Source: Paenibacillus pedocola (GTDB lineage: Bacteria; Bacillota; Bacilli; Paenibacillales; Paenibacillaceae). From it: a stretch of DNA of 64,000 nucleotides. The notes beneath the pieces were generated by a model. That model was not told the DNA's origin. It worked only from the letters and a program-made list of their open reading frames with translations, and did not search any database. Both the position numbers and the translations under genes were made by a program. Each line of letters opens with the position of its first letter. The first letter of the stretch is position 1. Positions 1 through 64,000 of this stretch are shown here, piece by piece. Location of the stretch: assembly GCF_031599675.1 (NCBI RefSeq), contig NZ_CP134223.1, positions 1,550,001 through 1,614,000 on the forward strand. The letters run 5' to 3'.

Positions 1-1
1 G

Positions 2-403
2 AACTTCTTCCGCGAGTTCCCCGAACCGATTGAGGAGGCGGCACTGATCGACGGACTTAATCCGATTCAAATCCTGTTCCGCATTGTGCTTCCCTTATCG
101 AAGCCGATTCTGGTGACGATGGCGCTGTTCATGATTGTCTTCTACTGGAACAACTGGTTCAGCTCCCTGATCTATTTGAATAAAACCAGTATGTATCCTG
201 TTATGCTGATCGTGCGCAATATTCTGGATGGACAGCAGCTTGTGAACAGCGGGATGGCGGGGCAGGATACAACCAAGTACATCTCCACTGCTTCGCTGAA
301 AGCCGCATCCATCATGGTAACTTCACTTCCGATCTTTATCCTGCTGCCCTTTACACAGAAATATTTCACCAAAGGCGCCTTAATCGGTGCGGTTAAAGGC
401 TAA
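2..403 (+). CDS. Carbohydrate ABC transporter permease, YtcP/MalG type (3' part)
   Basis: This is the C-terminal third of an inner-membrane permease of a CUT1-type sugar ABC importer; its start lies before the window. The reading frame is open from base 2 and shows the cytoplasmic EAA loop (EEAALIDGLNPIQILFRIVLP) that docks to the ATPase, then membrane helices, and the typical family ending 'YFTKGALIGAVKG'. A complete homologue with almost the same ending (YFVGGLTVGAVKG) sits at 63103-63990. A solute-binding lipoprotein gene follows about 40 bases downstream, so this is the usual permease-permease-binding protein order, probably one operon with the M24-like and isomerase-like genes. The sugar is unknown. 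Confidence 0.9.
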   Translation, partial: NFFREFPEPIEEAALIDGLNPIQILFRIVLPLSKPILVTMALFMIVFYWNNWFSSLIYLNKTSMYPVMLIVRNILDGQQLVNSGMAGQDTTKYISTASLKAASIMVTSLPIFILLPFTQKYFTKGALIGAVKG

Positions 404-443
404 AGTTCACACAGAGAGCCCAGAAGGAAAAGGAGAGAATCAT

Positions 444-2012
444 ATGACAAAGAGCATGAAGGTGCAAGGAAGCGGCAGCAAAGTAAGGGCGGGAGGAGTG
501 ATACTATCGGCTATGCTATTGCTAAGTGCTTGTTCCGGCGGGAACGGTGCGGCGGAAGTCTCCGGCAATGAGGTGGCTGCGGCAGACGGCGGACAGGTCA
601 CCCTGACCATGCTGCTGGCCGAAGGCGGGGTGCCGTTCAGCAAGGATTGGCCCACACTGGTGGAACTGGAGAAACGGACGAATGTGGAGCTTGATGTACA
701 GGCAGTTCCCTCTGATTATCAGAGTAAAGCGAAAATTGTACTAAGCTCCGACAAAATTCCGGATATGGTGACGAGCGTGGAGCAGCCTACAGTGCTGGAA
801 ATGAGCGAGACCGGTGTGCTGCTGCCCATCAGTGACTATATGGACAAGCTTCCGCATCTCAAGAGCCGGATTGAAGAGTTCCAGATCGAGAAGGAGCTGG
901 ATAACTGGCGGGGGACGGACGGCAAGCTGTACGTGGTACCCTTCATGAAGGACTATGCCAACTACAACCGTGCGCCGCTGATCCGCTCCGATATTCTGAA
1001 GCAGAACGGACTGCAGGCGCCAACGAATATGGACGAGTTTTACATCCTTTTGAAGAAGCTGAAGGAACTGTATCCGGACAGCTACCCGCTAACCGGGACC
1101 AGCGCAGAGAATCTGCGGACGATGTTCGGGACCGCCTGGGGAGTGGATGCGAACTACAAGGGTTTTGTCTACGATGAAGCCGCCGGGCAGTACGACTACT
1201 TATTTACGAGTGACAAGTACAAGGCCTATCTGACCTATCTCAACCGGCTGATTGATGAGGGGCTGGCTGATCCCGAAATGTTCACCTCTACGACCGATCA
1301 GCTGATGCAGAAAATGTCTACGGGTAAAAGCTTTGTCTATTATTTCTGGAATGGCGAGCATAAGAGTGCTATCAATCTGCTGGGCAAGGAGAACAGCGGC
1401 CCGGATTTTGAAATCTCGATGCTGGAACCGATAGCAGGTCCTGCCGGTAAAAAAATGCTGGTCGGCGACCGGATTTCAAACGGCATGGTCATCCCGGCGT
1501 CGGCGGCGAAAAAACCGTATTTCGATCAGCTCCTGAGCTTCATTGATTACCTGTACTCGGACGAAGGCATTGACCTGCTGACCTGGGGGATTGAAGGGGA
1601 TACCTATAACGTAGTTGACGGGGAGAAGAAGTTCAGCGATGAGATGCTGCAGAAGGATAACCTGAACCGGGCGCTGTGGGAGATTGGCGCTGCTAACGGC
1701 TCCTACGTAATGCTCTGGCCGTACAAATGGTTCGCGGCGGTGCTGGGCGACCCTGATTTTGAGAAAATGACGGAAGTGGCAAATGAGGAAGGCTGGTTCG
1801 CGGATGTTACGAAGGTGCCTTCTCTATCGGCGGCGCAGCGCGAGGAAGAAAATCTGGTCTATGCGACTGTGAATGATTATTTTGCCAAGATGACGGAACA
1901 GTTCGTATACGGGACGAATTCGATTGAGACGGACTGGGATGCTTATGTGAAGGAAATGGACTCGATGGGTGTCGGTAAGCTGAAGAAAATGTACAATGAT
2001 TCGCTTAAGTAA
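444..2012 (+). CDS. Extracellular sugar-binding lipoprotein (ABC transporter)
   Basis: This 522-residue protein is the substrate-binding component of the preceding ABC importer, anchored outside the membrane as a lipoprotein. The N-terminus has basic residues, a hydrophobic stretch and a lipobox LLSAC, followed by a Gly/Ala-rich linker. Its size fits the large LplA/YtcQ-type binding proteins that accompany LplB/YtcP permeases. An in-frame upstream start at 387 overlaps the permease gene; I chose ATG 444 because it has the ribosome site AAGGAAAAGGAGAG just before it and gives a proper signal peptide. The substrate cannot be read from the sequence; oligosaccharides are usual for this family. 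Confidence 0.88.
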   Translation: MTKSMKVQGSGSKVRAGGVILSAMLLLSACSGGNGAAEVSGNEVAAADGGQVTLTMLLAEGGVPFSKDWPTLVELEKRTNVELDVQAVPSDYQSKAKIVLSSDKIPDMVTSVEQPTVLEMSETGVLLPISDYMDKLPHLKSRIEEFQIEKELDNWRGTDGKLYVVPFMKDYANYNRAPLIRSDILKQNGLQAPTNMDEFYILLKKLKELYPDSYPLTGTSAENLRTMFGTAWGVDANYKGFVYDEAAGQYDYLFTSDKYKAYLTYLNRLIDEGLADPEMFTSTTDQLMQKMSTGKSFVYYFWNGEHKSAINLLGKENSGPDFEISMLEPIAGPAGKKMLVGDRISNGMVIPASAAKKPYFDQLLSFIDYLYSDEGIDLLTWGIEGDTYNVVDGEKKFSDEMLQKDNLNRALWEIGAANGSYVMLWPYKWFAAVLGDPDFEKMTEVANEEGWFADVTKVPSLSAAQREEENLVYATVNDYFAKMTEQFVYGTNSIETDWDAYVKEMDSMGVGKLKKMYNDSLK

Positions 2013-2035
2013 GTGAGCTGAAGGGGGCTTTGACC

Positions 2036-3208
2036 ATGACAATCAATGAGACGAAGCAAAGAATCGCAATACTCCAGGCGACACTGGCCGGGCGGGGAAT
2101 TTCCGCCCTGGTCGCCTTTGCCAATGGCGCGCGTGAAGGAGCGGGTACTGTGCGGTATCTGACCGGCTGGATGCCCTTTAGCTCGGAAGTATTCCTGGTC
2201 GTTCCCGCGAAGGGAAGTGCAGTCATCGTATCGGCGGATAAGAACCGGGCGCGGGCGTTCCTTATGCGTTTTGGCGGGGAAGGGGAGGTTGTGAAAACAA
2301 CGGATCTGTACGGCTCGCTGCAGGAGGTGCTGGCGAAGCTGGTGCCGCCCGGATCAGTACTCGCCTACACAGGTGCTGATGATTTCACAGTCGCGCAGTC
2401 TGCCAGGTTCTTTGCCCTGCTGGATGGTTATGAGAAGCTGGAGGGAACCGAGATCGTGAATGTACAGCGGTTGGAGCGCACGCCGTATGAAGTGGATAAA
2501 CACCGGAAGGCGGCGGAAATTGCCGATAAAATGGTGGCCCACGCCATGGGTATCGCCTCGGTTAAGGGAATTAGCGGGGCGGAAATTATGGCCGAGGTGG
2601 AGTATCTGGGAAGACGGCTCGGTGCGGACTCTGCCTCCTGCTGGCTGGCGGTTGGTGAGCGCCCGCCGGAAACGTATTTTGAGCTGTTCGAGCTGGTGGA
2701 GCCTGTAGGTCCTGATTCCCGTGTGCAAATCGGCACAACAGTCTGCCTGGACGGGTATTACGCGCAGGTGTTGAGAATGGGGATGTTCAAGGAGCCCTCT
2801 CCTGAGCTCCAGCGTATTTCCGGAGCTATTCTTGAAATGCAAGATGCAGCACTGGCCAAGATGGCGGCAGGCACGCCGGTCCATGTCCTCGTGGATGTGC
2901 TGGAGTCCATGATCGATGAGTACTGCCCGTATACAAGGACGGAAGATCCGTTCCGGTTCCAATCGATCCACGGAATGAGCAACAGCTACAGCGATCCTGG
3001 TGTTGCTCCTTTCCTGAATGCGGGCAGAGATCAGTCAAGGGATGGAGAATCGGCGAGAGTATCTGAAAATATGGTCTTTGAAGTGCATCCCAACTTCACA
3101 ATGCCTGAGCTGGGGCATGTGTGTCATGGGGATACGGCCGTTGCCGGGAAGGACGGGGGAAGCTGGCTGTCCAAGACGCCGCGGGGAATCTATTATCTGT
3201 CATCATAA
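2036..3208 (+). CDS. M24-fold (creatinase/aminopeptidase P-like) protein lacking metal ligands
   Basis: This 390-residue protein has the two-domain layout of the creatinase/prolidase family: an N-terminal creatinase-type domain to about residue 135 and a C-terminal pita-bread domain. Where metallopeptidases have IDAG...D-I-T-R, this protein reads VQIGTTVCLDGYYAQVLR, so both Asp ligands are replaced (G and Q). The last Glu of the IED motif is also lost (CHGDTAV). A His in SIHGMSNSY and a Glu in VFEVHPNF remain. It is therefore more likely a metal-free creatinase-like hydrolase or a non-catalytic protein than a Pro-dipeptidase. ATG 2036 is preferred over TTG 2030, which lies almost on top of the AAGGGGG ribosome site. 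It follows the binding-protein gene by about 20 bases. Confidence 0.75.
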   Translation: MTINETKQRIAILQATLAGRGISALVAFANGAREGAGTVRYLTGWMPFSSEVFLVVPAKGSAVIVSADKNRARAFLMRFGGEGEVVKTTDLYGSLQEVLAKLVPPGSVLAYTGADDFTVAQSARFFALLDGYEKLEGTEIVNVQRLERTPYEVDKHRKAAEIADKMVAHAMGIASVKGISGAEIMAEVEYLGRRLGADSASCWLAVGERPPETYFELFELVEPVGPDSRVQIGTTVCLDGYYAQVLRMGMFKEPSPELQRISGAILEMQDAALAKMAAGTPVHVLVDVLESMIDEYCPYTRTEDPFRFQSIHGMSNSYSDPGVAPFLNAGRDQSRDGESARVSENMVFEVHPNFTMPELGHVCHGDTAVAGKDGGSWLSKTPRGIYYLSS

Positions 3209-3235
3209 TGAGCTGAATATAGGAGGAGACGAGCT

Positions 3236-4321
3236 ATGCGTATTGGTGTCGATGGTAAATACTTACCCGGAGGGCATAATCTAAGTCCTGTGGAGAAGCT
3301 GGAATATGCTCATAGTCTGGGCCTGGAGGGGATGTTCTTCCGCACCATCCTGCACATCAGTCCCAATCTGGATCGTGCGGAGATTCAGGCTGTACAGCGG
3401 AAAGCGCAGGAACTCGGTATGTATCTGGAGGCCGGGCTGGGCCGGGTCAATCCATACACAAATCCAGAAACCCCGGAACTGCGGGCGATTGGCAGCGGCG
3501 ATGTGCTGCTCGGCTTCCGCCGCATGATGGAGGCTGCAGCGGAAGGCGGTATCCGCGAGCTTTGGGTCTCCACCGGCGGTGCCAAACCCTACAAGGGGAT
3601 GTTCGCCACGGACCGGTTTCGCACCGATGTGACCTGGGAGGAGCAGCTGGAGGCGACAGAGCGGCTGCTGCTGAAGCTGAAGCCGATGGCACTCGATCTG
3701 GGGCTGCATCTCAATATGGAGACCCATGAGGAGATTACTTCCTATGAAATCGTCCGCCTGATTGAAGCGGTTGGAGCCGATGTGATGGGCGTGGTGTTCG
3801 ACACCGCCAATGTGATGATTCGCGGCGAGCATCCGGTGCTTGCCGCCCGGCGCCTGGCACCTTATGTACGGCAGACGCATATCAAGGATGCCTATCTTGA
3901 ATTGACAGATGGAGGAGTCTATCAGCGGGCGATGCCGTGTGAAGGCGAAGGTGCTGTTGATTTCTGCGAGGTGCTGAAGGAGCTTAACCGCTATAATCCG
4001 GAGTTGACGTTATCCTTCGAAGCGCAGGTTCCGCACGGCGGGCGGATGCCCGGTGAGCCGATGCTCATTGAGGTCTACGATCCGCAGTGGATTCGGAATC
4101 ATCCGGATCTGACACGCGAGGATTTCGCCGCTTATTATGAACTGGCGCGGAATTACTCAGAACGGATACGCAGCGGCCAGGCCAAAGGCTGGCGGGCACT
4201 GAACGCAGAACGGTTCGAAGAAGAGGAAGCGGTACAGGCGGTGATTGCCTCCCGGCGTTATATGGACGGACTGTGCCGGGAGCTGGGTATTCAGCGGGAG
4301 CAGGCGCCGTCCCATGTCTGA
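3236..4321 (+). CDS. Sugar phosphate isomerase/epimerase family TIM barrel
   Basis: This 361-residue protein belongs to the xylose-isomerase-like TIM barrels (AP endonuclease 2 superfamily), which include isomerases, epimerases and 3-keto-sugar enzymes. Probable metal ligands are visible in order at strand ends: NMETHEE (Glu), GVVFDTAN (Asp), RQTHIKDA (His) and LSFEAQ (Glu). The start has a strong AGGAGGAGA site. It lies 27 bases after the M24-like gene, in the same apparent operon as the sugar ABC transporter, so the likely role is an early step on the imported sugar or glycoside. The exact reaction cannot be assigned from sequence. Confidence 0.85.
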   Translation: MRIGVDGKYLPGGHNLSPVEKLEYAHSLGLEGMFFRTILHISPNLDRAEIQAVQRKAQELGMYLEAGLGRVNPYTNPETPELRAIGSGDVLLGFRRMMEAAAEGGIRELWVSTGGAKPYKGMFATDRFRTDVTWEEQLEATERLLLKLKPMALDLGLHLNMETHEEITSYEIVRLIEAVGADVMGVVFDTANVMIRGEHPVLAARRLAPYVRQTHIKDAYLELTDGGVYQRAMPCEGEGAVDFCEVLKELNRYNPELTLSFEAQVPHGGRMPGEPMLIEVYDPQWIRNHPDLTREDFAAYYELARNYSERIRSGQAKGWRALNAERFEEEEAVQAVIASRRYMDGLCRELGIQREQAPSHV

Positions 4322-4752
4322 GATTCCAGCCGGGCGCCGCGGTATCTTTGCCAAGGAGCTGTTTGCTACTACAGTTCCTGTGCGGGCGGCGATTCAGGAA
4401 GCGGCTGACCGGGGCTTTGACGGCCTGTATCTGGGTTCGCCCTCCAGTATCAGCCCGGAGCCGGACCGGAAGGAGCTGGAAGAGGCGGGGCAGTTCGCCA
4501 AGCGGGAACGGTTGCATCCCGTGGAAGGAACTGATCGGGCAGATCCGCAGGAGTGATCCCGGAGCCTTGTACTGGGGCGAGCTGCACCAGGCGGAGCTGG
4601 TCATGCCTCTTCTGAGCCCCGGCTGGTTCGGGGATCATCCCGATATCGGCCTGGAAGAGACAGCATCATGGCTGATTTCGGCTCCGCCATCGCTTATTGG
4701 TGTGAAAGATGAACGGGTCGCCGGTTTGCTGGCATTCCTTGCTGCCGGCTGA
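4314..4752 (+). pseudogene. Degenerate paralogue of the preceding isomerase-like gene (frameshift, internal deletion)
   Basis: An ATG overlapping the previous stop by eight bases opens a frame that ends early at 4556. A second frame, entered near 4515-4522, continues to the stop at 4752. Joined, the two pieces align with the neighbouring isomerase: DRGFDGLYLGSPSSISPEPD matches its SLGLEGMFFRTILHISPNLD, and LLSPGWFGDHPDIGLEETAS matches VYDPQWIRNHPDLTREDFAA. The middle of the barrel, including the metal-binding strands, is missing, so the product cannot be functional. It is a decayed tandem duplicate or relative; whether the frameshift is real needs a read check, but the large internal deletion is independent of it. 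Confidence 0.7.
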
Positions 4753-5429
4753 CATGGAGAGATAGCCTGCTTAGCCTGAATACGCCCCCGATTCTCTATA
4801 CGTAATAACGGATGTTTGCCCGGTTGGGGCGGCATCCGTTTTTGATTGTCTGAAATTATGGCTGGTTGTTGTGCTGGATGGCCGGCATCTTCATTTGGAC
4901 GCTACATGGGATGATCCGGTTCCTGATACTGCGGGGTATATCGAGAGTAAGTACTTTCTGGTTTCAGACGAGCAAATGCACGGAATCATGTATGGGATGC
5001 AGAGAAAGTAAAGGGATTCTTTGAGCGGTAAGCACCAAAAGCATACAAAGCAGCAGTCCCGGCCCAGCCGGATTTAAATGACCGAAAGTTCATGGGCGGA
5101 GGCAACCCGGCCGAGAATGCTCTGGATGAAGTATGAGAACTGTACGAGGGCGTCAACAGCCGAAAGATCATTTTTATTTTTAGAAGGGTGAATGTTCAAG
5201 GACAAGGATTTCACTCCGGACTTCGCTGAATTCCCGGCCCTGATCGGCGCGATTGCGGCGGTCAGGCTTACAGTGAATGCAGCTGCGTCTCCTCTCTCCA
5301 AGGTGGAGGAGGCCTGGAATGAACCTTCGTCGCCCGGGCCACGGGCTGTGTTCGTACCAGCGACTAACTGAGCAGGACTGGGTTGCAACTTCCACCATCG
5401 CCACAAACCTCCAGTCTCCAAACACGCAA
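4753..5429. other. Gene-debris region without an intact gene
   Basis: About 680 bases between the isomerase remnant and the next terminator. It holds the transglutaminase-like tail listed separately, a weak 59-codon open frame beginning ATG 5191 (MFKDKDFTPDFAEFPALIGA...) that I do not recognise, and a stretch near 5092-5130 encoding MGGGNPAENALDEV before a stop. No intact gene with a convincing ribosome site is visible. The region looks like the wreckage of two or three genes. Confidence 0.5.
4862..5011 (+). pseudogene. Transglutaminase-like domain remnant (C-terminal piece)
   Basis: The frame reads HLHLDATWDDPVPD, followed by YIESKYFLVSDEQM and a stop. This His...Asp segment is typical of the end of bacterial transglutaminase-like cysteine-protease-fold domains, where the His and Asp are part of the catalytic triad. 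Nothing upstream supplies the Cys half or a start codon, so only the tail of a former gene survives. Confidence 0.55.
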
Positions 5430-5470
5430 AACAGCGATCCTCCAATGAGCGGAGGATCGCTGTTCTTTTT
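5430..5470 (+). terminator. Rho-independent terminator
   Basis: A 14-bp perfect stem (AACAGCGATCCTCC / GGAGGATCGCTGTT) with a 7-base loop is followed by CTTTTT. It closes the rightward 1-5 kb region and lies just before the convergent DUF3999 gene. Confidence 0.85.
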
Positions 5471-5519
5471 AACATTATTGAATTAATCTCGTCCGTATTC
5501 GGCCTCATGAGAGCCGTGC

Positions 5520-6760
5520 CTACTTCCGGCCCAGCTTCCGGGCCAGGAAGAGGATCAGCAGCAATGAAACGGCAATAATCACGATATTGAATCCCAGTCT
5601 GCTCTGTAACCAGCTGTTGTGCGCAATGTCCGCTTCAGGCACCTGCTGTAGTTCTGCCGCCCCAAGCCGGGCAAGCGGTCTATTTTCTCCGGCGATATAG
5701 TCCTTGAAGTTCACAATATCATATTGCGGCGCAGCCGCCTCAGCATTCCCGTAGAGCAAGCGGTAAGGCTGGGCTCCGTCAGCGGCAAAAATGATCCGGT
5801 CCAGCAGGTATTCCAGTTTCAGCCCGGACAGCGCTATTGGCGCATCATCCTGATTATGGATGACGATACGCAGGATGGGCGCGGACGAAGCCTTCACAGG
5901 AACAATAGCTGTAGAGGCAATCTCCGCATCCTTGAAATCCAGCCGGTACAATTCTCCGATGCCTGTTACGGGAATGACTCTGCCTTCACCGTCATAAAGC
6001 TCGAACCGGCGGGTGAAGCTGCCGCTGCTCTCCAGCTGCAGCCCGGAGACTCTCAGCCGGTCATCATTGTGAATGATAATCTCAGTGCGTTTGTCTTCTT
6101 CCTGAATCTTATACGCTGCTTCCTGCTGCTGCTTAAAGAGTTCAGCCTTGATTACCCGGTTGCTATGCTGCAGGGTCAGAGCAGGAAACTGCAGATCCGC
6201 CACATTCTTCTCTGCCACCAGCCGGTAATAGCTGAATTTATAAGTGCTGCCGAGGTCGATGCTATTCTGTTCACGCCCATCTACGGCGTACAGATCACCC
6301 TTAGCTATAGGCTCCCAGGCAACGCCGTCATAGCTGCCAAGCAGTTGTACGTGAAGCAGGAAGTCCTCATCCGGAAGCTTGAACTCCAGCCGGTTGCCTT
6401 GGATATCGGTATTCTCGGCCAATGGTGTAACCTTGTAATCGAACAGGGTGTTCCCGTTCTTCTTCACGCTGTGAACCAGCGTAGCGGAGTAGGTTATGTT
6501 ATGTTCCTCCGGGCGCTCTTCTCCGCTCTCCCTGTAGAAGGGAACATACTTGCCTGTATTGTCTACGATCCGCAGATCGCGCAGATCCTCTGCCGCACCC
6601 TTGTATACCTCAGGATCAAGGTAAAGTTCATAATAGGCTGCCTGACCCGGGATCACAATCTGCTTCGAGTACTGCCACGCCTGGCCGGCGCTCCCTTCAG
6701 CTGCGGCAGACAAAGGCTGTCCGGGGGAAGCAGGTTAAGAGAACTGAGCAACAGAAGCAT
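5520..6760 (-). CDS. DUF3999-type envelope protein, with apparent frameshift in the signal peptide
   Basis: The frame 6713-5520 encodes a largely extracytoplasmic protein (QAWQYSKQIVIPGQAAYYEL..., several beta-rich discoidin-like stretches) ending in one membrane helix (FNIVIIAVSLLLILFLA) and a basic tail. I recognise it as DUF3999-like; function unknown. That frame lacks a convincing start and is preceded by an in-frame stop. The expected signal peptide (MLLLLSSLNLLPP...) begins at ATG 6760 in another frame. One extra C in the five-base C run (plus-strand G run 6723-6727) would join them. Either this is a sequencing error, a true null mutation, or a slippage-prone tract. It lies 4 bases after the DUF2339 gene stop, suggesting one unit. 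Confidence 0.7.
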
Positions 6761-6764
6761 AGTA

Positions 6765-9335
6765 CTAATCTTGTGGAGAATCCTGTCCCGCCTCTGCATA
6801 GACTTCCTCCATTCTGGCCGACACCCGCTGATAGAGATAGGAAATGCCCAGCAGGCAGAGGCCGAAGCTGAAATAGGCGATGATTTTGCTGCCGGTATTC
6901 AGCAGCGTCAGATCATAGAGCAGCAGCTTGCCGGTAGCCAGCAGCGACAGGGCCAGACCGAAGCGCCGGATGTACACATACCTGCGGCGGAAGCCGAACA
7001 TGATGAACAGCACCGCGAGCAGCAGATAAGTGAGGCTGAAGATCAGACCGCCATCGTTCTGCCGCAGCTGTACCCCAAGGAAAGCCGTAACGACTGCCAG
7101 CAGATATATCCCCATTACCACCGGATACAGCTCCTCATTGTTGTATTCACGCTTCAGCAGTGCCTTCAGCAGACGCCCGCCGCTCTGCCAGACGAACAGA
7201 TTGAAGAGGATCAGCAGCCCGAGTGCAGCATAATCCGCCGCCGTATTATCGGAGAAATTAACCTTAAGGCTATGCTGCCAGGTAGTGAGGGCAATACAGA
7301 TGACATACCCGATGGCGTACAGAAAATAAACCATGTATCCCACGGTGTCATCATAGAGCACCTTGATTTTCGGCAGCGCATAAGCCAGCCCTAACGTCAG
7401 CACGGCCGACAGCAGCAGTCTGTAGAATGTGGCACGGGTGAAATCCTCCGGTACATACAGGTCATACAGATGCAGCGATTCATAGAGGATATAAGCATAG
7501 GTGTTCACCAGCGCCGCATATTTGAACCAGATACCGGCCTGAACCTCGGCAGGAGAGCTGGCAAGCAGAATCTCCCGCCGGGAATGGCGGATGGCGTATA
7601 CAAGAGCGACAACGAGCATCCCTGCTGTGATGAAGGTGTATTTTAGCGCAAAATACGGATTGTCGTAGATGATCACAGAGTTGGCAGATGAAGACTGCAC
7701 CAGCACATCGATAAAGAAGAAGAGGGCCAAAGAGAGCAGCAGGATGCCCCAGCCGATCCGTTCGATCGCTTTGAAACGCTGCAGATGGCCGTAAACCGTC
7801 AGTACAACTGCCTCAACCAGCCAGCCGATGGACCACCAGACGGTGCCCAGCTGAAACGGAATCATCAGCACGGCGAAGGTGAGCGAAGTGGCATAGAAGA
7901 GCAGCATGCTCTCTTTTTCCTGCGCCATCAGCTTCTCCAGCAGACGGCCGAGTCCCAGATACAGCAGGCAAAAGGCGAGGGCTAGCGCTCCTTTGTACGC
8001 ACCAAGCCCCGCATCCAGGAACAGTATATACAGGATTAAACAGCTGGCCATTGTGTTGCAGGCGAGCAGCGCGAAATCCCACCAGGACAGCTTGGTCCGG
8101 TACTTGAACGGGTACCACAGCGTAATTCCCAGGTACATGGCGAAGGTCAGAATGGAATAGAACATATTTATGCCATAGCTGTCCGACAGAACAATCAGCA
8201 GCAGCATCGAAGGTGTATTGAACAGGAAGCTGATGTAATTGACAACGATCCAGCGTTTACGCAGGGAAATGAGCACAATCAGCAGATTCAGCAGGAACAG
8301 ATAACCCATAGCTGCATACACTGCGCCTCCCTCCAGGCCAAATGCGCCTATATAGGAGAACAAGGGCAGGTAGCCTCCGACTAGACCCATCGAACAGATG
8401 GTCCGGGACTCATACCGGAGCGATAACAGAACCGCCGTCAGCGTAACGAGGACTGAGAGAGCAAGGCCGGGATAGATCCCGATAATCTCAAGCAGAAAAT
8501 AGCTGTAAAAGATGGAGCCGTACAGCACAGAAATCCCGCCGCCGAGCAGCCCTAGCGCAAAGGTGCCTCTGCCTCTGCGGAACAGCCACTCGCCGCCGCC
8601 CAGCATTAAGGCGCCGAGCAGGAAAAAGGCACTGCCCTTCATATATCCTGTGAACCAGGTGGAATAGCTGTATTTGAAGCCAGCGCCGACAGCAAGAATC
8701 AGCAGCAGGATACCGAGCCGGTTGATCCAGTTCAGCCCAATCTTCATCTCGATCCGGTTCTGTCTGCGCCGCCGCCGGATCGTCTCCTCGCTGACCCCTT
8801 CCGAAGCCAGCTCATCCAGCCGGTGATCCACTTCTGCCGCGAGCGGCCGTTCCGCTTCCAGCAGCTCCGCCCGGCGCAGCAGAATGCTCTCGTCCAGTCT
8901 GGCCGTCAGCTCATCCAGCCTGGCGCGGATCTCTGCATTGTCCTTCCCGAGCAGACGGTCCGCCGTACGGTACATTTCTGCGATACGCTGCTTTGTCCGA
9001 AGCTCAAAAGCGGTCAGCCGGTCATGCTGGGCAGCGCTTTGCGCGGCGAAATAGGTATGCAGCTTCCTGCGGGACAACCGCAGAATCCCCAGCTTCTCAT
9101 CCAGTATCTGCTCGGTCAGTGCCGTACGCAGCTCTGCATTCTCTTGCTTCAGCCTCATTCCCTGAGCCTCGGTCTCGGCCAAAGCCTGTTCTACCGCGGC
9201 CGCCCGCTTCTTCAAAGCTTCATTCTCATTCACCAGATCACTGCCCTCATAGGCTTTGATCAGCTCCTGATACTCTCCCAGCAGTACATCCTGCTGCTCT
9301 TTTATGGCCCTAAGACGATCTTTGAACTGCTCCAT
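6765..9335 (-). CDS. DUF2339 polytopic membrane protein with N-terminal coiled coil
   Basis: This 856-residue protein starts with about 110 residues of charged coiled coil (KDRLRAIKEQQDVLLGEYQELIKAYEG...), then a second charged stretch, and from about residue 205 some two dozen hydrophobic segments with short loops. This is the layout of DUF2339 proteins, whose function is unknown; they are often next to DUF3999 genes, as here. An in-frame TTG exists at 9347; ATG 9333-9335 is preferred because GGGGGC lies 6 bases before it. The protein is probably an integral membrane partner of the DUF3999 product; this is inferred from adjacency only. Confidence 0.78.
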   Translation of the reverse strand: MEQFKDRLRAIKEQQDVLLGEYQELIKAYEGSDLVNENEALKKRAAAVEQALAETEAQGMRLKQENAELRTALTEQILDEKLGILRLSRRKLHTYFAAQSAAQHDRLTAFELRTKQRIAEMYRTADRLLGKDNAEIRARLDELTARLDESILLRRAELLEAERPLAAEVDHRLDELASEGVSEETIRRRRRQNRIEMKIGLNWINRLGILLLILAVGAGFKYSYSTWFTGYMKGSAFFLLGALMLGGGEWLFRRGRGTFALGLLGGGISVLYGSIFYSYFLLEIIGIYPGLALSVLVTLTAVLLSLRYESRTICSMGLVGGYLPLFSYIGAFGLEGGAVYAAMGYLFLLNLLIVLISLRKRWIVVNYISFLFNTPSMLLLIVLSDSYGINMFYSILTFAMYLGITLWYPFKYRTKLSWWDFALLACNTMASCLILYILFLDAGLGAYKGALALAFCLLYLGLGRLLEKLMAQEKESMLLFYATSLTFAVLMIPFQLGTVWWSIGWLVEAVVLTVYGHLQRFKAIERIGWGILLLSLALFFFIDVLVQSSSANSVIIYDNPYFALKYTFITAGMLVVALVYAIRHSRREILLASSPAEVQAGIWFKYAALVNTYAYILYESLHLYDLYVPEDFTRATFYRLLLSAVLTLGLAYALPKIKVLYDDTVGYMVYFLYAIGYVICIALTTWQHSLKVNFSDNTAADYAALGLLILFNLFVWQSGGRLLKALLKREYNNEELYPVVMGIYLLAVVTAFLGVQLRQNDGGLIFSLTYLLLAVLFIMFGFRRRYVYIRRFGLALSLLATGKLLLYDLTLLNTGSKIIAYFSFGLCLLGISYLYQRVSARMEEVYAEAGQDSPQD

Positions 9336-9716
9336 AAGCGCCCCCAATGGCTTTTTTGTCCTATATAGATTGAACTTATGAATTTTCTTTTTTGGGGATT
9401 AGCCGTGACTACAGAGAATATTTGGGCTTCCGGCCGCTGTTAGGTTTGGATTTCCTTGAATTTAACTGCTTATCGCAGTAGAAATCCAAACCTAAAGGCG
9501 GACGCTACCGCTCCTCCAGCTCCAAAATTCTCCTCCGCCACTTTTCCCCTTTAATGTATATTTTAAGTTAAATCTATATAGTAGCTTTATTCTACTATAA
9601 ACAAAGAAACAAAATCTTCCTTTTCTGTGCGGAACTTCATGCTGTTGTCACGAAAACGTGAACCTGTGTGCAGGCAGCCATTCACCGGATAAATCCGCAG
9701 CAGATGCTAAAAGCCC
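9336..9716. other. Intergenic region with a large inverted repeat
   Basis: About 380 bases without a credible gene. It holds the 54-base inverted-repeat element described separately, then a C/T-rich stretch and an A/T-rich stretch. The promoter of the leftward DUF2339 gene should lie near 9350-9420 but no clear -35/-10 pair was found. Confidence 0.5.
9441..9494. repeat. Nested inverted repeat (REP-like element)
   Basis: Two 13-base perfect arms, TAGGTTTGGATTT (9441-9453) and AAATCCAAACCTA (9482-9494), enclose a smaller hairpin ACTGC-TTATC-GCAGT. There is no T tract on either side in the terminator position, so it is not a standard terminator. It may be a dispersed intergenic repeat; only one copy is in this window. 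Confidence 0.5.
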
Positions 9717-9760
9717 AAAAAATCCGCAAGCCTCCAGGAGCTGGAGAGGCTTGCGGATTT
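9717..9760 (-). terminator. Terminator of the GH1 gene
   Basis: A long stem (AATCCGCAAGCCTCCAG pairing with CTGGAGAGGCTTGCGGATT, with a 2-base bulge) lies just after the GH1 stop codon. Read on the minus strand it ends in TTTTTT. Confidence 0.8.
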
Positions 9761-9778
9761 TGATCTGCCTGATCTATT

Positions 9779-11197
<1,419 letters not shown>

Positions 11198-11239
11198 TTA
11201 TCCCGCCTTTTTATAGATGTTGTGAGAGTTATGGTATGC

Positions 11240-11286
11240 TTATAATATGTCCTACAATTGCATGCTAAATGTTGTAACGCGTTACA
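11240..11286. promoter_or_regulatory. LacI-type operator and candidate promoter between GH1 and lacI-like genes
   Basis: A 14-bp perfect palindrome TGTAACGCGTTACA at 11273-11286 is the form of a LacI-family operator with central CG. A TATAAT box on the plus strand at 11241-11246 precedes it; the best upstream -35 match (TTGTGA, 11220-11225) is only 15 bases away. Binding here would block both the regulator gene and probably the divergent GH1 gene. Confidence 0.6.
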
Positions 11287-11323
11287 TGTCAAGTATATTT
11301 TTTGAAAAGTTAAGGAGAGCCTC

Positions 11324-12295
11324 ATGTCGAATCTTGATCAAATTGCCAAGCTGTCGGGATTTTCCAAAGCCACCGTGTCGAGAGTGCTGAATCATTCCCC
11401 CCATGTGAGCCAGGCGACGAGAGATAAAATTACGAATATCATGGAGGAGCTGGATTATGTTCCAAACGGCAATGCCATCTCCTTGTCCAAAGGGCAGACC
11501 CAGCAGATTGGCATGGTTACGGAGGGTATTAATGAAGTGATGCTGCCGTTCCTGAACAGCTTCGTCGAGACGGCAAGCGGGCATGGATACCAGACGATTA
11601 TATATACTTCGGGCGGCGATCCCCAAAAAGAGCTCCAGGCCTTCGAGGATATGCGCAGAAAAAGAGTGGATGCGCTGGTGATCAGTACTTGTGTTAATGA
11701 TCTGGCCCTGTTAGGCTCCTACTGCAAATATGGTCCGATAGTGTCCTGGCAGCGGATGGAGCTTGCGGAGATTGCTTCGGTTGCGATGAACCAATATGAC
11801 GGCTATATGCTGGGGCTTGAACATGTTATTCAAAAGGGATACACCCGTATTGCTAATGCATTCGGCAGGCCCAGCAGTATGAATACCCTCAGCCGCATCA
11901 ACGCTTATCAGGACATGATGAGGAAATACGGACTGCCTGTACACCCCCACTGGTCACGCACCGGTGTATATTCTATCCGTCAAGGAGAGCAGCTGGTCCG
12001 GGAGTTGCTGGGCGGCGCAGAGGAGCGGCCGAGTGCCATTCTCTGCGCCAATGACCTGGTAGCGGCAGGCATTGTGAGTGAAGCACGCCGGCAGCAGCTG
12101 CGGATTCCGGAAGATTTGGCCGTCGTTGGCTTCGATAATACAGAGCTTGCCCACACGCTCGGGATCACCTCCGTGTATAATCCCATTGCTGACCAGGCGA
12201 AGAATGCCTTTCATCTGCTGCTCAGCAAGCTGAAGGGTGTGGAAGAAGAGCAGCAGAAGCTGCAGTACAGTCTGGTTCAGCGGGCCACTACGTAA
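11324..12295 (+). CDS. LacI-family transcriptional regulator
   Basis: This 323-residue protein has an N-terminal LacI helix-turn-helix (LDQIAKLSGFSKATVSRVLN, residues 3-22) and the hinge region, followed by a periplasmic-binding-protein-like sensor domain ending in the usual AVVGFDNTELAHTLGITSVYNP. It is divergent from the GH1 gene with a palindromic operator in the gap, so it most likely represses GH1 and itself until a phospho-sugar or sugar binds. The start has the ribosome site AAGGAGAGC. A strong terminator follows. Confidence 0.92.
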   Translation: MSNLDQIAKLSGFSKATVSRVLNHSPHVSQATRDKITNIMEELDYVPNGNAISLSKGQTQQIGMVTEGINEVMLPFLNSFVETASGHGYQTIIYTSGGDPQKELQAFEDMRRKRVDALVISTCVNDLALLGSYCKYGPIVSWQRMELAEIASVAMNQYDGYMLGLEHVIQKGYTRIANAFGRPSSMNTLSRINAYQDMMRKYGLPVHPHWSRTGVYSIRQGEQLVRELLGGAEERPSAILCANDLVAAGIVSEARRQQLRIPEDLAVVGFDNTELAHTLGITSVYNPIADQAKNAFHLLLSKLKGVEEEQQKLQYSLVQRATT

Positions 12296-12304
12296 TAATC
12301 CGTA

Positions 12305-12362
12305 AAAAAGAAGAGCCTTCCCGAACGTCATTCATGACGATTGGGAAGGCTTCTTTTTTAGG
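12305..12362. terminator. Bidirectional terminator between lacI-like and araC-like genes
   Basis: AAGAAGAGCCTTCCC and GGGAAGGCTTCTT form the outer stem around an inner hairpin (ACGTCA-TTCA-TGACG). T tracts lie on both sides, so it can serve both convergent genes. Confidence 0.85.
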
Positions 12363-12376
12363 GTGGAATTCATCCT

Positions 12377-13213
12377 CTACCGTAAGCTCGACGGCGTATT
12401 GTGCCTGAATTGTTTGAACACCCGGTTGAAGGTTCTTACATTCGTAAATCCGCAGTCGAGGGCAATATCGATGATCGACTTATCCGTATTCAGCAGCATC
12501 TCTTCCGCCTTGTTCACCCGGATATGGTTCAGGTAGGAGATAAAGCTCATGCCTGTGGTGCTCTTGAAGAACCGGGAGAAGTAGAACAGGCTCATATCCG
12601 CCTGCTTGGCTGCATCCTCCAGGGTGATCATGCTCGAATAGTGGGTCTCCAGATAATCGAGTACGGCCTGCATGATCTTCATGCTGGTCATCCGTCGCTT
12701 GTCCTTTTTCTGATCGGCGGGCTCACAAGGGAGATGCCGCAGGATCAGCCCGCAGAGCTCATACAGCATTCCGGTAATGAACAGCTCATGCTGCGGCAAC
12801 TCAGCTTCAGACTCCTGATTCAACTGGAGAATAAGCTGAGACGCCCTGGAAAGAAGCTGTATTCCGGCAGCTGTGTTTGTGTCACCTGCGGTGATAAAAG
12901 GGCTTGTCAGGCGAACGTCCTTCGGCCAGCCTCCGGGGCTGCCGATCAGCTGGGGATGAAAGATCAGCAGCAGAATGGTCGATTCGCAGTCACTGCTATC
13001 ATAATAGTGAATGTCTCCGCTGCTGCATATTGCCATATCTCCCTTGTGAAGAACCCGGCTCTCCAGATTAATCCCCATGCGGATGGAGCCCTCACACACA
13101 TACATAAGTTCAAGATCATTATGCCAATGGGCAAGGAAATTCAAATTATGCGAATGGTCGCAGCTGAATGGGAGGGTGGAATGATACAAGCGGTTTTCAT
13201 GATAAGCCTTCAT
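12377..13213 (-). CDS. AraC-family regulator with cupin sensor
   Basis: This 278-residue protein has an N-terminal cupin-type sugar-binding domain (FLAHWHNDLELMYVCEGSI...GDMAICSSGDIHYY) and a C-terminal double helix-turn-helix (ITLEDAAKQADMSLFYFSRF...IDIALDCGFTNVRTFNRVFKQF). ATG 13213 is chosen over an upstream frame opening at 13270 because AAGGAGCTCCGT stands directly before it. It is divergent from the ThuA/oxidoreductase/GH43 operon, which it probably activates in response to a sugar. Confidence 0.9.
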   Translation of the reverse strand: MKAYHENRLYHSTLPFSCDHSHNLNFLAHWHNDLELMYVCEGSIRMGINLESRVLHKGDMAICSSGDIHYYDSSDCESTILLLIFHPQLIGSPGGWPKDVRLTSPFITAGDTNTAAGIQLLSRASQLILQLNQESEAELPQHELFITGMLYELCGLILRHLPCEPADQKKDKRRMTSMKIMQAVLDYLETHYSSMITLEDAAKQADMSLFYFSRFFKSTTGMSFISYLNHIRVNKAEEMLLNTDKSIIDIALDCGFTNVRTFNRVFKQFRHNTPSSLR

Positions 13214-13384
13214 ACGGAGCTCCTTTGATTTTAATACAACAGCAAGCCGTTTATTCTTGGATAATAGCAAAAAATGACCATCCAGGCAATGAAAATGACG
13301 AGCCGTAATAGAGCGCTTGCATTACAATTGAACTGAGCGAATATACAATATCCATTCTTTATAATCCAAAGGAGCATGTAATTC

Positions 13385-14044
13385 ATGACGAAAAAAGCAC
13401 TGATTGTTAGAGGCGGATGGGATGGGCATGAACCGGTCCAGGTATCTGAAGTTTTCGCTGAACTGCTGCGGGGAGAAAGCTTTGAAGTTGAGATCTCCGA
13501 TACGTTAGATAGCTTCAAGGATGAAGAGAAATTGCTCGCGCTGAATCTGATCGTTCCAATCTGGACGATGGGCGAGATCAGCAATGAGCAGCTTCAGCCT
13601 GTACTGAAGGCCGTAGAATCCGGAGTAGGTCTGGCAGGGTGCCACGGCGGCATGTGCGATTCCTTCCGCAACAGTGTGGAATGGCAATTTATGACCGGAT
13701 CGCAATGGGTGGCCCATCCGTTTAACGACGGCGTGGACTATGAGGTCAACATGGTGCCTTCCAGCTCCAGTCCGATTGTTGAAGGAATTAAGGATTTCAA
13801 AGTGAAATCGGAGCAGTATTATCTGCATGTAGATCCTACGGTGAATGTACTGGCAACCACCACTTTTCCAGTAAGCGAAGGGCCTCATTCCGCTAATGGA
13901 GCCATTACGATGCCTGTCGTGTATACCAAAAAATGGGGTGCAGGCAAAGTGTTCTATAACTCGCTTGGCCATCATGCCGACATTTTCGATATCCCGGAAG
14001 CAAAAGAACTGATGCGCAGAGGCTTCGTGTGGGCTGCCAGATAA
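13385..14044 (+). CDS. ThuA-like domain protein
   Basis: This 219-residue protein is a class-I glutamine-amidotransferase-fold protein of the ThuA type (KALIVRGGWDGHEPVQVSEVF; GVGLAGCHGGMCDSFRNSVEW; VAHPFNDGVDYEVN). ThuA proteins occur with Gfo/Idh/MocA dehydrogenases in disaccharide 3-keto catabolism, and here the next gene is such a dehydrogenase. The start has AAAGGAGCATGTAATTC upstream. First gene of a three-gene operon with the oxidoreductase and GH43; regulated probably by the divergent AraC protein. Confidence 0.88.
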   Translation: MTKKALIVRGGWDGHEPVQVSEVFAELLRGESFEVEISDTLDSFKDEEKLLALNLIVPIWTMGEISNEQLQPVLKAVESGVGLAGCHGGMCDSFRNSVEWQFMTGSQWVAHPFNDGVDYEVNMVPSSSSPIVEGIKDFKVKSEQYYLHVDPTVNVLATTTFPVSEGPHSANGAITMPVVYTKKWGAGKVFYNSLGHHADIFDIPEAKELMRRGFVWAAR

Positions 14045-14078
14045 CTCAAGTGACTATATAACGTAAGGTGGGATCGTT

Positions 14079-15182
14079 TTGGATAAGGTTAAGGTCGGAA
14101 TTGTCGGCTGCGGCAATATCAGCGGGATCTATTTTGAGAATCTTACACAGCTGTTTGTAAATACAGAAGTTTTCGCATGTGCGGATGTGTTCAGAGAACG
14201 GGCAGAGGAAGCGGCTGAGAAATATGGCATTCCGCATGTCTGGACTACTGAAGAATTACTTGCTTCTGATGATATTCAAATTGTAGTCAATTTGACTACA
14301 CCTGCAGGGCATTTCGAGGTATGCAAGCAGGCCTTGCTCTCAGGCAAGCATGTCTATGTGGAGAAACCGTTATCGCTATCGCTGGAGCATGGGAATGAAC
14401 TGGTTAAACTGGCGGAAGAAAAAGGCCTGATGATCGGCTGCGCCCCCGATACCTTCCTGGGTGCCGGACTTCAGACCTGCCGGAAATTAATCGATGACGG
14501 GTTTATCGGGGAGCCGGTGGCCGCGTCAGCGTTCATGGTCTGTCACGGGCATGAGAGCTGGCACCCGGACCCGGAATTCTATTACAAGGCCGGCGGAGGT
14601 CCGATGTTCGATATGGGACCTTATTATCTCACTGCGCTGGTATCTCTCCTGGGACCGGCTGCGACGGTATGCGGCATGACCAAAACTTCCTTCCCGCAGC
14701 GTACGATCACCAGCACGAAGAAGTTCGGGCAGAAGATTGATGTTGAGGTACCGACCCATGTTGCCGGTACGGTACAATTCGTCAGCGGCGCAGTGGCCAC
14801 GGTCGTTACAAGCTTCGATGTCTGGGACAGCACGCTGCCCCGCATCGAGATTTACGGAACCCGCGGGACATTGATTGTTCCCGATCCCAACACCTTCGGT
14901 GGGCCGATCCTGCTGAAGCCGGCGGACGGCAGCGCGTTTACGGAAATTCCGCTGGTGCATAATTATGCCGGCAATAGCAGGGGGATCGGTGTCGCCGACA
15001 TCGCGGACTGCATCACGTCCGGCAACAAGCCCCGGGCGGCTGGCGAGCTGGCGGGCCATGTCCTTGAAATCATGCACGCCTTCCATACCAGCTCCGATTC
15101 CAAACGTTATGTGGAGCTGGCAACCCGCTGTGAACAGCCAAGACCCTTGCCGCTTGGTCTCATTAAAGGCTATCTGAGTTAG
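14079..15182 (+). CDS. Gfo/Idh/MocA family NAD(P)-dependent oxidoreductase
   Basis: This 367-residue protein has the N-terminal Rossmann motif VGIVGCGNISGIYFENL and the family's EKPLSLS motif near residue 95 (catalytic Lys), then the C-terminal alpha/beta domain. It begins with TTG, supported by AAGGTGGGA 7 bases upstream. Members oxidise or reduce sugars at various hydroxyls; pairing with ThuA suggests 3-keto-sugar chemistry on a glycoside. The GH43 gene follows by about 37 bases. Confidence 0.9.
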   Translation: MDKVKVGIVGCGNISGIYFENLTQLFVNTEVFACADVFRERAEEAAEKYGIPHVWTTEELLASDDIQIVVNLTTPAGHFEVCKQALLSGKHVYVEKPLSLSLEHGNELVKLAEEKGLMIGCAPDTFLGAGLQTCRKLIDDGFIGEPVAASAFMVCHGHESWHPDPEFYYKAGGGPMFDMGPYYLTALVSLLGPAATVCGMTKTSFPQRTITSTKKFGQKIDVEVPTHVAGTVQFVSGAVATVVTSFDVWDSTLPRIEIYGTRGTLIVPDPNTFGGPILLKPADGSAFTEIPLVHNYAGNSRGIGVADIADCITSGNKPRAAGELAGHVLEIMHAFHTSSDSKRYVELATRCEQPRPLPLGLIKGYLS

Positions 15183-15219
15183 AGCAATCCAGTGAATATA
15201 TTATAAGGAGTCTAAAATC

Positions 15220-16203
15220 ATGACGAACATCAAACCCAATCAACCGCTTGTTACCCACATCTATACTGCTGATCCGTCAGCCCATGTTTTTGAGAATAAA
15301 ATTTATATCTATCCTTCACACGATCTGGATCACGACGGGCCGGATAACGATAATGGGGACCAATACGCGATGGAGGATTATCATGTATTGTCTCTGGATA
15401 ACTTCGATGCTTCTGTCGTGGATCATGGGGAAGCTCTGCACCTGCGGGATGTTCCATGGGCTTCCGCCCAGATGTGGGCACCGGATGCTGCGTACAAGAA
15501 CAATAAATACTATCTGTACTTCCCTGCACGTGATCATGACGGAATATTCAGGCTGGGTGTGGCAACGGGAGATTCCCCTGCCGGACCTTTCCAGGCGGAG
15601 CCGGATTATATTAAGGGCAGCTACAGCATAGATCCTGCCGTATTAGTGGATGAGGACGATCAAGCCTATATTTATTTCGGCGGACTCTGGGGCGGACAGC
15701 TGGAAAAATGGCAGACCGGCAGCTTTGAGCCGTCACAGACAGAGGGGCCACCGGCAGACAAGCCGGCGATCGGCCCGCGTGTAGCATTGCTGAGCGAGGA
15801 TATGCTGTCATTTGCGGGAGAGCCTCAGGAAATTTCGATCGTGGATGAAGACGGCAATCCGATTCTCGCCGGTGACGAAGATCGGAGATATTTTGAAGGA
15901 CCATGGGTTCACAAATACAACGATTATTACTACCTGTCGTATTCAACCGGCACTACTCACAAGCTGGTTTACGGCATCAGCAAGAATCCGCTGGGACCGT
16001 TCACCTTCAAAGGGACCATCCTTACTCCGGTCATCGGATGGACGACCCACCATTCTATCGTTCAGTTTGAGGATAAATGGTATCTGTTCTATCATGACAG
16101 CTCCTTATCCGAAGGCGTCAATCACAAACGCTGCGTGAAATATACAGAGCTGAAATATAATGCCGACGGAACCATTCAAACGATAGATCCTTATGCAGAG
16201 TAA
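15220..16203 (+). CDS. Glycoside hydrolase family 43 (intracellular)
   Basis: This 327-residue five-bladed beta-propeller enzyme has the three GH43 acidic residues in order: Asp18 (TADPSAHVF), Asp138 (SIDPAVLVD) and Glu226 (YFEGPWVHKY). It lacks a signal peptide, so it acts inside the cell, probably on arabinose- or xylose-containing oligosaccharides (arabinofuranosidase or xylosidase type). The ribosome site is AAGGAGTC. It is the last gene of the ThuA operon and is followed by a terminator. Confidence 0.92.
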   Translation: MTNIKPNQPLVTHIYTADPSAHVFENKIYIYPSHDLDHDGPDNDNGDQYAMEDYHVLSLDNFDASVVDHGEALHLRDVPWASAQMWAPDAAYKNNKYYLYFPARDHDGIFRLGVATGDSPAGPFQAEPDYIKGSYSIDPAVLVDEDDQAYIYFGGLWGGQLEKWQTGSFEPSQTEGPPADKPAIGPRVALLSEDMLSFAGEPQEISIVDEDGNPILAGDEDRRYFEGPWVHKYNDYYYLSYSTGTTHKLVYGISKNPLGPFTFKGTILTPVIGWTTHHSIVQFEDKWYLFYHDSSLSEGVNHKRCVKYTELKYNADGTIQTIDPYAE

Positions 16204-16248
16204 GCTTTCAGGAAATAGAATGAATATAGTGTGCTGCAACTAGTAGAG

Positions 16249-16292
16249 GACTGCGGATATCTGCCCTTAGGGGAGAATCTGCAGTCTTTTTA
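16249..16292 (+). terminator. Terminator of the GH43 operon
   Basis: GACTGCGGAT pairs imperfectly with ATCTGCAGTC around a C/G-rich inner part and is followed by TTTTTAC. Confidence 0.7.
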
Positions 16293-16409
16293 CATGTATG
16301 CGGTGCGCATTTGTTAGCATTCTTACACCTTTGAGGGATGGAAAGTCGGCGTCAAACCTCTATACTCTATGTGTGAAATAGAAACCTGACGGAAAAGGAT
16401 GTGAGAGAT

Positions 16410-17510
16410 TTGAAGGAATATGACTATTCGTTGGATGCTATCAAAGGGTTTAGCTGTATTTTGATGATTGTGGCTCATATTCCTATTTATTTTAATGGTA
16501 ATGAACGTGTGTTTCAGATTATCGCCAGTTTGGCACCTGTACTGTTCTTTGCGGTCTCGGGTGTTACTACCACCTTCCAGGCCCGTAGAAAAAGCTTCCT
16601 GTCGCTGTTTAGCTTCTATGTGCTTTTCGCTGTCATCGGATTCTCGTATAATCTCATGTGGAGACCGGATGTTCAGGCTTTTTCAGTAATGGATGTTCCC
16701 CAGATCATCACACTCGGAGTACTCAGTGTATTTCTCCTGGAGAAATATTTGAAGCCCGCGCCCGTTGTGTATCTCCTCTTGCCGCTTCTACTTTTCTCAG
16801 TACATTATTTCATCGGGAACCACTTGCCGGACTTTCCGCTGAAATCCATGCTGTTCACGGAGACGATAGGCTTCACTTATTTCCCCTGGATATTTGCTTT
16901 TGTGGCTGGAGTGTTCGCTTACAGATGCAGCAATAAGGTGAACCTTATTTTAGCTCTGGGTGCAGCGCTGTTATTGGGCATATTCTCTTACGGAGGACTG
17001 CATGAGGCGGATTTTATTAAATATAATATGTCCGTGAAATATTTTCTGCTGTCCCTGGCCATTTTATTTGGAGCCTTTTTCATCTTCAGAAGGAAACCGA
17101 GTTATTCACCCTCTAACTTGATTATATTTTTCGGGCAGCATTCGTTTTTATTTTTATTTACCCATCTGTTCTTTATCCTAACTTTTGACCGTCTCGGTTT
17201 GGGCAGTCTGTACATTGTCCTCATGTGGGGGCTGGTTTTGGGCTGTACTTATGTAGCGATGCGAATCCTGCTGTGGCTTAACCGATACATAGATTCATAC
17301 CTGAACCATCCGGTGCCCTGGGTTATTATCGTTCTTGCCGTTGTAGCAATCCCTGTGCTAATTTCCAACTCAGATTTAGTCATTCTTTCGGAAGCTGCGT
17401 TAGGTATTCTCTTTTCGCTGAATTACAAAAAACTGTCCAGTCTGATGCCTGCAAGCCCATCTCCCCGCGACAGGGCGGCCCTTCAGGAAGTGATCCATGA
17501 GAAGGCTTAA
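16410..17510 (+). CDS. Multi-pass membrane protein, acyltransferase-3 like
   Basis: This 366-residue protein opens with YSLDAIKGFSCILMIVAHIPIYF, the first-helix motif of membrane acyltransferases (acyltransferase 3 / OpgC / heparan-glucosaminide acetyltransferase types), and has about ten hydrophobic segments. Such proteins acylate surface sugars or secondary metabolites. TTG 16410 is chosen over GTG 16401 because the site AAAAGGA ends at 16399, too close to the GTG. It stands alone between terminators; substrate unknown. Confidence 0.6.
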   Translation: MKEYDYSLDAIKGFSCILMIVAHIPIYFNGNERVFQIIASLAPVLFFAVSGVTTTFQARRKSFLSLFSFYVLFAVIGFSYNLMWRPDVQAFSVMDVPQIITLGVLSVFLLEKYLKPAPVVYLLLPLLLFSVHYFIGNHLPDFPLKSMLFTETIGFTYFPWIFAFVAGVFAYRCSNKVNLILALGAALLLGIFSYGGLHEADFIKYNMSVKYFLLSLAILFGAFFIFRRKPSYSPSNLIIFFGQHSFLFLFTHLFFILTFDRLGLGSLYIVLMWGLVLGCTYVAMRILLWLNRYIDSYLNHPVPWVIIVLAVVAIPVLISNSDLVILSEAALGILFSLNYKKLSSLMPASPSPRDRAALQEVIHEKA

Positions 17511-17588
17511 TGCCGATTAGTACGTATCGTACCAGCTAATGATGGGCAGCGAGATGGCATTATTCGATTAGAAAGAATGTTGAATTTG

Positions 17589-17632
17589 AAAAAGGGTCCT
17601 GCCGGCAATTTCAGCCTGCAGGACTCTTTTTC
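17589..17632. terminator. Bidirectional terminator between acyltransferase-like and GH8 genes
   Basis: GTCCTGC pairs with GCAGGAC in a longer, slightly mismatched stem flanked by AAAA on the left and TTTTT on the right. It serves the two convergent genes. Confidence 0.8.
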
Positions 17633-17665
17633 TGTACCGCTATAAAGTTGAACTCGTTTTAGATC

Positions 17666-18811
17666 CTATCCATAAATCCGGTAATTTCCACTCAAGGCCA
17701 GCAGGCTGAAGAAATACAAGCAGTTGTCGTAATACCGCCTTACACCGGTACGGAGCGGTGTATTCCAGAACTGTCTGACGAAGTGCTCGGTATCGGGGCC
17801 GTCAGCTGCCAGTGAGGCCATGGCGAGCGTAGCCAGCAGCCCGACCGGATGCAGGGACGGCTCCTCAAAAGGCTGGCCGTCAATGGTATACCGGCGGTAA
17901 TCTGTAATCTCAATATCCCGGAAAAAGGCCTGGATCCGGTTCGACTGCTCCACCTGCCAGGGATCCCTGCGGAACCATTCGTAATCGAGCCCGATGTTGG
18001 CCGCCACACGGTAGGCATCGCTGAAGAAGTGACGGTAGTCACCATGCGGCTGGGGTTCAGCCGGTGATCCGTCATAATTGGCGTATTCCGGCGACAGGCC
18101 GGTTACCGGATGACAAGCGGTGTGCAAGTAAGCGCGGCTGGCCTCTGCGGCTTTGGTCCAGAAGGCTCTATCCTGATCATCCGCCTGCAGGGCGAACAAT
18201 TCATAGAAATGCGGCAGATGGTAAGACGGATCGCTGAAAGGAGATTCGGGAATGAATTTGATCAGCCGGGTCTGCGGGTCCCACATCGGGTCCCCTTCGC
18301 CGTTCTCCCCTTGATGCACACAAGCATGGAGAATGATCCGGGCCTGCTTGGAATAATTGAACGGCTCGGGCCCGTCACCCCAGCGGCTTGAGGCAAAGAA
18401 CAGCGCCATCGCGAAGAATTCTTCTCCATCCGGTGCTGGACCCGGGGAGAGCCGTGTTCCGTCGGGTTTACAATGCCAGGCAAAATAATCCTTGTAGCGG
18501 CCATCCGTATGCTGCATGAAGACCTTGGCGAACTTCCACAGCCGGTCGAATTCCTCTTTCTTGTTCAACTGAACAGCCATCATCATTCCGTAGGACATGC
18601 CCTCTGACCGCACATCCGAGTTGCCCGTATCCACAATATAACCCTTATCGGCATCCATTGGATGGTAAATGCGGACCTCGGGTGCACCGTAGAACAATTC
18701 CGTCCACGTATGCTCAAGTCTGTTGCTGATTTCCTCATCACTCAACCCAAGCTCACTGAACAGATTTCGGTATTCACGCGTATAAAAGGAACCCTCTTTG
18801 CAGATTTTCAT
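17666..18811 (-). CDS. GH8 reducing-end xylose-releasing exo-oligoxylanase
   Basis: This 381-residue protein closely follows the known Rex enzymes of Bacillus: GSFYTREYRNLFSELG near the start, DTGNSDVRSEGMSYGMMMA with the acid Glu70, GPAPDGEEFFAMALFFASSRWGDG, and Asp265 in HFFSDAYRVA as likely base. It removes xylose from the reducing end of xylo-oligosaccharides in the cytoplasm (no signal peptide). ATG 18811 is chosen over TTG 18847: CTGGAGG lies before it, and this start places the acid Glu at residue 70 as in Rex. A catabolite-repression-like site lies upstream. Confidence 0.9.
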   Translation of the reverse strand: MKICKEGSFYTREYRNLFSELGLSDEEISNRLEHTWTELFYGAPEVRIYHPMDADKGYIVDTGNSDVRSEGMSYGMMMAVQLNKKEEFDRLWKFAKVFMQHTDGRYKDYFAWHCKPDGTRLSPGPAPDGEEFFAMALFFASSRWGDGPEPFNYSKQARIILHACVHQGENGEGDPMWDPQTRLIKFIPESPFSDPSYHLPHFYELFALQADDQDRAFWTKAAEASRAYLHTACHPVTGLSPEYANYDGSPAEPQPHGDYRHFFSDAYRVAANIGLDYEWFRRDPWQVEQSNRIQAFFRDIEITDYRRYTIDGQPFEEPSLHPVGLLATLAMASLAADGPDTEHFVRQFWNTPLRTGVRRYYDNCLYFFSLLALSGNYRIYG

Positions 18812-19158
18812 CGCAGCCTCCAGGTGTTGAAGTTTGATTGTGCCCAAAGTATAGCATAGGAGGAGGTGTCCAAATTAAAGCGCTTTCCCGAAAAAGTATA
18901 GCTGCTGCCACTCATTGGTTATTCATAAAATCTGTTCATTCTGCAGCGCCGAAATTGGAGCATAACCGTTGGCGCTGGACTTCATGAACCCGGGCGCTTG
19001 CAGAAGTGGATATCCATAAACTTTCTCCTCTCCTAGTTGTACCAATTTCCCCGTACATGCACTTCTAGGCACTAACCCACATAGAATAAAAGGACCATGA
19101 ACCCGTAGTTCTCACTACTGTCCGGTTTCATTGTACATGTACGGGAGGTGTCGCCAAG
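18812..19158. other. Divergent upstream region of GH8 and sigK genes
   Basis: This 347-base gap holds the leftward GH8 promoter region with the cre-like site at 18875-18888 and, on the right, the presumed mother-cell promoter of sigK. CATAGAAT at 19080-19087 resembles a SigE-type -10 (CATACAnT), but I find no convincing -35 for it. No open frame of interest is seen. Confidence 0.45.
18875..18888. promoter_or_regulatory. cre-like catabolite repression site
   Basis: TTAAAGCGCTTTCC matches the CcpA site consensus TGWAARCGYTWNCW at 12 of 14 positions. It lies about 65 bases before the GH8 start, where CcpA could repress an oligoxylanase gene when preferred sugars are present. Confidence 0.45.
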
Positions 19159-19860
19159 TTGCCAGGAATAATAAGCACGATAGCGCTGCTGATCAAAGAA
19201 CTGACATTGCTGGTATCCTACGTAAGAAATAATGCTTTCCCCCAGCCCCTGTCTGAACAGGATGAGAGCAAATACTTAGGAATGATGGCCGAGGGAGACG
19301 CCAAAGCGCGAAATTTGCTGATTGAGCATAATCTGCGGCTTGTTGCCCATATAGTCAAAAAATTCGACAACACCGGCGAAGACATGGAGGACCTGATCTC
19401 CATCGGCACCATCGGGCTGATCAAAGCAATTGAAAGCTACCGGCCCAACAAGGGCACGAAGCTCGCCACTTTTGCCGCCCGCTGTATAGAAAACGAAATC
19501 CTGATGCATTTGAGATCGCTTAAAAAGACCAAAAAGGACGTATCCCTGCATGATCCTATAGGGACAGATAAGGAAGGTAACGAAATTACTCTCATCGATA
19601 TCCTTGGCTCCGATGCGGATGATATTGTTAAGGAAGTCGATCTGAAAATCGAGAAGAGCAAGATATATCGTAATCTTGATATATTGGATGAACGTGAGAA
19701 AGAAGTCGTCGTTGGCCGCTTCGGGCTGGACACCGGCGGGGAGGAGCGGACGCAGCGGGAGATTGCGAAGGATCTGGGGATTTCGCGGAGTTATGTGTCG
19801 CGGATAGAGAAGCGGGCGCTCATGAAGCTGTATCATGAGTTTTATAAGGCGAAGCGGTGA
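19159..19860 (+). CDS. sigK: Pro-sigma-K, late mother-cell sporulation sigma factor (intact)
   Basis: This 233-residue sigma-70 family factor directs late mother-cell transcription in sporulation. It keeps the whole SigK plan: a hydrophobic pro-sequence ([20 protein letters not shown]) to be removed at the membrane, region 2 ([14 protein letters not shown]...[17 protein letters not shown]), and region 4 ([33 protein letters not shown]). It begins with TTG, 8 bases after GGGAGGTG. The coding sequence is continuous, with no intervening skin-type element, yet its 3' part is repeated as fragments at 29.5, 31.9, 38.1 and 52.96 kb. Sequence 19355-19367 (TCAAAAAATTCGA) is the point where two of those fragments begin. 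Confidence 0.95.
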
Positions 19861-20220
19861 GTGAAATGATAATTACAATGTAGTATTTTTAAAAAATAAA
19901 ACGATAAAAAGCGACTTGTCTGCGGATGAGTTGCTTTTGTTTTTTTAGGTGAACCCCTGATGAATGCGGATTAGTATATCCAACTGCTATATCTCTGCGA
20001 AAAAAAAGATAAGAATCAAGGGTTATATTAGAGACAAATAAGTTATTATAAGAAGCAATTTTTCTTGACTGAAGATGTATACCTGTTTAGAAAACTTAAA
20101 GCTCAGGGATTCACAATGAAGCTGGAATTCGACGAAGCTTCAAAAAGGTTTGGACATTCTTAGTTTTAGAGAGAGAGTTCTTTTGCGGTTTTCTTTGAAT
20201 CCAACTAGAGGAATTTGGAT
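19861..20220. other. Start of block 1 after sigK
   Basis: This 360-base stretch holds the sigK terminator, then A/T-rich DNA. A short frame ending at 20163 encodes LTEDVYLFRKLKAQGFTMKL and a few more residues; I do not recognise it and see no start with a ribosome site, so it may be a gene tail. A 12-bp inverted repeat (CTTTGAATCCAA, 20193-20204 / 20215-20226) overlaps the end of the TetR gene but lacks a T tract. Confidence 0.4.
19906..19947 (+). terminator. sigK terminator
   Basis: AAAAGCGACT and AGTTGCTTTT form the stem around TGTCTGCGGATG, followed by GTTTTTTT. Nearly the same hairpin follows the sigK fragment at 29498-30010, so the terminator belongs to the repeated segment. Confidence 0.75.
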
Positions 20221-20769
20221 TCAAAGACCCTGTTTGATTAAACTCCAGATGCGTTCAAACCTGTCTTGGTAGTCTGGTAAATTCCAGGATTCTTTGAAGG
20301 ACGGGAGGCTAAACACCGCAAACGCGGAGAGAATCGCCTCTGCACGTTCCAAGTGGGGATCGTGATAGTCCATGAAGCCGTCAATAATTTGGTAGGAATC
20401 CCAGAGAACGTCACGTAATACCAGTGGATTGCTGTCCACATATTGCGTATTCAAGGCGAACATTTTGGGATTCTCGTTATAGGCACTTTTTTTTGCGTTA
20501 GCAAATGCCCAGAGCCAATCGTGGAGCAATTCCTGTGGATTAGCCAAATTAGTCATGTCTATTTTGATTTGTTCTGAAATCATCCGGTTGAACCAGCTCT
20601 TAGACACGGCTGCCCAGAGCTCTTGCTTATTTTTAAAGTGTTTATAAAGCGCTGCGTGGGTGATACTTAATTCATCCGCAATTTGTGAGAGGGTCACTTC
20701 GGATTTTTCCGTGCGTTCAATTAATGCCTCCGCTGTTTCAATAATGAGCTCTTGTGTGATTTTTGCCAC
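20221..20769 (-). CDS. TetR/AcrR-family regulator
   Basis: This 182-residue protein has the TetR helix-turn-helix near residues 25-48 (VTLSQIADELSITHAALYKHFKNKQELW) and an all-helical C-terminal ligand domain. It is divergent from the pair of quinone-reductase-like genes starting at 20956, so it probably represses them until an electrophile or other ligand binds. The gap 20770-20955 contains GTAACAATTGTTGAC and two GTTAC/GTAAC half-sites that could be its operator. Confidence 0.87.
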   Translation of the reverse strand: MAKITQELIIETAEALIERTEKSEVTLSQIADELSITHAALYKHFKNKQELWAAVSKSWFNRMISEQIKIDMTNLANPQELLHDWLWAFANAKKSAYNENPKMFALNTQYVDSNPLVLRDVLWDSYQIIDGFMDYHDPHLERAEAILSAFAVFSLPSFKESWNLPDYQDRFERIWSLIKQGL

Positions 20770-20955
20770 TGTGCTGCCAACCCTTCTTTCTTCAATAAAT
20801 TCCTAATAATCGTTTATACACCTGCCTGTATTTTAGCATATAAAATATCAAGTAACAATTGTTGACTTTTGTAACCTCTGGCATTATGCTTGTTGAATAA
20901 GTTACAAAAATAAATAAATGTTACTTATTATTCAGTGTATAGGAGGCCATTTATT

Positions 20956-21957
20956 ATGAAAGCAGCACAGATTACCAAATATTCAAAAAAGTTCACAGTA
21001 AAAGTAAACGACATTCCAGTCCCAGAAATAAGTGATAACGAAGTCTTGGTCAAGGTGAAAGCAGCGGCGGTTAATCATTTGGAATTGCTGATCGGTACCG
21101 GGAGCGTGAAGCTGATCCAGGATTATGCGTTCCCATTGGTACTCGGTAATGAGCTGACGGGTGTTATTGAAAAAGTCGGTAAGAACGTCCATGAATTTAA
21201 AGTTGGCGATGCAATTTATTCACGCCTGCCACTACAAAAAATCGGCGCCTTTGCGGAATACGCGGCGATTAATGCGGACGCCATCTGGCATTTACCCGCT
21301 AATCTCGATTTTGTGACCGGTGCTGCTGCGCCATTAACAGGATTGACTGCCTATCAAGGTTTGCATGAAGAATTAGCTGCAAAAGCTGGCGAAAGCGTGT
21401 TTATCCCCGGGGGTTCTGGATCATTTGGCCAAATGGCCATTCCTATCGCTAAAAGCATGGGGCTGAGGGTCATTGTTAGTGGAAATCCGCAAGCACGTGA
21501 ACGGACAATGGCGGCTGGAGCAGACCAATATATTGATTACACGACTGAGAACTATTGGGAACAACTTCGTGATGTCGATTATGTGATGGATACCTTGGGA
21601 CCAAGCGAATTTGATCATGAACTTTCGATTATTAAAGCAGGCGGGCGCCTCCTTTCTCTGCGGACCGGTCCTAACAAACGTTTCGCCGAAGACCTGGGCT
21701 TGCCAGGTTGGAAACAAAAGCTTTTCACCATTGCCGGGGCTAAGTATGACCACAAAGCGAAGAAAAAGAAGATTCAATATCATTTCATTTTTGTTCGCAG
21801 TGATGGCGAACAATTAAAGAAAATTACGAAGATTATTGAAGATAACGGGATTGTACCAGCGGTGGACCCTACAGAATACCACATTGATGATATTAATGAA
21901 GCACTAAAGCTTGTTGCTACAGGTCATCCTAAAGGAAAAGTTGTTATCCGATTTTAA
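20956..21957 (+). CDS. NADP-dependent quinone-oxidoreductase-like protein (MDR family), copy 1
   Basis: This 333-residue medium-chain dehydrogenase/reductase has a GroES-like N-terminus (VKVKAAAVNHLELLIGTGSV; FPLVLGNELTGVIEKVG) and a nucleotide-binding domain with SVFIPGGSGSFGQMAIPIAKSMG. It lacks the zinc-ligand pattern of alcohol dehydrogenases, so NADPH-dependent reduction of quinones or enones is likely. ATG 20956 is chosen because AGGAGGCC precedes it. The gene 21971-22984 is a diverged tandem copy, and an alpha/beta hydrolase follows; the three form one operon divergent from a TetR gene. Confidence 0.87.
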   Translation: MKAAQITKYSKKFTVKVNDIPVPEISDNEVLVKVKAAAVNHLELLIGTGSVKLIQDYAFPLVLGNELTGVIEKVGKNVHEFKVGDAIYSRLPLQKIGAFAEYAAINADAIWHLPANLDFVTGAAAPLTGLTAYQGLHEELAAKAGESVFIPGGSGSFGQMAIPIAKSMGLRVIVSGNPQARERTMAAGADQYIDYTTENYWEQLRDVDYVMDTLGPSEFDHELSIIKAGGRLLSLRTGPNKRFAEDLGLPGWKQKLFTIAGAKYDHKAKKKKIQYHFIFVRSDGEQLKKITKIIEDNGIVPAVDPTEYHIDDINEALKLVATGHPKGKVVIRF

Positions 21958-21970
21958 GGGGAGTTACCTT

Positions 21971-22984
21971 ATGAAGGCTGCACAAATTTCGCGGTATTCC
22001 AAAATACTGGAAGCGCAAATTAACACAGTCGCTGTTCCATCAATCACACCAACACAGGTTTTAATCAAGACTAAGGCAGCTGGTGTTGATCCACACCTTG
22101 TCTTGGCGATTACAGGCAAAGTTAAGTTATTTGATCATTACGACTTTCCACTGACTCTGGGTAACGAACTTGCTGGAGTTGTAATCGAAGTCGGCGCTAG
22201 TGTCATAGATTTTAAGGTGGGTGATCACGTGTACACCATGCCACCGCTAGATAAGATGGGGGCGTTTGCCGAATATGTCGCAGTAGATGCGGCGATTGTG
22301 GCTAAGATGCCAGCCAATCTTTCCTTTATAGAAGCAGCGGTCGTGCCATTGTCTGCTTTGACGATCATCCAGGCACTAGCCATTTTAGATGTTCGGCAAG
22401 GCGGTAAATTATTTATTCCTGGGGGTACGGGTGGCTTTGGTCAGATGGCCGTTCCTTATGCGAAGTCACAAGGACTGTCTGTGACCGTTAGTGGTAGTGG
22501 ATCAGCACGTGCCTTGGCGGAGCGACTCGGGGCTGATGAGTTTATCGACTATGCAACGCAGGACTATACTGACAGGCTGACAGGCTATGATTACGTTATT
22601 GATACCCGGGGCGCCGGCGAATTTAGTAAACAAATTAAGATACTGAAGCCCGGTGGCAAATTACTGTCGTTAAACGCCGGTCCCAATGCCCGTTTCGCGA
22701 ATCAAAGCACAGACTTGGCAACGGCGAAGAAGATCCTTTTCAGTTTACTGGGAGCACCTTTTGATGGGATTGCCAAATGGCAAAAGAAGAGTTATGACTT
22801 CCTGTACGTACAGCCGAATGGTCAGCAATTAGCAGCTTTCACACAGTATCTTGAAAAAACAAACATTAAGCCGGTGATTGATTCCGAGTACCCCTTTGAC
22901 CAAGTGAATGCCGCGATTGCTAAGATTGCGACAGGGCATAGCCAAGGGAAAGTTCTGTTAAAAGTAGAAGATGGAGGTGAATAA
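21971..22984 (+). CDS. NADP-dependent quinone-oxidoreductase-like protein (MDR family), copy 2
   Basis: This 337-residue protein is a paralogue of its upstream neighbour (same opening MKAAQI-(T/S)-(K/R)-YSK, FPLTLGNELAGVVIEVG, FIPGGTGGFGQMAVPYAKS). ATG 21971 follows AAGGGGAG; the gap to the first copy is 13 bases. It is presumably cytoplasmic and reduces enones or quinones, with a different substrate range from copy 1. The stop is 3 bases before the alpha/beta hydrolase start. Confidence 0.87.
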   Translation: MKAAQISRYSKILEAQINTVAVPSITPTQVLIKTKAAGVDPHLVLAITGKVKLFDHYDFPLTLGNELAGVVIEVGASVIDFKVGDHVYTMPPLDKMGAFAEYVAVDAAIVAKMPANLSFIEAAVVPLSALTIIQALAILDVRQGGKLFIPGGTGGFGQMAVPYAKSQGLSVTVSGSGSARALAERLGADEFIDYATQDYTDRLTGYDYVIDTRGAGEFSKQIKILKPGGKLLSLNAGPNARFANQSTDLATAKKILFSLLGAPFDGIAKWQKKSYDFLYVQPNGQQLAAFTQYLEKTNIKPVIDSEYPFDQVNAAIAKIATGHSQGKVLLKVEDGGE

Positions 22985-22987
22985 ATT

Positions 22988-23833
22988 ATGGCAACTAACT
23001 ATTCATATGTAGAAGCACCAAATCTAAGTATTAAGACGGCTGATGGAACAGTTTACGCGTACCGTGAACTAGGAGAGAAAACGGGTATCCCAGTCATCTT
23101 TTTCACTCATCTATCTGCTAATCTGGACAACTGGGACCCACGCGTAGTGGATTGTATTGCCAAAAAACATTGGGTCATTACATTTGATAATAAGGGTGTT
23201 GGACTTTCTAGTGGGAAAGTTCCAGATACGATTGAACAAATGGCAAGAGATGCGTTGACGTTCATTCATACATTGGGATTTGAGCAAATCGATATTTTGT
23301 CATTTTCGATGGGTGGTATGATTGCACAAGAACTTTTGGCCATCGAACCAAGACTTGTTCGTAAACTTATTTTGTCAGGAACTGGCCCGCGTGGTGGTAA
23401 AGGCATTGAAAATGTTACGAAACTTTCTGATCGTGATCTGATACGTGCCATCTTCACGTTGAGAGATATTAAAACCTATTTATTCTTCACGCGAACAGAT
23501 AATGGCAAACAGAAAGCAAAAGAATTCTTGGTACGTATCAAAGAACGTAAAGAAGCGCGAGATAAGATGATGAGTATCAAAGGATATCGTAGACAACTTA
23601 AAGCCATCCACGAATGGGGAATGGCAAAACCTGCTGATTTGTCAGGAATTACGCAACCTACACTTGTAGTAAATGGTGACGATGACAGAATGGTACCTAC
23701 ATCAAATTCCTATGATTTGGTTCAACGGATTCCAAATAGCAAGCTCATTATTTATAAAGATTCCGGTCACGGTGGGATTTTTCAAAATCATGATGAATTT
23801 GTGAAATCAGTAATAGCATTTTTAGATAAATAA
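22988..23833 (+). CDS. Alpha/beta hydrolase
   Basis: This 281-residue alpha/beta hydrolase has HLSANLDNW in the oxyanion region, the nucleophile elbow SFSMGGM (Ser about residue 109), an acid in VNGDDDRMVP and the catalytic His in DSGHGGIFQNH. It is translationally close to the upstream reductase (GGAGGTGAATAA just before ATG), so it is the third gene of the operon. It probably cleaves an ester or lactone linked to the reductases' substrates; the substrate is unknown. Confidence 0.87.
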   Translation: MATNYSYVEAPNLSIKTADGTVYAYRELGEKTGIPVIFFTHLSANLDNWDPRVVDCIAKKHWVITFDNKGVGLSSGKVPDTIEQMARDALTFIHTLGFEQIDILSFSMGGMIAQELLAIEPRLVRKLILSGTGPRGGKGIENVTKLSDRDLIRAIFTLRDIKTYLFFTRTDNGKQKAKEFLVRIKERKEARDKMMSIKGYRRQLKAIHEWGMAKPADLSGITQPTLVVNGDDDRMVPTSNSYDLVQRIPNSKLIIYKDSGHGGIFQNHDEFVKSVIAFLDK

Positions 23834-24078
23834 CAATGGAAAATGAAAATGCCCAAATAACGATATTGATTCTCTGAAACCAATCTCACGGACAATTATG
23901 ACGAAGGGTTCCTGAATAAGATTAGCAAAGCTTGTTAACGCGAATTGTTAAAATGATAGCTCGTATTAGGCTACGCAGTAGGTAGTAATATAAGCTGTAG
24001 TGAGAGAGTATGAGAGTGGATTTTGTAGGGGGTTCTTAATTGATTTTACCATTCAATAAAATTCTTTACCGATCGTTC

Positions 24079-24095
24079 TCAATATGTTATATTGA
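24079..24095. promoter_or_regulatory. Operator-like palindrome before tetR-like gene
   Basis: TCAATATGTTATATTGA is a perfect palindrome with 7-base arms, 20 bases before the TetR start and directly after GATCGTTCT, a motif also present at 24803. It is a likely autoregulatory site. Confidence 0.45.
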
Positions 24096-24114
24096 ATAAC
24101 AGGGAGGGAATAGA

Positions 24115-24693
24115 ATGGCAAGAAGCAAAGAATTCGAAGAGAACGTGGTATTAGAAAAGGCGATGAAGCTCTTTTGGGAACAAGGCTACGAGAAGACATC
24201 TATGACGGATCTGGTCAAGCATATGGGAATTCATCGAAGAAGTTTATATGACACATTTGGCGACAAGCATACGCTGTTTCTAAAAGCAATGGACCGATTT
24301 CGCGATAAAGTAAATGCTGAGCTTGTAGGAGAAGTTAAACGCTCTAAGAATGCAACGGAGGCACTTCAACTTATTTTTAGTTACGTGATATCTGGTGAAG
24401 AAGATTCACCTTTCGGTTGTTTGATGGTGAATTCAGCGGTGGAATTGGCAATGCGTGATGCTGAGGTGGATTTAAAGACCACAGAATTGTTTACATTATC
24501 AGAACAACTGTTCAAAGATATTATTCTGTGGGGACAGCAGGATGGAGAGTTTAGCTCAGATTATAATGCCGACGATCTAGCGGAACATCTGCATGCAGTT
24601 TATGTAGGGTTAAGGGTAATGACAAGGACCTCCATACGTAAAGAAAAATTACACCGTATAGCCGATTTTTCGATTAAACTTTTAACTAAGTAA
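24115..24693 (+). CDS. TetR/AcrR-family regulator, copy A of a flanking pair
   Basis: This 192-residue protein opens MARSKEFEENVVLEKAMKLF and has the HTH segment TSMTDLVKHMGIHRRSLYDTF. The same features recur in the TetR at 28682-29254, so the two are paralogues placed at either side of the SDR/OYE/SDR/AKR genes. It resembles regulators of electrophile-responsive reductases. GATCGTT motifs at 24071, 24716, 24803 and 28648 are candidate half-sites for one or both. Confidence 0.87.
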   Translation: MARSKEFEENVVLEKAMKLFWEQGYEKTSMTDLVKHMGIHRRSLYDTFGDKHTLFLKAMDRFRDKVNAELVGEVKRSKNATEALQLIFSYVISGEEDSPFGCLMVNSAVELAMRDAEVDLKTTELFTLSEQLFKDIILWGQQDGEFSSDYNADDLAEHLHAVYVGLRVMTRTSIRKEKLHRIADFSIKLLTK

Positions 24694-24805
24694 TTATTGT
24701 ATATATACTTGTGAAGATCGTTCCCAAATTAGCATACTTGTGCTGAATTGAAGATTCAGCCTAGAAAGATATTAGTATAATTGCCTGTGTTTATTCTAGT
24801 ATGAT

Positions 24806-24823
24806 CGTTCTTGAATGAGAACG
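24806..24823. promoter_or_regulatory. Operator-like palindrome before the SDR/OYE operon
   Basis: CGTTCTTGAATGAGAACG has perfect 6-base arms (CGTTCT / AGAACG) and lies about 90 bases before the SDR start. It shares GATCGTTCT with the site before the TetR gene at 24115. Confidence 0.45.
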
Positions 24824-24912
24824 CCGTTCTATCCCTAGAACTTTTAAAAATGAGTCACAGTTTACTGGATTTTATGAAGAATGTAATCAAAAACAAAAAA
24901 GGAGCTAATACA

Positions 24913-25611
24913 ATGAACATTTCTGAACAAGTAGCATTTGTCACTGGAGCAAACCGGGGGCTGGGCCGTCAGCTCACTCTTGAACTTCTGTCCAGAGGGG
25001 CTAAAGTATACGCTGGTGCAAGAAATCCGGAGACTATTGATATTCCTGGAGTTACACCTGTAAAGCTTGATGTTACAAAACCGGATGAGGTTGCAGCAGC
25101 AGCAATCCTGGCTAAAGATGTTACGCTTATAATCAACAATGCAGGATCATCTACAGGCGCTTCTTTGCTGGAAGGGGATGTGGAAAAAATACAGTTGGAA
25201 TTTAATACGCATTTCTTCGGTACGCTATCCATGGTTCGATCTTTTGCACCGGTCATTGAAAAAAACGGGGGAGGATCGATTTTGAATATTCTGTCCGCAT
25301 TGTCTTGGTTTAGTTCGGGAACTGCGGGTGCTTATACAGCTGCGAAGGCTGCAGAATGGGCATTGACGAACGATTTACGTTTAAACTTGTATCCTCGAAA
25401 TGTACGAGTAGCAGGATTACATGTAGGCTTTATGGAGACAGATATGACAACCGGTGTCGATGCTCCCAAATCGAACCCTTCAGATATCGCAAAAATAGCT
25501 ATTGATGGCATCGAATCGGACAGCTTTGAAATTCTTGCGGATGATACCAGCCGGATGTTACAAGGTGCACTTGCAGGTGGCATTTCTGCACTATACCCAC
25601 ATCTTACTTAA
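24913..25611 (+). CDS. Short-chain dehydrogenase/reductase (SDR)
   Basis: This 232-residue SDR has the cofactor motif VTGANRGLGRQL, the NNAG segment (LIINNAGSSTG) and the catalytic Ser...Tyr-x-x-x-Lys (ALSWFSSGTAGAYTAAKAA). ATG 24913 follows AAAAAAGGAGC; an in-frame upstream opening at 24811 has no such site. It is the first gene of a run with OYE, a second SDR and an aldo/keto reductase. Substrate unknown. Confidence 0.88.
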   Translation: MNISEQVAFVTGANRGLGRQLTLELLSRGAKVYAGARNPETIDIPGVTPVKLDVTKPDEVAAAAILAKDVTLIINNAGSSTGASLLEGDVEKIQLEFNTHFFGTLSMVRSFAPVIEKNGGGSILNILSALSWFSSGTAGAYTAAKAAEWALTNDLRLNLYPRNVRVAGLHVGFMETDMTTGVDAPKSNPSDIAKIAIDGIESDSFEILADDTSRMLQGALAGGISALYPHLT

Positions 25612-25653
25612 TCATAGTTTCTTGTTAAACAAATTTAAAGAGGAGTGTTAATA

Positions 25654-26733
25654 ATGGAAAAACTGTGGACTAAAATAAAAGTCGGCAATTTGGAATTACC
25701 GCATCGCTTAGCGATGGCACCAATGACACGCAGCAGAGCAGAGGAAGATGGTACACCGGGAGAATTAAGCTCCCAGTATTATGCTCAAAGAGCATCGATG
25801 GGACTACTTATTACAGAAGGTGCACAACCTTCTGATGATGGTCAAGGGTACTTAAGAACACCTGGGATCTATACGGAAAAGCATATTGAAGGGTGGAAAA
25901 AGGTTACTGATGCCGTGCATGAAGCAGGCGGGTATATTTATATTCAATTAATGCATGTCGGTCGTGTGTCGCACCCTGACAATACTCCTCATCACCGGCA
26001 GCCCGTTGCACCCTCTGCAATTGCACCAGGAGTGGAAACGTTTACGGCTACAGGCATGCAGGATACCCCCGCACCACGTGAGTTGAGTAAAGAAGAGATT
26101 CAAATAACCATTGCAGATTATCGTAAAGCTGCTGCCGCTGCTATTGAAGCAGGCGCTGACGGCGTTGAAATTCATGGAGCAAACGGTTATCTAATCAACC
26201 AATTTATCGGTGAAAATTCCAATAAACGTACGGATGAATATGGTGGATCTATAGAAAATCGAGCTCGCTTCGCGATTGAAGTAGCCAAAGCCGTCATTGA
26301 CGAGATCGGGGCAGAGAGAACTGGCTTCCGCATTTCGCCAGGGACCCCTCTTGGCGGGATTCAAGATGGTGAACAAGGTCCTGATCTTTATCGTTATCTG
26401 ACACAGGAATTAGCAAAATTGAATTTAGCTTACCTTCATATTATGCACCTTGGAAACGATGAATTGCTTCAAGATATTCGTTCCTTATGGACGAATCCGT
26501 TGTTAGTCAATCGGGCTGGACGGGGACTGGAGAATATTGGTGTTGATATCGAGAGTGGTCTAGCTGATCTGGCACCTATTGGGGTATGGTCATTGGCTAA
26601 TCCGGATTTTGTGGAACGACTTAAAGCAGGCGCTCCATTAAATGAAGCAGATCCTGCAACATTTTATGGTGGTGGAAGCAAGGGTTATACGGATTATCCT
26701 ACGTTGAAAGAATTGGAATCGCAGAAGGGCTAA
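25654..26733 (+). CDS. Old yellow enzyme family alkene reductase
   Basis: This 359-residue FMN enzyme starts LWTKIKVGNLELPHRLAMAPMTRSRA, the classical OYE opening, with GxHxxNGYL-type active-site region (GVEIHGANGYLINQFIGENSNKRTDEYGGS) and the C-terminal FMN-phosphate region. It reduces activated C=C bonds of enones, nitro-esters or similar electrophiles with NADPH. The ribosome site is AGAGGAGTG. Its neighbours are other reductases and TetR genes, fitting an electrophile-detoxification group. Confidence 0.92.
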   Translation: MEKLWTKIKVGNLELPHRLAMAPMTRSRAEEDGTPGELSSQYYAQRASMGLLITEGAQPSDDGQGYLRTPGIYTEKHIEGWKKVTDAVHEAGGYIYIQLMHVGRVSHPDNTPHHRQPVAPSAIAPGVETFTATGMQDTPAPRELSKEEIQITIADYRKAAAAAIEAGADGVEIHGANGYLINQFIGENSNKRTDEYGGSIENRARFAIEVAKAVIDEIGAERTGFRISPGTPLGGIQDGEQGPDLYRYLTQELAKLNLAYLHIMHLGNDELLQDIRSLWTNPLLVNRAGRGLENIGVDIESGLADLAPIGVWSLANPDFVERLKAGAPLNEADPATFYGGGSKGYTDYPTLKELESQKG

Positions 26734-26811
26734 GGATAGTTTATATGGAAGAAAAATGGCGTACAACTTAAATTTGTGCGCCATTTATTACTTTTAAAGG
26801 GTGAATATGAA

Positions 26812-27486
26812 TTGAAAACAATGGTTATTGTCGGTGCAGGACCAGGTCTGGGGTTCTCACTGGCCAAAATTTTTGGAAGAAATGGATTCCGTATCGCTAT
26901 GGTTTCAAGAACACAGGAGAAGCTGGATCAATATGCTGAGCAGCTGGACAGGATGGGCATTGAAGCTCAGGGGTTTGCTGCCGATATTACAGACAAAATA
27001 CAGCTTACCAGAGCTTTTCAAGAAATTAAGAGTACATTCGGTACAATAGATGTCATGGAGTTTAGCCCGCATAGTGGTAGTGTCTCTACGACTTCTGTAC
27101 TGGATACGACGGATGAGAGCGCACTTCGAATTTTCAACAATGTTGTAGTTGGAGCCATTAATTCAGCAAGACAAGTCATTCCGGAAATGACTGAACGAGG
27201 GGAAGGGGCACTTCTTTTCACAAGCGATCTTTCAGCAATGAGTCCGAGCCCCATGTTTGGAAATTCAGGTATAGCTATGTCAGGTTTAAGAAACTATATT
27301 CTTAATTTACATGATCGTTTGCATCCTTTAGGAGTATTTGTTGGACACCTGTCTATTAGTCCTTTGATCAAAAAAGGAACAGGCTTTGATCCAGATCAAG
27401 TCGCGGAAGCTTGGTACAATCTATATGAGACAAGAACAGAGGCAGAGGATACTTTTCCAAAGGGGATCATGCAATTTATTAACTAA
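26812..27486 (+). CDS. Short-chain dehydrogenase/reductase, second copy
   Basis: This 224-residue SDR has VIVGAGPGLGFSLAKIF as cofactor loop and SDLSAMSPSPMFGNSG where the usual Tyr-x-x-x-Lys lies. The expected catalytic Tyr and Lys are not obvious, so activity is uncertain and it may be an atypical SDR. TTG 26812 follows AAAGGGTG by 8 bases; ATG 26821 is an alternative. It lies between the OYE and the aldo/keto reductase. Confidence 0.78.
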   Translation: MKTMVIVGAGPGLGFSLAKIFGRNGFRIAMVSRTQEKLDQYAEQLDRMGIEAQGFAADITDKIQLTRAFQEIKSTFGTIDVMEFSPHSGSVSTTSVLDTTDESALRIFNNVVVGAINSARQVIPEMTERGEGALLFTSDLSAMSPSPMFGNSGIAMSGLRNYILNLHDRLHPLGVFVGHLSISPLIKKGTGFDPDQVAEAWYNLYETRTEAEDTFPKGIMQFIN

Positions 27487-27489
27487 AGT

Positions 27490-27503
27490 AGAATGATCAT
27501 TCT
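27490..27503. promoter_or_regulatory. Operator-like palindrome before the aldo/keto reductase
   Basis: AGAATGATCATTCT is a perfect 14-base palindrome located between the SDR stop and the aldo/keto reductase start. Confidence 0.45.
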
Positions 27504-27534
27504 AATTAAATGAACTAAGAAGGGAATGTTGTAT

Positions 27535-28572
27535 GTGGAATATCGTGTATTAGGTCATACGGGTCTTAAAGTAAGCAGTTTTGTATTAGGTACAGGTACA
27601 TTTGGTTTTTGGGGGAACAATACGGAGAAGGACTGTGCCCCCATTCTGGATGAAGCTTTGGCTGGAGGGATTAACCTAATTGATACGGCGGATGTCTATT
27701 CTAGTGGTCAAGCAGAAGAAATTTTAGGTGAATTACTAAAAGGACGCAGACAAAGTGTTATTCTGGCCACTAAAGGCGGTATGCCCATGGGCGGTGGACA
27801 GAATCAATCTGGAAATTCAAAATATTGGATTAAACGAGCAGTAGAGGATAGTTTGAGAAGGCTTCAAACCGATTATATCGATCTGTATCAACTACATCAG
27901 CCTGATCTTAATACCGATATTGAAGAAACGCTTAGCGTACTTACGGATCTGGTCAGTGAAGGGAAGATTCGCTACATTGGCACATCCAATTTTCAGGCCT
28001 GGCAAGTTACAGAGGCTCAATGGATAAGCGAACGCAAAAATAGTGCACGTTTTGTCTCTGAGCAATCCCCGTATTCCATATTAAACCGTAGTATCGAGTT
28101 TGATCTGCTTGCTGCCACAGCGAAATACGGAAAAGGTGTTTTGGTTTGGAGCCCACTTTCGGGAGGTCTATTAACTGGTAAATACCGTTTTGGAGAAGCG
28201 GTCTCCTCCGATTCAAGAGCAGCCACCTTTGCGGGAAGTTTGCAATCTATTGTTGATCCTAATCGGGAAGAAAACCGCAGCAAGTTTGAAGCCATAGCCA
28301 AACTCCAAATGCTGGCAGAGGAAGCGGGATTAACTTTACCGCATCTTGCTATGGCATTTACGCAAGCTCATTCTTCCATTACTTCAGCAATTGTAGGGGC
28401 TAGGACAATCGAGCAGCTCCGGGAAACCTTAAAGGGTAGTGACATCCGATTAAGCAGCGATATTCTGGATGCGATCGATTCCATTGTTCCGCCTGGAGTA
28501 ACTTTGGACGCGACAGAAAAAGGATGGACTCCGGGTTGGTTACAAGCAGACAAACGAAGAATTCTTCGTTAA
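27535..28572 (+). CDS. Aldo/keto reductase
   Basis: This 345-residue (beta/alpha)8 NADPH enzyme has the AKR catalytic Asp/Tyr region (LIDTADVYSSGQAEEILGELLKG), a Lys (LATKGG) and His (YQLHQPDL), and ends with the cofactor-binding AIVGARTIEQLRE. It resembles YhdN/YccK-type AKRs acting on small aldehydes or methylglyoxal. GTG 27535 is chosen because AGAAGGG lies 10 bases before it. A terminator follows. Confidence 0.9.
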   Translation: MEYRVLGHTGLKVSSFVLGTGTFGFWGNNTEKDCAPILDEALAGGINLIDTADVYSSGQAEEILGELLKGRRQSVILATKGGMPMGGGQNQSGNSKYWIKRAVEDSLRRLQTDYIDLYQLHQPDLNTDIEETLSVLTDLVSEGKIRYIGTSNFQAWQVTEAQWISERKNSARFVSEQSPYSILNRSIEFDLLAATAKYGKGVLVWSPLSGGLLTGKYRFGEAVSSDSRAATFAGSLQSIVDPNREENRSKFEAIAKLQMLAEEAGLTLPHLAMAFTQAHSSITSAIVGARTIEQLRETLKGSDIRLSSDILDAIDSIVPPGVTLDATEKGWTPGWLQADKRRILR

Positions 28573-28596
28573 GAATTAGTAAAGCATGTAAAGAAT

Positions 28597-28625
28597 AAAA
28601 TCAAGCATCTCGCTTGATTTTATTT
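28597..28625 (+). terminator. Terminator of the reductase operon
   Basis: AAAATCAAGC / GCTTGATTTT with a 5-base loop, followed by ATTTAT; it lies just after the aldo/keto reductase. Confidence 0.7.
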
Positions 28626-28681
28626 ATGTTTTATACATTAGTTTGCGGATCGTTGTATAATGATTGCTTGAGGTGATTACA

Positions 28682-29254
28682 TTGGCAAGAACCAAAGAAT
28701 TTGAAATTAATGAAGTATTAGATAAAGCAATTCAACTGTTTTGGATGCAAGGTTACGAGAAAACTTCAATGCAAGATTTAGTAGACTTTATGGGAATTCA
28801 CAGAAGAAGTATCTATGATACTTTTGGTGATAAGCACGCTTTATATATGAAGGCACTCCAACGCTATGAGTCTACTCAAAACAAGAAAATGAGATTCTTG
28901 GTTGAGAGACAAGAACCTGTAAAGGAATTAATCCGACAATTTCTAGAGTCTTCGATGAGGAAAGAAGGAGAACCTCAAGGATGCTTCATTGTTAATTCGG
29001 GTGTGGAGCTGGGAGTACTAGATCCCGAAGTTGCATCCCTTGTTGAAGAGAGCTATTCAAAAACGGAGAAGTTGTTATATGATCTCGTTCAGGCTGGTCA
29101 GCAAAGGGGGGAGCTTAGAGCTTCACTGGAGCCTGAGGCCATTTCTCATTATTTAATGAATGCCTGGTTAGGACTTCGTACGATGGTAAAAACAGCAACG
29201 AATCAAGGGAAATTAACAAGTATTATTCATACCATACTGAACACTCTAGATTGA
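28682..29254 (+). CDS. TetR/AcrR-family regulator, copy B of a flanking pair
   Basis: This 190-residue protein begins MARTKEFEINEVLDKAIQLF with HTH TSMQDLVDFMGIHRRSIYDTF, closely matching the TetR at 24115. TTG 28682 follows GAGGTGATT. GATCGTTGTATAATGA just upstream (from 28648) combines a GATCGTT motif with a -10-like TATAAT, so autoregulation is likely. It is the last intact gene of block 1 before the first sigK fragment. Confidence 0.86.
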   Translation: MARTKEFEINEVLDKAIQLFWMQGYEKTSMQDLVDFMGIHRRSIYDTFGDKHALYMKALQRYESTQNKKMRFLVERQEPVKELIRQFLESSMRKEGEPQGCFIVNSGVELGVLDPEVASLVEESYSKTEKLLYDLVQAGQQRGELRASLEPEAISHYLMNAWLGLRTMVKTATNQGKLTSIIHTILNTLD

Positions 29255-29482
29255 AACTCTTTTACTGGATTGAATAGTTCCCGATGAAACTGGGGTTTGG
29301 CCTGGATGGATTCAGCATGCCTGGTACTGCGCAGCGTGTAGTCATTTTTATTTTATGCATTTTTTCGGTTTTAACAAGTTCACTTTTCCAACCATATCTA
29401 CTGGTTTCTTAGGAGAATCCAAAATCGTATGCTTCGCTGACAGTTTGTAGATAAAGTTTGATTTTTTTAAGTATCTAGAGTT
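29255..29482. other. End of block 1, no intact gene
   Basis: About 230 bases between the TetR gene and the junction. On the minus strand 29350-29460 reads YKLSAKHTILDSPKKPVDMV and ends after KPKKCIK; this may be a gene tail, but I do not recognise it and see no start. Confidence 0.35.
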
Positions 29483-29517
29483 ACATCGCATCGTGTCCAT
29501 AACCTCAAAAAATTCGA
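29483..29517 (+). repeat. Junction sequence shared with 31851-31885
   Basis: These 35 bases, ending in TCAAAAAATTCGA, match 31851-31885 at 34 of 35 positions. The left part (ACATCGCATCGTGTCC) is not sigK sequence, so the two fragments share both the same break point in sigK and the same foreign flank. This is what two integrations of elements with the same right end would leave. Confidence 0.75.
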
Positions 29518-30010
29518 TAATACAGGCGAAGACATGGAGGACCTCATCTCCATCGGCACCATCGGGCTGATCAAAGCAATTGAAAGCTACCGGCCCAACA
29601 AGGGCACGAAGCTCGCCACTTTTGCCGCCCGCTGTATAGAAAACGAAATCCTCATGCATTTGAGATCGCTTAAAAAGACCAAAAAGGACGTATCCCTGCA
29701 TGATCCTATAGGGACAGATAAGGAAGGTAACGAAATTACTCTCATCGATATCCTTGGCTCCGATGCGGATGATATTGTTAAGGAAGTCGATCTGAAGATC
29801 GAGAAGAGCAAGATATATCGTAATCTGGATATTCTGGATGAACGGGAGAAGGAAGTTGTGGTTGGACGGTTTGGACTGGATACCGGTGGGGAAGAGCGGA
29901 CGCAGCGGGAAATTGCGAAGGAACTTGGGATAAGCCGGAGTTATGTGTCGCGGATTGAGAAAAGGGCGCTCATGAAGCTTTATCATGAGTTTTATAAGGC
30001 GAAGCGTTGA
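29498..30010 (+). pseudogene. sigK: sigK 3' fragment, copy B
   Basis: From [13 protein letters not shown] to the stop this frame is open and encodes sigma-K without the pro-sequence and the start of region 2. By hand alignment to 19368-19860 there are about 6 mismatches over the first 310 bases but about 26 over the last 186, nearly all silent. No start or ribosome site precedes the junction, so it should not be expressed as sigma factor. It is followed by the same hairpin as intact sigK. Confidence 0.9.
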
Positions 30011-30017
30011 CTTTTGA

Positions 30018-30058
30018 AAGTGACTTGTCTGCGGATGAGTCGCTTTTTATTTTTATAT
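30018..30058 (+). terminator. Copy of the sigK terminator
   Basis: AAAGTGACT / AGTCGCTTTTT around TGTCTGCGGATG. It differs from the hairpin after intact sigK by only a few paired changes. Confidence 0.7.
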
Positions 30059-30113
30059 ACGCAGGGTATGAGTGTAAATAAATATATAATCTCCTGTTCA
30101 ATTGTTATGTGCT

Positions 30114-30380
30114 ATGAAAATCACGAAAAGTATCAGAGATATGTTTTCGTTGTTACCCATAGATTATATTTATATCCACGCTATGGATTCTGTGCTAAAC
30201 CCAGCGACCGGATACAATGAAGATTGTACAATATTATCAGTGAAAATTGATAAGAATACATTAAATAGATTGAACTTTGAAAGTATTGATTGTTCTGATT
30301 CAATGCAGAACTATAAACATAATATGAAATTTTTAAAAACTGCTGGGTTTAAACCAGTTGCAAAGCTACAAATAACTTAG
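30114..30380 (+). CDS. Small hypothetical protein (88 residues), doubtful
   Basis: The frame MKITKSIRDMFSLLPIDYIY... to KTAGFKPVAKLQIT has a natural-looking composition but I do not recognise it. No good ribosome site stands before ATG 30114 or TTG 30102. It may be the tail of a longer lost gene. It lies in A/T-rich DNA between two sigK-derived pieces. Confidence 0.35.
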   Translation: MKITKSIRDMFSLLPIDYIYIHAMDSVLNPATGYNEDCTILSVKIDKNTLNRLNFESIDCSDSMQNYKHNMKFLKTAGFKPVAKLQIT

Positions 30381-30440
30381 TTTCATGAATGCAATATTTT
30401 ATTGCAGCATCTGCAAAATATAGATTACTACTTATTTATT

Positions 30441-30522
30441 GGGCCGCTTCGCTTTGAAATCCTTAGGGGAAAGAGCGGACGCAGAGGAACTTGTAAGGTT
30501 CTGGGGATCTCTTTGAGGATTT
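30441..30522 (+). pseudogene. sigK: Heavily decayed sigK region-4 remnant
   Basis: The stretch GGCCGCTTCGCTTTGAAATC... GAGCGGACGCAGAGGAAC... TCTGGGGATCTC follows sigK 19715-19797 in order (GGCCGCTTCGGG..., GAGCGGACGCAGCGGGAG..., TCTGGGGATTTC) with substitutions spread throughout. It is far more degraded than the other copies and has lost the reading frame, suggesting an older event. Confidence 0.6.
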
Positions 30523-30572
30523 TTTAATGCTCGAGGCCGAATGGAAATGTGATAAACCAAAATAATTTACTG

Positions 30573-30606
30573 ACCCTGAGAGATGAGTCCGTCAGGGTTT
30601 TGTTTT
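30573..30606 (+). terminator. Terminator-like hairpin
   Basis: ACCCTGA / TCAGGGT with a 12-base loop followed by TTTGTTTT. Confidence 0.65.
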
Positions 30607-30641
30607 AAATTATTTACCTTACATAACGATAAGGATTTATC

Positions 30642-30770
30642 GTGATTCCCAAGTCTTCGAGCCCGAAGGGCATCAAGGAAAATAGCGAAATCTTTGACTT
30701 TGAGCTGACTGATGAAGATATGGGGCGGATTCGCAGGTTGGTACATGGTAAACCCGCTATATGTGAAGCT
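30642..30770 (+). pseudogene. Aldo/keto reductase C-terminal remnant
   Basis: The frame VIPKSSSPKGIKENSEIFDF followed by ELTDEDMGRIRRL is the typical cofactor-binding end of an AKR (IPKS...RI.EN..IFDFEL...DM..I). Everything before the VIPKS motif is missing, so only about 40 codons remain. It is a different subfamily from the AKR at 27535. Confidence 0.7.
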
Positions 30771-31050
30771 AATGAAGCTGTTTATGTAAAGCTAACACTC
30801 CTTGCGCACCATTTCTGGGTATGGAAGGGTACCAGTTGTTGGACGGTGCCTTTTTAGAGCTATATGGTTTCTGATTTATTTGGAAAGGAAAGTCTAAAAA
30901 CTGGCAACGAAGTTTGAAATTAGATTTAACATGTGGATACTAAGTGAACACCATTGAAATCATAAATAATTTATCTGAAAGTCCTTCATAACGGGATTAC
31001 CTATAGTGGGTATTTTGTTATAATATGGATGATTAAACTGGAGGGGGATA

Positions 31051-31596
31051 ATGATGAATTGTTCAAGAAAAGTATTAAAACGCATATCATTCTCGATTTT
31101 ATTAATTATGGTTATTGGAATGAGTACGGCTTGCGACACATCCTCGAAAAATAAGTCTTCTTTTTACGAATCCACTAACAGTACCTCTTTAGGTGATGAA
31201 GATATCCAATCCATTGCTTTAAATTCTACTGAGACAGATGTACTTAATGTTTTTGGTGAACCCGATTTTAAGGATGAAGTGAAATCACCGAAATCTGTGC
31301 ATTACATTTATGGAAAGGAACAGTCCCGTTTCGATGTCGATGTCCTATTAATGAATAATAAGGTAGCGAGATATCATATAGGCAGCACTAAGTATAAAAC
31401 AAACCGGAACATTACGTTAAACAACTCTAAGGAAGATGTCATTTCCGCATATGGTAAGAACTTTTATGCAAGATCCGATACAGGAGCGGAAATAATTGGT
31501 TACTTTGATAAGGTGAATGGCACTAATCTTGAATTTGGATTTTCCAAAAACAAAGTCATTACGATTATTTACTCGTATTATACATATTCTAAATGA
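31051..31596 (+). CDS. Small lipoprotein with two SmpA/BamE-like repeats
   Basis: This 181-residue protein has a signal peptide with lipobox MSTAC (Cys about residue 28) and a polar linker. Two copies of a short module follow: IALNSTETDVLNVFGEPD..VHYIYG, and ITLNNSKEDVISAYGKNF..LEFGF. This alternation is typical of small lipoproteins with the SmpA/BamE/BLIP-like fold. Ribosome site GGAGGGGG precedes ATG 31051/31054. Function unknown. It is the only intact-looking cargo gene of block 2. Confidence 0.7.
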   Translation: MMNCSRKVLKRISFSILLIMVIGMSTACDTSSKNKSSFYESTNSTSLGDEDIQSIALNSTETDVLNVFGEPDFKDEVKSPKSVHYIYGKEQSRFDVDVLLMNNKVARYHIGSTKYKTNRNITLNNSKEDVISAYGKNFYARSDTGAEIIGYFDKVNGTNLEFGFSKNKVITIIYSYYTYSK

Positions 31597-31804
31597 GTTA
31601 CGTAATAATGATGACATTGACTGATAAAGAATATCCGCGGCTGGAGGGGGCCAAGCTTCTCCCGGCAAAATTGGAATAGTGATATTTGGGCATGGCGATC
31701 GTTAGTCAGAGATCAAAATATAAAATTCTAGCCAAGGTCGATATGCGTTTCCAGTTTTGATGAGTTTTCAGATAGACCATTACATATTAGATACAAAACG
31801 CGAA
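31597..31804. other. End of block 2, no gene seen
   Basis: About 200 A/T-rich bases between the lipoprotein gene and the terminator next to the sigK junction. I see no gene or recognisable remnant here. Confidence 0.4.
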
Positions 31805-31849
31805 AATAACCAATTCGTATCGGAAACGATCGTAATTGGTTATTTTTTT
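31805..31849 (+). terminator. Strong terminator at the end of block 2
   Basis: AATAACCAATT and AATTGGTTATT form the outer stem with an inner ATCG-GAAA-CGAT hairpin, followed by TTTTTT. It ends two bases before the repeated junction sequence. Block 3 has a terminator in the same position relative to its sigK fragment. Confidence 0.85.
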
Positions 31850-31850
31850 G

Positions 31851-31885
31851 ACATCGTATCGTGTCCATAACCTCAAAAAATTCGA
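31851..31885 (+). repeat. Junction sequence shared with 29483-29517
   Basis: Second copy of the 35-base junction (one mismatch), containing the foreign left half and the sigK-derived TCAAAAAATTCGA. Confidence 0.75.
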
Positions 31886-32379
31886 CAACACCGGCGAAGA
31901 CATGGAGGATCTCATCTCCATCGGCACCATCGGGCTGATCAAAGCCATCGAGAGCTACCGCCCGAACAAAGGCACGCAGCTCGCCACTTTTGCCGCCAGA
32001 TGTATTGAGAATGAAAATCCTCATGCATTTGAGATCGCTTAAAAAGACCAAAAAAGATGTATCCCTGCATGATCCGATCGGGACGGACAAGGAAGGTAAC
32101 GAGAATACGCTGATCGACATCCTCGGCTCTGACGCGGATGATATTGTTAAAGAAGTGGATCTGAAGATCGAGAAGAGTAAGATTTATCGTAATCTGGATA
32201 TTCTGGATGACCGGGAGAAGGAAGTGGTGGTTGGCCGCTTTGGCCTCGATACCGGCGGGGAAGAGCGGACGCAGCGGGAGATCGCGAAGGAGCTGGGGAT
32301 TTCGCGGAGTTATGTGTCGCGGATTGAGAAGAGGGCGCTGATGAAGCTGTATCATGAGTTTTATAAGGCGAAGCGGTGA
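31866..32379 (+). pseudogene. sigK: sigK 3' fragment, copy C, with a 1-base insertion
   Basis: It runs from [13 protein letters not shown] to the sigK stop. One extra A in GAATGAAAATCC (about 32010-32020) shifts the frame within the codons for IENEIL, so the two halves lie in different frames. It differs from copies A and B by many silent changes (for example GATCCGATCGGGACGGAC) and shares GAGAATACG with copy E. No start or terminator belongs to it. Confidence 0.9.
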
Positions 32380-32383
32380 TTGT

Positions 32384-32587
32384 TCACACATCTTTGATTG
32401 TCCCGTCGTCCTTGACCGCCATTTTCTTGATAAGACGTTGAAGAACTTGCTTCCATACTTGTCTATCATCAACAGCTTGTTCAGCGAAGCGTGAGATTTC
32501 CTTCTTAAAGGCATGGAGTTGTACTTCCGTGTCTTTTTTGGTTTGTAAGCAGTTTGATTTTTTTTGATTTTGAACCAAAAAATCCAC
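32384..32587 (-). pseudogene. Possible serine-recombinase C-terminal remnant
   Basis: The minus-strand frame ends AVDDRQVWKQVLQRLIKKMA, then VKDDGTIKDV and stop, after a charged helical stretch (LHAFKKEISRFAEQ). This is similar to the coiled-coil and closing segment of large serine recombinases (...LL..LI.KIEV..DG.I...). No catalytic or DNA-binding domain remains. It points toward the sigK copy C and stops about 5 bases from it, where an integrase gene of a skin-type element could sit. Assignment rests on a short, low-complexity match and is tentative. Confidence 0.35.
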
Positions 32588-33146
32588 TTTTTAAAAAAGA
32601 AATTCCAGCGTGATTTTCTAATGTCGCAGTTATAATGAAAACAATATAAAACAGGGGGGGATAGGCAAGCTGATTACTGTGATTTAGAAGAAGTTCTTCT
32701 TGCCACGATGGACGTCGTCTCGTTTTTTCCAGATCGCATTATTTTTCAAATAATTGATAGCGCTTTAATTTTGCCAACGCCACTACCCCTCCTACTAATT
32801 AATACTTAATTGAAGGACTTGTTTCCTCCAATCCACATGCCGAATACATCCAGTGTAATGCCTATGATCATGTATGATGCCTTGTTTCCCGTCCTGTTTG
32901 AGTTTATTCGTCACATTGGAGATCATCGTGGCGAAACCTCTCGCCATGGCGATCACGAGGGATCTCAAGTTTCTGGTTAACATATTCACTGATGATCGTT
33001 TTCCTTGCTCTTACCGTTCCTGCTGTTTGTGGTATGTCGAGCTCTGTTCTCACCCCCTCCTAGTCATTCAGGTTTTAAAAGTAGCAAAAGTCTGGGGATG
33101 GGATACTTTGCATTACTTCCCCTATTCTCACGATAAGGAGATTAAC
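32588..33146. other. Upstream region of the SLH-cohesin gene with transposase debris
   Basis: About 560 bases holding a poly-G run (32655-32661), an IS256-like remnant on the minus strand (listed separately), a cre-like sequence at 32755, and the ribosome site ATAAGGAG at 33133-33140. No intact gene is seen. Confidence 0.45.
32810..32995 (-). pseudogene. IS256-family transposase remnant
   Basis: On the minus strand one frame gives SEYVNQKLEIPRDRHGERF and, shifted further on, IIGITLDVFGMWIGGN. These match the order of two IS256/Mutator transposase landmarks (the '.VPRDRxG.F' segment and the '.GI.LDG.K.VLG.WIGEN' segment) but with the sequence between them deleted and a stop and frameshift present. 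Terminal inverted repeats were not found. Confidence 0.5.
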
Positions 33147-34130
33147 ATGAGGAAATTAATCGTAATGTATGTAATTGCAGTCATGATCGTTGCTTGTATA
33201 CCCGGCGCAGGATATGCACAAGGGAATACAGATTTCACTCTGAGTAAAAGTGCAGAAAATGCTTTGCCTGATCAAGTGCTGAAAGTTACGTTGAATGGAA
33301 GCAACTTAAAAGGCCTCTATGCATATGAAGCTTTGATTACGTTCGATCCGGATATTGTTGAGTTGGAGAAGGCGGAATCAAAGTTGGAGGGTTTTTTTAT
33401 ACCGCCAAAGACAGATAACGGAAAAATGACTATAGCCTTCACAAAAATAGGAAAGAAGGCAGGAGAGCAAGGAAGCACAGCCCTGAGTACCATCGTCTTC
33501 AAAGGGAAGGCTCAGGGAAATGCCCATATTAAGCTGGTATCCGTGAAGGCACTGGATCCGAATCTGACAGTAACTGTCTACAGTTATGGAACCAAATTCG
33601 ACGATCTGGCAGGCTATGAGTGGGCAAAGACGGAGATAGAAGCTCTTGCATCTTCGGGAATAATCAAGGGAACGTCAGCTACTACCTTTAGTCCGGGAGA
33701 TAACATCACCAGGGCAGACTTCATTAGCTTGCTGGTTAGGGCATTTAAACTTAATGCAGAAGTAGACGGCAATTTCAATGATGTAGAACAGTCCGACTAT
33801 TATTACAAAGAGGTAGGGATAGCAAAAAAACTTGGAATTGCCCAGGGAACGGGCGACAACCAGTTCGAGCCGAGGAAACGCATATCCAGACAGGATATGA
33901 TGGTGGCAGCCGCACGGGCAATGAAAATTGCCGGAAGAATGCTAGACGAGTCCGTTTCAGACTTAAACAGTTTCAGTGATTCCAGTGAGGTAGCAGCTTA
34001 TGCAGTAAGCCCCTTGGCCCAACTGGTCAAGCAAGGAATCATCAAGGGCTACAATGGCATGATTAAGCCAAATGATACGGCGATAAGAGCGGAAGCAGCC
34101 GTCATCATATACAGGTTATTGAACAAGTAA
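33147..34130 (+). CDS. Cell-surface cohesin protein with three SLH domains
   Basis: This 327-residue secreted protein has a signal peptide (MRKLIVMYVIAVMIVACIPGAGYAQ), one cohesin-like domain (about residues 28-150: VLKVTLNGSNLKGLYAYEALITFDPDIVELEKAES...GSTALSTIVFKGKAQG) and three SLH repeats to the end (IEALASSGIIKGTSATTFSPGDNITRADFISLLVRAF and two more). SLH domains hold proteins on the cell wall, so it can act as a one-site anchoring scaffoldin. ATG 33147 follows ATAAGGAG. The next gene encodes a dockerin-bearing GH43 enzyme, the likely partner. Confidence 0.85.
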   Translation: MRKLIVMYVIAVMIVACIPGAGYAQGNTDFTLSKSAENALPDQVLKVTLNGSNLKGLYAYEALITFDPDIVELEKAESKLEGFFIPPKTDNGKMTIAFTKIGKKAGEQGSTALSTIVFKGKAQGNAHIKLVSVKALDPNLTVTVYSYGTKFDDLAGYEWAKTEIEALASSGIIKGTSATTFSPGDNITRADFISLLVRAFKLNAEVDGNFNDVEQSDYYYKEVGIAKKLGIAQGTGDNQFEPRKRISRQDMMVAAARAMKIAGRMLDESVSDLNSFSDSSEVAAYAVSPLAQLVKQGIIKGYNGMIKPNDTAIRAEAAVIIYRLLNK

Positions 34131-34227
34131 AAAATATGGTGGCATCCGGGGTTACATCAATAGTGCAACAATTAATTAGTAGTCAAATGCAATGGTTAAC
34201 CAACTAATGGATGATGGAGGTCGTTAT

Positions 34228-37200
34228 ATGAAGATATGGAATAAACTGCTCGCAATGATGATGGTTGTAACTCTTACATTCGTATCAAACCCGGCTACGG
34301 TAAGGGTACAGGCTGCAGCAACTACGCTCACTCCAGCATTGGCTAAAACGCCTGGCAACGGCAATCCGCTATTTACACAAAAGTTTGGTGCCGATCCATT
34401 TGCGATGGTTTATAACGGCAGAGTTTATGTGTACATGACAAATGATGTATTGGAGTACAATGCTGACGGGACAGTTAAGGATAACGGTTACAGTAAGATC
34501 AATAAGATTACGGTTGTTTCGTCCGATGATATGGTGAACTGGACAGACCACGGTGAAATCCTTGCAGCCGGGCCACAAGGTGCGGCAAAATGGGCAAACA
34601 ACTCCTGGGCACCGTCGGCTGCACATAAAACGATAGATGGCAAGGAGAAGTTCTTCCTTTATTTTGCGGATAATGGAAGCGGCATTGGTGTGCTCACAGC
34701 GGATAGTCCGATCGGACCATTTACAGATCCAATTGGAAAGCAATTAGTAAGTAGAAGTACTCCTGGGGCTAGTGATGTTACATGGCTGTTTGACCCTGCA
34801 GTACTGGTTGACGATGATGGAAGCGGTTACTTATATTTCGGCGGCGGTATTCCGGCGGGGAAAGATGCTGACCCGGGAACCGCACGTGTTGCTAAGCTTG
34901 GTGCGGATATGATCAGTTTGGATCTGGACGCTAGCGGCGGTACTCTTGGACGAATCAATCCGCCGTGGTTGTTTGAGGATTCAGGCATCCACAAATATAA
35001 CGGGAAGTATTATTACTCCTATTGTACTAACTTCTCTAGCGGGCATCCGTCGGATATCCCTACGGGAACAATTGCCTATATGGTAAGTGACAACCCAATG
35101 GGGCCGTTTACCTTTGTCAAAACAATACTGCCAAACCCTGCTACCTTCTTTGGTGCTGGAGGTAACAACCACCATGCGATTTTTGAATTCAACAACCAGT
35201 GGTATGTAACCTACCACGCGCAGACCCTTGCAAAAGCAATGGCAGAGAGTGGTTTATATCCACAAATGGGCGGGCAACCTCATGGATACCGTAACGCACA
35301 CATCAATAAGGTAAGTTTTGATGCAAACGGAGTCATTCAGAATATTACAGGTGATTATACAGGTGTTCCGCAGTTAAAAAATCTTGATCCCTATACAAGG
35401 GTTGAGGCAGAAACCATAGGTTGGAATGGAGGAATATCCACTGAAAGCAGTACCGAACCCGGAGGTATGGTAAGCAGTATAAATCTGGCTGTGAGCAACA
35501 TAAATGATGGGGACTGGACGGCCGTATCCAAAGTTGATTTTGGAGCTACAGGCGCCGGAACATTTAAAGCCAAGGTTGCAAGTGGTTCGGGCGGCGGAAA
35601 CATAGAGCTGTATCTTGATAGTGCTGATGGCACATTGATCGGGACACTTCCAATTTCCAACACAGGCGGAGAAAATAGTTGGAAGACAAAAACAACAAGT
35701 GTTTCTGGTGCTACAGGAGTCCATGATCTATACATGGTATACAAGGGATCATCAACAGGTAATCTCTTCAAGGTAGATTCTTGGCAGTTCGAGCAAAAGA
35801 GCGCTGCTCATGATCTAGTTGCAATCAACGCATCCATCGATAAACAAAAGATTGATATTGTTTCAGGAACCAATCAGGCAAACATGAAGGTTTCAGCCAT
35901 ATACGCCGATGGAACAAGTACAGAAGTTACTGCTGAGGCCGTTGCAACACCGGAACAAAGTGGTATTGTAAGCATAAATAACGGAGTTGTCACTGGGGTG
36001 GGCTATGGCTCCACAAGCATTGACGTAAACTACGGCGGAAAAACTGACACTTTTAATATACTTGTGAAAGATTTGAACAGTGAACTGACGGTAAAGAAGA
36101 TTACCGTTGACAATGCTTCAGTTGTATTGGATTCTGGCAAAACTGCAACATTTAAAGTAACAGCAGAATATGTTGATGGACAAACGGAAGATGTAACAAA
36201 AACAGCAACTTATAGCAATCCAAGTCCTGCTATTGCGGATGTTGCGGGCGGTACAATAACGGCTAAAGCAAGCGGAACAACCAATGTTACTGTAAGCTTT
36301 AAGGGGGCATTGGGTGCTGCTGTAACAGCTCAAATTACTGTAACTGTCAATACGCCTGCCGTAGTGGCTATTGACGCCGAAACAGCAGCAGAAAACTCAG
36401 TCACTGCCTATGTATATGGCACCATAAACAACCATACCTGGTCGCTTGTTGACGGACAGTCCACGAAAGCTATGTTTTTCGGGCCTAACAATGGGTTCAC
36501 TACGTCAGCTACGGATGCAGCCTCTCTCGCTGTCAATTCCAGACTTGGGTATAAAATCAACTTTACGACTGCAGGAACCTATAACGTTTGGATACTTGTC
36601 AAGACGCTTGGATTCGATTCGGACTCCATCCACGTTGGATTAGATAATCAGTATAAATTCACTAGCAATGGTATTGAGGGTGTTAGCGGTGGTCAGTTTA
36701 AATGGGCTAATATCAGTGGTAACAGCGGCGGTATATTTGGTGGAGCTACTTTGAATGTTACTGCTGGCGAGCATGAATTGAACTTCTGGGGAAGGGAAGA
36801 TGGACTTGCAATAGACCGGATCTATTTAACCACAAGCAGCTCAACCGCAGATCCTGTCTGGCCACCAAGCAATGTATCCGTGACAGGAGTAACACTTGAC
36901 AAGAGTACATTAAGCTTGGCGACAGGTTCAACCGAAACACTTACGGCAACAATAACCCCTGCAGATGCAACAAACAAAACAGTAACCTTCTCATCAAACG
37001 ATACTGGTGTTGCAACCGTAACGGGTGCTGTTTATGATTCTTCAACAGGTACAACAAGTATAACCGTTCATGCAATAGCTGCAGGAAATGCAGTCATTAC
37101 GGTAACAACAGCAGATGGTAATCAAACAGCGGTAAGTAATGTAACGGTAACACCAGCTGTTGAGCCTCAAGTACCTACAGCTGCACTTTCAGCAGACAGC

Positions 37201-38004
37201 AGTGTGAATCCTGGAAGCAGCTTTATAGTGGCAGTAAGCCTGAACAATGCGGAACAAAGGGTTTTTGCCGAGGATATCACCCTGACCTATGATTCCAACA
37301 TATTTGAATATGTGAGTGCGGCAGGTGCAGACAACAGCATCCAGATTGTTACAGAGGACAAAGCCACTGCGGGAAAAGTTAGGCTCATTGCCGCCAATAT
37401 CGGAGGGGTATCTGGAGCGAGCACGCCGGTTCTGAATCTCACCTTCAAGGTAAAGGCCGGTGTTCAGAATACGACCGGAACGATTGCAGCTGCCGGGGCC
37501 AAGCTTGGCATGGCTCCTGAGGGGACCGTGATTGAGGCGGCTCTTAGCAGTAAGAGCATTTCAATAGGCCGTATTGAAGTGGTTGTAGATAAGACAGCTT
37601 TGACAACAACCATTACGAAGGCACAGAGCCTGTATGACGCTTCAGTAGTGGGCACACTGCCTGGTCAATACCCGCAGGCAGCCAAAGATACATTAGGTGC
37701 TGCCATCAACGCAGCAAAAGCTGTAAAAGACAACCAAAGTGCGACACAGTCCCAGGTTGACAGTGCCGTAACTGCACTCATCAGTGCAAAAGAAACCTTC
37801 GAGGCAGCGGTTATTAAGGCAGCGTCTGCAGACCTTAACAATGACAAAATCATCAATGTAGGTGACCTTGCGATTGTAGCTTACTATTACGGCAAGGACT
37901 CCACCAGCCCTGATTGGGCGAAGGCCAAGATCGCCGATCTGAACGGCGATAATAAGGTCGATATTATTGATCTTGCGTATGTTGCAACCAAGATACTCGA
38001 ATAA
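34228..38004 (+). CDS. Secreted modular GH43 enzyme with CBM6, Ig-like, cohesin and dockerin domains
   Basis: This 1258-residue exported protein has a signal peptide (MKIWNKLLAMMMVVTLTFVS...) and then, in order: a GH43 propeller (34320-35380; GADPFAMVYNGRVY, WLFDPAVLVDDDG, WLFEDSGIHKYNG), a CBM6 (35395-35790; RVEAETIGWNGG), two Ig-like Big_2 domains (to 36345), a carbohydrate-binding-like beta-sandwich (36370-36840), a third Big_2 (36880-37150; VTLDKSTLSLATGST), a cohesin (37165-37570), a FIVAR-type helical segment (37590-37820) and a type-I dockerin with two calcium loops (DLNNDKIINVGDL, DLNGDNKVDIIDL). ATG 34228 follows TGGAGG. It probably removes arabinose or xylose from hemicellulose while held by the SLH-cohesin protein upstream. 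Confidence 0.88.
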   Translation: MKIWNKLLAMMMVVTLTFVSNPATVRVQAAATTLTPALAKTPGNGNPLFTQKFGADPFAMVYNGRVYVYMTNDVLEYNADGTVKDNGYSKINKITVVSSDDMVNWTDHGEILAAGPQGAAKWANNSWAPSAAHKTIDGKEKFFLYFADNGSGIGVLTADSPIGPFTDPIGKQLVSRSTPGASDVTWLFDPAVLVDDDGSGYLYFGGGIPAGKDADPGTARVAKLGADMISLDLDASGGTLGRINPPWLFEDSGIHKYNGKYYYSYCTNFSSGHPSDIPTGTIAYMVSDNPMGPFTFVKTILPNPATFFGAGGNNHHAIFEFNNQWYVTYHAQTLAKAMAESGLYPQMGGQPHGYRNAHINKVSFDANGVIQNITGDYTGVPQLKNLDPYTRVEAETIGWNGGISTESSTEPGGMVSSINLAVSNINDGDWTAVSKVDFGATGAGTFKAKVASGSGGGNIELYLDSADGTLIGTLPISNTGGENSWKTKTTSVSGATGVHDLYMVYKGSSTGNLFKVDSWQFEQKSAAHDLVAINASIDKQKIDIVSGTNQANMKVSAIYADGTSTEVTAEAVATPEQSGIVSINNGVVTGVGYGSTSIDVNYGGKTDTFNILVKDLNSELTVKKITVDNASVVLDSGKTATFKVTAEYVDGQTEDVTKTATYSNPSPAIADVAGGTITAKASGTTNVTVSFKGALGAAVTAQITVTVNTPAVVAIDAETAAENSVTAYVYGTINNHTWSLVDGQSTKAMFFGPNNGFTTSATDAASLAVNSRLGYKINFTTAGTYNVWILVKTLGFDSDSIHVGLDNQYKFTSNGIEGVSGGQFKWANISGNSGGIFGGATLNVTAGEHELNFWGREDGLAIDRIYLTTSSSTADPVWPPSNVSVTGVTLDKSTLSLATGSTETLTATITPADATNKTVTFSSNDTGVATVTGAVYDSSTGTTSITVHAIAAGNAVITVTTADGNQTAVSNVTVTPAVEPQVPTAALSADSSVNPGSSFIVAVSLNNAEQRVFAEDITLTYDSNIFEYVSAAGADNSIQIVTEDKATAGKVRLIAANIGGVSGASTPVLNLTFKVKAGVQNTTGTIAAAGAKLGMAPEGTVIEAALSSKSISIGRIEVVVDKTALTTTITKAQSLYDASVVGTLPGQYPQAAKDTLGAAINAAKAVKDNQSATQSQVDSAVTALISAKETFEAAVIKAASADLNNDKIINVGDLAIVAYYYGKDSTSPDWAKAKIADLNGDNKVDIIDLAYVATKILE

Positions 38005-38053
38005 GTGTGAAGATACTATAATTTTAAGAACGCTCATTTGAGCGAACGGGACA

Positions 38054-38092
38054 CAGCAGTGGATCAAGATAACTTGATCCACTGCTGCTTTT
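38054..38092 (+). terminator. Strong terminator at the end of block 3
   Basis: A 15-base perfect stem (CAGCAGTGGATCAAG / CTTGATCCACTGCTG) with loop ATAA, followed by CTTTTCAT. It lies about 20 bases before the next sigK fragment. Confidence 0.85.
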
Positions 38093-38111
38093 CATACTTT
38101 TCATGGAATAT

Positions 38112-38327
38112 GAAATCCTGATGCATTTGAGATCGCTTAAAAAGACTAAAAAGGACGTATCCCTGCATGATACGACCGGGACGGACAAGGAAGGTAACGA
38201 GATTACGCTGATCGATATCCTCGGCTCTGACGCAGATGATATTGTGAAGGAAGTGGATCTGAAAATCGAGAAGAGTAAGATATATCGTAATCTGGACATC
38301 TTGGATGATTATAAGGCGAAGCGTTAG
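38112..38327 (+). pseudogene. sigK: sigK 3' fragment, copy D, internally deleted
   Basis: Homology begins exactly at [20 protein letters not shown] and runs to NLDILDD, then jumps to the last codons YKAKR and the stop, losing most of region 4. The left edge coincides with the codons for IENE/IL, where the skin element of B. subtilis is inserted in sigK as I recall it. A short ATG frame (38106) is open but has no ribosome site. Confidence 0.85.
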
Positions 38328-38328
38328 A

Positions 38329-38372
38329 TAAATTTAAAGAGGCCTGTTAAACGACAGGTCTCTTTAAATTTA
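38329..38372. terminator. Hairpin after sigK copy D
   Basis: TAAATTTAAAGAGGCCTGT and ACAGGTCTCTTTAAATTTA form a near-perfect 19-base stem with loop TAAACG. It differs from the hairpin after copies A and B. Confidence 0.75.
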
Positions 38373-38632
38373 TGTTGGTTAACTGATCAGTGAAAGTAAT
38401 TCGAAGATGTTATTTGTTATGTTACTATGCTAATTCCGAGATTGTCGGGTCAGATTTAAGAGGTTGGAATTCGGAAGAGTCAATTGATCTGTTAAGTAAG
38501 GTAGAGAATAACCAATACCGGTCTGCTTCTGTAATCTTCAAGTCACTCAAACGAACTATACTATTAGCGGAAAAGGTATTGAAATTATATAAATCGTGAT
38601 TAATGCGAAAATTGTTTCGAAATTGATTAGGC
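38373..38632. other. Start of block 4, doubtful short frame
   Basis: A 69-codon plus-strand frame (38390-38599, MKVIRRCYLLCYYANSEIVG...) is open, but I neither recognise it nor find a ribosome site. Nothing else is seen. Confidence 0.3.
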
Positions 38633-38708
38633 CCTGATCCTAGCTAGTAACTCCCCGGGATCAAATGGTTTTAAAAGATAATCGTCTGCCCCGCTGTCTA
38701 ATAAGTTA
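38633..38708 (-). pseudogene. Response-regulator receiver-domain remnant
   Basis: The minus strand reads LLDSGADDYLLKPFDPGELLARI, which is the end of a receiver domain (conserved Lys in YLLKPF). The phospho-acceptor part and the output domain are missing, so only about 25 codons of an OmpR-type regulator survive. Confidence 0.65.
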
Positions 38709-39106
38709 GCTCACAAATGTGCCGATTTAAGTTAATGGAAAACGAAAAAACCTCTGAATGAGTAGGAGGTTCTTTATTGTGTCTATTGCGAAGCAGCAAA
38801 GAGTATGATATTTTTAACTTAAAGTTTACACATGGTTAATCATTATCATATTGTAATCTTTTCCTTATTTTCGGAAGAAGGTGAAGAAACGCATACCTTA
38901 ATTTAACCTTCTGCCTGGTACTGATATTTAAACTAGTGAAATTGAACAAAAAACAAGGATTCAAATGATTAAATATGAAAAGGCTCCGGGTTGGATGGCA
39001 TCTTATAATGAAAGCGGAATCAATAATAAAACGCAATGGAGAGTATTCCGGTGTATTGATTTTTTTGCGAATCATGTAAGCGATTAAATAAAGGGAGATG
39101 GATGTT
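38709..39106. other. Upstream region of the GPH symporter
   Basis: About 400 A/T-rich bases. They hold a terminator-like hairpin at 38749-38776 and no credible gene. The symporter promoter must lie here but I could not single out a -35/-10 pair. Confidence 0.4.
38749..38776 (+). terminator. Terminator-like hairpin
   Basis: AACCTC / GAGGTT with an 11-base loop, followed by CTTTATT. Confidence 0.55.
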
Positions 39107-40507
39107 ATGTCAACGACGAATTTAGCGAAGGAACTGCCAGTGCTCGGGGTGGTGAAGCCGCAAGCAGACGGTAAGCTCAGCTTCAAGGAAAGAATCAGCT
39201 ATGGTCTTGGGGATCTAGGCTCCAACCTCATGTGGGGGATTGTCGGAAGCTTTCTGCTGTACTTCTATACTGACGTTGCATTAATTCCGGTAGCGGCTAC
39301 AGGGACTCTGATTCTGGTTGCACGGATTCTGGATTCAATCATTGACCCGGTTATCGGTGGCATGGTCGACCGGACCAATACGAAGTACGGCAGATCGAAG
39401 CCGTATATCCTGTTTGGCATTATCCCGTTTGCCATTATGCTGATTCTGACCTTCACCAGCCCTGACATTTCTGTAACCGGCAAAATCATTTACGCCTCCG
39501 TTACATACATTATCGCCGGTCTGCTGTACTCCCTGGTGAATGTACCTTACGGCGCGCTTATGCCAATGATGACCAGAAGCGGGGAAGAGAAAAATCAGCT
39601 TTCCAGCTTCCGGATGGTCGGTATGGCTGTCGGCAGTATTATTGTAACCGCTTTAACAACACCTATGGTCGAGTTTTTCGGCGGGGGTAATGAGAAGACC
39701 GGTTATCTGTTTACTACTGTCGTATTTGCCGTCCTTAGCGCCATTATGTTCCTTGTAGTCTATAAAAATTGTAAAGAACGTTATGTAGAGCCTGTATCTG
39801 CTGTTAAACAAAAAGGGGCCTTGCTTCAGACTTATAAAAGCGCATTCAAGAATACACCTTGGGTAGCTACGATATTGTTCTCGCTGCTGCTCTTCGTCCG
39901 GACAGGTGCCATTGTCTCGATTACCATCTATTTCTGCCTGCATGTGCTGCACAACCCGGGGATGATCTCTATCCTGCTTCCGTCGCTGTATGTGTCTATA
40001 CTGTTCTCTGCTGCTATTACTCCAGCGTTCCTGCGGAAGTTCAAACAGCGTAAGGGCAACATTATCGCCAATGTTTGTTTTATGATCGGAGTAGCTATCA
40101 TGCCGATGCTTGAAAATAATATGACCCTGTTCGTGGGTGTATGGTTCCTGGCTAATGTGATCGGCGGAATTAGCTCCGGTGCCGTGTTCAGTATGATAGC
40201 TAATTCCGTCGACTACAACGAATGGAAATTCAACAAAAAAGCCGAAGGTACCCTGTACGCAGGATACAGCTTTGCAACAAAAGTCGGAATGGCACTGGGC
40301 AGCGCTGTTGTCGGATATACACTGGCTATGTCCGGCTATAATGCTGAAAAGGTATCACCAGAGGCTTCCTCTGCCATCAATGTATTATTCTTTGCGATTC
40401 CGCTTGTGTGTACGGTACTGCAGATTATTGCCGTTTCCTTCTACAAGCTGGATGCCATTCATCCGCAGGTTGTCCGTGAACTGGAACAAAGAAGAAGCGC
40501 CGTATAA
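39107..40507 (+). CDS. GPH-family glycoside/pentoside:cation symporter
   Basis: This 466-residue, roughly 12-helix transporter belongs to the glycoside-pentoside-hexuronide group of the MFS (XynP/MelB type): FKERISYGLGDLGSNLMWGI at the start and RILDSIIDPVIGGMVDRT...GRSKPYILFG in the first cytoplasmic loop. It imports glycosides with Na+ or H+ without phosphorylation. ATG 39107 is used because AAGGGAG lies 9 bases before it, while ATG 39098 overlaps that site. It heads the block-4 catabolic cluster and is followed by its own terminator. Confidence 0.9.
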   Translation: MSTTNLAKELPVLGVVKPQADGKLSFKERISYGLGDLGSNLMWGIVGSFLLYFYTDVALIPVAATGTLILVARILDSIIDPVIGGMVDRTNTKYGRSKPYILFGIIPFAIMLILTFTSPDISVTGKIIYASVTYIIAGLLYSLVNVPYGALMPMMTRSGEEKNQLSSFRMVGMAVGSIIVTALTTPMVEFFGGGNEKTGYLFTTVVFAVLSAIMFLVVYKNCKERYVEPVSAVKQKGALLQTYKSAFKNTPWVATILFSLLLFVRTGAIVSITIYFCLHVLHNPGMISILLPSLYVSILFSAAITPAFLRKFKQRKGNIIANVCFMIGVAIMPMLENNMTLFVGVWFLANVIGGISSGAVFSMIANSVDYNEWKFNKKAEGTLYAGYSFATKVGMALGSAVVGYTLAMSGYNAEKVSPEASSAINVLFFAIPLVCTVLQIIAVSFYKLDAIHPQVVRELEQRRSAV

Positions 40508-40542
40508 CTACGCTATAAACGGTATACCAAAACTGGAATTTT

Positions 40543-40584
40543 GCAATGCTGTAAGGTTTCGGACTTATAGCATTGCTTTTTTTT
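40543..40584 (+). terminator. Terminator of the symporter gene
   Basis: GCAATGCTGTAAG pairs with CTTATAGCATTGC and is followed by TTTTTTTT. Confidence 0.85.
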
Positions 40585-40595
40585 ACAACCAAAGG

Positions 40596-40608
40596 TTACT
40601 GTTAGTAA
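40596..40608. promoter_or_regulatory. Cluster operator, site 1 (before ROK kinase)
   Basis: TTACTGTTAGTAA is a palindrome with 5-base arms. The wider stretch (GTTACTGTTAGTAAATGATT then AAAC) matches the sequence before 46853 at about 23 of 27 positions. It is a likely binding site for the TetR protein at 43763. Confidence 0.6.
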
Positions 40609-40649
40609 ATGATTAAACGAGAGTACGGAATTAGGAGGAGAAGTGTGCA

Positions 40650-41606
40650 ATGGATAAAAGTGAAAAGCTGTACGTAGGCATTGATCTGGGAGGGACCTCG
40701 GTTAAGGTGGGTTTGTGCAATCGTCACGGGGAACTGCTGGCTGTATACGAAGGGCCGACTGAAGCAGAAAAACGCGCCGAAGGCGTGTTGCAGAACATTG
40801 AGCTGTATGTGAGAGAGCTTGTGGGACGTGAAGGCTGTGACTGGGAGCAGATTGCCGGAATCGGAGCGGGAATTCCCGGATTTCTGGATATGGAGACCGG
40901 TGTGGTCAAGGCTTCTCCCAATCTGGGCTGGAAGGATGTGCCGGTCAAAGCCATTCTGGAAGAAAGACTCGGCAAAGAAGTGCGGATCGACAATGATGCC
41001 AATGTGGCTGCACTCGGGGAAGTATGGAGCGGTGCCGCTGCGGGAATCCCGAATGCGGTATGCTATACACTTGGAACAGGCGTAGGCGGCGGCATTATTA
41101 TCAAGAATGTGCTCTGTCAGGGCTACAGCGGCATGGGCGGCGAAATCGGGCATTTGGGTGTTGTGCCTGCAGAGGAAGCCATTACCTGCGGCTGCGGCCA
41201 AAAGGGGTGCCTTGAAACTGTATCCTCCGCTACAGGGATTATCTACATGGCAAAAGAAGCAGTGATCCGCGGTGAAAAAACCTCACTCGCCCATATCCGT
41301 GAAATCACCGCGAAGGATGTGCTGGACGCGGCCAAAGCCGGCGATCAGGCCGCGGTACGAATTGTGGACCGGGCTGCAGATTATCTGGGTAAATCCATGG
41401 CACTGCTGTCGGTCGTGGTCAATCCGCAGCGTTTTGTGATCGGCGGCGGTGTAGCAAAGGCAGGCAGCTTCCTGCTGGATCAGATCGACCATCACTTCCG
41501 TAAGTATGCACTGGAGAATGCCAAGGCGAATGTGGATATTGTACCGGCTATCCTGGGCAACAATGCTGGCGTGGTAGGTGCGGCCGGGCTTCATGTATTC
41601 GGATGA
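40650..41606 (+). CDS. ROK-family sugar kinase (probable glucokinase)
   Basis: This 318-residue kinase has the ATP loop [14 protein letters not shown], the catalytic segment [12 protein letters not shown], the glycine-rich [12 protein letters not shown], and the ROK zinc motif [10 protein letters not shown] with the preceding GEIGHLGV. It phosphorylates free glucose or a related hexose released in the cytoplasm, a need created by the non-PTS symporter upstream. Ribosome site AGGAGGAGAAG. The stop overlaps the start of the chemoreceptor gene by four bases (ATGA), so the two are translationally coupled. Confidence 0.92.
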
Positions 41607-43672
41607 GCAACATGAAGGTTAATACACGGAATTCCTTATTCGTCAAAATCCTGCTGATCTCTTTGATATGTATGACCGTTCCAATGACCTTCTCTCTTTT
41701 GTATGCCAATGATTCCGTCTCCAAAACCCTGTACACAGAAAGTGCCGGTTCAGTAGCAGCTATTGCCAGTGAAAAGAGAAGTGAAATCGATCTGGCAATC
41801 GGCCAGATTATGGACCAGTCGGTAAGTATTGCTTCCCAGCCGTATATTGTTGACTATATGAAGGGAACGGGTCAACCTGGAAAGTCTGCCGGTGTCATAA
41901 AGGCGCGGATCTCAGATTATCTGAAGGATGTGGTGCAGACCTCCAACGGGCTCTATGAAAATATTTTTATCGTCGGGCTGGAAGGGACTATTCTTATCGA
42001 CGGAATCGGCGGAGATTCAACCGGTAGCAGTGTCGGCGGGGCCGCCCGGAGCTGGCTGCAGGAGGCGGAAGCGAATAAAGGGTCAGTGATTACCGAGACA
42101 GCCCAGCAGTCACCTGTAACGGGACGGCCTGTAATTACTAACGCAGTGATTATCCCGGGTATAGCAGAAGGAGATTCCGCGGGCCTGCTGGTTACATCCA
42201 TTGATCTGGGGGAGCTTGCCGGTAAAGTGAATCAGACTGGGAGCGGACCGGAGCTCAAGACGATGCTGGTCAACGGGGCGGGACTGGTCGTTTCGGCTGC
42301 TGAACCGGAGTATATTTTATCCTTGGATTTAAGCAAGCAGCAGGGTGATCTTCTTGATTATTACAACGGGTTCAAATCCAGCCATTCGGGGTCCGGGGCT
42401 TTTACCCTTGAAGGTGTCCCGTACATAAGCGCTTATGAAAAAAGCAGGATCCAGGATGTATATGCAGTTTCATATACTCCGATGAGCAAATACACTGAAA
42501 AAGCCGAAGAGCTGAATAATAAGCTGATCTTTGTCATGCTGGCGGCGATTCTGCTGTTTTCGCTTATTATTACCGGCTTTGCCCGGTCGGTAACGAAGCC
42601 GATTGCGGCCGGCTCAGCTTATCTCAGAGAAATGGCAGCAGGCAACTGGCAAATTGAGCTTCCTGTCCGGTATATGAATAAAAAGGATGAAACCGGCCTG
42701 CTTATGAGATCGGTGCATCAGATGCAGCAATCTCTCCGTGAAGCCATCGGTACCGTCAAGCAGGAGTCCGATAAGCTGAAGGAGAATGTGGACACGGCCA
42801 AAGGCAGTATTTCCGAGCTGAACAGGCAGATCCGGACGGTCTCGGAGATCACGCAGGAGATGTCGGCAAGTACGGAGGAAACGGCTGCGGCTGCCGATGA
42901 ACTGAGGTTCATGGCATGTGAGACAGAGTCTGCGGTGCAGGCCATGGCTGAAAATGCCGTAAGAGGGGCTGCGGACTCCCGCTCCATTTACACGCGTGCG
43001 CTTGGACTGAAGGAAGGGACAGAGCAGTCGAAGGAGAAGGCAGCCTTTCTTTTGCAGAATCTCAAGGAGAACCTGAACTCGGCTATTGCTCATTCCCAGT
43101 CTGTACACCGGATTAATCTGCTGGTGCAGACGATACTCGGAATTGTCTCGCAGACGAATATTCTTGCGCTGAATGCAGGAATTGAGGCCGCGCGGGCCGG
43201 GGAGACAGGCAAAAGCTTCGCCGTTATTGCCGGTGAAATCCGCAAGCTGGCACAGCAATCGGGCAGATCGGCAGCCGAAATCCGTGAAGTGGCCGCGGAA
43301 GTTCTGAAGGCTGTTGACAATCTGACCCATTGCTCCCGGGAGGCAATTCTCTTTATGGATCAGACGGTGCTACAGGATTATGAGTTGCTTGTCAGCAGCG
43401 GAGAGCAGTATTACCGGGATGCCGCATTTTTTGAGGAGCTGCTTGATACATTCAGCCAGACAGCTGGGGAAATCCGGACATCCATACATAGCATGGCGGT
43501 CAGTATCAGTGAGATTACCCAGGTTAACAGCCAGTTCGCCCTGGATACTGGATTGATCGCAGAGCAGGCGAATGGGATTCTGCAGCAGAGCGTGGTAGTG
43601 GCCGGTACTGCCGGGCAGACAGAAGAAAGCGCGGAGGAGCTGAGAAACGGGATTGCCCGCTTCCAGGTGTAG
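41603..43672 (+). CDS. Methyl-accepting chemotaxis protein
   Basis: This 689-residue receptor has a membrane helix near residues 13-33, a large extracellular Cache-type sensor domain (about 40-300), a second helix ([20 protein letters not shown]), HAMP, and the cytoplasmic four-helix signalling rod with hairpin tip [20 protein letters not shown] and [20 protein letters not shown]. It reports an external ligand to the flagellar motor through CheA/CheW. Its four-base overlap with the ROK kinase gene suggests that the ligand is the cluster's glycoside or its product. Confidence 0.92.
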
Positions 43673-43732
43673 TCCGGCTTGCTTTTTACACCCCCCTGTA
43701 TTATCCTAACAATGATTAACTACGGATTAATG

Positions 43733-43746
43733 GTTTACTATTAAAC
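43733..43746. promoter_or_regulatory. Cluster operator, site 2 (before tetR)
   Basis: GTTTACTATTAAAC, with inverted ends GTTTA / TAAAC, lies 17 bases before the TetR start. TTAATGGTTTACTAT around it matches the reverse strand of the site at 44644-44680. Confidence 0.55.
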
Positions 43747-43762
43747 ATGGGGGAGATGTATT

Positions 43763-44401
43763 ATGGCTACGACTTGGCATCAGGATGTGCGGAACCGGAA
43801 CCGTGAAGAGTTCATTCTGGCCGGACAGCATACGCTGATTGAGCGCAATTTTACTAATGTAGGTCTTAAAGAGATATGCGAACGGGCGAATCTGAGCAAG
43901 GTTACCTTCTATAAATGCTTCAATTCTTTGGACGAGCTGATCTTTGCGGTGCAGCAGAAAATACTGGGTGAGCTGACGGTGTTCATTGAAGAGCATTCTT
44001 CTTCCCGGAGCAGCGGCCTGGAGAGTGTGGAGGGATACCTGGATGTCTGGGTTCAGTTTCTGGAGAACCATCCGGATTATTTGAAATACATCGGATTTTT
44101 TGACCACACCTACCGTGACCATTATCCGAACGAGGAGCTGCAGGCGACCTACAGGGAACTGGTCAGCGACGGTACCATCGGGCGGGTGCTGCAAAATTAT
44201 ATTGAGCAGGGTGTGCGGGACGGCTCGATTCGCCCTGAGCTGCAGCTGCAGAAGACCAGCCTGTTCATCTTTGAAATGATCATCAGCCTGATGCAGCGTC
44301 TGGCCTTCCGCGGCAAGCTGCTGCAGGAGGAGCATGGAGTCGATGTGAAGGAACTCGCGGACACTTCCAAGGCGTTTGTATTGCATTATTTGAAAAGGTA
44401 G
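43763..44401 (+). CDS. TetR/AcrR-family regulator of the glycoside cluster
   Basis: This 212-residue protein has an HTH at about residues 27-52 (FTNVGLKEICERANLSKVTFYKCFNSLDELIF) and an all-helical ligand domain. It sits in the middle of the cluster, and related palindromes precede the kinase, itself, the isomerase at 44711 and the oxidoreductase at 46853, making it the best candidate regulator. Ribosome site GGGGGAG. Followed by a terminator. Confidence 0.87.
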   Translation: MATTWHQDVRNRNREEFILAGQHTLIERNFTNVGLKEICERANLSKVTFYKCFNSLDELIFAVQQKILGELTVFIEEHSSSRSSGLESVEGYLDVWVQFLENHPDYLKYIGFFDHTYRDHYPNEELQATYRELVSDGTIGRVLQNYIEQGVRDGSIRPELQLQKTSLFIFEMIISLMQRLAFRGKLLQEEHGVDVKELADTSKAFVLHYLKR

Positions 44402-44452
44402 TTTGAGTGGTGGACGCATATAGCAGATATGCCGTCGGTTAACGGCCGATCT

Positions 44453-44482
44453 AGCGGATTCCTTGGGGAATCCGCTTTTTTG
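44453..44482 (+). terminator. tetR terminator
   Basis: AGCGGATTCC / GGAATCCGCT with a 4-base loop, followed by TTTTTT. Confidence 0.85.
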
Positions 44483-44643
44483 TGCGCTTCTAACCGGGTG
44501 GCAGGAGGTGCGCCCTCGGGCCAAACGAGCCAATCACAGGCAAAAATGCCGTTGATTCCGCCCCGGCTGGCTGCTCGCCCCGTAGAAATGTGTGCGTTTT
44601 CCCTTGCAAAGCAAGACAAATAGTGATAAAGTAATATTAAAGA

Positions 44644-44680
44644 GTTACTTATAGTTAACCATTAATTATAGATAAACTAT
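44644..44680. promoter_or_regulatory. Cluster operator, site 3 (before the isomerase at 44711)
   Basis: GTTACTTATAGTTAAC at 44644-44659 has inverted ends GTTA / TAAC, and TAAACTATTA follows from 44673. On the reverse strand TTAATGGTTAACTAT matches TTAATGGTTTACTAT at site 2 with one change. Confidence 0.5.
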
Positions 44681-44710
44681 TACTGGCTTATTAGGAAAGG
44701 AAGCGCGCAT

Positions 44711-45502
44711 ATGAAGCTGGGAATTATTGCTGCAGTCAACGAGGAAAGCTTTGTTCAGGCCAAAAGCAGAGGTTTGAGTTTTCTGGAATTCACCATTAAT
44801 GAGGGAGATAACGTAGACGAATTTACCAGTCAGGTTGAACAGATTGCTGAGTGGTCTTCCAAGTATGGTATTGAGGTCGGATCAATCGGACGCTGGAAAT
44901 CGCTTCGGATAGACACGCATGGCGCGATTATCCGTGAAGAGCTGGAGCGTTGCTTCAGGCTGATTGATGCTGCAGCCCGGCTGAATTGCCCGAGCTTCGT
45001 GGCCGGCTGCAACTATGTGGAAGAGCTGTCGCTATATGAGAATTGCACGGCGGCGATCGCTTTTTTCAGCGAACTGATTGCCTATGCCAAGCCGAAGAAC
45101 GTCGCCGTCTCCTCCTATAACTGCCGTAAAGTAAACTTTGTAAATACCCCGGATATCTGGCGGATCATTCATGGACATCTGCCGGAGCTGGGCATTAAAT
45201 TTGATCCGTCGCATGCCCGTTTCTTCGGAGGGGACTATCTGCAAGAGACGCTGGACTGGGGGCACCGGTTCACCCATGTGCACCTCAAAGGCTCACTGCT
45301 TGTGAACGGACAGAAGGTGGATGAGCCGCCGGCCGGGATGGACCAGACCGACTGGCCTTCATTTATAGCTACACTGAGAGCAGCCGGATATGACGGCGGA
45401 CTCAGTATAGAGCCGCGCAAATCGGCGCTTCCGGACTATCTGGCTGACAAAGGCATTGATTTCTCCGTGTCCTATTTCAAAAAGCTGCTGCTTGAAGATT
45501 AA
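44711..45502 (+). CDS. Sugar phosphate isomerase/epimerase family TIM barrel (263 residues)
   Basis: This short barrel starts KLGIIAAVNEESFVQAKSRG and shows KFDPSHARFFGGDY, THVHLKGSL and GLSIEPRK, where the Asp, His and Glu are probable metal ligands. The usual first Glu ligand (LExH) appears as VAVSSYNCR, so its chemistry may differ from canonical members. It is the first gene of the unit with the oxidoreductase at 45518 (15-base gap). A role on a keto-sugar intermediate is inferred from context. Confidence 0.8.
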   Translation: MKLGIIAAVNEESFVQAKSRGLSFLEFTINEGDNVDEFTSQVEQIAEWSSKYGIEVGSIGRWKSLRIDTHGAIIREELERCFRLIDAAARLNCPSFVAGCNYVEELSLYENCTAAIAFFSELIAYAKPKNVAVSSYNCRKVNFVNTPDIWRIIHGHLPELGIKFDPSHARFFGGDYLQETLDWGHRFTHVHLKGSLLVNGQKVDEPPAGMDQTDWPSFIATLRAAGYDGGLSIEPRKSALPDYLADKGIDFSVSYFKKLLLED

Positions 45503-45517
45503 GAAGAGGTGATTACA

Positions 45518-46606
45518 TTGACAGATAAATTAAAGTACGCGCTGATCGGCGCAGGCGGCAATGCCGAGAAGAAGCATATCCACGGCTATCTGGCCCTTGA
45601 GGATGTTGAGGTTGTTGCCGTCTGCGATATTGATGCAGGCAAGGCAACCCGGATGGCAGAGAAGTACAATGTGCCGGGTGTATACAGTGACTATAAGGAG
45701 ATGTTCCTCAAAGAACGTCCCGATATCGTCAGTATTGTTACGCCTAACTACCTTCATGCGGAAATTACCGAATTCGCTTTGGCACATGGCGCCCATGTCC
45801 ACTGCGAGAAGCCGCTCAGCATCAGCAGTGAGGAGGCCAGCCGCATTATTGCTGCCCGCGACCGTTCCGGCAAGCAAGTCATGATCGGCCTTAACAACCG
45901 GTTCCTTAATGAAGCTGTCTTCCTGAAAAAGTGGATTGATGACGGGAATCTCGGCAACATCTACAATGCCAAAGCCGGCTGGATCCGCCGCAGCGGCATC
46001 CCGGGCAGAGGAACCTGGTTCACCGATAAGGACCGTTCCGGCGGCGGGGTTATGATTGACCTGGGCGCCCACTATCTGGATCTTGCTCTGTACTTTATGG
46101 GCTTGCCCAAGGTTTCCTATGTGGCCGGCAGCATCCACCAGAACTTTGTCCATACAACCGCCCGGAACCGCAACGGCTACAAAGGGATTGAAGGCGGACT
46201 GTTTAACGTGGAGGATGCGGCAACCGGTTACCTCGGACTGGTAAACGGGGCCAGCCTGTCGTTTGATTTCAGCTGGGCTTCCAATATTGAAGAGGACCGT
46301 TTCTACGTGGAGCTAATGGGCTCAAAAGGCGGAGCCAGCCTTGTTAACGGGCAGCTGAAGCTGTTCGGCGAAAGCTCGGATATCTGTCTGGATATTACCC
46401 CCAAGCTGAAGCTGAACCCGACGCTGCAGCTGAAGAACGAGTTCCGGCATTTTGTTGACAGTATCCGGCATGGAGGCAGTACGCTGATTGCTCCGGCGGA
46501 AGACGGCCTGTATTTTGCTGAAATCGTAGATGCATTCTATCAAAGCGCTGCAGCTGGTGCACCGGTTATTTTGAAGCAGGAGCAGCCGGTAGCGGCGGTC
46601 AGATAA
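45518..46606 (+). CDS. Gfo/Idh/MocA family oxidoreductase, first of two in the cluster
   Basis: This 362-residue NAD(P)-dependent enzyme has the Rossmann motif YALIGAGGNAEKKHIHGY, the catalytic-Lys motif CEKPLSIS and the segment GGGVMIDLGAHYLDLALY with the second catalytic His/Asp. TTG 45518 is preferred because AAGAGGTG ends 8 bases before it; GTG 45509 lies inside that site. In C- and O-glycoside cleavage by 3-keto routes an enzyme of this family oxidises the sugar at C3, so this gene or the one at 46853 is a candidate for that step. Confidence 0.9.
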   Translation: MTDKLKYALIGAGGNAEKKHIHGYLALEDVEVVAVCDIDAGKATRMAEKYNVPGVYSDYKEMFLKERPDIVSIVTPNYLHAEITEFALAHGAHVHCEKPLSISSEEASRIIAARDRSGKQVMIGLNNRFLNEAVFLKKWIDDGNLGNIYNAKAGWIRRSGIPGRGTWFTDKDRSGGGVMIDLGAHYLDLALYFMGLPKVSYVAGSIHQNFVHTTARNRNGYKGIEGGLFNVEDAATGYLGLVNGASLSFDFSWASNIEEDRFYVELMGSKGGASLVNGQLKLFGESSDICLDITPKLKLNPTLQLKNEFRHFVDSIRHGGSTLIAPAEDGLYFAEIVDAFYQSAAAGAPVILKQEQPVAAVR

Positions 46607-46626
46607 AGCTTTAATATTGTACGCGG

Positions 46627-46673
46627 CATGCGGCATTCCGGAGGGGAAAACCCCGGGATGGCGCATGTTTTTA
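46627..46673 (+). terminator. Terminator after the first oxidoreductase
   Basis: CATGCGGCATTCCGGAGGGG pairs imperfectly with CCCCGGGATGGCGCATG around AAAA and is followed by TTTTT. Confidence 0.7.
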
Positions 46674-46765
46674 CTTTGAATTGATAGCGGTTACAAAATG
46701 ATTGAAAATCTGCAAAATAACCACTTGCCAAACAAAAGCGGGAGTGATATTGTATGAACAGGAAG

Positions 46766-46819
46766 TTTACTATCAGTAAATCATTAAACAAATGATAATT
46801 ATTAATTGATAGTAAATAA
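46766..46819. promoter_or_regulatory. Cluster operators, sites 4 and 5 (before 46853)
   Basis: TTTACTATCAGTAAA (46766-46780) is a perfect palindrome with 6-base arms. A related inverted sequence TTAATTGATAGTAAATAA follows at 46802-46819. Two sites 36 bases apart would suit cooperative repression of the unit that starts at 46853. Confidence 0.6.
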
Positions 46820-46852
46820 CTTCGCAATCATTCATTTCAGGAGGAAACTAAC

Positions 46853-47950
46853 GTGAGCAAAAAATTGAGATTCGGATTTATCGGCTGTGGCGGTATCGCC
46901 AATCAGAAGCATTTCCCGGCACTTGCCGCTCTTAGTGAAGAAGCAGAGCTGGTGGCCTTCTGCGATATCGTGGAAGAGCGTGCGGCTAAGGCAGCCAAGC
47001 AATACGGGATTGAAAATGCAAGCGTATACACAGATTACAAAGAACTGCTGAAGGATGAAACGCTGGATGTCGTGCATGTCCTGACTCCCAACGTGTCCCA
47101 CTCCTACATCACGGTTGATGCGCTGGAGGCCGGCAAGCATGTACTGTGCGAAAAGCCGATGGCCATTAGCACCGAGGAAGCACAGAAAATGCTGGATGCC
47201 GCCAAGCGTACCGGCAAAAAGCTAACAATCGGCTACCAGAACCGTTGCCGCGTTGATTCACTGGCTCTGCATGAAGCCTGCGAGAATGATGAGCTTGGTG
47301 AAATTTATTTTGCCAAAGCGCATGCTGTACGTCGTAAAGCCGTTCCGACCTGGGGTGTATTCCCGGACAAATCGAAACAGGGCGGCGGCCCGCTGATTGA
47401 TATCGGTACCCATGCACTGGATCTGACTCTGTGGAACATGAATAACTATAAACCAAAAATGGTTGTCGGCTCGACTTACCAGAAGCTGAGCAACAACCCG
47501 ATGGGCAATATGTTCGGACCTTGGGACCCTGAGACATTTGAAGTGGAAGACTCCGCCTTCGGCTTCATCAAGATGGAGAATGGTGCAACGATTTATCTTG
47601 AAGCAGCCTGGGCGCTCAACGTACTGGACGGTAAGGAAGCCCAGGTTACGCTGTGCGGAACCAAAGCGGGTGCGGAAATGCGCGGTAAAGCATTCCTGGA
47701 TGAAGGTTATGTGGTGTTCAACACTGCACAGCACGGTCAACTGGTTGAAACCGGCCCGTCTGACGGCGGCGGTGTAGCGTACTTCAGCGGAGAGAGCCGC
47801 AGAGCGAACGATGTGGAAGCACGGATGTGGCTGGATGCGCTGCTCAATGATAAAGAGCCGCTGGTTAAACCGGAGCAGGCACTGGTTGTAACGCAAATTC
47901 TTGAAGCGATCTACAAATCGGCAGAAACAGGCGAGCCGGTATTCATCTAA
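46853..47950 (+). CDS. Gfo/Idh/MocA family oxidoreductase, second of two
   Basis: This 365-residue enzyme has FGFIGCGGIANQKHFPAL, CEKPMAIS and GGGPLIDIGTHALDLTLWNM. It starts with GTG after AGGAGGAAAC. It is the first gene of the longest unit in the cluster (oxidoreductase, isomerase, AraC-GH39, then the deglycosidase pair). It may oxidise the glycoside at C3 or reduce the released 3-keto-sugar; sequence alone cannot decide which of the two oxidoreductases does which. Confidence 0.9.
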   Translation: MSKKLRFGFIGCGGIANQKHFPALAALSEEAELVAFCDIVEERAAKAAKQYGIENASVYTDYKELLKDETLDVVHVLTPNVSHSYITVDALEAGKHVLCEKPMAISTEEAQKMLDAAKRTGKKLTIGYQNRCRVDSLALHEACENDELGEIYFAKAHAVRRKAVPTWGVFPDKSKQGGGPLIDIGTHALDLTLWNMNNYKPKMVVGSTYQKLSNNPMGNMFGPWDPETFEVEDSAFGFIKMENGATIYLEAAWALNVLDGKEAQVTLCGTKAGAEMRGKAFLDEGYVVFNTAQHGQLVETGPSDGGGVAYFSGESRRANDVEARMWLDALLNDKEPLVKPEQALVVTQILEAIYKSAETGEPVFI

Positions 47951-47966
47951 AGAAGGTGTGGTAACA

Positions 47967-48935
47967 ATGAAACTTGGAGTATTCTCCGTATTGCTGCAGC
48001 AGCGACCGCTGGAGGAGGCGCTCGATATTATCGCTTCCAAAGGACTGGATGCTGTTGAGCTGGGAACCGGCGGTTATCCCGGCAATCATCATTGCAAGCC
48101 CGATGAGCTGCTGGCTGATGCCGGCAAGCTGAAGGCCTTCAAGCAGCAGTTTGAATCCAGAGGGCTAAGCATCAGCGCACTGAGCTGCCACGGCAACCCG
48201 CTGCATCCGCAGAAGGCATTGGCCCGTCAATATCATGAGGAGTTCATGAAGACCCTCGACCTTGCCGAGCGTCTGGAGGTTCCGGTTGTAGTCGGCTTCT
48301 CCGGCTGTCCCGGTGACTCCGAAGATGCGAAGTATCCCAACTGGCCGGTTGCACCGTGGCCGAACGAATACGGCGAGCTACTGGCCTGGCAATGGGAGCA
48401 GAAGGTGATTCCTTACTGGAAGGAAACCGGCCGCTGCGCACAGGACAAAGGGCTGAAGATTGCACTGGAAATGCATGGCGGCTTCTCCGTCCATACACCG
48501 GCTACACTGCTGAAGCTGCGCGACGCAGCGGGCGAAGCCATCGGGGCCAACCTTGATCCAAGTCACATGTGGTGGCAGGGCATTGATCCGCTGCAGGCGG
48601 TTCAGATTCTCGGCCGGGCCGGCGCCCTGCATTACTTCCATGCCAAGGATACCGTAATTGATCCAGTCAACGTCAACCGTTACGGGGTTACGGATATGCA
48701 GCCGTACACGGCACTGCTGGACCGGGCCTGGAATTTCCGCTCTGTCGGCTATGGCCATGACAGCAAAACCTGGGCGGATCTGATCAGCACACTGCGGCTG
48801 GTCGGTTATGATTATGTCATCAGCATTGAACATGAGGATGGACTGATGTCGGTAGGAGAGGGCTTCTCCAAAGCGGTGGATACACTGAAGCCGCTGCTCA
48901 TCCGTGAGCCGGCAGCAGAGATGTGGTGGGTCTGA
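47967..48935 (+). CDS. Sugar phosphate isomerase/epimerase family TIM barrel (322 residues)
   Basis: This barrel shows the full ligand set: ALEMHGGF (Glu), NLDPSHMWW (Asp), YFHAKDT (His) and ISIEHEDG (Glu). The N-terminus KLGVFSVLLQQRPLEEALD and the segment VVGFSGCPGD are typical of the subgroup found beside Gfo/Idh/MocA enzymes. ATG 47967 follows AGAAGGTG; an earlier in-frame opening lies inside the previous gene. It probably acts on keto- or hexose intermediates of the cluster. Confidence 0.87.
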   Translation: MKLGVFSVLLQQRPLEEALDIIASKGLDAVELGTGGYPGNHHCKPDELLADAGKLKAFKQQFESRGLSISALSCHGNPLHPQKALARQYHEEFMKTLDLAERLEVPVVVGFSGCPGDSEDAKYPNWPVAPWPNEYGELLAWQWEQKVIPYWKETGRCAQDKGLKIALEMHGGFSVHTPATLLKLRDAAGEAIGANLDPSHMWWQGIDPLQAVQILGRAGALHYFHAKDTVIDPVNVNRYGVTDMQPYTALLDRAWNFRSVGYGHDSKTWADLISTLRLVGYDYVISIEHEDGLMSVGEGFSKAVDTLKPLLIREPAAEMWWV

Positions 48936-48967
48936 TCTACAGATAACAATGGGAAAGGAGCTGTGCA

Positions 48968-51469
48968 ATGGAGAAGTCCGGGCATCCTATACTACGGATT
49001 ATACCCCGCTTGTCATTACAAACGTCGATTATTACCGAACGGGATTCCGGCTCCGTTGCCAGTCCCGATATCCTGATTGTCTATGTGCTGCGGGGCAACC
49101 TGACGGTGCAGCAGCAGGAACGGAAGCTTATGCTCGGGCCGCATGAGTTCATCCTGTTTAATCCGCTTGAGGAGCATAAGCTGAATGCCGGTAAGGATGT
49201 TCTGGCTGCCCGGTTCAGGGTTCCCCAGGAGCTGCTTACATTCTTCGGCGGCCAGGAGGAGACAAGGTTTTTCTGCTGCTCCGTGCGGGAGCGCAAGGAA
49301 AGCGACGATGAGCTGCGGAGCATGTTTACGGAAATTCTACAGGGGCGCATACGGAATAAAACAATGCATCCTGTAGTGGAGATTAAACTGACCTTTGAGC
49401 TGCTTCATCTGCTGCTAAGCCATTACACCGTTAAAACGGCAGCAGTCGGCTCCATGCTTACGCCTAACAAGCCGAATCAGCGGCTGATGGAGATTTGCTC
49501 CTATATGCAGGCGAACTACCGGCAGCCGCTGACTCTGAATGAAGTGGCCGAACAGCATTATGTTTCCGTGCCCTATCTCTCCAAATCCTTCAAGAAAGAG
49601 ACAGGCATGACGTTCTCGGAATACCTGAATCAGATCCGTCTGGATCATGCGATGGCCCATCTGCTGTATACAGATCAGCCGATTACACGGATTGCGCTGG
49701 ACAGCGGCTTCCCGAGTCTGACCGCGTTTAACCGGGTGTTCCGGGAAGCGTATCAGCTGACGCCTTCCCAGTACCGGAAGGCGGCGCTGGAATCCGGTCT
49801 AGCACGAACAAGTGAAGAGGAAGGGTCAGTGCTTGCTGAAAAGGCTGATCTGAGAGAGCTGGAAGCGCTAATCAACAATCACTCTTTGCCCGATGCCTCC
49901 ATCGTGACGGTTCAGGCTGTGCCGGAACAGGCGGCCAGCTATAAAAGAGTCTGGAAGGAAATCATCAACATCGGCTACGCCCGCGATCTGCTGAATTCCG
50001 ATCTGCAGGAGCAGCTGCCGCTGATCCGCACCGATCTGGGTTTCACCTATGCCCGGGTGTGGGGAATCTTCAGCGATGAGATGATGATCGAGGACCCGTC
50101 GGACCCGGATAACGGCTATAACTTTAGCAATATCGATAAGCTGATTGATATTCTGATCCGCCACAATTTGCGGCCGTACCTTGAGCTCGGCGACAAGCCG
50201 AAGCTGATCCAGAAGAATGCCGCCCAGAAGATGGGAAAGGCTCCTGCGGTACACCGGCAGAGAGGGGCGGAGGAATGGAAAAGGCTGATCCGATCCTTTC
50301 TCATTCACTGCATCAACCGCTACGGCAGCGAAGAAGTGGAAAGCTGGTATTTCGAGCTGTGGCATTCCAGCAAGCATGCGTTTCTGTTTGAGGGGGTGGA
50401 CGATCTGGTCAGTACCGCTTACCAGCCGGGTGAAATGGAGCAGTGGTTCAATGATTATTTTGTCCGGTTTGATCTGACCTGGAGGGAATTGAAGGAGCTG
50501 CTGCCTGCGGCAAGGCTTGGGGGCTGCGGATTAAGCATGGATCTGGAAGGGCGCTTTCTGCCGCTTCTGTTGGACAGGTGGAGCCGCAGGGAGATCGTTC
50601 CGGATTTCCTGTCTGTCTATCTCTATCCGTATGAATTCATTACGCCTGCTGACGGGAGCGCCCCGGTGTTTGCACATTCAGCCGATGAGCATTGGATCCT
50701 TCATACGATTCAGGCGGTCAGACAGTCACTGGCCGATCATGGCCTTACGCATTTACCGCTGCATGTGTCGGAATGGAACTTCAGTATTTCGAACAGGGAC
50801 CCGCTGAATGACAGCATCTTCAAAGCCTCATATATTCTCAAAAATATGACGGAGTCGCTCGGTGAACAGGTGCTGATGGGCTACTGGCTCTACTCTGACA
50901 TTTTCAGCGAGTTCAGGGACTCCCGGCGTTTGCTGCACGGGGGAGCAGGGCTGATCTCCAAAAACGGGATCAAAAAGCCTGCTTACTATGCATTCGCTTT
51001 CCTGAACCGGATGGGCAAGCAGCTGATCGGCCGGGGCCGGGATTACATGCTGACCAAACGCAGCGGTGACCGCTACCAGCTCCTGTGCTTTCATTACCGG
51101 CATTCCGAGCTGAGCGGTTACGGGGAGTCAGAGCCTGTGTCTGTGCCGGATGAGCTTCAGGAGCCAGGAACCACCGGATCTAAGCCGCTGGAGCGTAAAT
51201 TCCGTCTGGAGGGTCTGAAGGACGGCAGCTACCGGCTGAAGCGTTCCTCTGTCAGCAGCGAGCGGGGCAGCATTCTTAAAGAGTGGAAAAAATTCGGCGC
51301 TGTCCACGATATCCGACCCGATGAAATTATGTTCCTGAAGCAGATCTGTGTGCCGGACATTTCCGTAGAGCATGTGGAGGTGAGAGGCGGAAGAATGGAG
51401 ATCAGCAGCTCACTACGCGCTCACGAAATGTGCCTGATCGAGCTGGAGCTGAGAATGGATACGTTATAA
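48968..51469 (+). CDS. AraC-type regulator fused to a GH39-like domain
   Basis: This 833-residue protein has a cupin-like segment (about 20-90), an AraC double HTH (about 170-275: LTLNEVAEQHYVSVPYLSKSF...ITRIALDSGFPSLTAFNRVF) and a GH39 beta-xylosidase-like barrel from about 310 (TYARVWGIFSD; YFELWHSSKHA; VSEWNFSISNR). At the acid/base position GH39 enzymes have WNEP; here it is WHSS (residues 465-468), so that Glu is absent, while the nucleophile-position Glu602 remains. The fused barrel is therefore likely a sugar sensor rather than an enzyme. No signal peptide. It may activate the cluster alongside the TetR protein. Confidence 0.88.
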   Translation: MEKSGHPILRIIPRLSLQTSIITERDSGSVASPDILIVYVLRGNLTVQQQERKLMLGPHEFILFNPLEEHKLNAGKDVLAARFRVPQELLTFFGGQEETRFFCCSVRERKESDDELRSMFTEILQGRIRNKTMHPVVEIKLTFELLHLLLSHYTVKTAAVGSMLTPNKPNQRLMEICSYMQANYRQPLTLNEVAEQHYVSVPYLSKSFKKETGMTFSEYLNQIRLDHAMAHLLYTDQPITRIALDSGFPSLTAFNRVFREAYQLTPSQYRKAALESGLARTSEEEGSVLAEKADLRELEALINNHSLPDASIVTVQAVPEQAASYKRVWKEIINIGYARDLLNSDLQEQLPLIRTDLGFTYARVWGIFSDEMMIEDPSDPDNGYNFSNIDKLIDILIRHNLRPYLELGDKPKLIQKNAAQKMGKAPAVHRQRGAEEWKRLIRSFLIHCINRYGSEEVESWYFELWHSSKHAFLFEGVDDLVSTAYQPGEMEQWFNDYFVRFDLTWRELKELLPAARLGGCGLSMDLEGRFLPLLLDRWSRREIVPDFLSVYLYPYEFITPADGSAPVFAHSADEHWILHTIQAVRQSLADHGLTHLPLHVSEWNFSISNRDPLNDSIFKASYILKNMTESLGEQVLMGYWLYSDIFSEFRDSRRLLHGGAGLISKNGIKKPAYYAFAFLNRMGKQLIGRGRDYMLTKRSGDRYQLLCFHYRHSELSGYGESEPVSVPDELQEPGTTGSKPLERKFRLEGLKDGSYRLKRSSVSSERGSILKEWKKFGAVHDIRPDEIMFLKQICVPDISVEHVEVRGGRMEISSSLRAHEMCLIELELRMDTL

Positions 51470-51502
51470 CACAAATTATTATTAAAGAAACGAGGGGTAA
51501 AC

Positions 51503-52489
51503 ATGTCCAGTATTAAACGGGCAGTAAGCTTGTACAGCTACCAGGATGAATATGTGCGCGGCAAATTGTCGCTGGAAGGGTGTCTGCAGGAGCTTGCGGA
51601 GATTGGTGTGGAAGGGGTGGAGGTCATCACGGACCAGATGTTCCACAACACGCCGGAAACCGACGATGCGAGCATCAAAAACTGGAAACGGATAGTTAAG
51701 GAAACGGGAATCGTTCCGGTCTGCAACGATATTTTTATCAATACGAACCTGTATCATAACCGCATGCTGACCAAGAAAGAAAACCTGGATTTCCTGAAAA
51801 AAGAGCTGGTCCAGGCTCACAATCTTGGCTTCCCGATGGTCCGTCTTGTTTCCGCCACACCGGCCGACATTATTGAGGAGGCCCTGCCGCTTGCGGAAGA
51901 GCTGAATGTCATCATGGCGCTTGAAGTGCATGCCGGAATGGCTTTTGACAATGCAATGACCAAGAAATTTACCGACATCATGTTCAAGCTGAATTCGCCT
52001 TATCTGGGTCTGGTCGTGGATACAGGGATTTTCTGCCGCAGACATCCGCGCGTATCCACAGCCTTTTTCCTCGATCAGGGCTTGAATCCTGAGATTGTAA
52101 AATATATCGACGACATCTTTGCCAGCGGGGATGATCCTCTGGAACTATCCCATAACAAGCTGCCGGAAGATTTGGAAAAAATGGTCCGTTCCCGGATCGA
52201 CAGAGAATATATTATCTTCGCGGGCGGATATGAGAACAAGGATTTCTCCGTTCTGGACCCTTATATGCCGTATGTGAAGCATTTCCACGGCAAGTTCTGG
52301 GAGATGACTGAAGAAGGCACAGAATACTCCATTCCTTATAAGGAACTTATTGAATATCTCAAGGAAAAAGGCTACGAGGGTTATATTGCCAGTGAATATG
52401 AAGGCGGCCGGTTTGCCCTTCCGGGAACCGAGATTGATGCTGTGACTCAAGTAAGATTGCAGCAAGATATGCTGCGTTCCTATATCTAA
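51503..52489 (+). CDS. C-glycoside deglycosidase alpha-subunit-like TIM barrel
   Basis: This 328-residue protein starts SIKRAVSLYSYQDEYVRGKL, the opening I associate with the alpha subunits of C-glycoside deglycosidases (CarB/DgpC type). Probable Mn ligands are Glu141 (ALEVHAG), Asp173 (LVVDTGIF), His260/262 (KHFHGKF) and Glu298/300 (IASEYEGG). These enzymes cleave 3-keto C-glucosides (and some O-glycosides) by proton abstraction and elimination, not hydrolysis. The gene 19 bases downstream encodes the matching small subunit, which is the strongest support. The natural aglycone is unknown. Confidence 0.82.
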   Translation: MSSIKRAVSLYSYQDEYVRGKLSLEGCLQELAEIGVEGVEVITDQMFHNTPETDDASIKNWKRIVKETGIVPVCNDIFINTNLYHNRMLTKKENLDFLKKELVQAHNLGFPMVRLVSATPADIIEEALPLAEELNVIMALEVHAGMAFDNAMTKKFTDIMFKLNSPYLGLVVDTGIFCRRHPRVSTAFFLDQGLNPEIVKYIDDIFASGDDPLELSHNKLPEDLEKMVRSRIDREYIIFAGGYENKDFSVLDPYMPYVKHFHGKFWEMTEEGTEYSIPYKELIEYLKEKGYEGYIASEYEGGRFALPGTEIDAVTQVRLQQDMLRSYI

Positions 52490-52508
52490 GCAGAGGAGAG
52501 AAGAGTAC

Positions 52509-52901
52509 ATGTTCGATAACTATGTCTTAACAGATAACAGCCTTGAGAATGTCAAAAAAGACGGGGAAATCACCGGCTACAAAATGCGTACGCGCATTAC
52601 CTACTACCGCGGCATTCCGCTTTCCATGGTCCATGATATCCAGGTTGAGGTGGACGGCCAAGAGGTTCCGCGTGAGAGCATCCGTTTTTCACCGGACGGG
52701 GAGATTTATTTTACACTTGAAGAAATGAAGACCGTAACCAGCTACAAATGGGAATACGGACAAGAAGGTATTGTGTATGTCGAGCAGGCAGGCGGACTTC
52801 CGGCAGGAGAGCATACAATCAAATTGACACAAGTATCACGTGTCGCCTATATACCGGTGCCGTTCTCCGGGTCACAGACTAAAACCCTTACTGTTATTTA
52901 A
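52509..52901 (+). CDS. C-glycoside deglycosidase beta-subunit-like protein (DUF6379 type)
   Basis: This 130-residue beta-rich protein has the pattern of the deglycosidase beta subunits: LTDNSLENVKKDGEITGYKM, YYRGIPLSMVHDIQVEVDGQ, GGLPAGEHTIKLTQVSR, and the ending YIPVPFSGSQTKTLTV. In known complexes it binds the alpha barrel and shapes the substrate pocket. The ribosome site is AGAGGAGAGAAG. It is the last gene of block 4, followed by a short hairpin and the sigK copy E. Confidence 0.82.
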   Translation: MFDNYVLTDNSLENVKKDGEITGYKMRTRITYYRGIPLSMVHDIQVEVDGQEVPRESIRFSPDGEIYFTLEEMKTVTSYKWEYGQEGIVYVEQAGGLPAGEHTIKLTQVSRVAYIPVPFSGSQTKTLTVI

Positions 52902-52934
52902 TGATTCCTTAAGTGGATAAAGGAAGAGTAAGGG

Positions 52935-52958
52935 CCGCTTTTATCGAAAAGCCGTTTT
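52935..52958 (+). terminator. Terminator of the deglycosidase unit
   Basis: CCGCTTTT / AAAAGCCG with loop ATCG (one mismatch), followed by TTTT; it runs directly into the sigK fragment. Confidence 0.55.
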
Positions 52959-53405
52959 GGGCTTAGCAAAGCCATCGAGAGCTACCGCCCGAACAAAGGC
53001 ACGAAGCTAGCGACCTTTGCTGCCCGTTGTATTGAAAACGAAATTCTGATGCATTTGAGATCGCTTAAAAAGACTAAAAAGGACGTATCCCTGCATGATC
53101 CTATAGGAACAGACAAGGAAGGTAATGAGAATACGCTGATCGTTATCCTCGGCTCCGACTCAGATGATATTGTTAAGGAAGTGGATCTGAAGATCGAGAA
53201 GAGTAAGATTTAACGCAATCTCGATATTCTCGATGAACGTGAGAAAGAGGTGGTCGTCGGCCGCTTCGGCTTGGATACCGGCGAGGAAGAGCGGACGCAG
53301 CGGGAGATTGCAAAGGAGCTAGGGATTTCGCGGAGTTATGTGTCGCGGATAGAGAAGAGGGCGTTCATGAAGCTTTATCATGAGTTTTATAAGGCGAAGC
53401 GGTGA
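52959..53405 (+). pseudogene. sigK: sigK 3' fragment, copy E, with a stop codon
   Basis: Homology starts around GL(S)[20 protein letters not shown] and continues to the sigK stop. A TAA replaces the Tyr codon in KIYRNL (near 53212), so it cannot yield region 4 from this frame. After the stop, GAAATTACAACGTAATGTA resembles the sequence after intact sigK (GATAATTACAATGTAGTAT), which would fit copy E being the original chromosomal 3' end pushed away from its gene. Confidence 0.9.
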
Positions 53406-53445
53406 GCTTGAAATTACAACGTAATGTACATTAGCATACTTGATA

Positions 53446-53488
53446 AAGGGCTGTCCCTCAAGGTATTCAACCTTGTGAGACAGCCCTT
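53446..53488. terminator. Hairpin between sigK copy E and GH42
   Basis: AAAGGGCTGTC pairs with GACAGCCCTT, with an inner CAAGGT-ATTCA-ACCTTG hairpin. T tracts are poor on both strands, but the position after the GH42 stop fits a terminator. Confidence 0.55.
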
Positions 53489-53511
53489 CGCAAAGATACA
53501 AGCCGCTGATT

Positions 53512-55497
53512 CTATAAAGTAAGAATATCTACTCCCAGAGCTGGCAATATCATCTTCTGCTCCGATCTCTTGCTCGTCAACAAGCTGCGATAGGGAGCGT
53601 CAAGCGTCACCTCCCGTTGCTCATTCGTCAAATTGATCAGGAACAGGAAGCTTTCCTCACCCTTCGTGCGAATCGACAGTTCGACACCTTCTGGGAGCTG
53701 GAGCTTGGGTGCCAGGTCCTTTTCCTTCACTATTCCTTCAAACAGCTGATAGAAATACGATGGCTCCGGCCAAGTGCCGAGATAATACACTTCACCTTCA
53801 CCAAACTTATTAACGGTAACTGCCGGCACACCCTCGTAAAAGTCGTTGTCATACCAGGCAATCGGTGCTGCTCCCCGCAGTTCCAGCAGATCGCTCCATT
53901 GCTTCGCAGCAAATGTCTGGCCCTCCGCGTTCCGAATCCAATGCTCGCTGTTGCCAATTGCATCATACTCACTAACGACAACCCCCGCCGCTTCCGCCAG
54001 CAGTCCCGGCAGAGGCAGCATCTCACATACATTCCGCATGTTCTTCACACCTGTACGATTAGTGAGGACAACCGTGCCGCCCTTGGCCGCGAATCGCTCC
54101 AGCCGCTGTGCTGCTTCTTCATTTAACAGAAAGAGGGAAGGGACAATGATCAGCTTGTAGCCATCGAGCTCCTCGGTCCAGTTGATAACGTCCGTACCTA
54201 CGCCCATTTTCAGAAATGCATTATGCATAGAGGACAAGTTGTCTATATAGTGCATTCCCCCCTCTGCTTGGGGTTGAAGGGAAAGCGCCGTATGTTGATC
54301 ATGTGAATGCAAAATCGCAACCAGGTTAACGATTGTCGAACCGTCCAGCAGTTCTCCTAGCTGGTTCACCTCGCTAGTAAGCTCCGCGAACTCCCTGAAC
54401 CTGCGTCCAGGAACGTTGCTGTGGTCGATAAGTCCATGCCAGAACTGTTCGGCTCCGGCAGCAGCACTCCGCCAGCGGAAATGGACGACCATGTCGGCAC
54501 CGCGGGCGATTGTCTGCCAGGAACGGGCCCGGATCAATCCGGGATAAGGAGTACGCTGGATAGGCATCCAGGCTCCCTGCGCTCCGCTCAGCTGCTCCAT
54601 TACCCAGAAATTGCGGCGCTTGATGCCTCGAACCAAGTCCAGTGTCAACGCTCCGTTCCTCGGGAACCGGTCGCCATAATCGCGATACAGCTCATTCGGA
54701 TAATAATCGACAGAGACGAAGTCCAGCTCTTTGTAGAGATCGTAATAGTCCAGGCTATTCGGGTATTGCCACATGTTATGCGTCACGAATTGGCCCGGAC
54801 AGTTGCTGCGCAGAATATCAAGCTGCCATCCCAGCAGATAGCCTACACTGTCCGAGCAGAAGCGCTTGTACTCCAGAAGATAGGAAGGATTCATCGGTTT
54901 ACTGGTACCGAGCGGTGTCGTTACCTCGGACCAGCTGCTGTACTCCCCGCTCCAGACGACCGTGCCCCACTCCCGGTTCAACTCTTCCAGACTGGAATAA
55001 CGCTTCTGTAGCCAAGCAACAAATGCACGATTGCACGTATCACAATGGCATTCCTGGTAGTGCATCTCGTTATCGATTTGCCAGCCAATGACGGCGGGAT
55101 GCTTCGCATAGCGCTGTGACATCGCTTCCATAAATTTGGATCCCAGCATTCTTAAGGAATAACTGTTGTTGCAACGATGTCCGCGCACACCCGGCCGGAT
55201 GATTTGACGTTGCTCATCCATTGGAAGCACATCCGGATAACGGGTTGTCATCCAGTTTGGCGGGGTATTGGTAGGTGTGCATAACACGATCGCCATATTG
55301 CGTGTGGCAAATACTTCTATAGCCGCATCCAACCATTCAAACCGATAATCACCCTCGGTCGGTTCCATTCTGCTCCAGGCGAACTCCGCCATTCGCACAA
55401 CAGCAACACCTGTCTCTTGCATAAGCGCTGCATCCTTCTCCCATTGCTCGGCAGTCCATTGCTCTGGATAATAATCAATTCCGATCTTAATCGTCAT
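53512..55497 (-). CDS. Beta-galactosidase, GH42
   Basis: This 661-residue enzyme begins IKIGIDYYPEQWTAEQWEKD, the GH42 opening. The acid/base is Glu144 (QIDNEMHYQ) and the nucleophile Glu301 (VMEQLSGAQG). Cys109, Cys150, Cys152 and Cys155 (CHCDTC) match the zinc cluster of the family. It hydrolyses beta-galactosides or galactan/arabino-oligosaccharides in the cytoplasm (no signal peptide). The ribosome site is AAAGGAG on the minus strand. It is divergent from an AraC regulator that probably activates it. Confidence 0.94.
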   Translation of the reverse strand: MTIKIGIDYYPEQWTAEQWEKDAALMQETGVAVVRMAEFAWSRMEPTEGDYRFEWLDAAIEVFATRNMAIVLCTPTNTPPNWMTTRYPDVLPMDEQRQIIRPGVRGHRCNNSYSLRMLGSKFMEAMSQRYAKHPAVIGWQIDNEMHYQECHCDTCNRAFVAWLQKRYSSLEELNREWGTVVWSGEYSSWSEVTTPLGTSKPMNPSYLLEYKRFCSDSVGYLLGWQLDILRSNCPGQFVTHNMWQYPNSLDYYDLYKELDFVSVDYYPNELYRDYGDRFPRNGALTLDLVRGIKRRNFWVMEQLSGAQGAWMPIQRTPYPGLIRARSWQTIARGADMVVHFRWRSAAAGAEQFWHGLIDHSNVPGRRFREFAELTSEVNQLGELLDGSTIVNLVAILHSHDQHTALSLQPQAEGGMHYIDNLSSMHNAFLKMGVGTDVINWTEELDGYKLIIVPSLFLLNEEAAQRLERFAAKGGTVVLTNRTGVKNMRNVCEMLPLPGLLAEAAGVVVSEYDAIGNSEHWIRNAEGQTFAAKQWSDLLELRGAAPIAWYDNDFYEGVPAVTVNKFGEGEVYYLGTWPEPSYFYQLFEGIVKEKDLAPKLQLPEGVELSIRTKGEESFLFLINLTNEQREVTLDAPYRSLLTSKRSEQKMILPALGVDILTL

Positions 55498-55610
55498 CCT
55501 TAATCTCCTTTGCTCATCAATATATTGCGATTATATGCTATATTAATTGGAGTGAATATCCTAAATATTTAATACGATATAACAATATTAAGATAGCAGG
55601 AGTTGGTCGC

Positions 55611-56453
55611 ATGTCTCATCCAAATCGCGCTTTTCCGGTACTATCCGCCCGAGACAAGCTGCTCCCATTTTATTTGCTAGGGATTGGTCTGCATCATGAA
55701 CAGGAGCATATATACCGGGACCCGGGCATTCAGGATTATCAGTGGATTCAATGCCGTAGTGGCGAGGGCAAACTCAAGCTAAGTGGATCGGAGCATATCG
55801 TCAAGCAAGGCATGGGTATGCTGCTGTTCCCCGGCCAGAAACACGAGTACTATGCTTTATCGGGGAGCTGGAAAGTCGACTGGATCATTTTTGATGGCAG
55901 CGGGTCAGCAGGCTTGTTTAAAACAGTCGGCATTGTAGACACATGCGTATTCACGCTCGCATCGCCCGAATACCTTCTATCCGGAATGAAGGAGCTGCTG
56001 AAAGCTGCCCTTACGCCGCGAGAGCAAACGTTAAGCAATTACGCATGCTCCGCCATCCTTTATACCTTATTGACGGAAATAATTCAGCGCATCTCTGTCG
56101 AGGGTAGCGATACTGTCGGTCAGCAGTATACACGGTTAAAGCCGGTCCTAGACTATATTGACCAGCATTATGCCGAAGAGATTACTTTACAGACACTCGC
56201 CGGATTGATGTGCGTCACACCGGAATACTTCTGCCATTTGTTCAAGAAGACGACAGGCATTCGTCCCATCAGCTATGTCAATCAGGTAAGGGTCAACAAG
56301 AGCAAGGAACTGCTGCTCGACAATGTGCAGCGCGGGATGGAGGATATTGCTCATCAAGTCGGCTTCGAATCTGCCAGCTATTATGGAGCAATCTTCAAGA
56401 AGCTGGAACGGCTCACACCCGGCGCTTTCCGCCGCAGCTACCAGAAATCTTAA
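55611..56453 (+). CDS. AraC-family regulator divergent from GH42
   Basis: This 280-residue protein has an N-terminal cupin (GIGLHHEQEHIYRDPGIQDYQWIQCRSGEGKLKL) and a C-terminal AraC HTH pair (ITLQTLAGLMCVTPEYFCHLF...MEDIAHQVGFESASYYGAIFKKL). Ribosome site GCAGGAG. The 110-base A/T-rich gap to the GH42 gene must hold both promoters and its binding site; I see ATATTAATTG-type A/T repeats but no clear operator. Confidence 0.9.
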   Translation: MSHPNRAFPVLSARDKLLPFYLLGIGLHHEQEHIYRDPGIQDYQWIQCRSGEGKLKLSGSEHIVKQGMGMLLFPGQKHEYYALSGSWKVDWIIFDGSGSAGLFKTVGIVDTCVFTLASPEYLLSGMKELLKAALTPREQTLSNYACSAILYTLLTEIIQRISVEGSDTVGQQYTRLKPVLDYIDQHYAEEITLQTLAGLMCVTPEYFCHLFKKTTGIRPISYVNQVRVNKSKELLLDNVQRGMEDIAHQVGFESASYYGAIFKKLERLTPGAFRRSYQKS

Positions 56454-56666
56454 TATATGTACTGTCCTTGTGAACGTCTCCTTCTGAGAACCAGAAAGTG
56501 TCTGTTATGTTTATCTATCTAAAATGTTTGTTTTTATCACCAGGAATACGTGTAAAGTATAACCTTTAATGCTACCTTTCGATGGATATTTGAATTGTTG
56601 GTGAAAGTTAGGCGGATATATAATTTAGTAAAAGGCCTTGGGACCAGGCTATTCAGGAGGATATCC

Positions 56667-58349
56667 ATGAAATTAAAGGTGCAAGTATATAATGAAGCAA
56701 AAGAACAGGCCTCTTGCAAAATCCATCTATGCGAGCTTCATCATAACAGCGGCCTTACTGTAAACAGTCATAAAATAGTGGTCTACTGCAATGGAGCATA
56801 TGAATTTGAACTGGAAGCGGGCGAGTATGGGATCGAATGCTTTAAGGGCCCTTTATTTTTGCCTGTGGAGAGAAAGGTGCGGCTGGATCAGGACGATGTT
56901 GTTGTTGAGGTGTATTTGCAGAAAATAGTGGATACGAAGCGTCTTGGCCTTTACTCCTTCGACGCACATTCGCATATCTCCAGGAATTTGAACTCAACGG
57001 CAGGGAACCTTGTAAGTGCCTCTGCCATTATGAAGGGTGAGGATTTTAACTTTTTCTTTGCAGGATCGCCATATGATCTGGAGACTCATATCCAGGACCG
57101 GGATGGAAACCGGGAGGAAAAGGCTGCCTACAGGGAAAAGTACTCCGGGACTATCAAAGCCGTAAATAACTCCGATTTTATTCTGGATATAGGCAACGAA
57201 ATTGTGAAATGCCGTTATGGGCACATGTTTATGATGAATTATGAACAGCTGCCTCCTTTTAGCAAGTATTATGACCGGGCATGGGATCCGTGGCTGTTTA
57301 CCAAAGCCGGAGCAGAACCGGAATACTGCATCTCATACCCTTATGAAGCGCTTGGAAAGGAAAGAGGCGGGAATTCCGTTGCGGTTGCTGCCCATCCCAC
57401 CAGCTGGTGGTCTCATAATGGAGAGTTCATCACTAATATTGCAGCTTCTTTAGGATTTGAAATCCTGGCCGGATCGATCGATGCGATGGTGATTATGGGA
57501 TATGACAGCGATCATCTCTCATACCAGAAGCTTTGGTACGATGTATTGGATAACGGCTATTTTATGCCGGGAGTGGCAGAAACGGATCATTCCTTCGATT
57601 CGGCTCCGATGGAGCATTTGAAGTTCAGAACCTATACTTTTGCTGATGAATTTAGCATTGATTCCTTATGTACATCGGTAAAAGCAGGCAAAAATATGGT
57701 GTCCTCAGGGCCCGTCATTCTGCTGAAAGTAAACGGACAAATTCCTGGAGCGGTCCTGAACTATACAGAAGATGATGAATTTAATATCCAGATTGAAACA
57801 TTCCGGTGTTATCAGGCGTCACTTAGTAAAATCCAGCTGATCGTCAATGGTGAAGTATGGAAAGAGGTTGGAATCGACGATCCTCATTACGAACTGAATG
57901 AAAAACTAAGCATAAAGCAGGATAGCTATATTCTTGCAAAATGTTATGATTTTGCTGGAAATGTCGCGATCACAAATCCTGTTTACATCAGAAACACCCC
58001 CTTTGCAAACAGGAATTTCCAATCGGATCTGACCATATGTATCACAAAGGACGGCCAGCCGGCGGACGGAGTTTTCTGGATTGACCATGACTCCGATAAG
58101 ACGGAGTTTACACAGGAAATCCGTTGCACGATTAAGCCAGCTTCTGAAGTGAATATCGCGGTTGCCGGAACGGTGAAGCAGGTGAAGCTATTTGAAATGG
58201 GTGAATTGCAGCAAATATTCCGGAATCTTTATTTTGGATATTTTAATCAAGACAACCGTTACTCTGCAGGAGAAGTGCCTGCCGCCTGCTTTGAGCTTTC
58301 GCGGATCAGACAAATCTTAAGTAAAGTGGAGCTCCAGATCAGTTTTTAG
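56667..58349 (+). CDS. CehA/McbA-type PHP metallohydrolase
   Basis: This 560-residue protein has a beta-rich N-terminal part (to about 110) and a PHP-like phosphoesterase-fold domain with metal-site motifs in order: YSFDAHSHIS (two His and Asp), DIGNEI (Glu), VAAHPTSWW (His) and VAETDHSF (Asp, His). A beta-sandwich follows. I recognise the CehA/McbA group, members of which hydrolyse esters or related bonds; the substrate here is unknown. ATG 56667 follows AGGAGGATATCC; an earlier in-frame start has no such site. No signal peptide. It precedes a two-component system and sugar permeases. Confidence 0.8.
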   Translation: MKLKVQVYNEAKEQASCKIHLCELHHNSGLTVNSHKIVVYCNGAYEFELEAGEYGIECFKGPLFLPVERKVRLDQDDVVVEVYLQKIVDTKRLGLYSFDAHSHISRNLNSTAGNLVSASAIMKGEDFNFFFAGSPYDLETHIQDRDGNREEKAAYREKYSGTIKAVNNSDFILDIGNEIVKCRYGHMFMMNYEQLPPFSKYYDRAWDPWLFTKAGAEPEYCISYPYEALGKERGGNSVAVAAHPTSWWSHNGEFITNIAASLGFEILAGSIDAMVIMGYDSDHLSYQKLWYDVLDNGYFMPGVAETDHSFDSAPMEHLKFRTYTFADEFSIDSLCTSVKAGKNMVSSGPVILLKVNGQIPGAVLNYTEDDEFNIQIETFRCYQASLSKIQLIVNGEVWKEVGIDDPHYELNEKLSIKQDSYILAKCYDFAGNVAITNPVYIRNTPFANRNFQSDLTICITKDGQPADGVFWIDHDSDKTEFTQEIRCTIKPASEVNIAVAGTVKQVKLFEMGELQQIFRNLYFGYFNQDNRYSAGEVPAACFELSRIRQILSKVELQISF

Positions 58350-58462
58350 AGTATTCCGGCGCGATATTTTATATCCCGTTTATCTTACTTTGTTATAGTG
58401 GTGCATGACCCTAATTCTGCAATTCTACAAAAAATAATGAATGCAAAGAGAAGGTAATGTAC

Positions 58463-60073
58463 ATGGCCAAACTATTGATTGTAGAAGATAACGATTTTGA
58501 ACGAAATGCCCTGCAAAATTATATTGACTGGGACATTCTGGGGATCAGGCAGGTAGAGACTGCCTTTAACGGTCTGGACGGGCTGGACAAAGCACTCACC
58601 TTTATGCCCGATATCATCATCAGCGATATGAAAATGCCGGGTATGAGCGGGATTGAAATGGCCAAAAATGTAATCCGGTTTTGTCCTGATGTGAAATTTA
58701 TCTTTTCCAGCGGACATGAAGAGGTCAGCCTGATTCAGGAAGCGATGGAGGTAAGGGCGTACAGCTATTTAATCAAACCTCTGAAACAAGAGGAACTGAT
58801 CAGTATTATTAAGAAGATCACTTCCATTCTTGTAGATGAGAAGCTATCCAGCCTGGAGAATAACAAGATTATTGCACAGTTTCAGAATAATCTTCCTTTT
58901 CTGCAATCGAGGTTCCTTGAGGAATTAATCGTCTCGGGAAAAAGCGCCAATGATACAAAAGCCTTATCAGTTCAGGCGAACGATCTGAAGCTGAGAATGA
59001 TCGGGATGTATAAGCTGGCTTTGATCGAGTTTGATTTTGGCGCGGATACGGATCTGTTTCAGAATACCGATTTGCTCAATGTGATCCTGTTCAGGCTCGA
59101 AGGCCTCAACAGCAATAAGAATGTAATTTTTTTGAAGAATTCAGGCAAAGGCATCATTGCACTGCTTCATACTCTGGTCCAGGGAGAGGAGAAGGATGCA
59201 AGGATAATTAATGATATTGAACAAGAAATCAAAGCCTTGTCTAACGAATATAACTACAAGTATATGATCGGAGTCAGCGGTCAGTTTGCTAATTTTGCTG
59301 AGCTGAATGCGGCCTACAAACAAGCTGTTATGGTTACGAGCAGAAAGATAGAACTGGGGTATGGACATATCGTTTTTTACAGTGAGTCAACAGAAGCACT
59401 TTCTGCTTCAATGGAGCCGGAACCGAAGGATATCAAAGCGGCAATTTCACGCGTGACGGACCTGGTGTGTGAGGGGGAAAGCTGTGAGGATGAGCTTAAC
59501 CAGCTGGTAAACGTAATATTGCTGGACTCCAATAAAAAAATGGATGATATTCAAAGCCTGTTTATCTTCCTCTTTTCCAACCTTTCCATGCAAATGGCAG
59601 GCTTAGGTGAACGGTTCGAGAAGATGGCTGAAGAAGAAATTCACATTTTCAAGAATATCATTAATTCCAAAACCATCCCGGAACTGATCTTATATACCAG
59701 CAAGATCTTATATTCCATCTCTTCCTACATGGACCGGAAAAAACTCAATAAAGATGACTACATTATCAAGGAAATTTTAAATATTTTGAATCATGACTAC
59801 AGCAAGCCGATAACGCTTACTTATATTTCGGACAGGGTGTACTTGAGTCCCAACTATCTGAGAATTTTATTCAAGGAAAAGATGAACATCAGCATTCAGG
59901 AATATTTGACAAATCTGCGGATCTGCAAGGCCAAGGAGCTGTTACAGCAGACCAAATACAAAGTCCATGAGATCGGCGAGATGGTAGGGTATGAGAACAG
60001 CACTTATTTTAACATCGTGTTCAAGAATTACATTCAGATGACGCCAAAGGAATACAGGAAAAAGTTCAGGTGA
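58463..60073 (+). CDS. YesN-like response regulator (receiver plus AraC HTH)
   Basis: This 536-residue protein has an N-terminal receiver domain (LLIVEDNDFERNALQNYIDW; phospho-acceptor Asp in IIISDMKMPGMSG; Lys in YLIKPLKQ), a long middle region and a C-terminal AraC HTH (ITLTYISDRVYLSPNYLRILF...VHEIGEMVGYENSTYFNIVF). ATG 58463 is used because GAGAAGGT ends 7 bases earlier. The histidine kinase gene follows by 33 bases; the pair likely activates the sugar ABC genes at 62 kb. Confidence 0.93.
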   Translation: MAKLLIVEDNDFERNALQNYIDWDILGIRQVETAFNGLDGLDKALTFMPDIIISDMKMPGMSGIEMAKNVIRFCPDVKFIFSSGHEEVSLIQEAMEVRAYSYLIKPLKQEELISIIKKITSILVDEKLSSLENNKIIAQFQNNLPFLQSRFLEELIVSGKSANDTKALSVQANDLKLRMIGMYKLALIEFDFGADTDLFQNTDLLNVILFRLEGLNSNKNVIFLKNSGKGIIALLHTLVQGEEKDARIINDIEQEIKALSNEYNYKYMIGVSGQFANFAELNAAYKQAVMVTSRKIELGYGHIVFYSESTEALSASMEPEPKDIKAAISRVTDLVCEGESCEDELNQLVNVILLDSNKKMDDIQSLFIFLFSNLSMQMAGLGERFEKMAEEEIHIFKNIINSKTIPELILYTSKILYSISSYMDRKKLNKDDYIIKEILNILNHDYSKPITLTYISDRVYLSPNYLRILFKEKMNISIQEYLTNLRICKAKELLQQTKYKVHEIGEMVGYENSTYFNIVFKNYIQMTPKEYRKKFR

Positions 60074-60106
60074 GATCACACAAGCCTATGCTAATGGAGC
60101 GTACAA

Positions 60107-61867
60107 ATGATGAATGAACATGGACTTCGTGTAAGGAAAAAAGACTATAAATTCTTTCACATCATCTTAGCCTTCAATATCCTGATTCCGCTCGTTTGTT
60201 CAGTTACCATCAGTTCCATTCTATACGGAAGATTAAGCCAGACGCTTAACCATCAGAAGGAAGAGTTCATGCATTATGCCACCTCCCAGGCTCTGAACGG
60301 AATTGAGAACATCATGAAAAACTGTGAGCTGACGGCCAAAAACATCTATTCCGACAATACGGTATCCAGCCTCTTCCTGGGCACGTATCACGGTAATGTG
60401 GATTACAATTTATTTAACCATTTTATGGGGATTAACAATGTATTCGAGAACTATATCCAGACAAACAGTGACATCCGGAACATCACCATCTATAAAATCG
60501 ACCCTGAACTGATTACGGACGGTAAAAATGTTAAAAGTATAGAGAGCTTCACAAGACAGGATCTGATGCAAAAAGCGATAGATGCCCGCGGGAAGGATGT
60601 TTGGGTTACCTACGAGGAGGAAGGGGAGGGAACCCGGATCCTGCTGCTTAAATACATCAATATTAACCTGCCGGGCGGGGTTCTGGCCATAGAGATGAAT
60701 CAGGACCGGTTAAGTAATCTGTCAAAAGGCGAAGAGAATGCCAAATACCTTTTGTATTTGCTCAGTGAAGGGAAGATGATTTTCAGTTCCAATCCAAAGG
60801 TTCCGATCGGCAGAGACACGCTGGATACTGTGAAGACAAATGTACTGAGGGACAAGTTCTTATCCAAGCTGAAGCAGGATGACAGCTCTTATTATTCCTA
60901 TTACGGAAAAGTCAATGATGCGTTGTCTGTGGTTATCCTCTACGATGCCTATGAGATCGAAAAGGAGAAGCGGTCAATCGCCAAGTATGTATGGGTTAGT
61001 ACATGCTTTTTTGTGTTGGTCGGTGTTGTACTGGCGATCCTGTTCTCCACAAGATTTGCCCGGAACATCGAAAGACTGGCGCATAAAATGAAGTCCATTG
61101 AAAAAGGAAATTTAAAAATCGTGCCGGGTACGAATAAAATCCGTGAAATTTCGGCGCTGGATCAAACCTTGTGCAGCATGGCGCAGAAGATAGAAGGGCT
61201 TACTGAAGACATCGCCAGGACAGAACGTCAGAAGGTACAAAGTGAGATCAAATATTTACAGAAACAGATGAATCCGCATTTTTTGTACAATTTACTGTCT
61301 GCAGTAAGGTGGATTGCATTCCATAAAAGAGAGGATAGAATTGTCCATATCATTGATCTGTTAAGTGATTTTTATAAAATCGTGCTCAGCCAGGGAAGAG
61401 ACATCATTCAGCTTACATCCGAAATTAGGCTGATTGAGAATTATGTTGCCCTGCAAAATTTATGCCATAGTGACGAGATCAAGCTGACGGTCCAGTCAGA
61501 TCAGGAATACGTGGACCTGCCCATTAGTAAAATGACCCTGCAGCCGTTTATTGAAAATAGCATCATTCATGGGAAACCTCACGGGAAGCTCATTCATATC
61601 AATGTGGATATCCGCAAAGAGGGTGATCATGTGGTGATCACAGTCAGGGATGACGGAATGGGTGTGAAGGAGAGCTTTATCAAGTATATGGAGTGTCTGA
61701 ATAAAGGGGAAGAGACGGATGCCAAGCTGGGGTATGGTGTCACGAACACATTCATGCGGCTCAGGCTACTCTACAGTAATGCGAGTATTCATGTATACCC
61801 GGGGAATCCGGGAACCGTTGTAGAAATCTCTTTTGATGTTGTTAACAAGCAGGAGCTGGAGGCTTAA
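60107..61867 (+). CDS. YesM-like sensor histidine kinase
   Basis: This 586-residue membrane kinase has helix 1 (FFHIILAFNILIPLVCSVTI), an extracellular sensor domain of about 250 residues, helix 2 (YVWVSTCFFVLVGVVLAILF), HAMP, the His-kinase box QMNPHFLYNLLSAVRW with the phospho-His, and an ATPase domain (PFIENSIIHGK; VRDDGMGV). It probably senses extracellular oligosaccharide, directly or through the ABC binding protein, and phosphorylates the preceding regulator. A terminator follows. Confidence 0.93.
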   Translation: MMNEHGLRVRKKDYKFFHIILAFNILIPLVCSVTISSILYGRLSQTLNHQKEEFMHYATSQALNGIENIMKNCELTAKNIYSDNTVSSLFLGTYHGNVDYNLFNHFMGINNVFENYIQTNSDIRNITIYKIDPELITDGKNVKSIESFTRQDLMQKAIDARGKDVWVTYEEEGEGTRILLLKYININLPGGVLAIEMNQDRLSNLSKGEENAKYLLYLLSEGKMIFSSNPKVPIGRDTLDTVKTNVLRDKFLSKLKQDDSSYYSYYGKVNDALSVVILYDAYEIEKEKRSIAKYVWVSTCFFVLVGVVLAILFSTRFARNIERLAHKMKSIEKGNLKIVPGTNKIREISALDQTLCSMAQKIEGLTEDIARTERQKVQSEIKYLQKQMNPHFLYNLLSAVRWIAFHKREDRIVHIIDLLSDFYKIVLSQGRDIIQLTSEIRLIENYVALQNLCHSDEIKLTVQSDQEYVDLPISKMTLQPFIENSIIHGKPHGKLIHINVDIRKEGDHVVITVRDDGMGVKESFIKYMECLNKGEETDAKLGYGVTNTFMRLRLLYSNASIHVYPGNPGTVVEISFDVVNKQELEA

Positions 61868-61881
61868 GTATAGCGTACCGT

Positions 61882-61936
61882 AAGCAGGGTGATATTCTTG
61901 GTGAATGTAACAAGCCGGGAGCACCCTGCTTTTTTG
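61882..61936 (+). terminator. Terminator of the two-component operon
   Basis: AAGCAGGGTG / CACCCTGCTT around a long loop, followed by TTTT. Confidence 0.75.
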
Positions 61937-62138
61937 TGGCATCAAAGTTTTGTTTTTTATTGAAAATGTTTATATCTATATTTCTTTTGCAGGTGAAAGT
62001 GATGCAGTTAGATATATCATTCGATGGATACTTCAATTGAATTGAAGGGCAGCTGACCGGATAATTGAATTATGAAAGGTGGCGGTGAATGCTTAAAGAA
62101 CAGTAAATGCAGGATTACCCTTGGACAGGAGGCAGGGC

Positions 62139-63068
62139 ATGAAAGCGGGATACGGTAATTACAGCATCATCAAAAAAATAAAAAGGCAGAAGGTTCATCT
62201 TCTTCTATTGCTCCCTTTTCTAATCTTTATTCTGATCTTCAAATACACTCCGATGTATGGTGCGCTGCTTGCGTTCAGAGAATTTTCCTACAGAACGCCG
62301 TTCGGGGGGGAATGGGTTGGATTTCATTATTTCAAGTCTTTTTTCAGTAATCCTGATTTCTCCGTAGTCATCCGTAACACGATTGTGATCAGTTCGCTCA
62401 GTCTAATAGGTTCAACCCTTGCGGCGATTATATTTGCCATACTGATCTGCGAAGTGAAGAACGCCGTCTATAAAAAATTTGTACAGACCGTTTCCTATTT
62501 GCCGCATTTTATTTCCTGGGTAGTCGTAGCGGGGATGGCGATGACAATCTTCTCTATTGATGAACTGGCGCCGGTGAATTCGTTCCTGCTCAGTATGCAT
62601 TGGATCGATACACCAGTTAATTTTCTCGGGGAAGCAGATCATTTCTGGCCGCTCGTTACGGGGCTGAATGTGTGGAAGAACGTGGGATGGAATTCCATTA
62701 TTTATATTGCTGCCATAACATCGATTGATAAGCAGCAGTATGAATCCGCTGTGATTGACGGGGCCAATAAGTTTCGGCAAATTACCCATATTACCATCCC
62801 TACTATAATGCCTACCATCATTCTGCTGTTTACCTTTGGTGTAGGCTACATATTGAATGCGGGATTAGATCAGCAGCTATTTCTGCAGAATCCCATGAAT
62901 ATCAGCCGGTCCGAGGTTCTGGACACCTATGTACTGAAGTACGGCCTGCAGCAGGCGGCATTCTCTTATGGAGCAGCTGTCGGTCTGTTTAAGAGTGTTG
63001 TTGGCATAGCTCTGATCGTACTTTGCAACTATGCTTGCAGAAAGTTCCTGAAGATGGGGATTTTCTAA
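62139..63068 (+). CDS. Carbohydrate ABC transporter permease, LplB/YteP type
   Basis: This 309-residue membrane protein is the first permease of a CUT1-type sugar importer. It shows LLLLPFLIFILIFKYTPMYGALLAF at the start and the EAA loop as YESAVIDGANKFRQITHITI. ATG 62139 follows CAGGAGGCAGGG; the earlier TTG 62121 overlaps that site. It is followed by the second permease after 34 bases, and the YesN/YesM pair lies just upstream, the usual arrangement for inducible oligosaccharide uptake. Confidence 0.93.
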   Translation: MKAGYGNYSIIKKIKRQKVHLLLLLPFLIFILIFKYTPMYGALLAFREFSYRTPFGGEWVGFHYFKSFFSNPDFSVVIRNTIVISSLSLIGSTLAAIIFAILICEVKNAVYKKFVQTVSYLPHFISWVVVAGMAMTIFSIDELAPVNSFLLSMHWIDTPVNFLGEADHFWPLVTGLNVWKNVGWNSIIYIAAITSIDKQQYESAVIDGANKFRQITHITIPTIMPTIILLFTFGVGYILNAGLDQQLFLQNPMNISRSEVLDTYVLKYGLQQAAFSYGAAVGLFKSVVGIALIVLCNYACRKFLKMGIF

Positions 63069-63102
63069 AGCGATGAGTCAGAAGCCGGTAAGGGGGAGTT
63101 AG

Positions 63103-63990
63103 ATGAAAATAACAAAGGGAGAACGGTTATTCTATCTGATCAATAATGCATTTCTGCTGTTCGTGGGATTTCTGGCTGTATTTCCCTTCTGGAATATATT
63201 TGTCGTGTCTTTTAATGACGGAAGGGATGCCATGCGGGGAAGTATTTATTTCTGGCCTCGAAAGTTCTCATTGGAAGCCTATAGCGCCATCTTCAACGAG
63301 AGCAGCCTGATGCACGCCACATATATCAGCATCTCAAGGACTTTACTGGGGACACTCCTTGGGCTTCTGTGTACAGCTGTTCTTGCGTATCTGTTATCCA
63401 ACCGGGAGCTGATCTTCAGAAGAGGCATCCTATTCTTCTTTATCTTCACCATGTATTTCTCAGGCGGCCTTATCCCGGAATTTATGCTCATCAAGAATCT
63501 GCACTTGTATAACAACTTTCTGGTGTACATCATCCCGAGTGCAATCAGCGTCTGGAATGTGATGGTTATGAGGCAGTTCTTCGAGGATCTCCCGGCTTCC
63601 CTGGCCGAATCGGCAAGGATCGACGGGGCATCGGAGCTGAGAACACTGAGAAGCATCATTCTTCCCATGTCGACTCCCGTACTGGCAACCATTGCATTGA
63701 TGATAGGAGTACAGCAGTGGACCACTTGGTTCGACACCTTTATGTTTACTTCAGGCTCGCAGAATTTAGAAACCCTTCAAGGGGTTCTGGTCAAAATCCT
63801 GATGGAAACCCAGATCCAGTCTACGGACCCTGTACAAGCGGCCAGGCTGGAGCAATCCGGTTCCATTCTTACCCCGGAAGTCATTAAGATGGCTACAATT
63901 ACGATTACTACCGTTCCTATTATCCTGGTATACCCATTTTTGCAGAGATACTTTGTCGGCGGTCTTACGGTAGGTGCAGTAAAAGGCTGA
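63103..63990 (+). CDS. Carbohydrate ABC transporter permease, YtcP type
   Basis: This complete 295-residue permease has six predicted helices (FLLFVGFLAVFPFWNIFVVSF at the start), the EAA loop SLAESARIDGASELRTLRSI and the ending YFVGGLTVGAVKG. It pairs with the LplB-type permease just upstream. The solute-binding protein gene is expected immediately after, beyond the window. Ribosome site AAGGGGGAG. Confidence 0.93.
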   Translation: MKITKGERLFYLINNAFLLFVGFLAVFPFWNIFVVSFNDGRDAMRGSIYFWPRKFSLEAYSAIFNESSLMHATYISISRTLLGTLLGLLCTAVLAYLLSNRELIFRRGILFFFIFTMYFSGGLIPEFMLIKNLHLYNNFLVYIIPSAISVWNVMVMRQFFEDLPASLAESARIDGASELRTLRSIILPMSTPVLATIALMIGVQQWTTWFDTFMFTSGSQNLETLQGVLVKILMETQIQSTDPVQAARLEQSGSILTPEVIKMATITITTVPIILVYPFLQRYFVGGLTVGAVKG

Positions 63991-64000
63991 TTCTCATTTA

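Follow-up and report, generated by a model that had tools for sequence, protein, structure and literature searches.

Gene content of the locus

The window analyzed here is a 64,000-nt stretch of the Paenibacillus pedocola genome, and all of the genes described below are encoded on its + strand. The run begins with a GPH-type cation symporter (MFS_2; positions 39098–40507; PF13347, E-value 7.8e−92; TIGR00792, 389.7 bits against a cut-off of 231.35), followed by a ROK-family glucokinase (40650–41606; TIGR00744, 291.3 bits, cut-off 260.35) with the ROK zinc motif CxCGxxGCxE and the ROK motifs DNDAN and ExGH, an accessory methyl-accepting chemotaxis protein (MCP) with a dCache sensor domain (41603–43672; PF00015, 8.7e−28; PF02743, 1.4e−13), and a TetR-type regulator (43763–44401; PF00440, 3.4e−6). 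A pattern scan placed terminator-like hairpins, as consensus matches only, on the + strand 3′ of the symporter gene (40543–40576, with a T run) and 3′ of the TetR gene (44453–44476). Downstream lie a sugar isomerase/epimerase-type barrel of the AP_endonuc_2 family, designated TIM1 (44711–45502; PF01261, 8.7e−21; AlphaFold2 mean pLDDT 91.2), a Gfo/Idh/MocA dehydrogenase, Gfo1 (45509–46606; PF01408, 3e−28; closest solved DgpA 7xr9, 2.3e−56), a DgpA-type glycoside 3-dehydrogenase (46853–47950; 9m3d DgpA1, 4.2e−190; 7xr9 DgpA, 3.9e−145), and a second AP_endonuc_2 barrel, TIM2 (47970–48935; 2zds, 1.6e−11; 8ro4 AtHYD, 1.2e−8). The run ends with an AraC-type regulator fused to a GH39-like domain (48968–51469; HTH_18, 5.2e−24; PF01229, 5.5e−47) and the two subunits of a putative C-glycoside deglycosidase (CGD): a DgpC-type metal-dependent β-eliminase barrel (alpha; 51503–52489; 9m3b_A, 1.5e−96) and a DgpB-type protein of family PF19906, CGDB (beta; 52509–52901; PF19906, 9.9e−41; 9m3b_B, 3.4e−36).

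The genes named in the original prediction were thus recovered as + strand ORFs of matching families, at or very near the positions it gave. Its start at 39107 falls within the symporter gene (39098–40507), and the prediction had overlooked that the second regulator carries a GH39 domain. No Rfam family reached the gathering threshold within 38000–56000, and the 64,000-nt window contained no tRNA genes.

The CGD alpha/beta pair

C-glycosides, in which a very stable carbon-carbon bond holds the sugar, are widespread in plants and withstand ordinary glycosidases. Cleavage systems of the present type are already known, mainly from gut bacteria. Judged from their sequences, the genes at 51503–52489 and 52509–52901, separated by 19 nt, encode a CGD alpha/beta pair. 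The nearest solved homologue is 9m3b (P581a DgpB1/DgpC1), with 48.0% identity for alpha and 50.0% for beta. Eight distinct solved chains matched alpha at E < 1e−20, including DgpC, DfgA, and the AgCGD2 entry 7dnm, and the partner chains of these alpha homologues matched the beta gene. Homology searches therefore placed both chains inside the deglycosidase families (Pfam CGDB and the solved homologues), and the original prediction withstood this part of its own refutation test. The E-values (9.9e−41 for CGDB; 1.5e−96 for alpha against 9m3b), together with the clustering of TIM1, Gfo1, DgpA, and CGD alpha/beta in seven further Paenibacillus genomes, exclude a chance resemblance.

We compared the catalytic residues with those that Mori 2021 and Bitter 2023 had identified. 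The 1His/2Glu/1Asp/1Lys metal site of alpha is complete (E141, D173, H262, K264, and E298), and both the catalytic His (H143) and its supporting Glu (E300) are present. In an alignment of 136 alpha rows, E141, D173, and K264 occurred in all 136, E298 in 135, H143 in 132, E300 in 131, and H262 in 126. The oxyanion Tyr33 of beta, the second Tyr of YYRG, was found in 100 of the 100 beta chains collected and aligns with Tyr39 of PuCGE. Changing Tyr39 of PuCGE to Phe is reported to have abolished effectively all C-glucoside cleavage but only part of the O-glucoside cleavage.

In an alpha tree that was quickly built and has long branches, the window alpha and the 9m3b alpha formed one clade (SH-aLRT 100), apart from the enzymes of strain PUE (C8) and Eubacterium cellulosolvens (C6); within the 14-row clade, the Nanchangia sequence (L032) sits on a long branch and its placement is unsure. 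Because the window alpha belongs to a separate clade, the C8 and C6 preferences of those two enzymes cannot be transferred to it, and the flavone glucoside proposed as substrate in the original prediction was not upheld. Literature searches for P581a, W974-1, and DgpC1 returned nothing that explains PDB entries 9m3b and 9m3d.

DgpA, TIM2, and conservation of the cluster

The DgpA-type protein shared 76.5% identity over 361 residues with the solved DgpA1 of W974-1 (9m3d) and carries the Gfo/Idh/MocA motifs CEKPM and DIGTH, which follow the CEKP and DxGxH patterns. However, a DgpA-like protein (E up to 1e−60) was encoded by 142 of 150 genomes, compared with any CGDB match in 11 of 150. DgpA homology is therefore a weak marker, and we rejected it as sole proof of the pathway. 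A strong CGDB match was found in eight of the 150 genomes, and TIM1, Gfo1, DgpA, and CGD alpha/beta occurred together in all eight.

TIM2 (47970–48935) is probably a 2-hydroxy-3-keto-glucal hydratase. When its structural model was used in a fold search, 2zds (Z 33.2) and AtHYD (8ro4; Z 31.7, rmsd 2.4 over 291 residues) ranked above all other matches, with the uncharacterized 2zds slightly outscoring AtHYD in both the sequence and model comparisons. TIM2 retains the E-x-H, D, H, and E metal motifs. Relatives with 56–58% identity occur in Chloroflexota CGD loci (L035, L052, and L058), and the TIM2 relative in the P. piscarius cluster (G067) is only 27% identical. Two TIM2 paralogues in the genome that harbors the window sit in modules without a CGD. 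Each of these two modules combines a similar dehydrogenase and hydratase with a different putative bond-breaking enzyme, namely an AtOGE-like O-glycoside eliminase in one and ThuA in the other. The presence of three modules in one genome suggests a dehydrogenase-hydratase core that is joined to different bond-breaking enzymes.

The TIM1-Gfo1 pair

Gfo1 adjoins TIM1 in every locus examined that has a TIM1 more than 60% identical. In TIM1, the metal-ligand/base motif is replaced by Tyr136-Asn137-Cys138, which was invariant in the 14 homologues aligned, its position being judged from the spacing of the sequence and from where strand 5 ends in the AlphaFold2 model; the counterparts of this Tyr-x-Cys are His-x-His in AtOGE and Glu-x-His in CGD. 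TIM1 thus lacks the strand-5 His-x-His that provides metal ligand and base in the O-glycoside β-eliminase AtOGE. A fold search with the TIM1 model returned Art22 (Z 26.7), AtHYD (24.6), and the 3-keto-glucoside 4-epimerase YcjR (24.2), and a functional assignment on this basis was discarded because many kinds of sugar epimerases matched about equally well. AtOGE (8bvk) was not among the best 50 matches listed for the model.

TIM1 and Gfo1 could form a second deglycosylation arm corresponding to DfgC-DfgD, so that the cluster would cleave both C- and O-glucosides. Such a role would suit a barrel-Gfo pair that is tied to CGD loci and stays together wherever a close TIM1 was examined, and DfgCD, within the dfg operon of E. 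cellulosolvens, does deglycosylate O-glucosides. We nevertheless consider a second arm somewhat unlikely, given the divergent Tyr-x-Cys motif and the fact that a profile of the 14 TIM1 sequences, searched against the PDB sequences, did not match 8bvk at E up to 1. This profile gave weak matches only, one of them to ribosomal uL5, which we took as chance.

The symporter, kinase, and chemoreceptor genes

The original prediction had also described a dedicated chemoreceptor, a claim that was not supported: of the six close relatives in which the upstream region can be inspected, three have the MCP gene, as does the window, and three lack it, and its sensor half is conserved no better than its signaling half. 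Among 79 named CGD loci, one encoded an MCP, although many of these loci are too short upstream or come from other phyla. Being variable both among the relatives and among the CGD loci, the MCP was rejected as a member of the conserved set.

With these hairpins, the stretch divides into three or more transcription units, so that the symporter, kinase, and MCP genes may have another role. In its full form, this alternative would accept the CGD operon (about 44711–52901) as real and assign the symporter, ROK, MCP, and TetR genes (39098–44401) to an unrelated neighboring sugar function. The hairpins 3′ of the symporter and TetR genes are consistent with such a division, as are the lack of the MCP in G040 and the fact that the G038 and G067 stretches showed neither ROK nor MCP. 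However, symporter relatives lie near CGD genes in Neobacillus (34–36% identity), P. piscarius (39%), and Bacillus sp. B1-b2 (61%), and ROK relatives recur in the CGD loci of Enterococcus, Vagococcus, and Bacillus. We therefore regard two unrelated functions as unlikely; the GPH symporter likely imports the glycoside.

The AraC-GH39 regulator

In the GH39-like domain of the AraC regulator, the WNEP of GH39 enzymes 2bs9 and 1w91, which contains the acid/base Glu, is replaced by WHSS, whereas the nucleophile Glu is kept (HVSEWN, compared with HITEYN in 2bs9). The domain was thus rejected as a GH39 glycosidase with a complete active site, and it is instead a pseudo-glycosidase that probably acts as a sensor. 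AraC-GH39 genes were found in 16 of the 24 Bacillota CGD loci examined and in none of 55 other CGD loci, a count that depends on related genomes and in which phyla were assigned from record titles. The corresponding background count covers relatives within the order of the Paenibacillaceae, with Lachnospiraceae and Enterococcaceae lying outside it. We compared 27 copies, including close relatives, and the six Paenibacillus copies all read WHSS. Two of the 27 are exceptions: L063 retains WNEP, and L034 (18669–20990) has a Glu in the acid/base column, beside an insertion. L070 (1223) and L073 (11210) likewise have an insertion at this column, and the letters of all three copies there are unsure; the column holds Asp in L031 and L048. 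The nucleophile Glu is missing from one copy (L016), and P. typhae has no AraC-GH39 gene at this position of its cluster.

We tentatively propose, as a possibility falling somewhat short of even, that C-glycoside clusters of Bacillota are run by a dedicated AraC factor whose sensor is a dead GH39 domain binding the glycoside or keto product uncut, its sugar pocket presumably being kept. If so, an enzyme would have been retooled to sense a class of sugar conjugates that is otherwise inert. A literature search on AraC-type transcriptional control of C-glycoside or puerarin deglycosylation found no paper that combined most of these subjects, and the titles and abstract openings retrieved for AraC and GH39 contained nothing bearing on such a fused regulator.

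Proposed pathway

The cluster probably encodes a dgp-type 3-keto-glycoside β-elimination pathway, most likely acting on C-glucosides. Homology and catalytic residues upheld this core of the original prediction; family membership, catalytic residues, and synteny were observed, and from them we infer the reaction order, substrate, and regulation. After uptake by the GPH symporter, the glycoside would be oxidized at the glucosyl C3-OH by DgpA (46853) with its bound NAD, and the 3-keto glycoside would then bind on the divalent metal of CGD alpha/beta. His143 would remove the C2 proton, with beta Tyr33 steadying the phenolate, and β-elimination would cut the sugar-aglycone bond to give the aglycone and 2-hydroxy-3-keto-glucal. 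TIM2 would hydrate the latter to 3-keto-glucose, which DgpA (or Gfo1) could reduce to glucose; because NAD would be regained at this reduction, the cycle would be redox-neutral. Finally, the ROK kinase would convert glucose to glucose 6-phosphate. The AraC/pseudo-GH39 protein and TetR probably govern expression.

PuCGE also cleaves 3-keto O-glucosides (3-keto-phlorizin), and O-glycosides may therefore be natural substrates. A main role of the enzymes on 3-keto O-glucosides (derived from aryl O-glucosides or disaccharides), with C-C cleavage absent or a side activity, is distinctly improbable: this activity of PuCGE, the oxidation of O-glucosides by a DgpA-type enzyme, and the combined C- and O-deglycosylation of the dfgABCDE locus speak for it, but the separate beta subunit with an invariant oxyanion Tyr that C-glycoside cleavage needs is present here, and the genome already has separate modules with an AtOGE-like O-glycoside eliminase and with ThuA.

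Relationship to known systems

The CGD pathway kind is already known; the points added by the present analysis are the AraC-GH39 regulator, the TIM1 Tyr-x-Cys paired with Gfo1, and the two parallel modules. The regulator and the TIM1-Gfo1 companion pair look unusual, and the leads they offer are a putative pseudo-glycosidase sensor in many Bacillota clusters and a cluster-tied enzyme pair whose active site is odd. A 2025 study (PMC12724307) regarded the NAD/DgpA version as characteristic of the gut and the FAD version as characteristic of soil, and it named Paenibacillus among the carriers. DgpABC homologues of Paenibacillus are already in print. The retention of a complete dgp-type cluster in several Paenibacillus species, including P. 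typhae, blurs this line between gut and soil.

The nearest solved relatives are P581a DgpB1/DgpC1 (9m3b), whose alpha falls in the same clade as that of the window, and W974-1 DgpA1 (9m3d). The dgpABC system of intestinal strain PUE/Dorea (DgpB-DgpC, that is, PuCGD/PuCGE), for which hydration and reduction to glucose have already been proposed in print, has in common with the window the NAD-dependent DgpA-type dehydrogenase, the CGD pair, and its catalytic residues. However, its alpha belongs to a different clade, and in PuCGE the catalytic His is followed by Asn144, and Tyr303 is present, where the window alpha has Ala144 and, at the aligned place, Gly. The window cluster further differs from dgpABC of strain PUE in its Paenibacillus host and in its additional TIM1-Gfo1, AraC/pseudo-GH39, and MCP genes. 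The dfgABCDE genes of E. cellulosolvens (EuCGD) likewise bring together in one locus a CGD pair, the DgpA-like DfgE, and a further pair, DfgCD, but DfgA is lid-less and belongs to a different clade from the window alpha. With the Agrobacterium AtOGE/AtHYD/Gfo operon (Bitter 2023), the cluster shares the oxidation-elimination-hydration-reduction logic, and TIM2 resembles AtHYD, although that operon uses the flavoenzyme GlycDH and a single-chain OGE instead of an NAD-dependent DgpA and a two-chain CGD. PurABC and CarABC of soil actinobacteria have the CGD step for C-glycoside use in common with the window cluster, but their first step is catalyzed by an FAD oxidase rather than a Gfo/Idh/MocA enzyme.

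Identification of the C-glycoside deglycosidase pair

The putative C-glycoside deglycosidase (CGD) is encoded at the end of the gene cluster by an alpha gene (positions 51503–52489) and a beta gene (52509–52901). The beta chain matched the Pfam CGDB family (PF19906) with an E-value of 9.9e−41, and the top solved match of both chains was entry 9m3b, DgpC1/DgpB1 of P581a (alpha, 1.5e−96 and 48.0% identity; beta, 3.4e−36 and 50.0%). In the excerpted text of Mori et al. 2021 (PMC8563793), the metal ligands of AgCGD2 are Glu147, Asp179, His269, Lys271, and Glu305, with His149 as base and Glu307 as helper. Their counterparts in the alpha chain are E141, D173, H262, K264, and E298 (metal), H143 (base), and E300 (helper). 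Among 136 alpha-type rows, comprising this chain and the locus ORFs aligning to it over at least 250 columns, E141, D173, and K264 were found in all 136, E298 in 135, H143 in 132, E300 in 131, and H262 in 126. The family matches and the retained catalytic residues thus bear out the original prediction that the pair resembles a CGD. Replacement of Tyr39 with Phe in a beta chain is described, in an excerpt of Bitter et al. 2023 (PMC10628242), as removing effectively all activity on C-glucosides but just some of that on O-glucosides. Tyr33 of our beta chain aligns with this residue and was present in 100 of 100 collected beta rows; this is the best sequence argument that the substrates would be C-glycosides.

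ORF calling and family searches placed the pair in an eleven-gene cluster (39098–52901, all plus strand), in the order GPH symporter, ROK kinase (40650–41606), chemoreceptor (41603–43672), TetR regulator, TIM barrel TIM1 (44711–45502), dehydrogenase Gfo1 (45509–46606), DgpA-type dehydrogenase (46853–47950), second barrel TIM2 (47970–48935), AraC regulator with a GH39 domain (48968–51469), CGD alpha, and CGD beta. This kind of cluster is already known from Kumano et al. 2025 (PMC12724307, in excerpt). The gaps from DgpA to beta are 19–33 nt, TIM1 and Gfo1 are 6 nt apart, the ROK and chemoreceptor genes overlap by 4 nt, and terminator-like hairpins are predicted 3′ of the symporter (40543–40576) and TetR (44453–44476). 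Because of these gaps and hairpins, the symporter and ROK–chemoreceptor–TetR are probably separate units, with TIM1–Gfo1 and DgpA–TIM2–AraC–alpha–beta forming one or two operons.

Distribution and clades of CGD

The genome (6.47 Mb, single contig) contains one CGDB match. Strong CGDB matches (E below 1e−30) occurred in 8 of 150 genomes, and weak ones in 3 more. Scanning named genomes gave 399 pattern matches, of which 363 encoded relatives; the best 80 of these 363 represented 79 distinct loci, 77 of which contained a beta gene. The nearest named alpha relatives were those of an uncultured Paenibacillus (OKU20) and P. typhae CGMCC 1.11012, each 97% identical. About 17 kb from its first pair, P. 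typhae has a second (L016 1732–9180), 29% identical to our alpha and beta; it is accompanied by a separate DgpA gene (94% to ours) and by symporter, TetR, and AraC-GH39 genes.

A quick maximum-likelihood tree with 127 rows placed our alpha chain in a 14-row clade (SH-aLRT 100) with sequences from Paenibacillus, Bacillus, one Lachnospiraceae genome, Clostridiales, Treponema, and Nanchangia, and with 9m3b, away from PUE DgpC, Eubacterium cellulosolvens DfgA, and 8qvc. Bacillus sp. MM2020_1 carries four alpha/beta pairs of four clades within approximately 14 kb (L028 1480–15294), which suggests that the substrate differs between clades. Given this and the separate placement, the C6/C8 preference of the enzyme is not inferable from characterised CGDs.

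A putative redox-neutral loop and parallel modules

DgpA shared 76.5% identity with the solved DgpA1 of W974-1. DgpA-like proteins (E up to 1e−60) occurred in 142 of 150 genomes, this one included, against 8 of 150 for strong CGDB matches, which rules out DgpA homology as sole proof of the pathway; among the matches listed, those outside clusters were 61–70% identical. D3dgpA passes the glycoside hydride to 3-oxo-glucose via bound NAD, and likewise oxidises O-glucosides (PMC11239390, in excerpt). Such a transfer by DgpA would make the loop redox-neutral, provided that the cell forms 3-keto-glucose, a step that may be performed by TIM2. The TIM2 model aligned closely with the Agrobacterium 2-hydroxy-3-keto-glucal hydratase AtHYD (8ro4; Z 31.7, rmsd 2.4 over 291; next row 27.9), although the uncharacterised entry 2zds was slightly closer (Z 33.2). 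The metal motifs are retained, and relatives 56–58% identical lie near CGD genes in three Chloroflexota loci (L035, L052, and L058). The modelled fold therefore fits a putative hydration step yielding 3-keto-glucose. The ROK protein, at 291 bits, scored above the glucokinase cut-off, but was outscored by another glucokinase in the genome (309.1 bits).

Two further modules with DgpA-like and TIM2-like genes are present in the same genome (L125 5011–8926 and L126 6323–11543). One reads AraC, DgpA-like (63%), ThuA, and TIM2-like (60%); the other reads barrel, DgpA-like (62%), Gfo, TIM2-like (74%), and an APH/fructosamine-kinase-type protein. The barrel of the latter has a His-Asn-His motif and, as its top solved match, the Agrobacterium O-glycoside eliminase AtOGE (8bvk, 3e−22). 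The gene content of the three modules suggests a common dehydrogenase–hydratase core combined with three different bond-breaking enzymes, among which CGD would serve C-glycosides.

TIM1–Gfo1 and the chemoreceptor

Each of the eight genomes that gave a strong CGDB match also has TIM1–Gfo1, and the TIM1 identity is never below 75%; of the other 142, 5 contain TIM1 matches (E up to 1e−20), at 50–54% identity. Across six stretches, the neighbours of these weaker relatives included a Gfo1 relative (41%) in one, a DgpA-like protein (57%) in another, and ABC permeases in three. Among the 79 named loci, TIM1 was present in 6, and Gfo1 in precisely these. TIM1 is confidently predicted to be a barrel (mean pLDDT 91.2) and retains Asp165, His191, and Glu234. 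At the end of strand 5, the place of Glu-x-His in CGDs and of His-x-His in AtOGE, it has Tyr136-Asn137-Cys138, a motif invariant across all 14 homologues. The Catenibacillus work (PMC11170127, in excerpt) attributes deglycosylation of O-glucosides to DfgCD in E. cellulosolvens and C. scindens; TIM1–Gfo1 is a possible counterpart of that pair. Residues ~128–189 of TIM1 also gave a weak profile hit to ribosomal protein uL5 (best E 7.1e−4), probably by chance.

The chemoreceptor had been proposed as dedicated to the cluster, which its distribution does not support: it is present in the window and in three relatives (G037, G022, and G017; 65–81% identity in the sensor half, 65–87% in the signalling half), whereas the stretches of G040, G038, and P. 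piscarius (G067) lack it; in G025 the region lies outside the view. Among the 79 named loci, 1 contains it. The receptor gene is accessory.

A GH39-containing regulator

The AraC regulator combines a DNA-binding part with a GH39 domain (PF01229, 5.5e−47). Aligned with the GH39 beta-xylosidases 2bs9 and 1w91, it has WHSS in place of WNEP, the Glu of which we take to be the acid/base, and retains as HVSEWN the Glu of HITEYN, presumably the nucleophile; 2bfg has Ala at the WNEP Glu, consistent with the former assignment. In the copies at CGD loci, the acid/base Glu was gone in 25 of 27 and the nucleophile Glu kept in 26 of 27, and a control paralogue elsewhere in the genome has both. The simplest reading of these sequences is that the domain is a dead glycosidase acting as a putative sensor. 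Searches of an open-access library turned up nothing on pseudo-GH39 regulators. With the 79 loci divided into phyla by record title, AraC-GH39 genes occurred in 16 of 24 Bacillota loci versus 0 of 55 others. Of 60 relatives, 24 gave GH39 matches. The regulator is absent beside the first CGD pair of P. typhae, and a 28% relative adjoins the second.

Other features of the window

At 13385–15182, a ThuA gene (PF06283, 1e−47) precedes a Gfo/Idh/MocA gene, another pair of 3-keto-sugar type, near a GH1 gene (9779–11194, minus strand), a LacI regulator, and GH43. Two zinc ADHs, an alpha/beta hydrolase, SDRs, an FMN oxidoreductase, an aldo-keto reductase, and a TetR regulator lie in a row at 20935–29254. 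At 32874–38004, a GH43-CBM6-Big2 protein with a terminal dockerin comes directly after one that bears three SLH stretches and weakly matches cohesin (5.4e−5); the two possibly form a small cellulosome-like pair at the cell surface. A relative of the SLH-cohesin protein is encoded downstream of the CGD cluster in G040 (L015:17588–18613).
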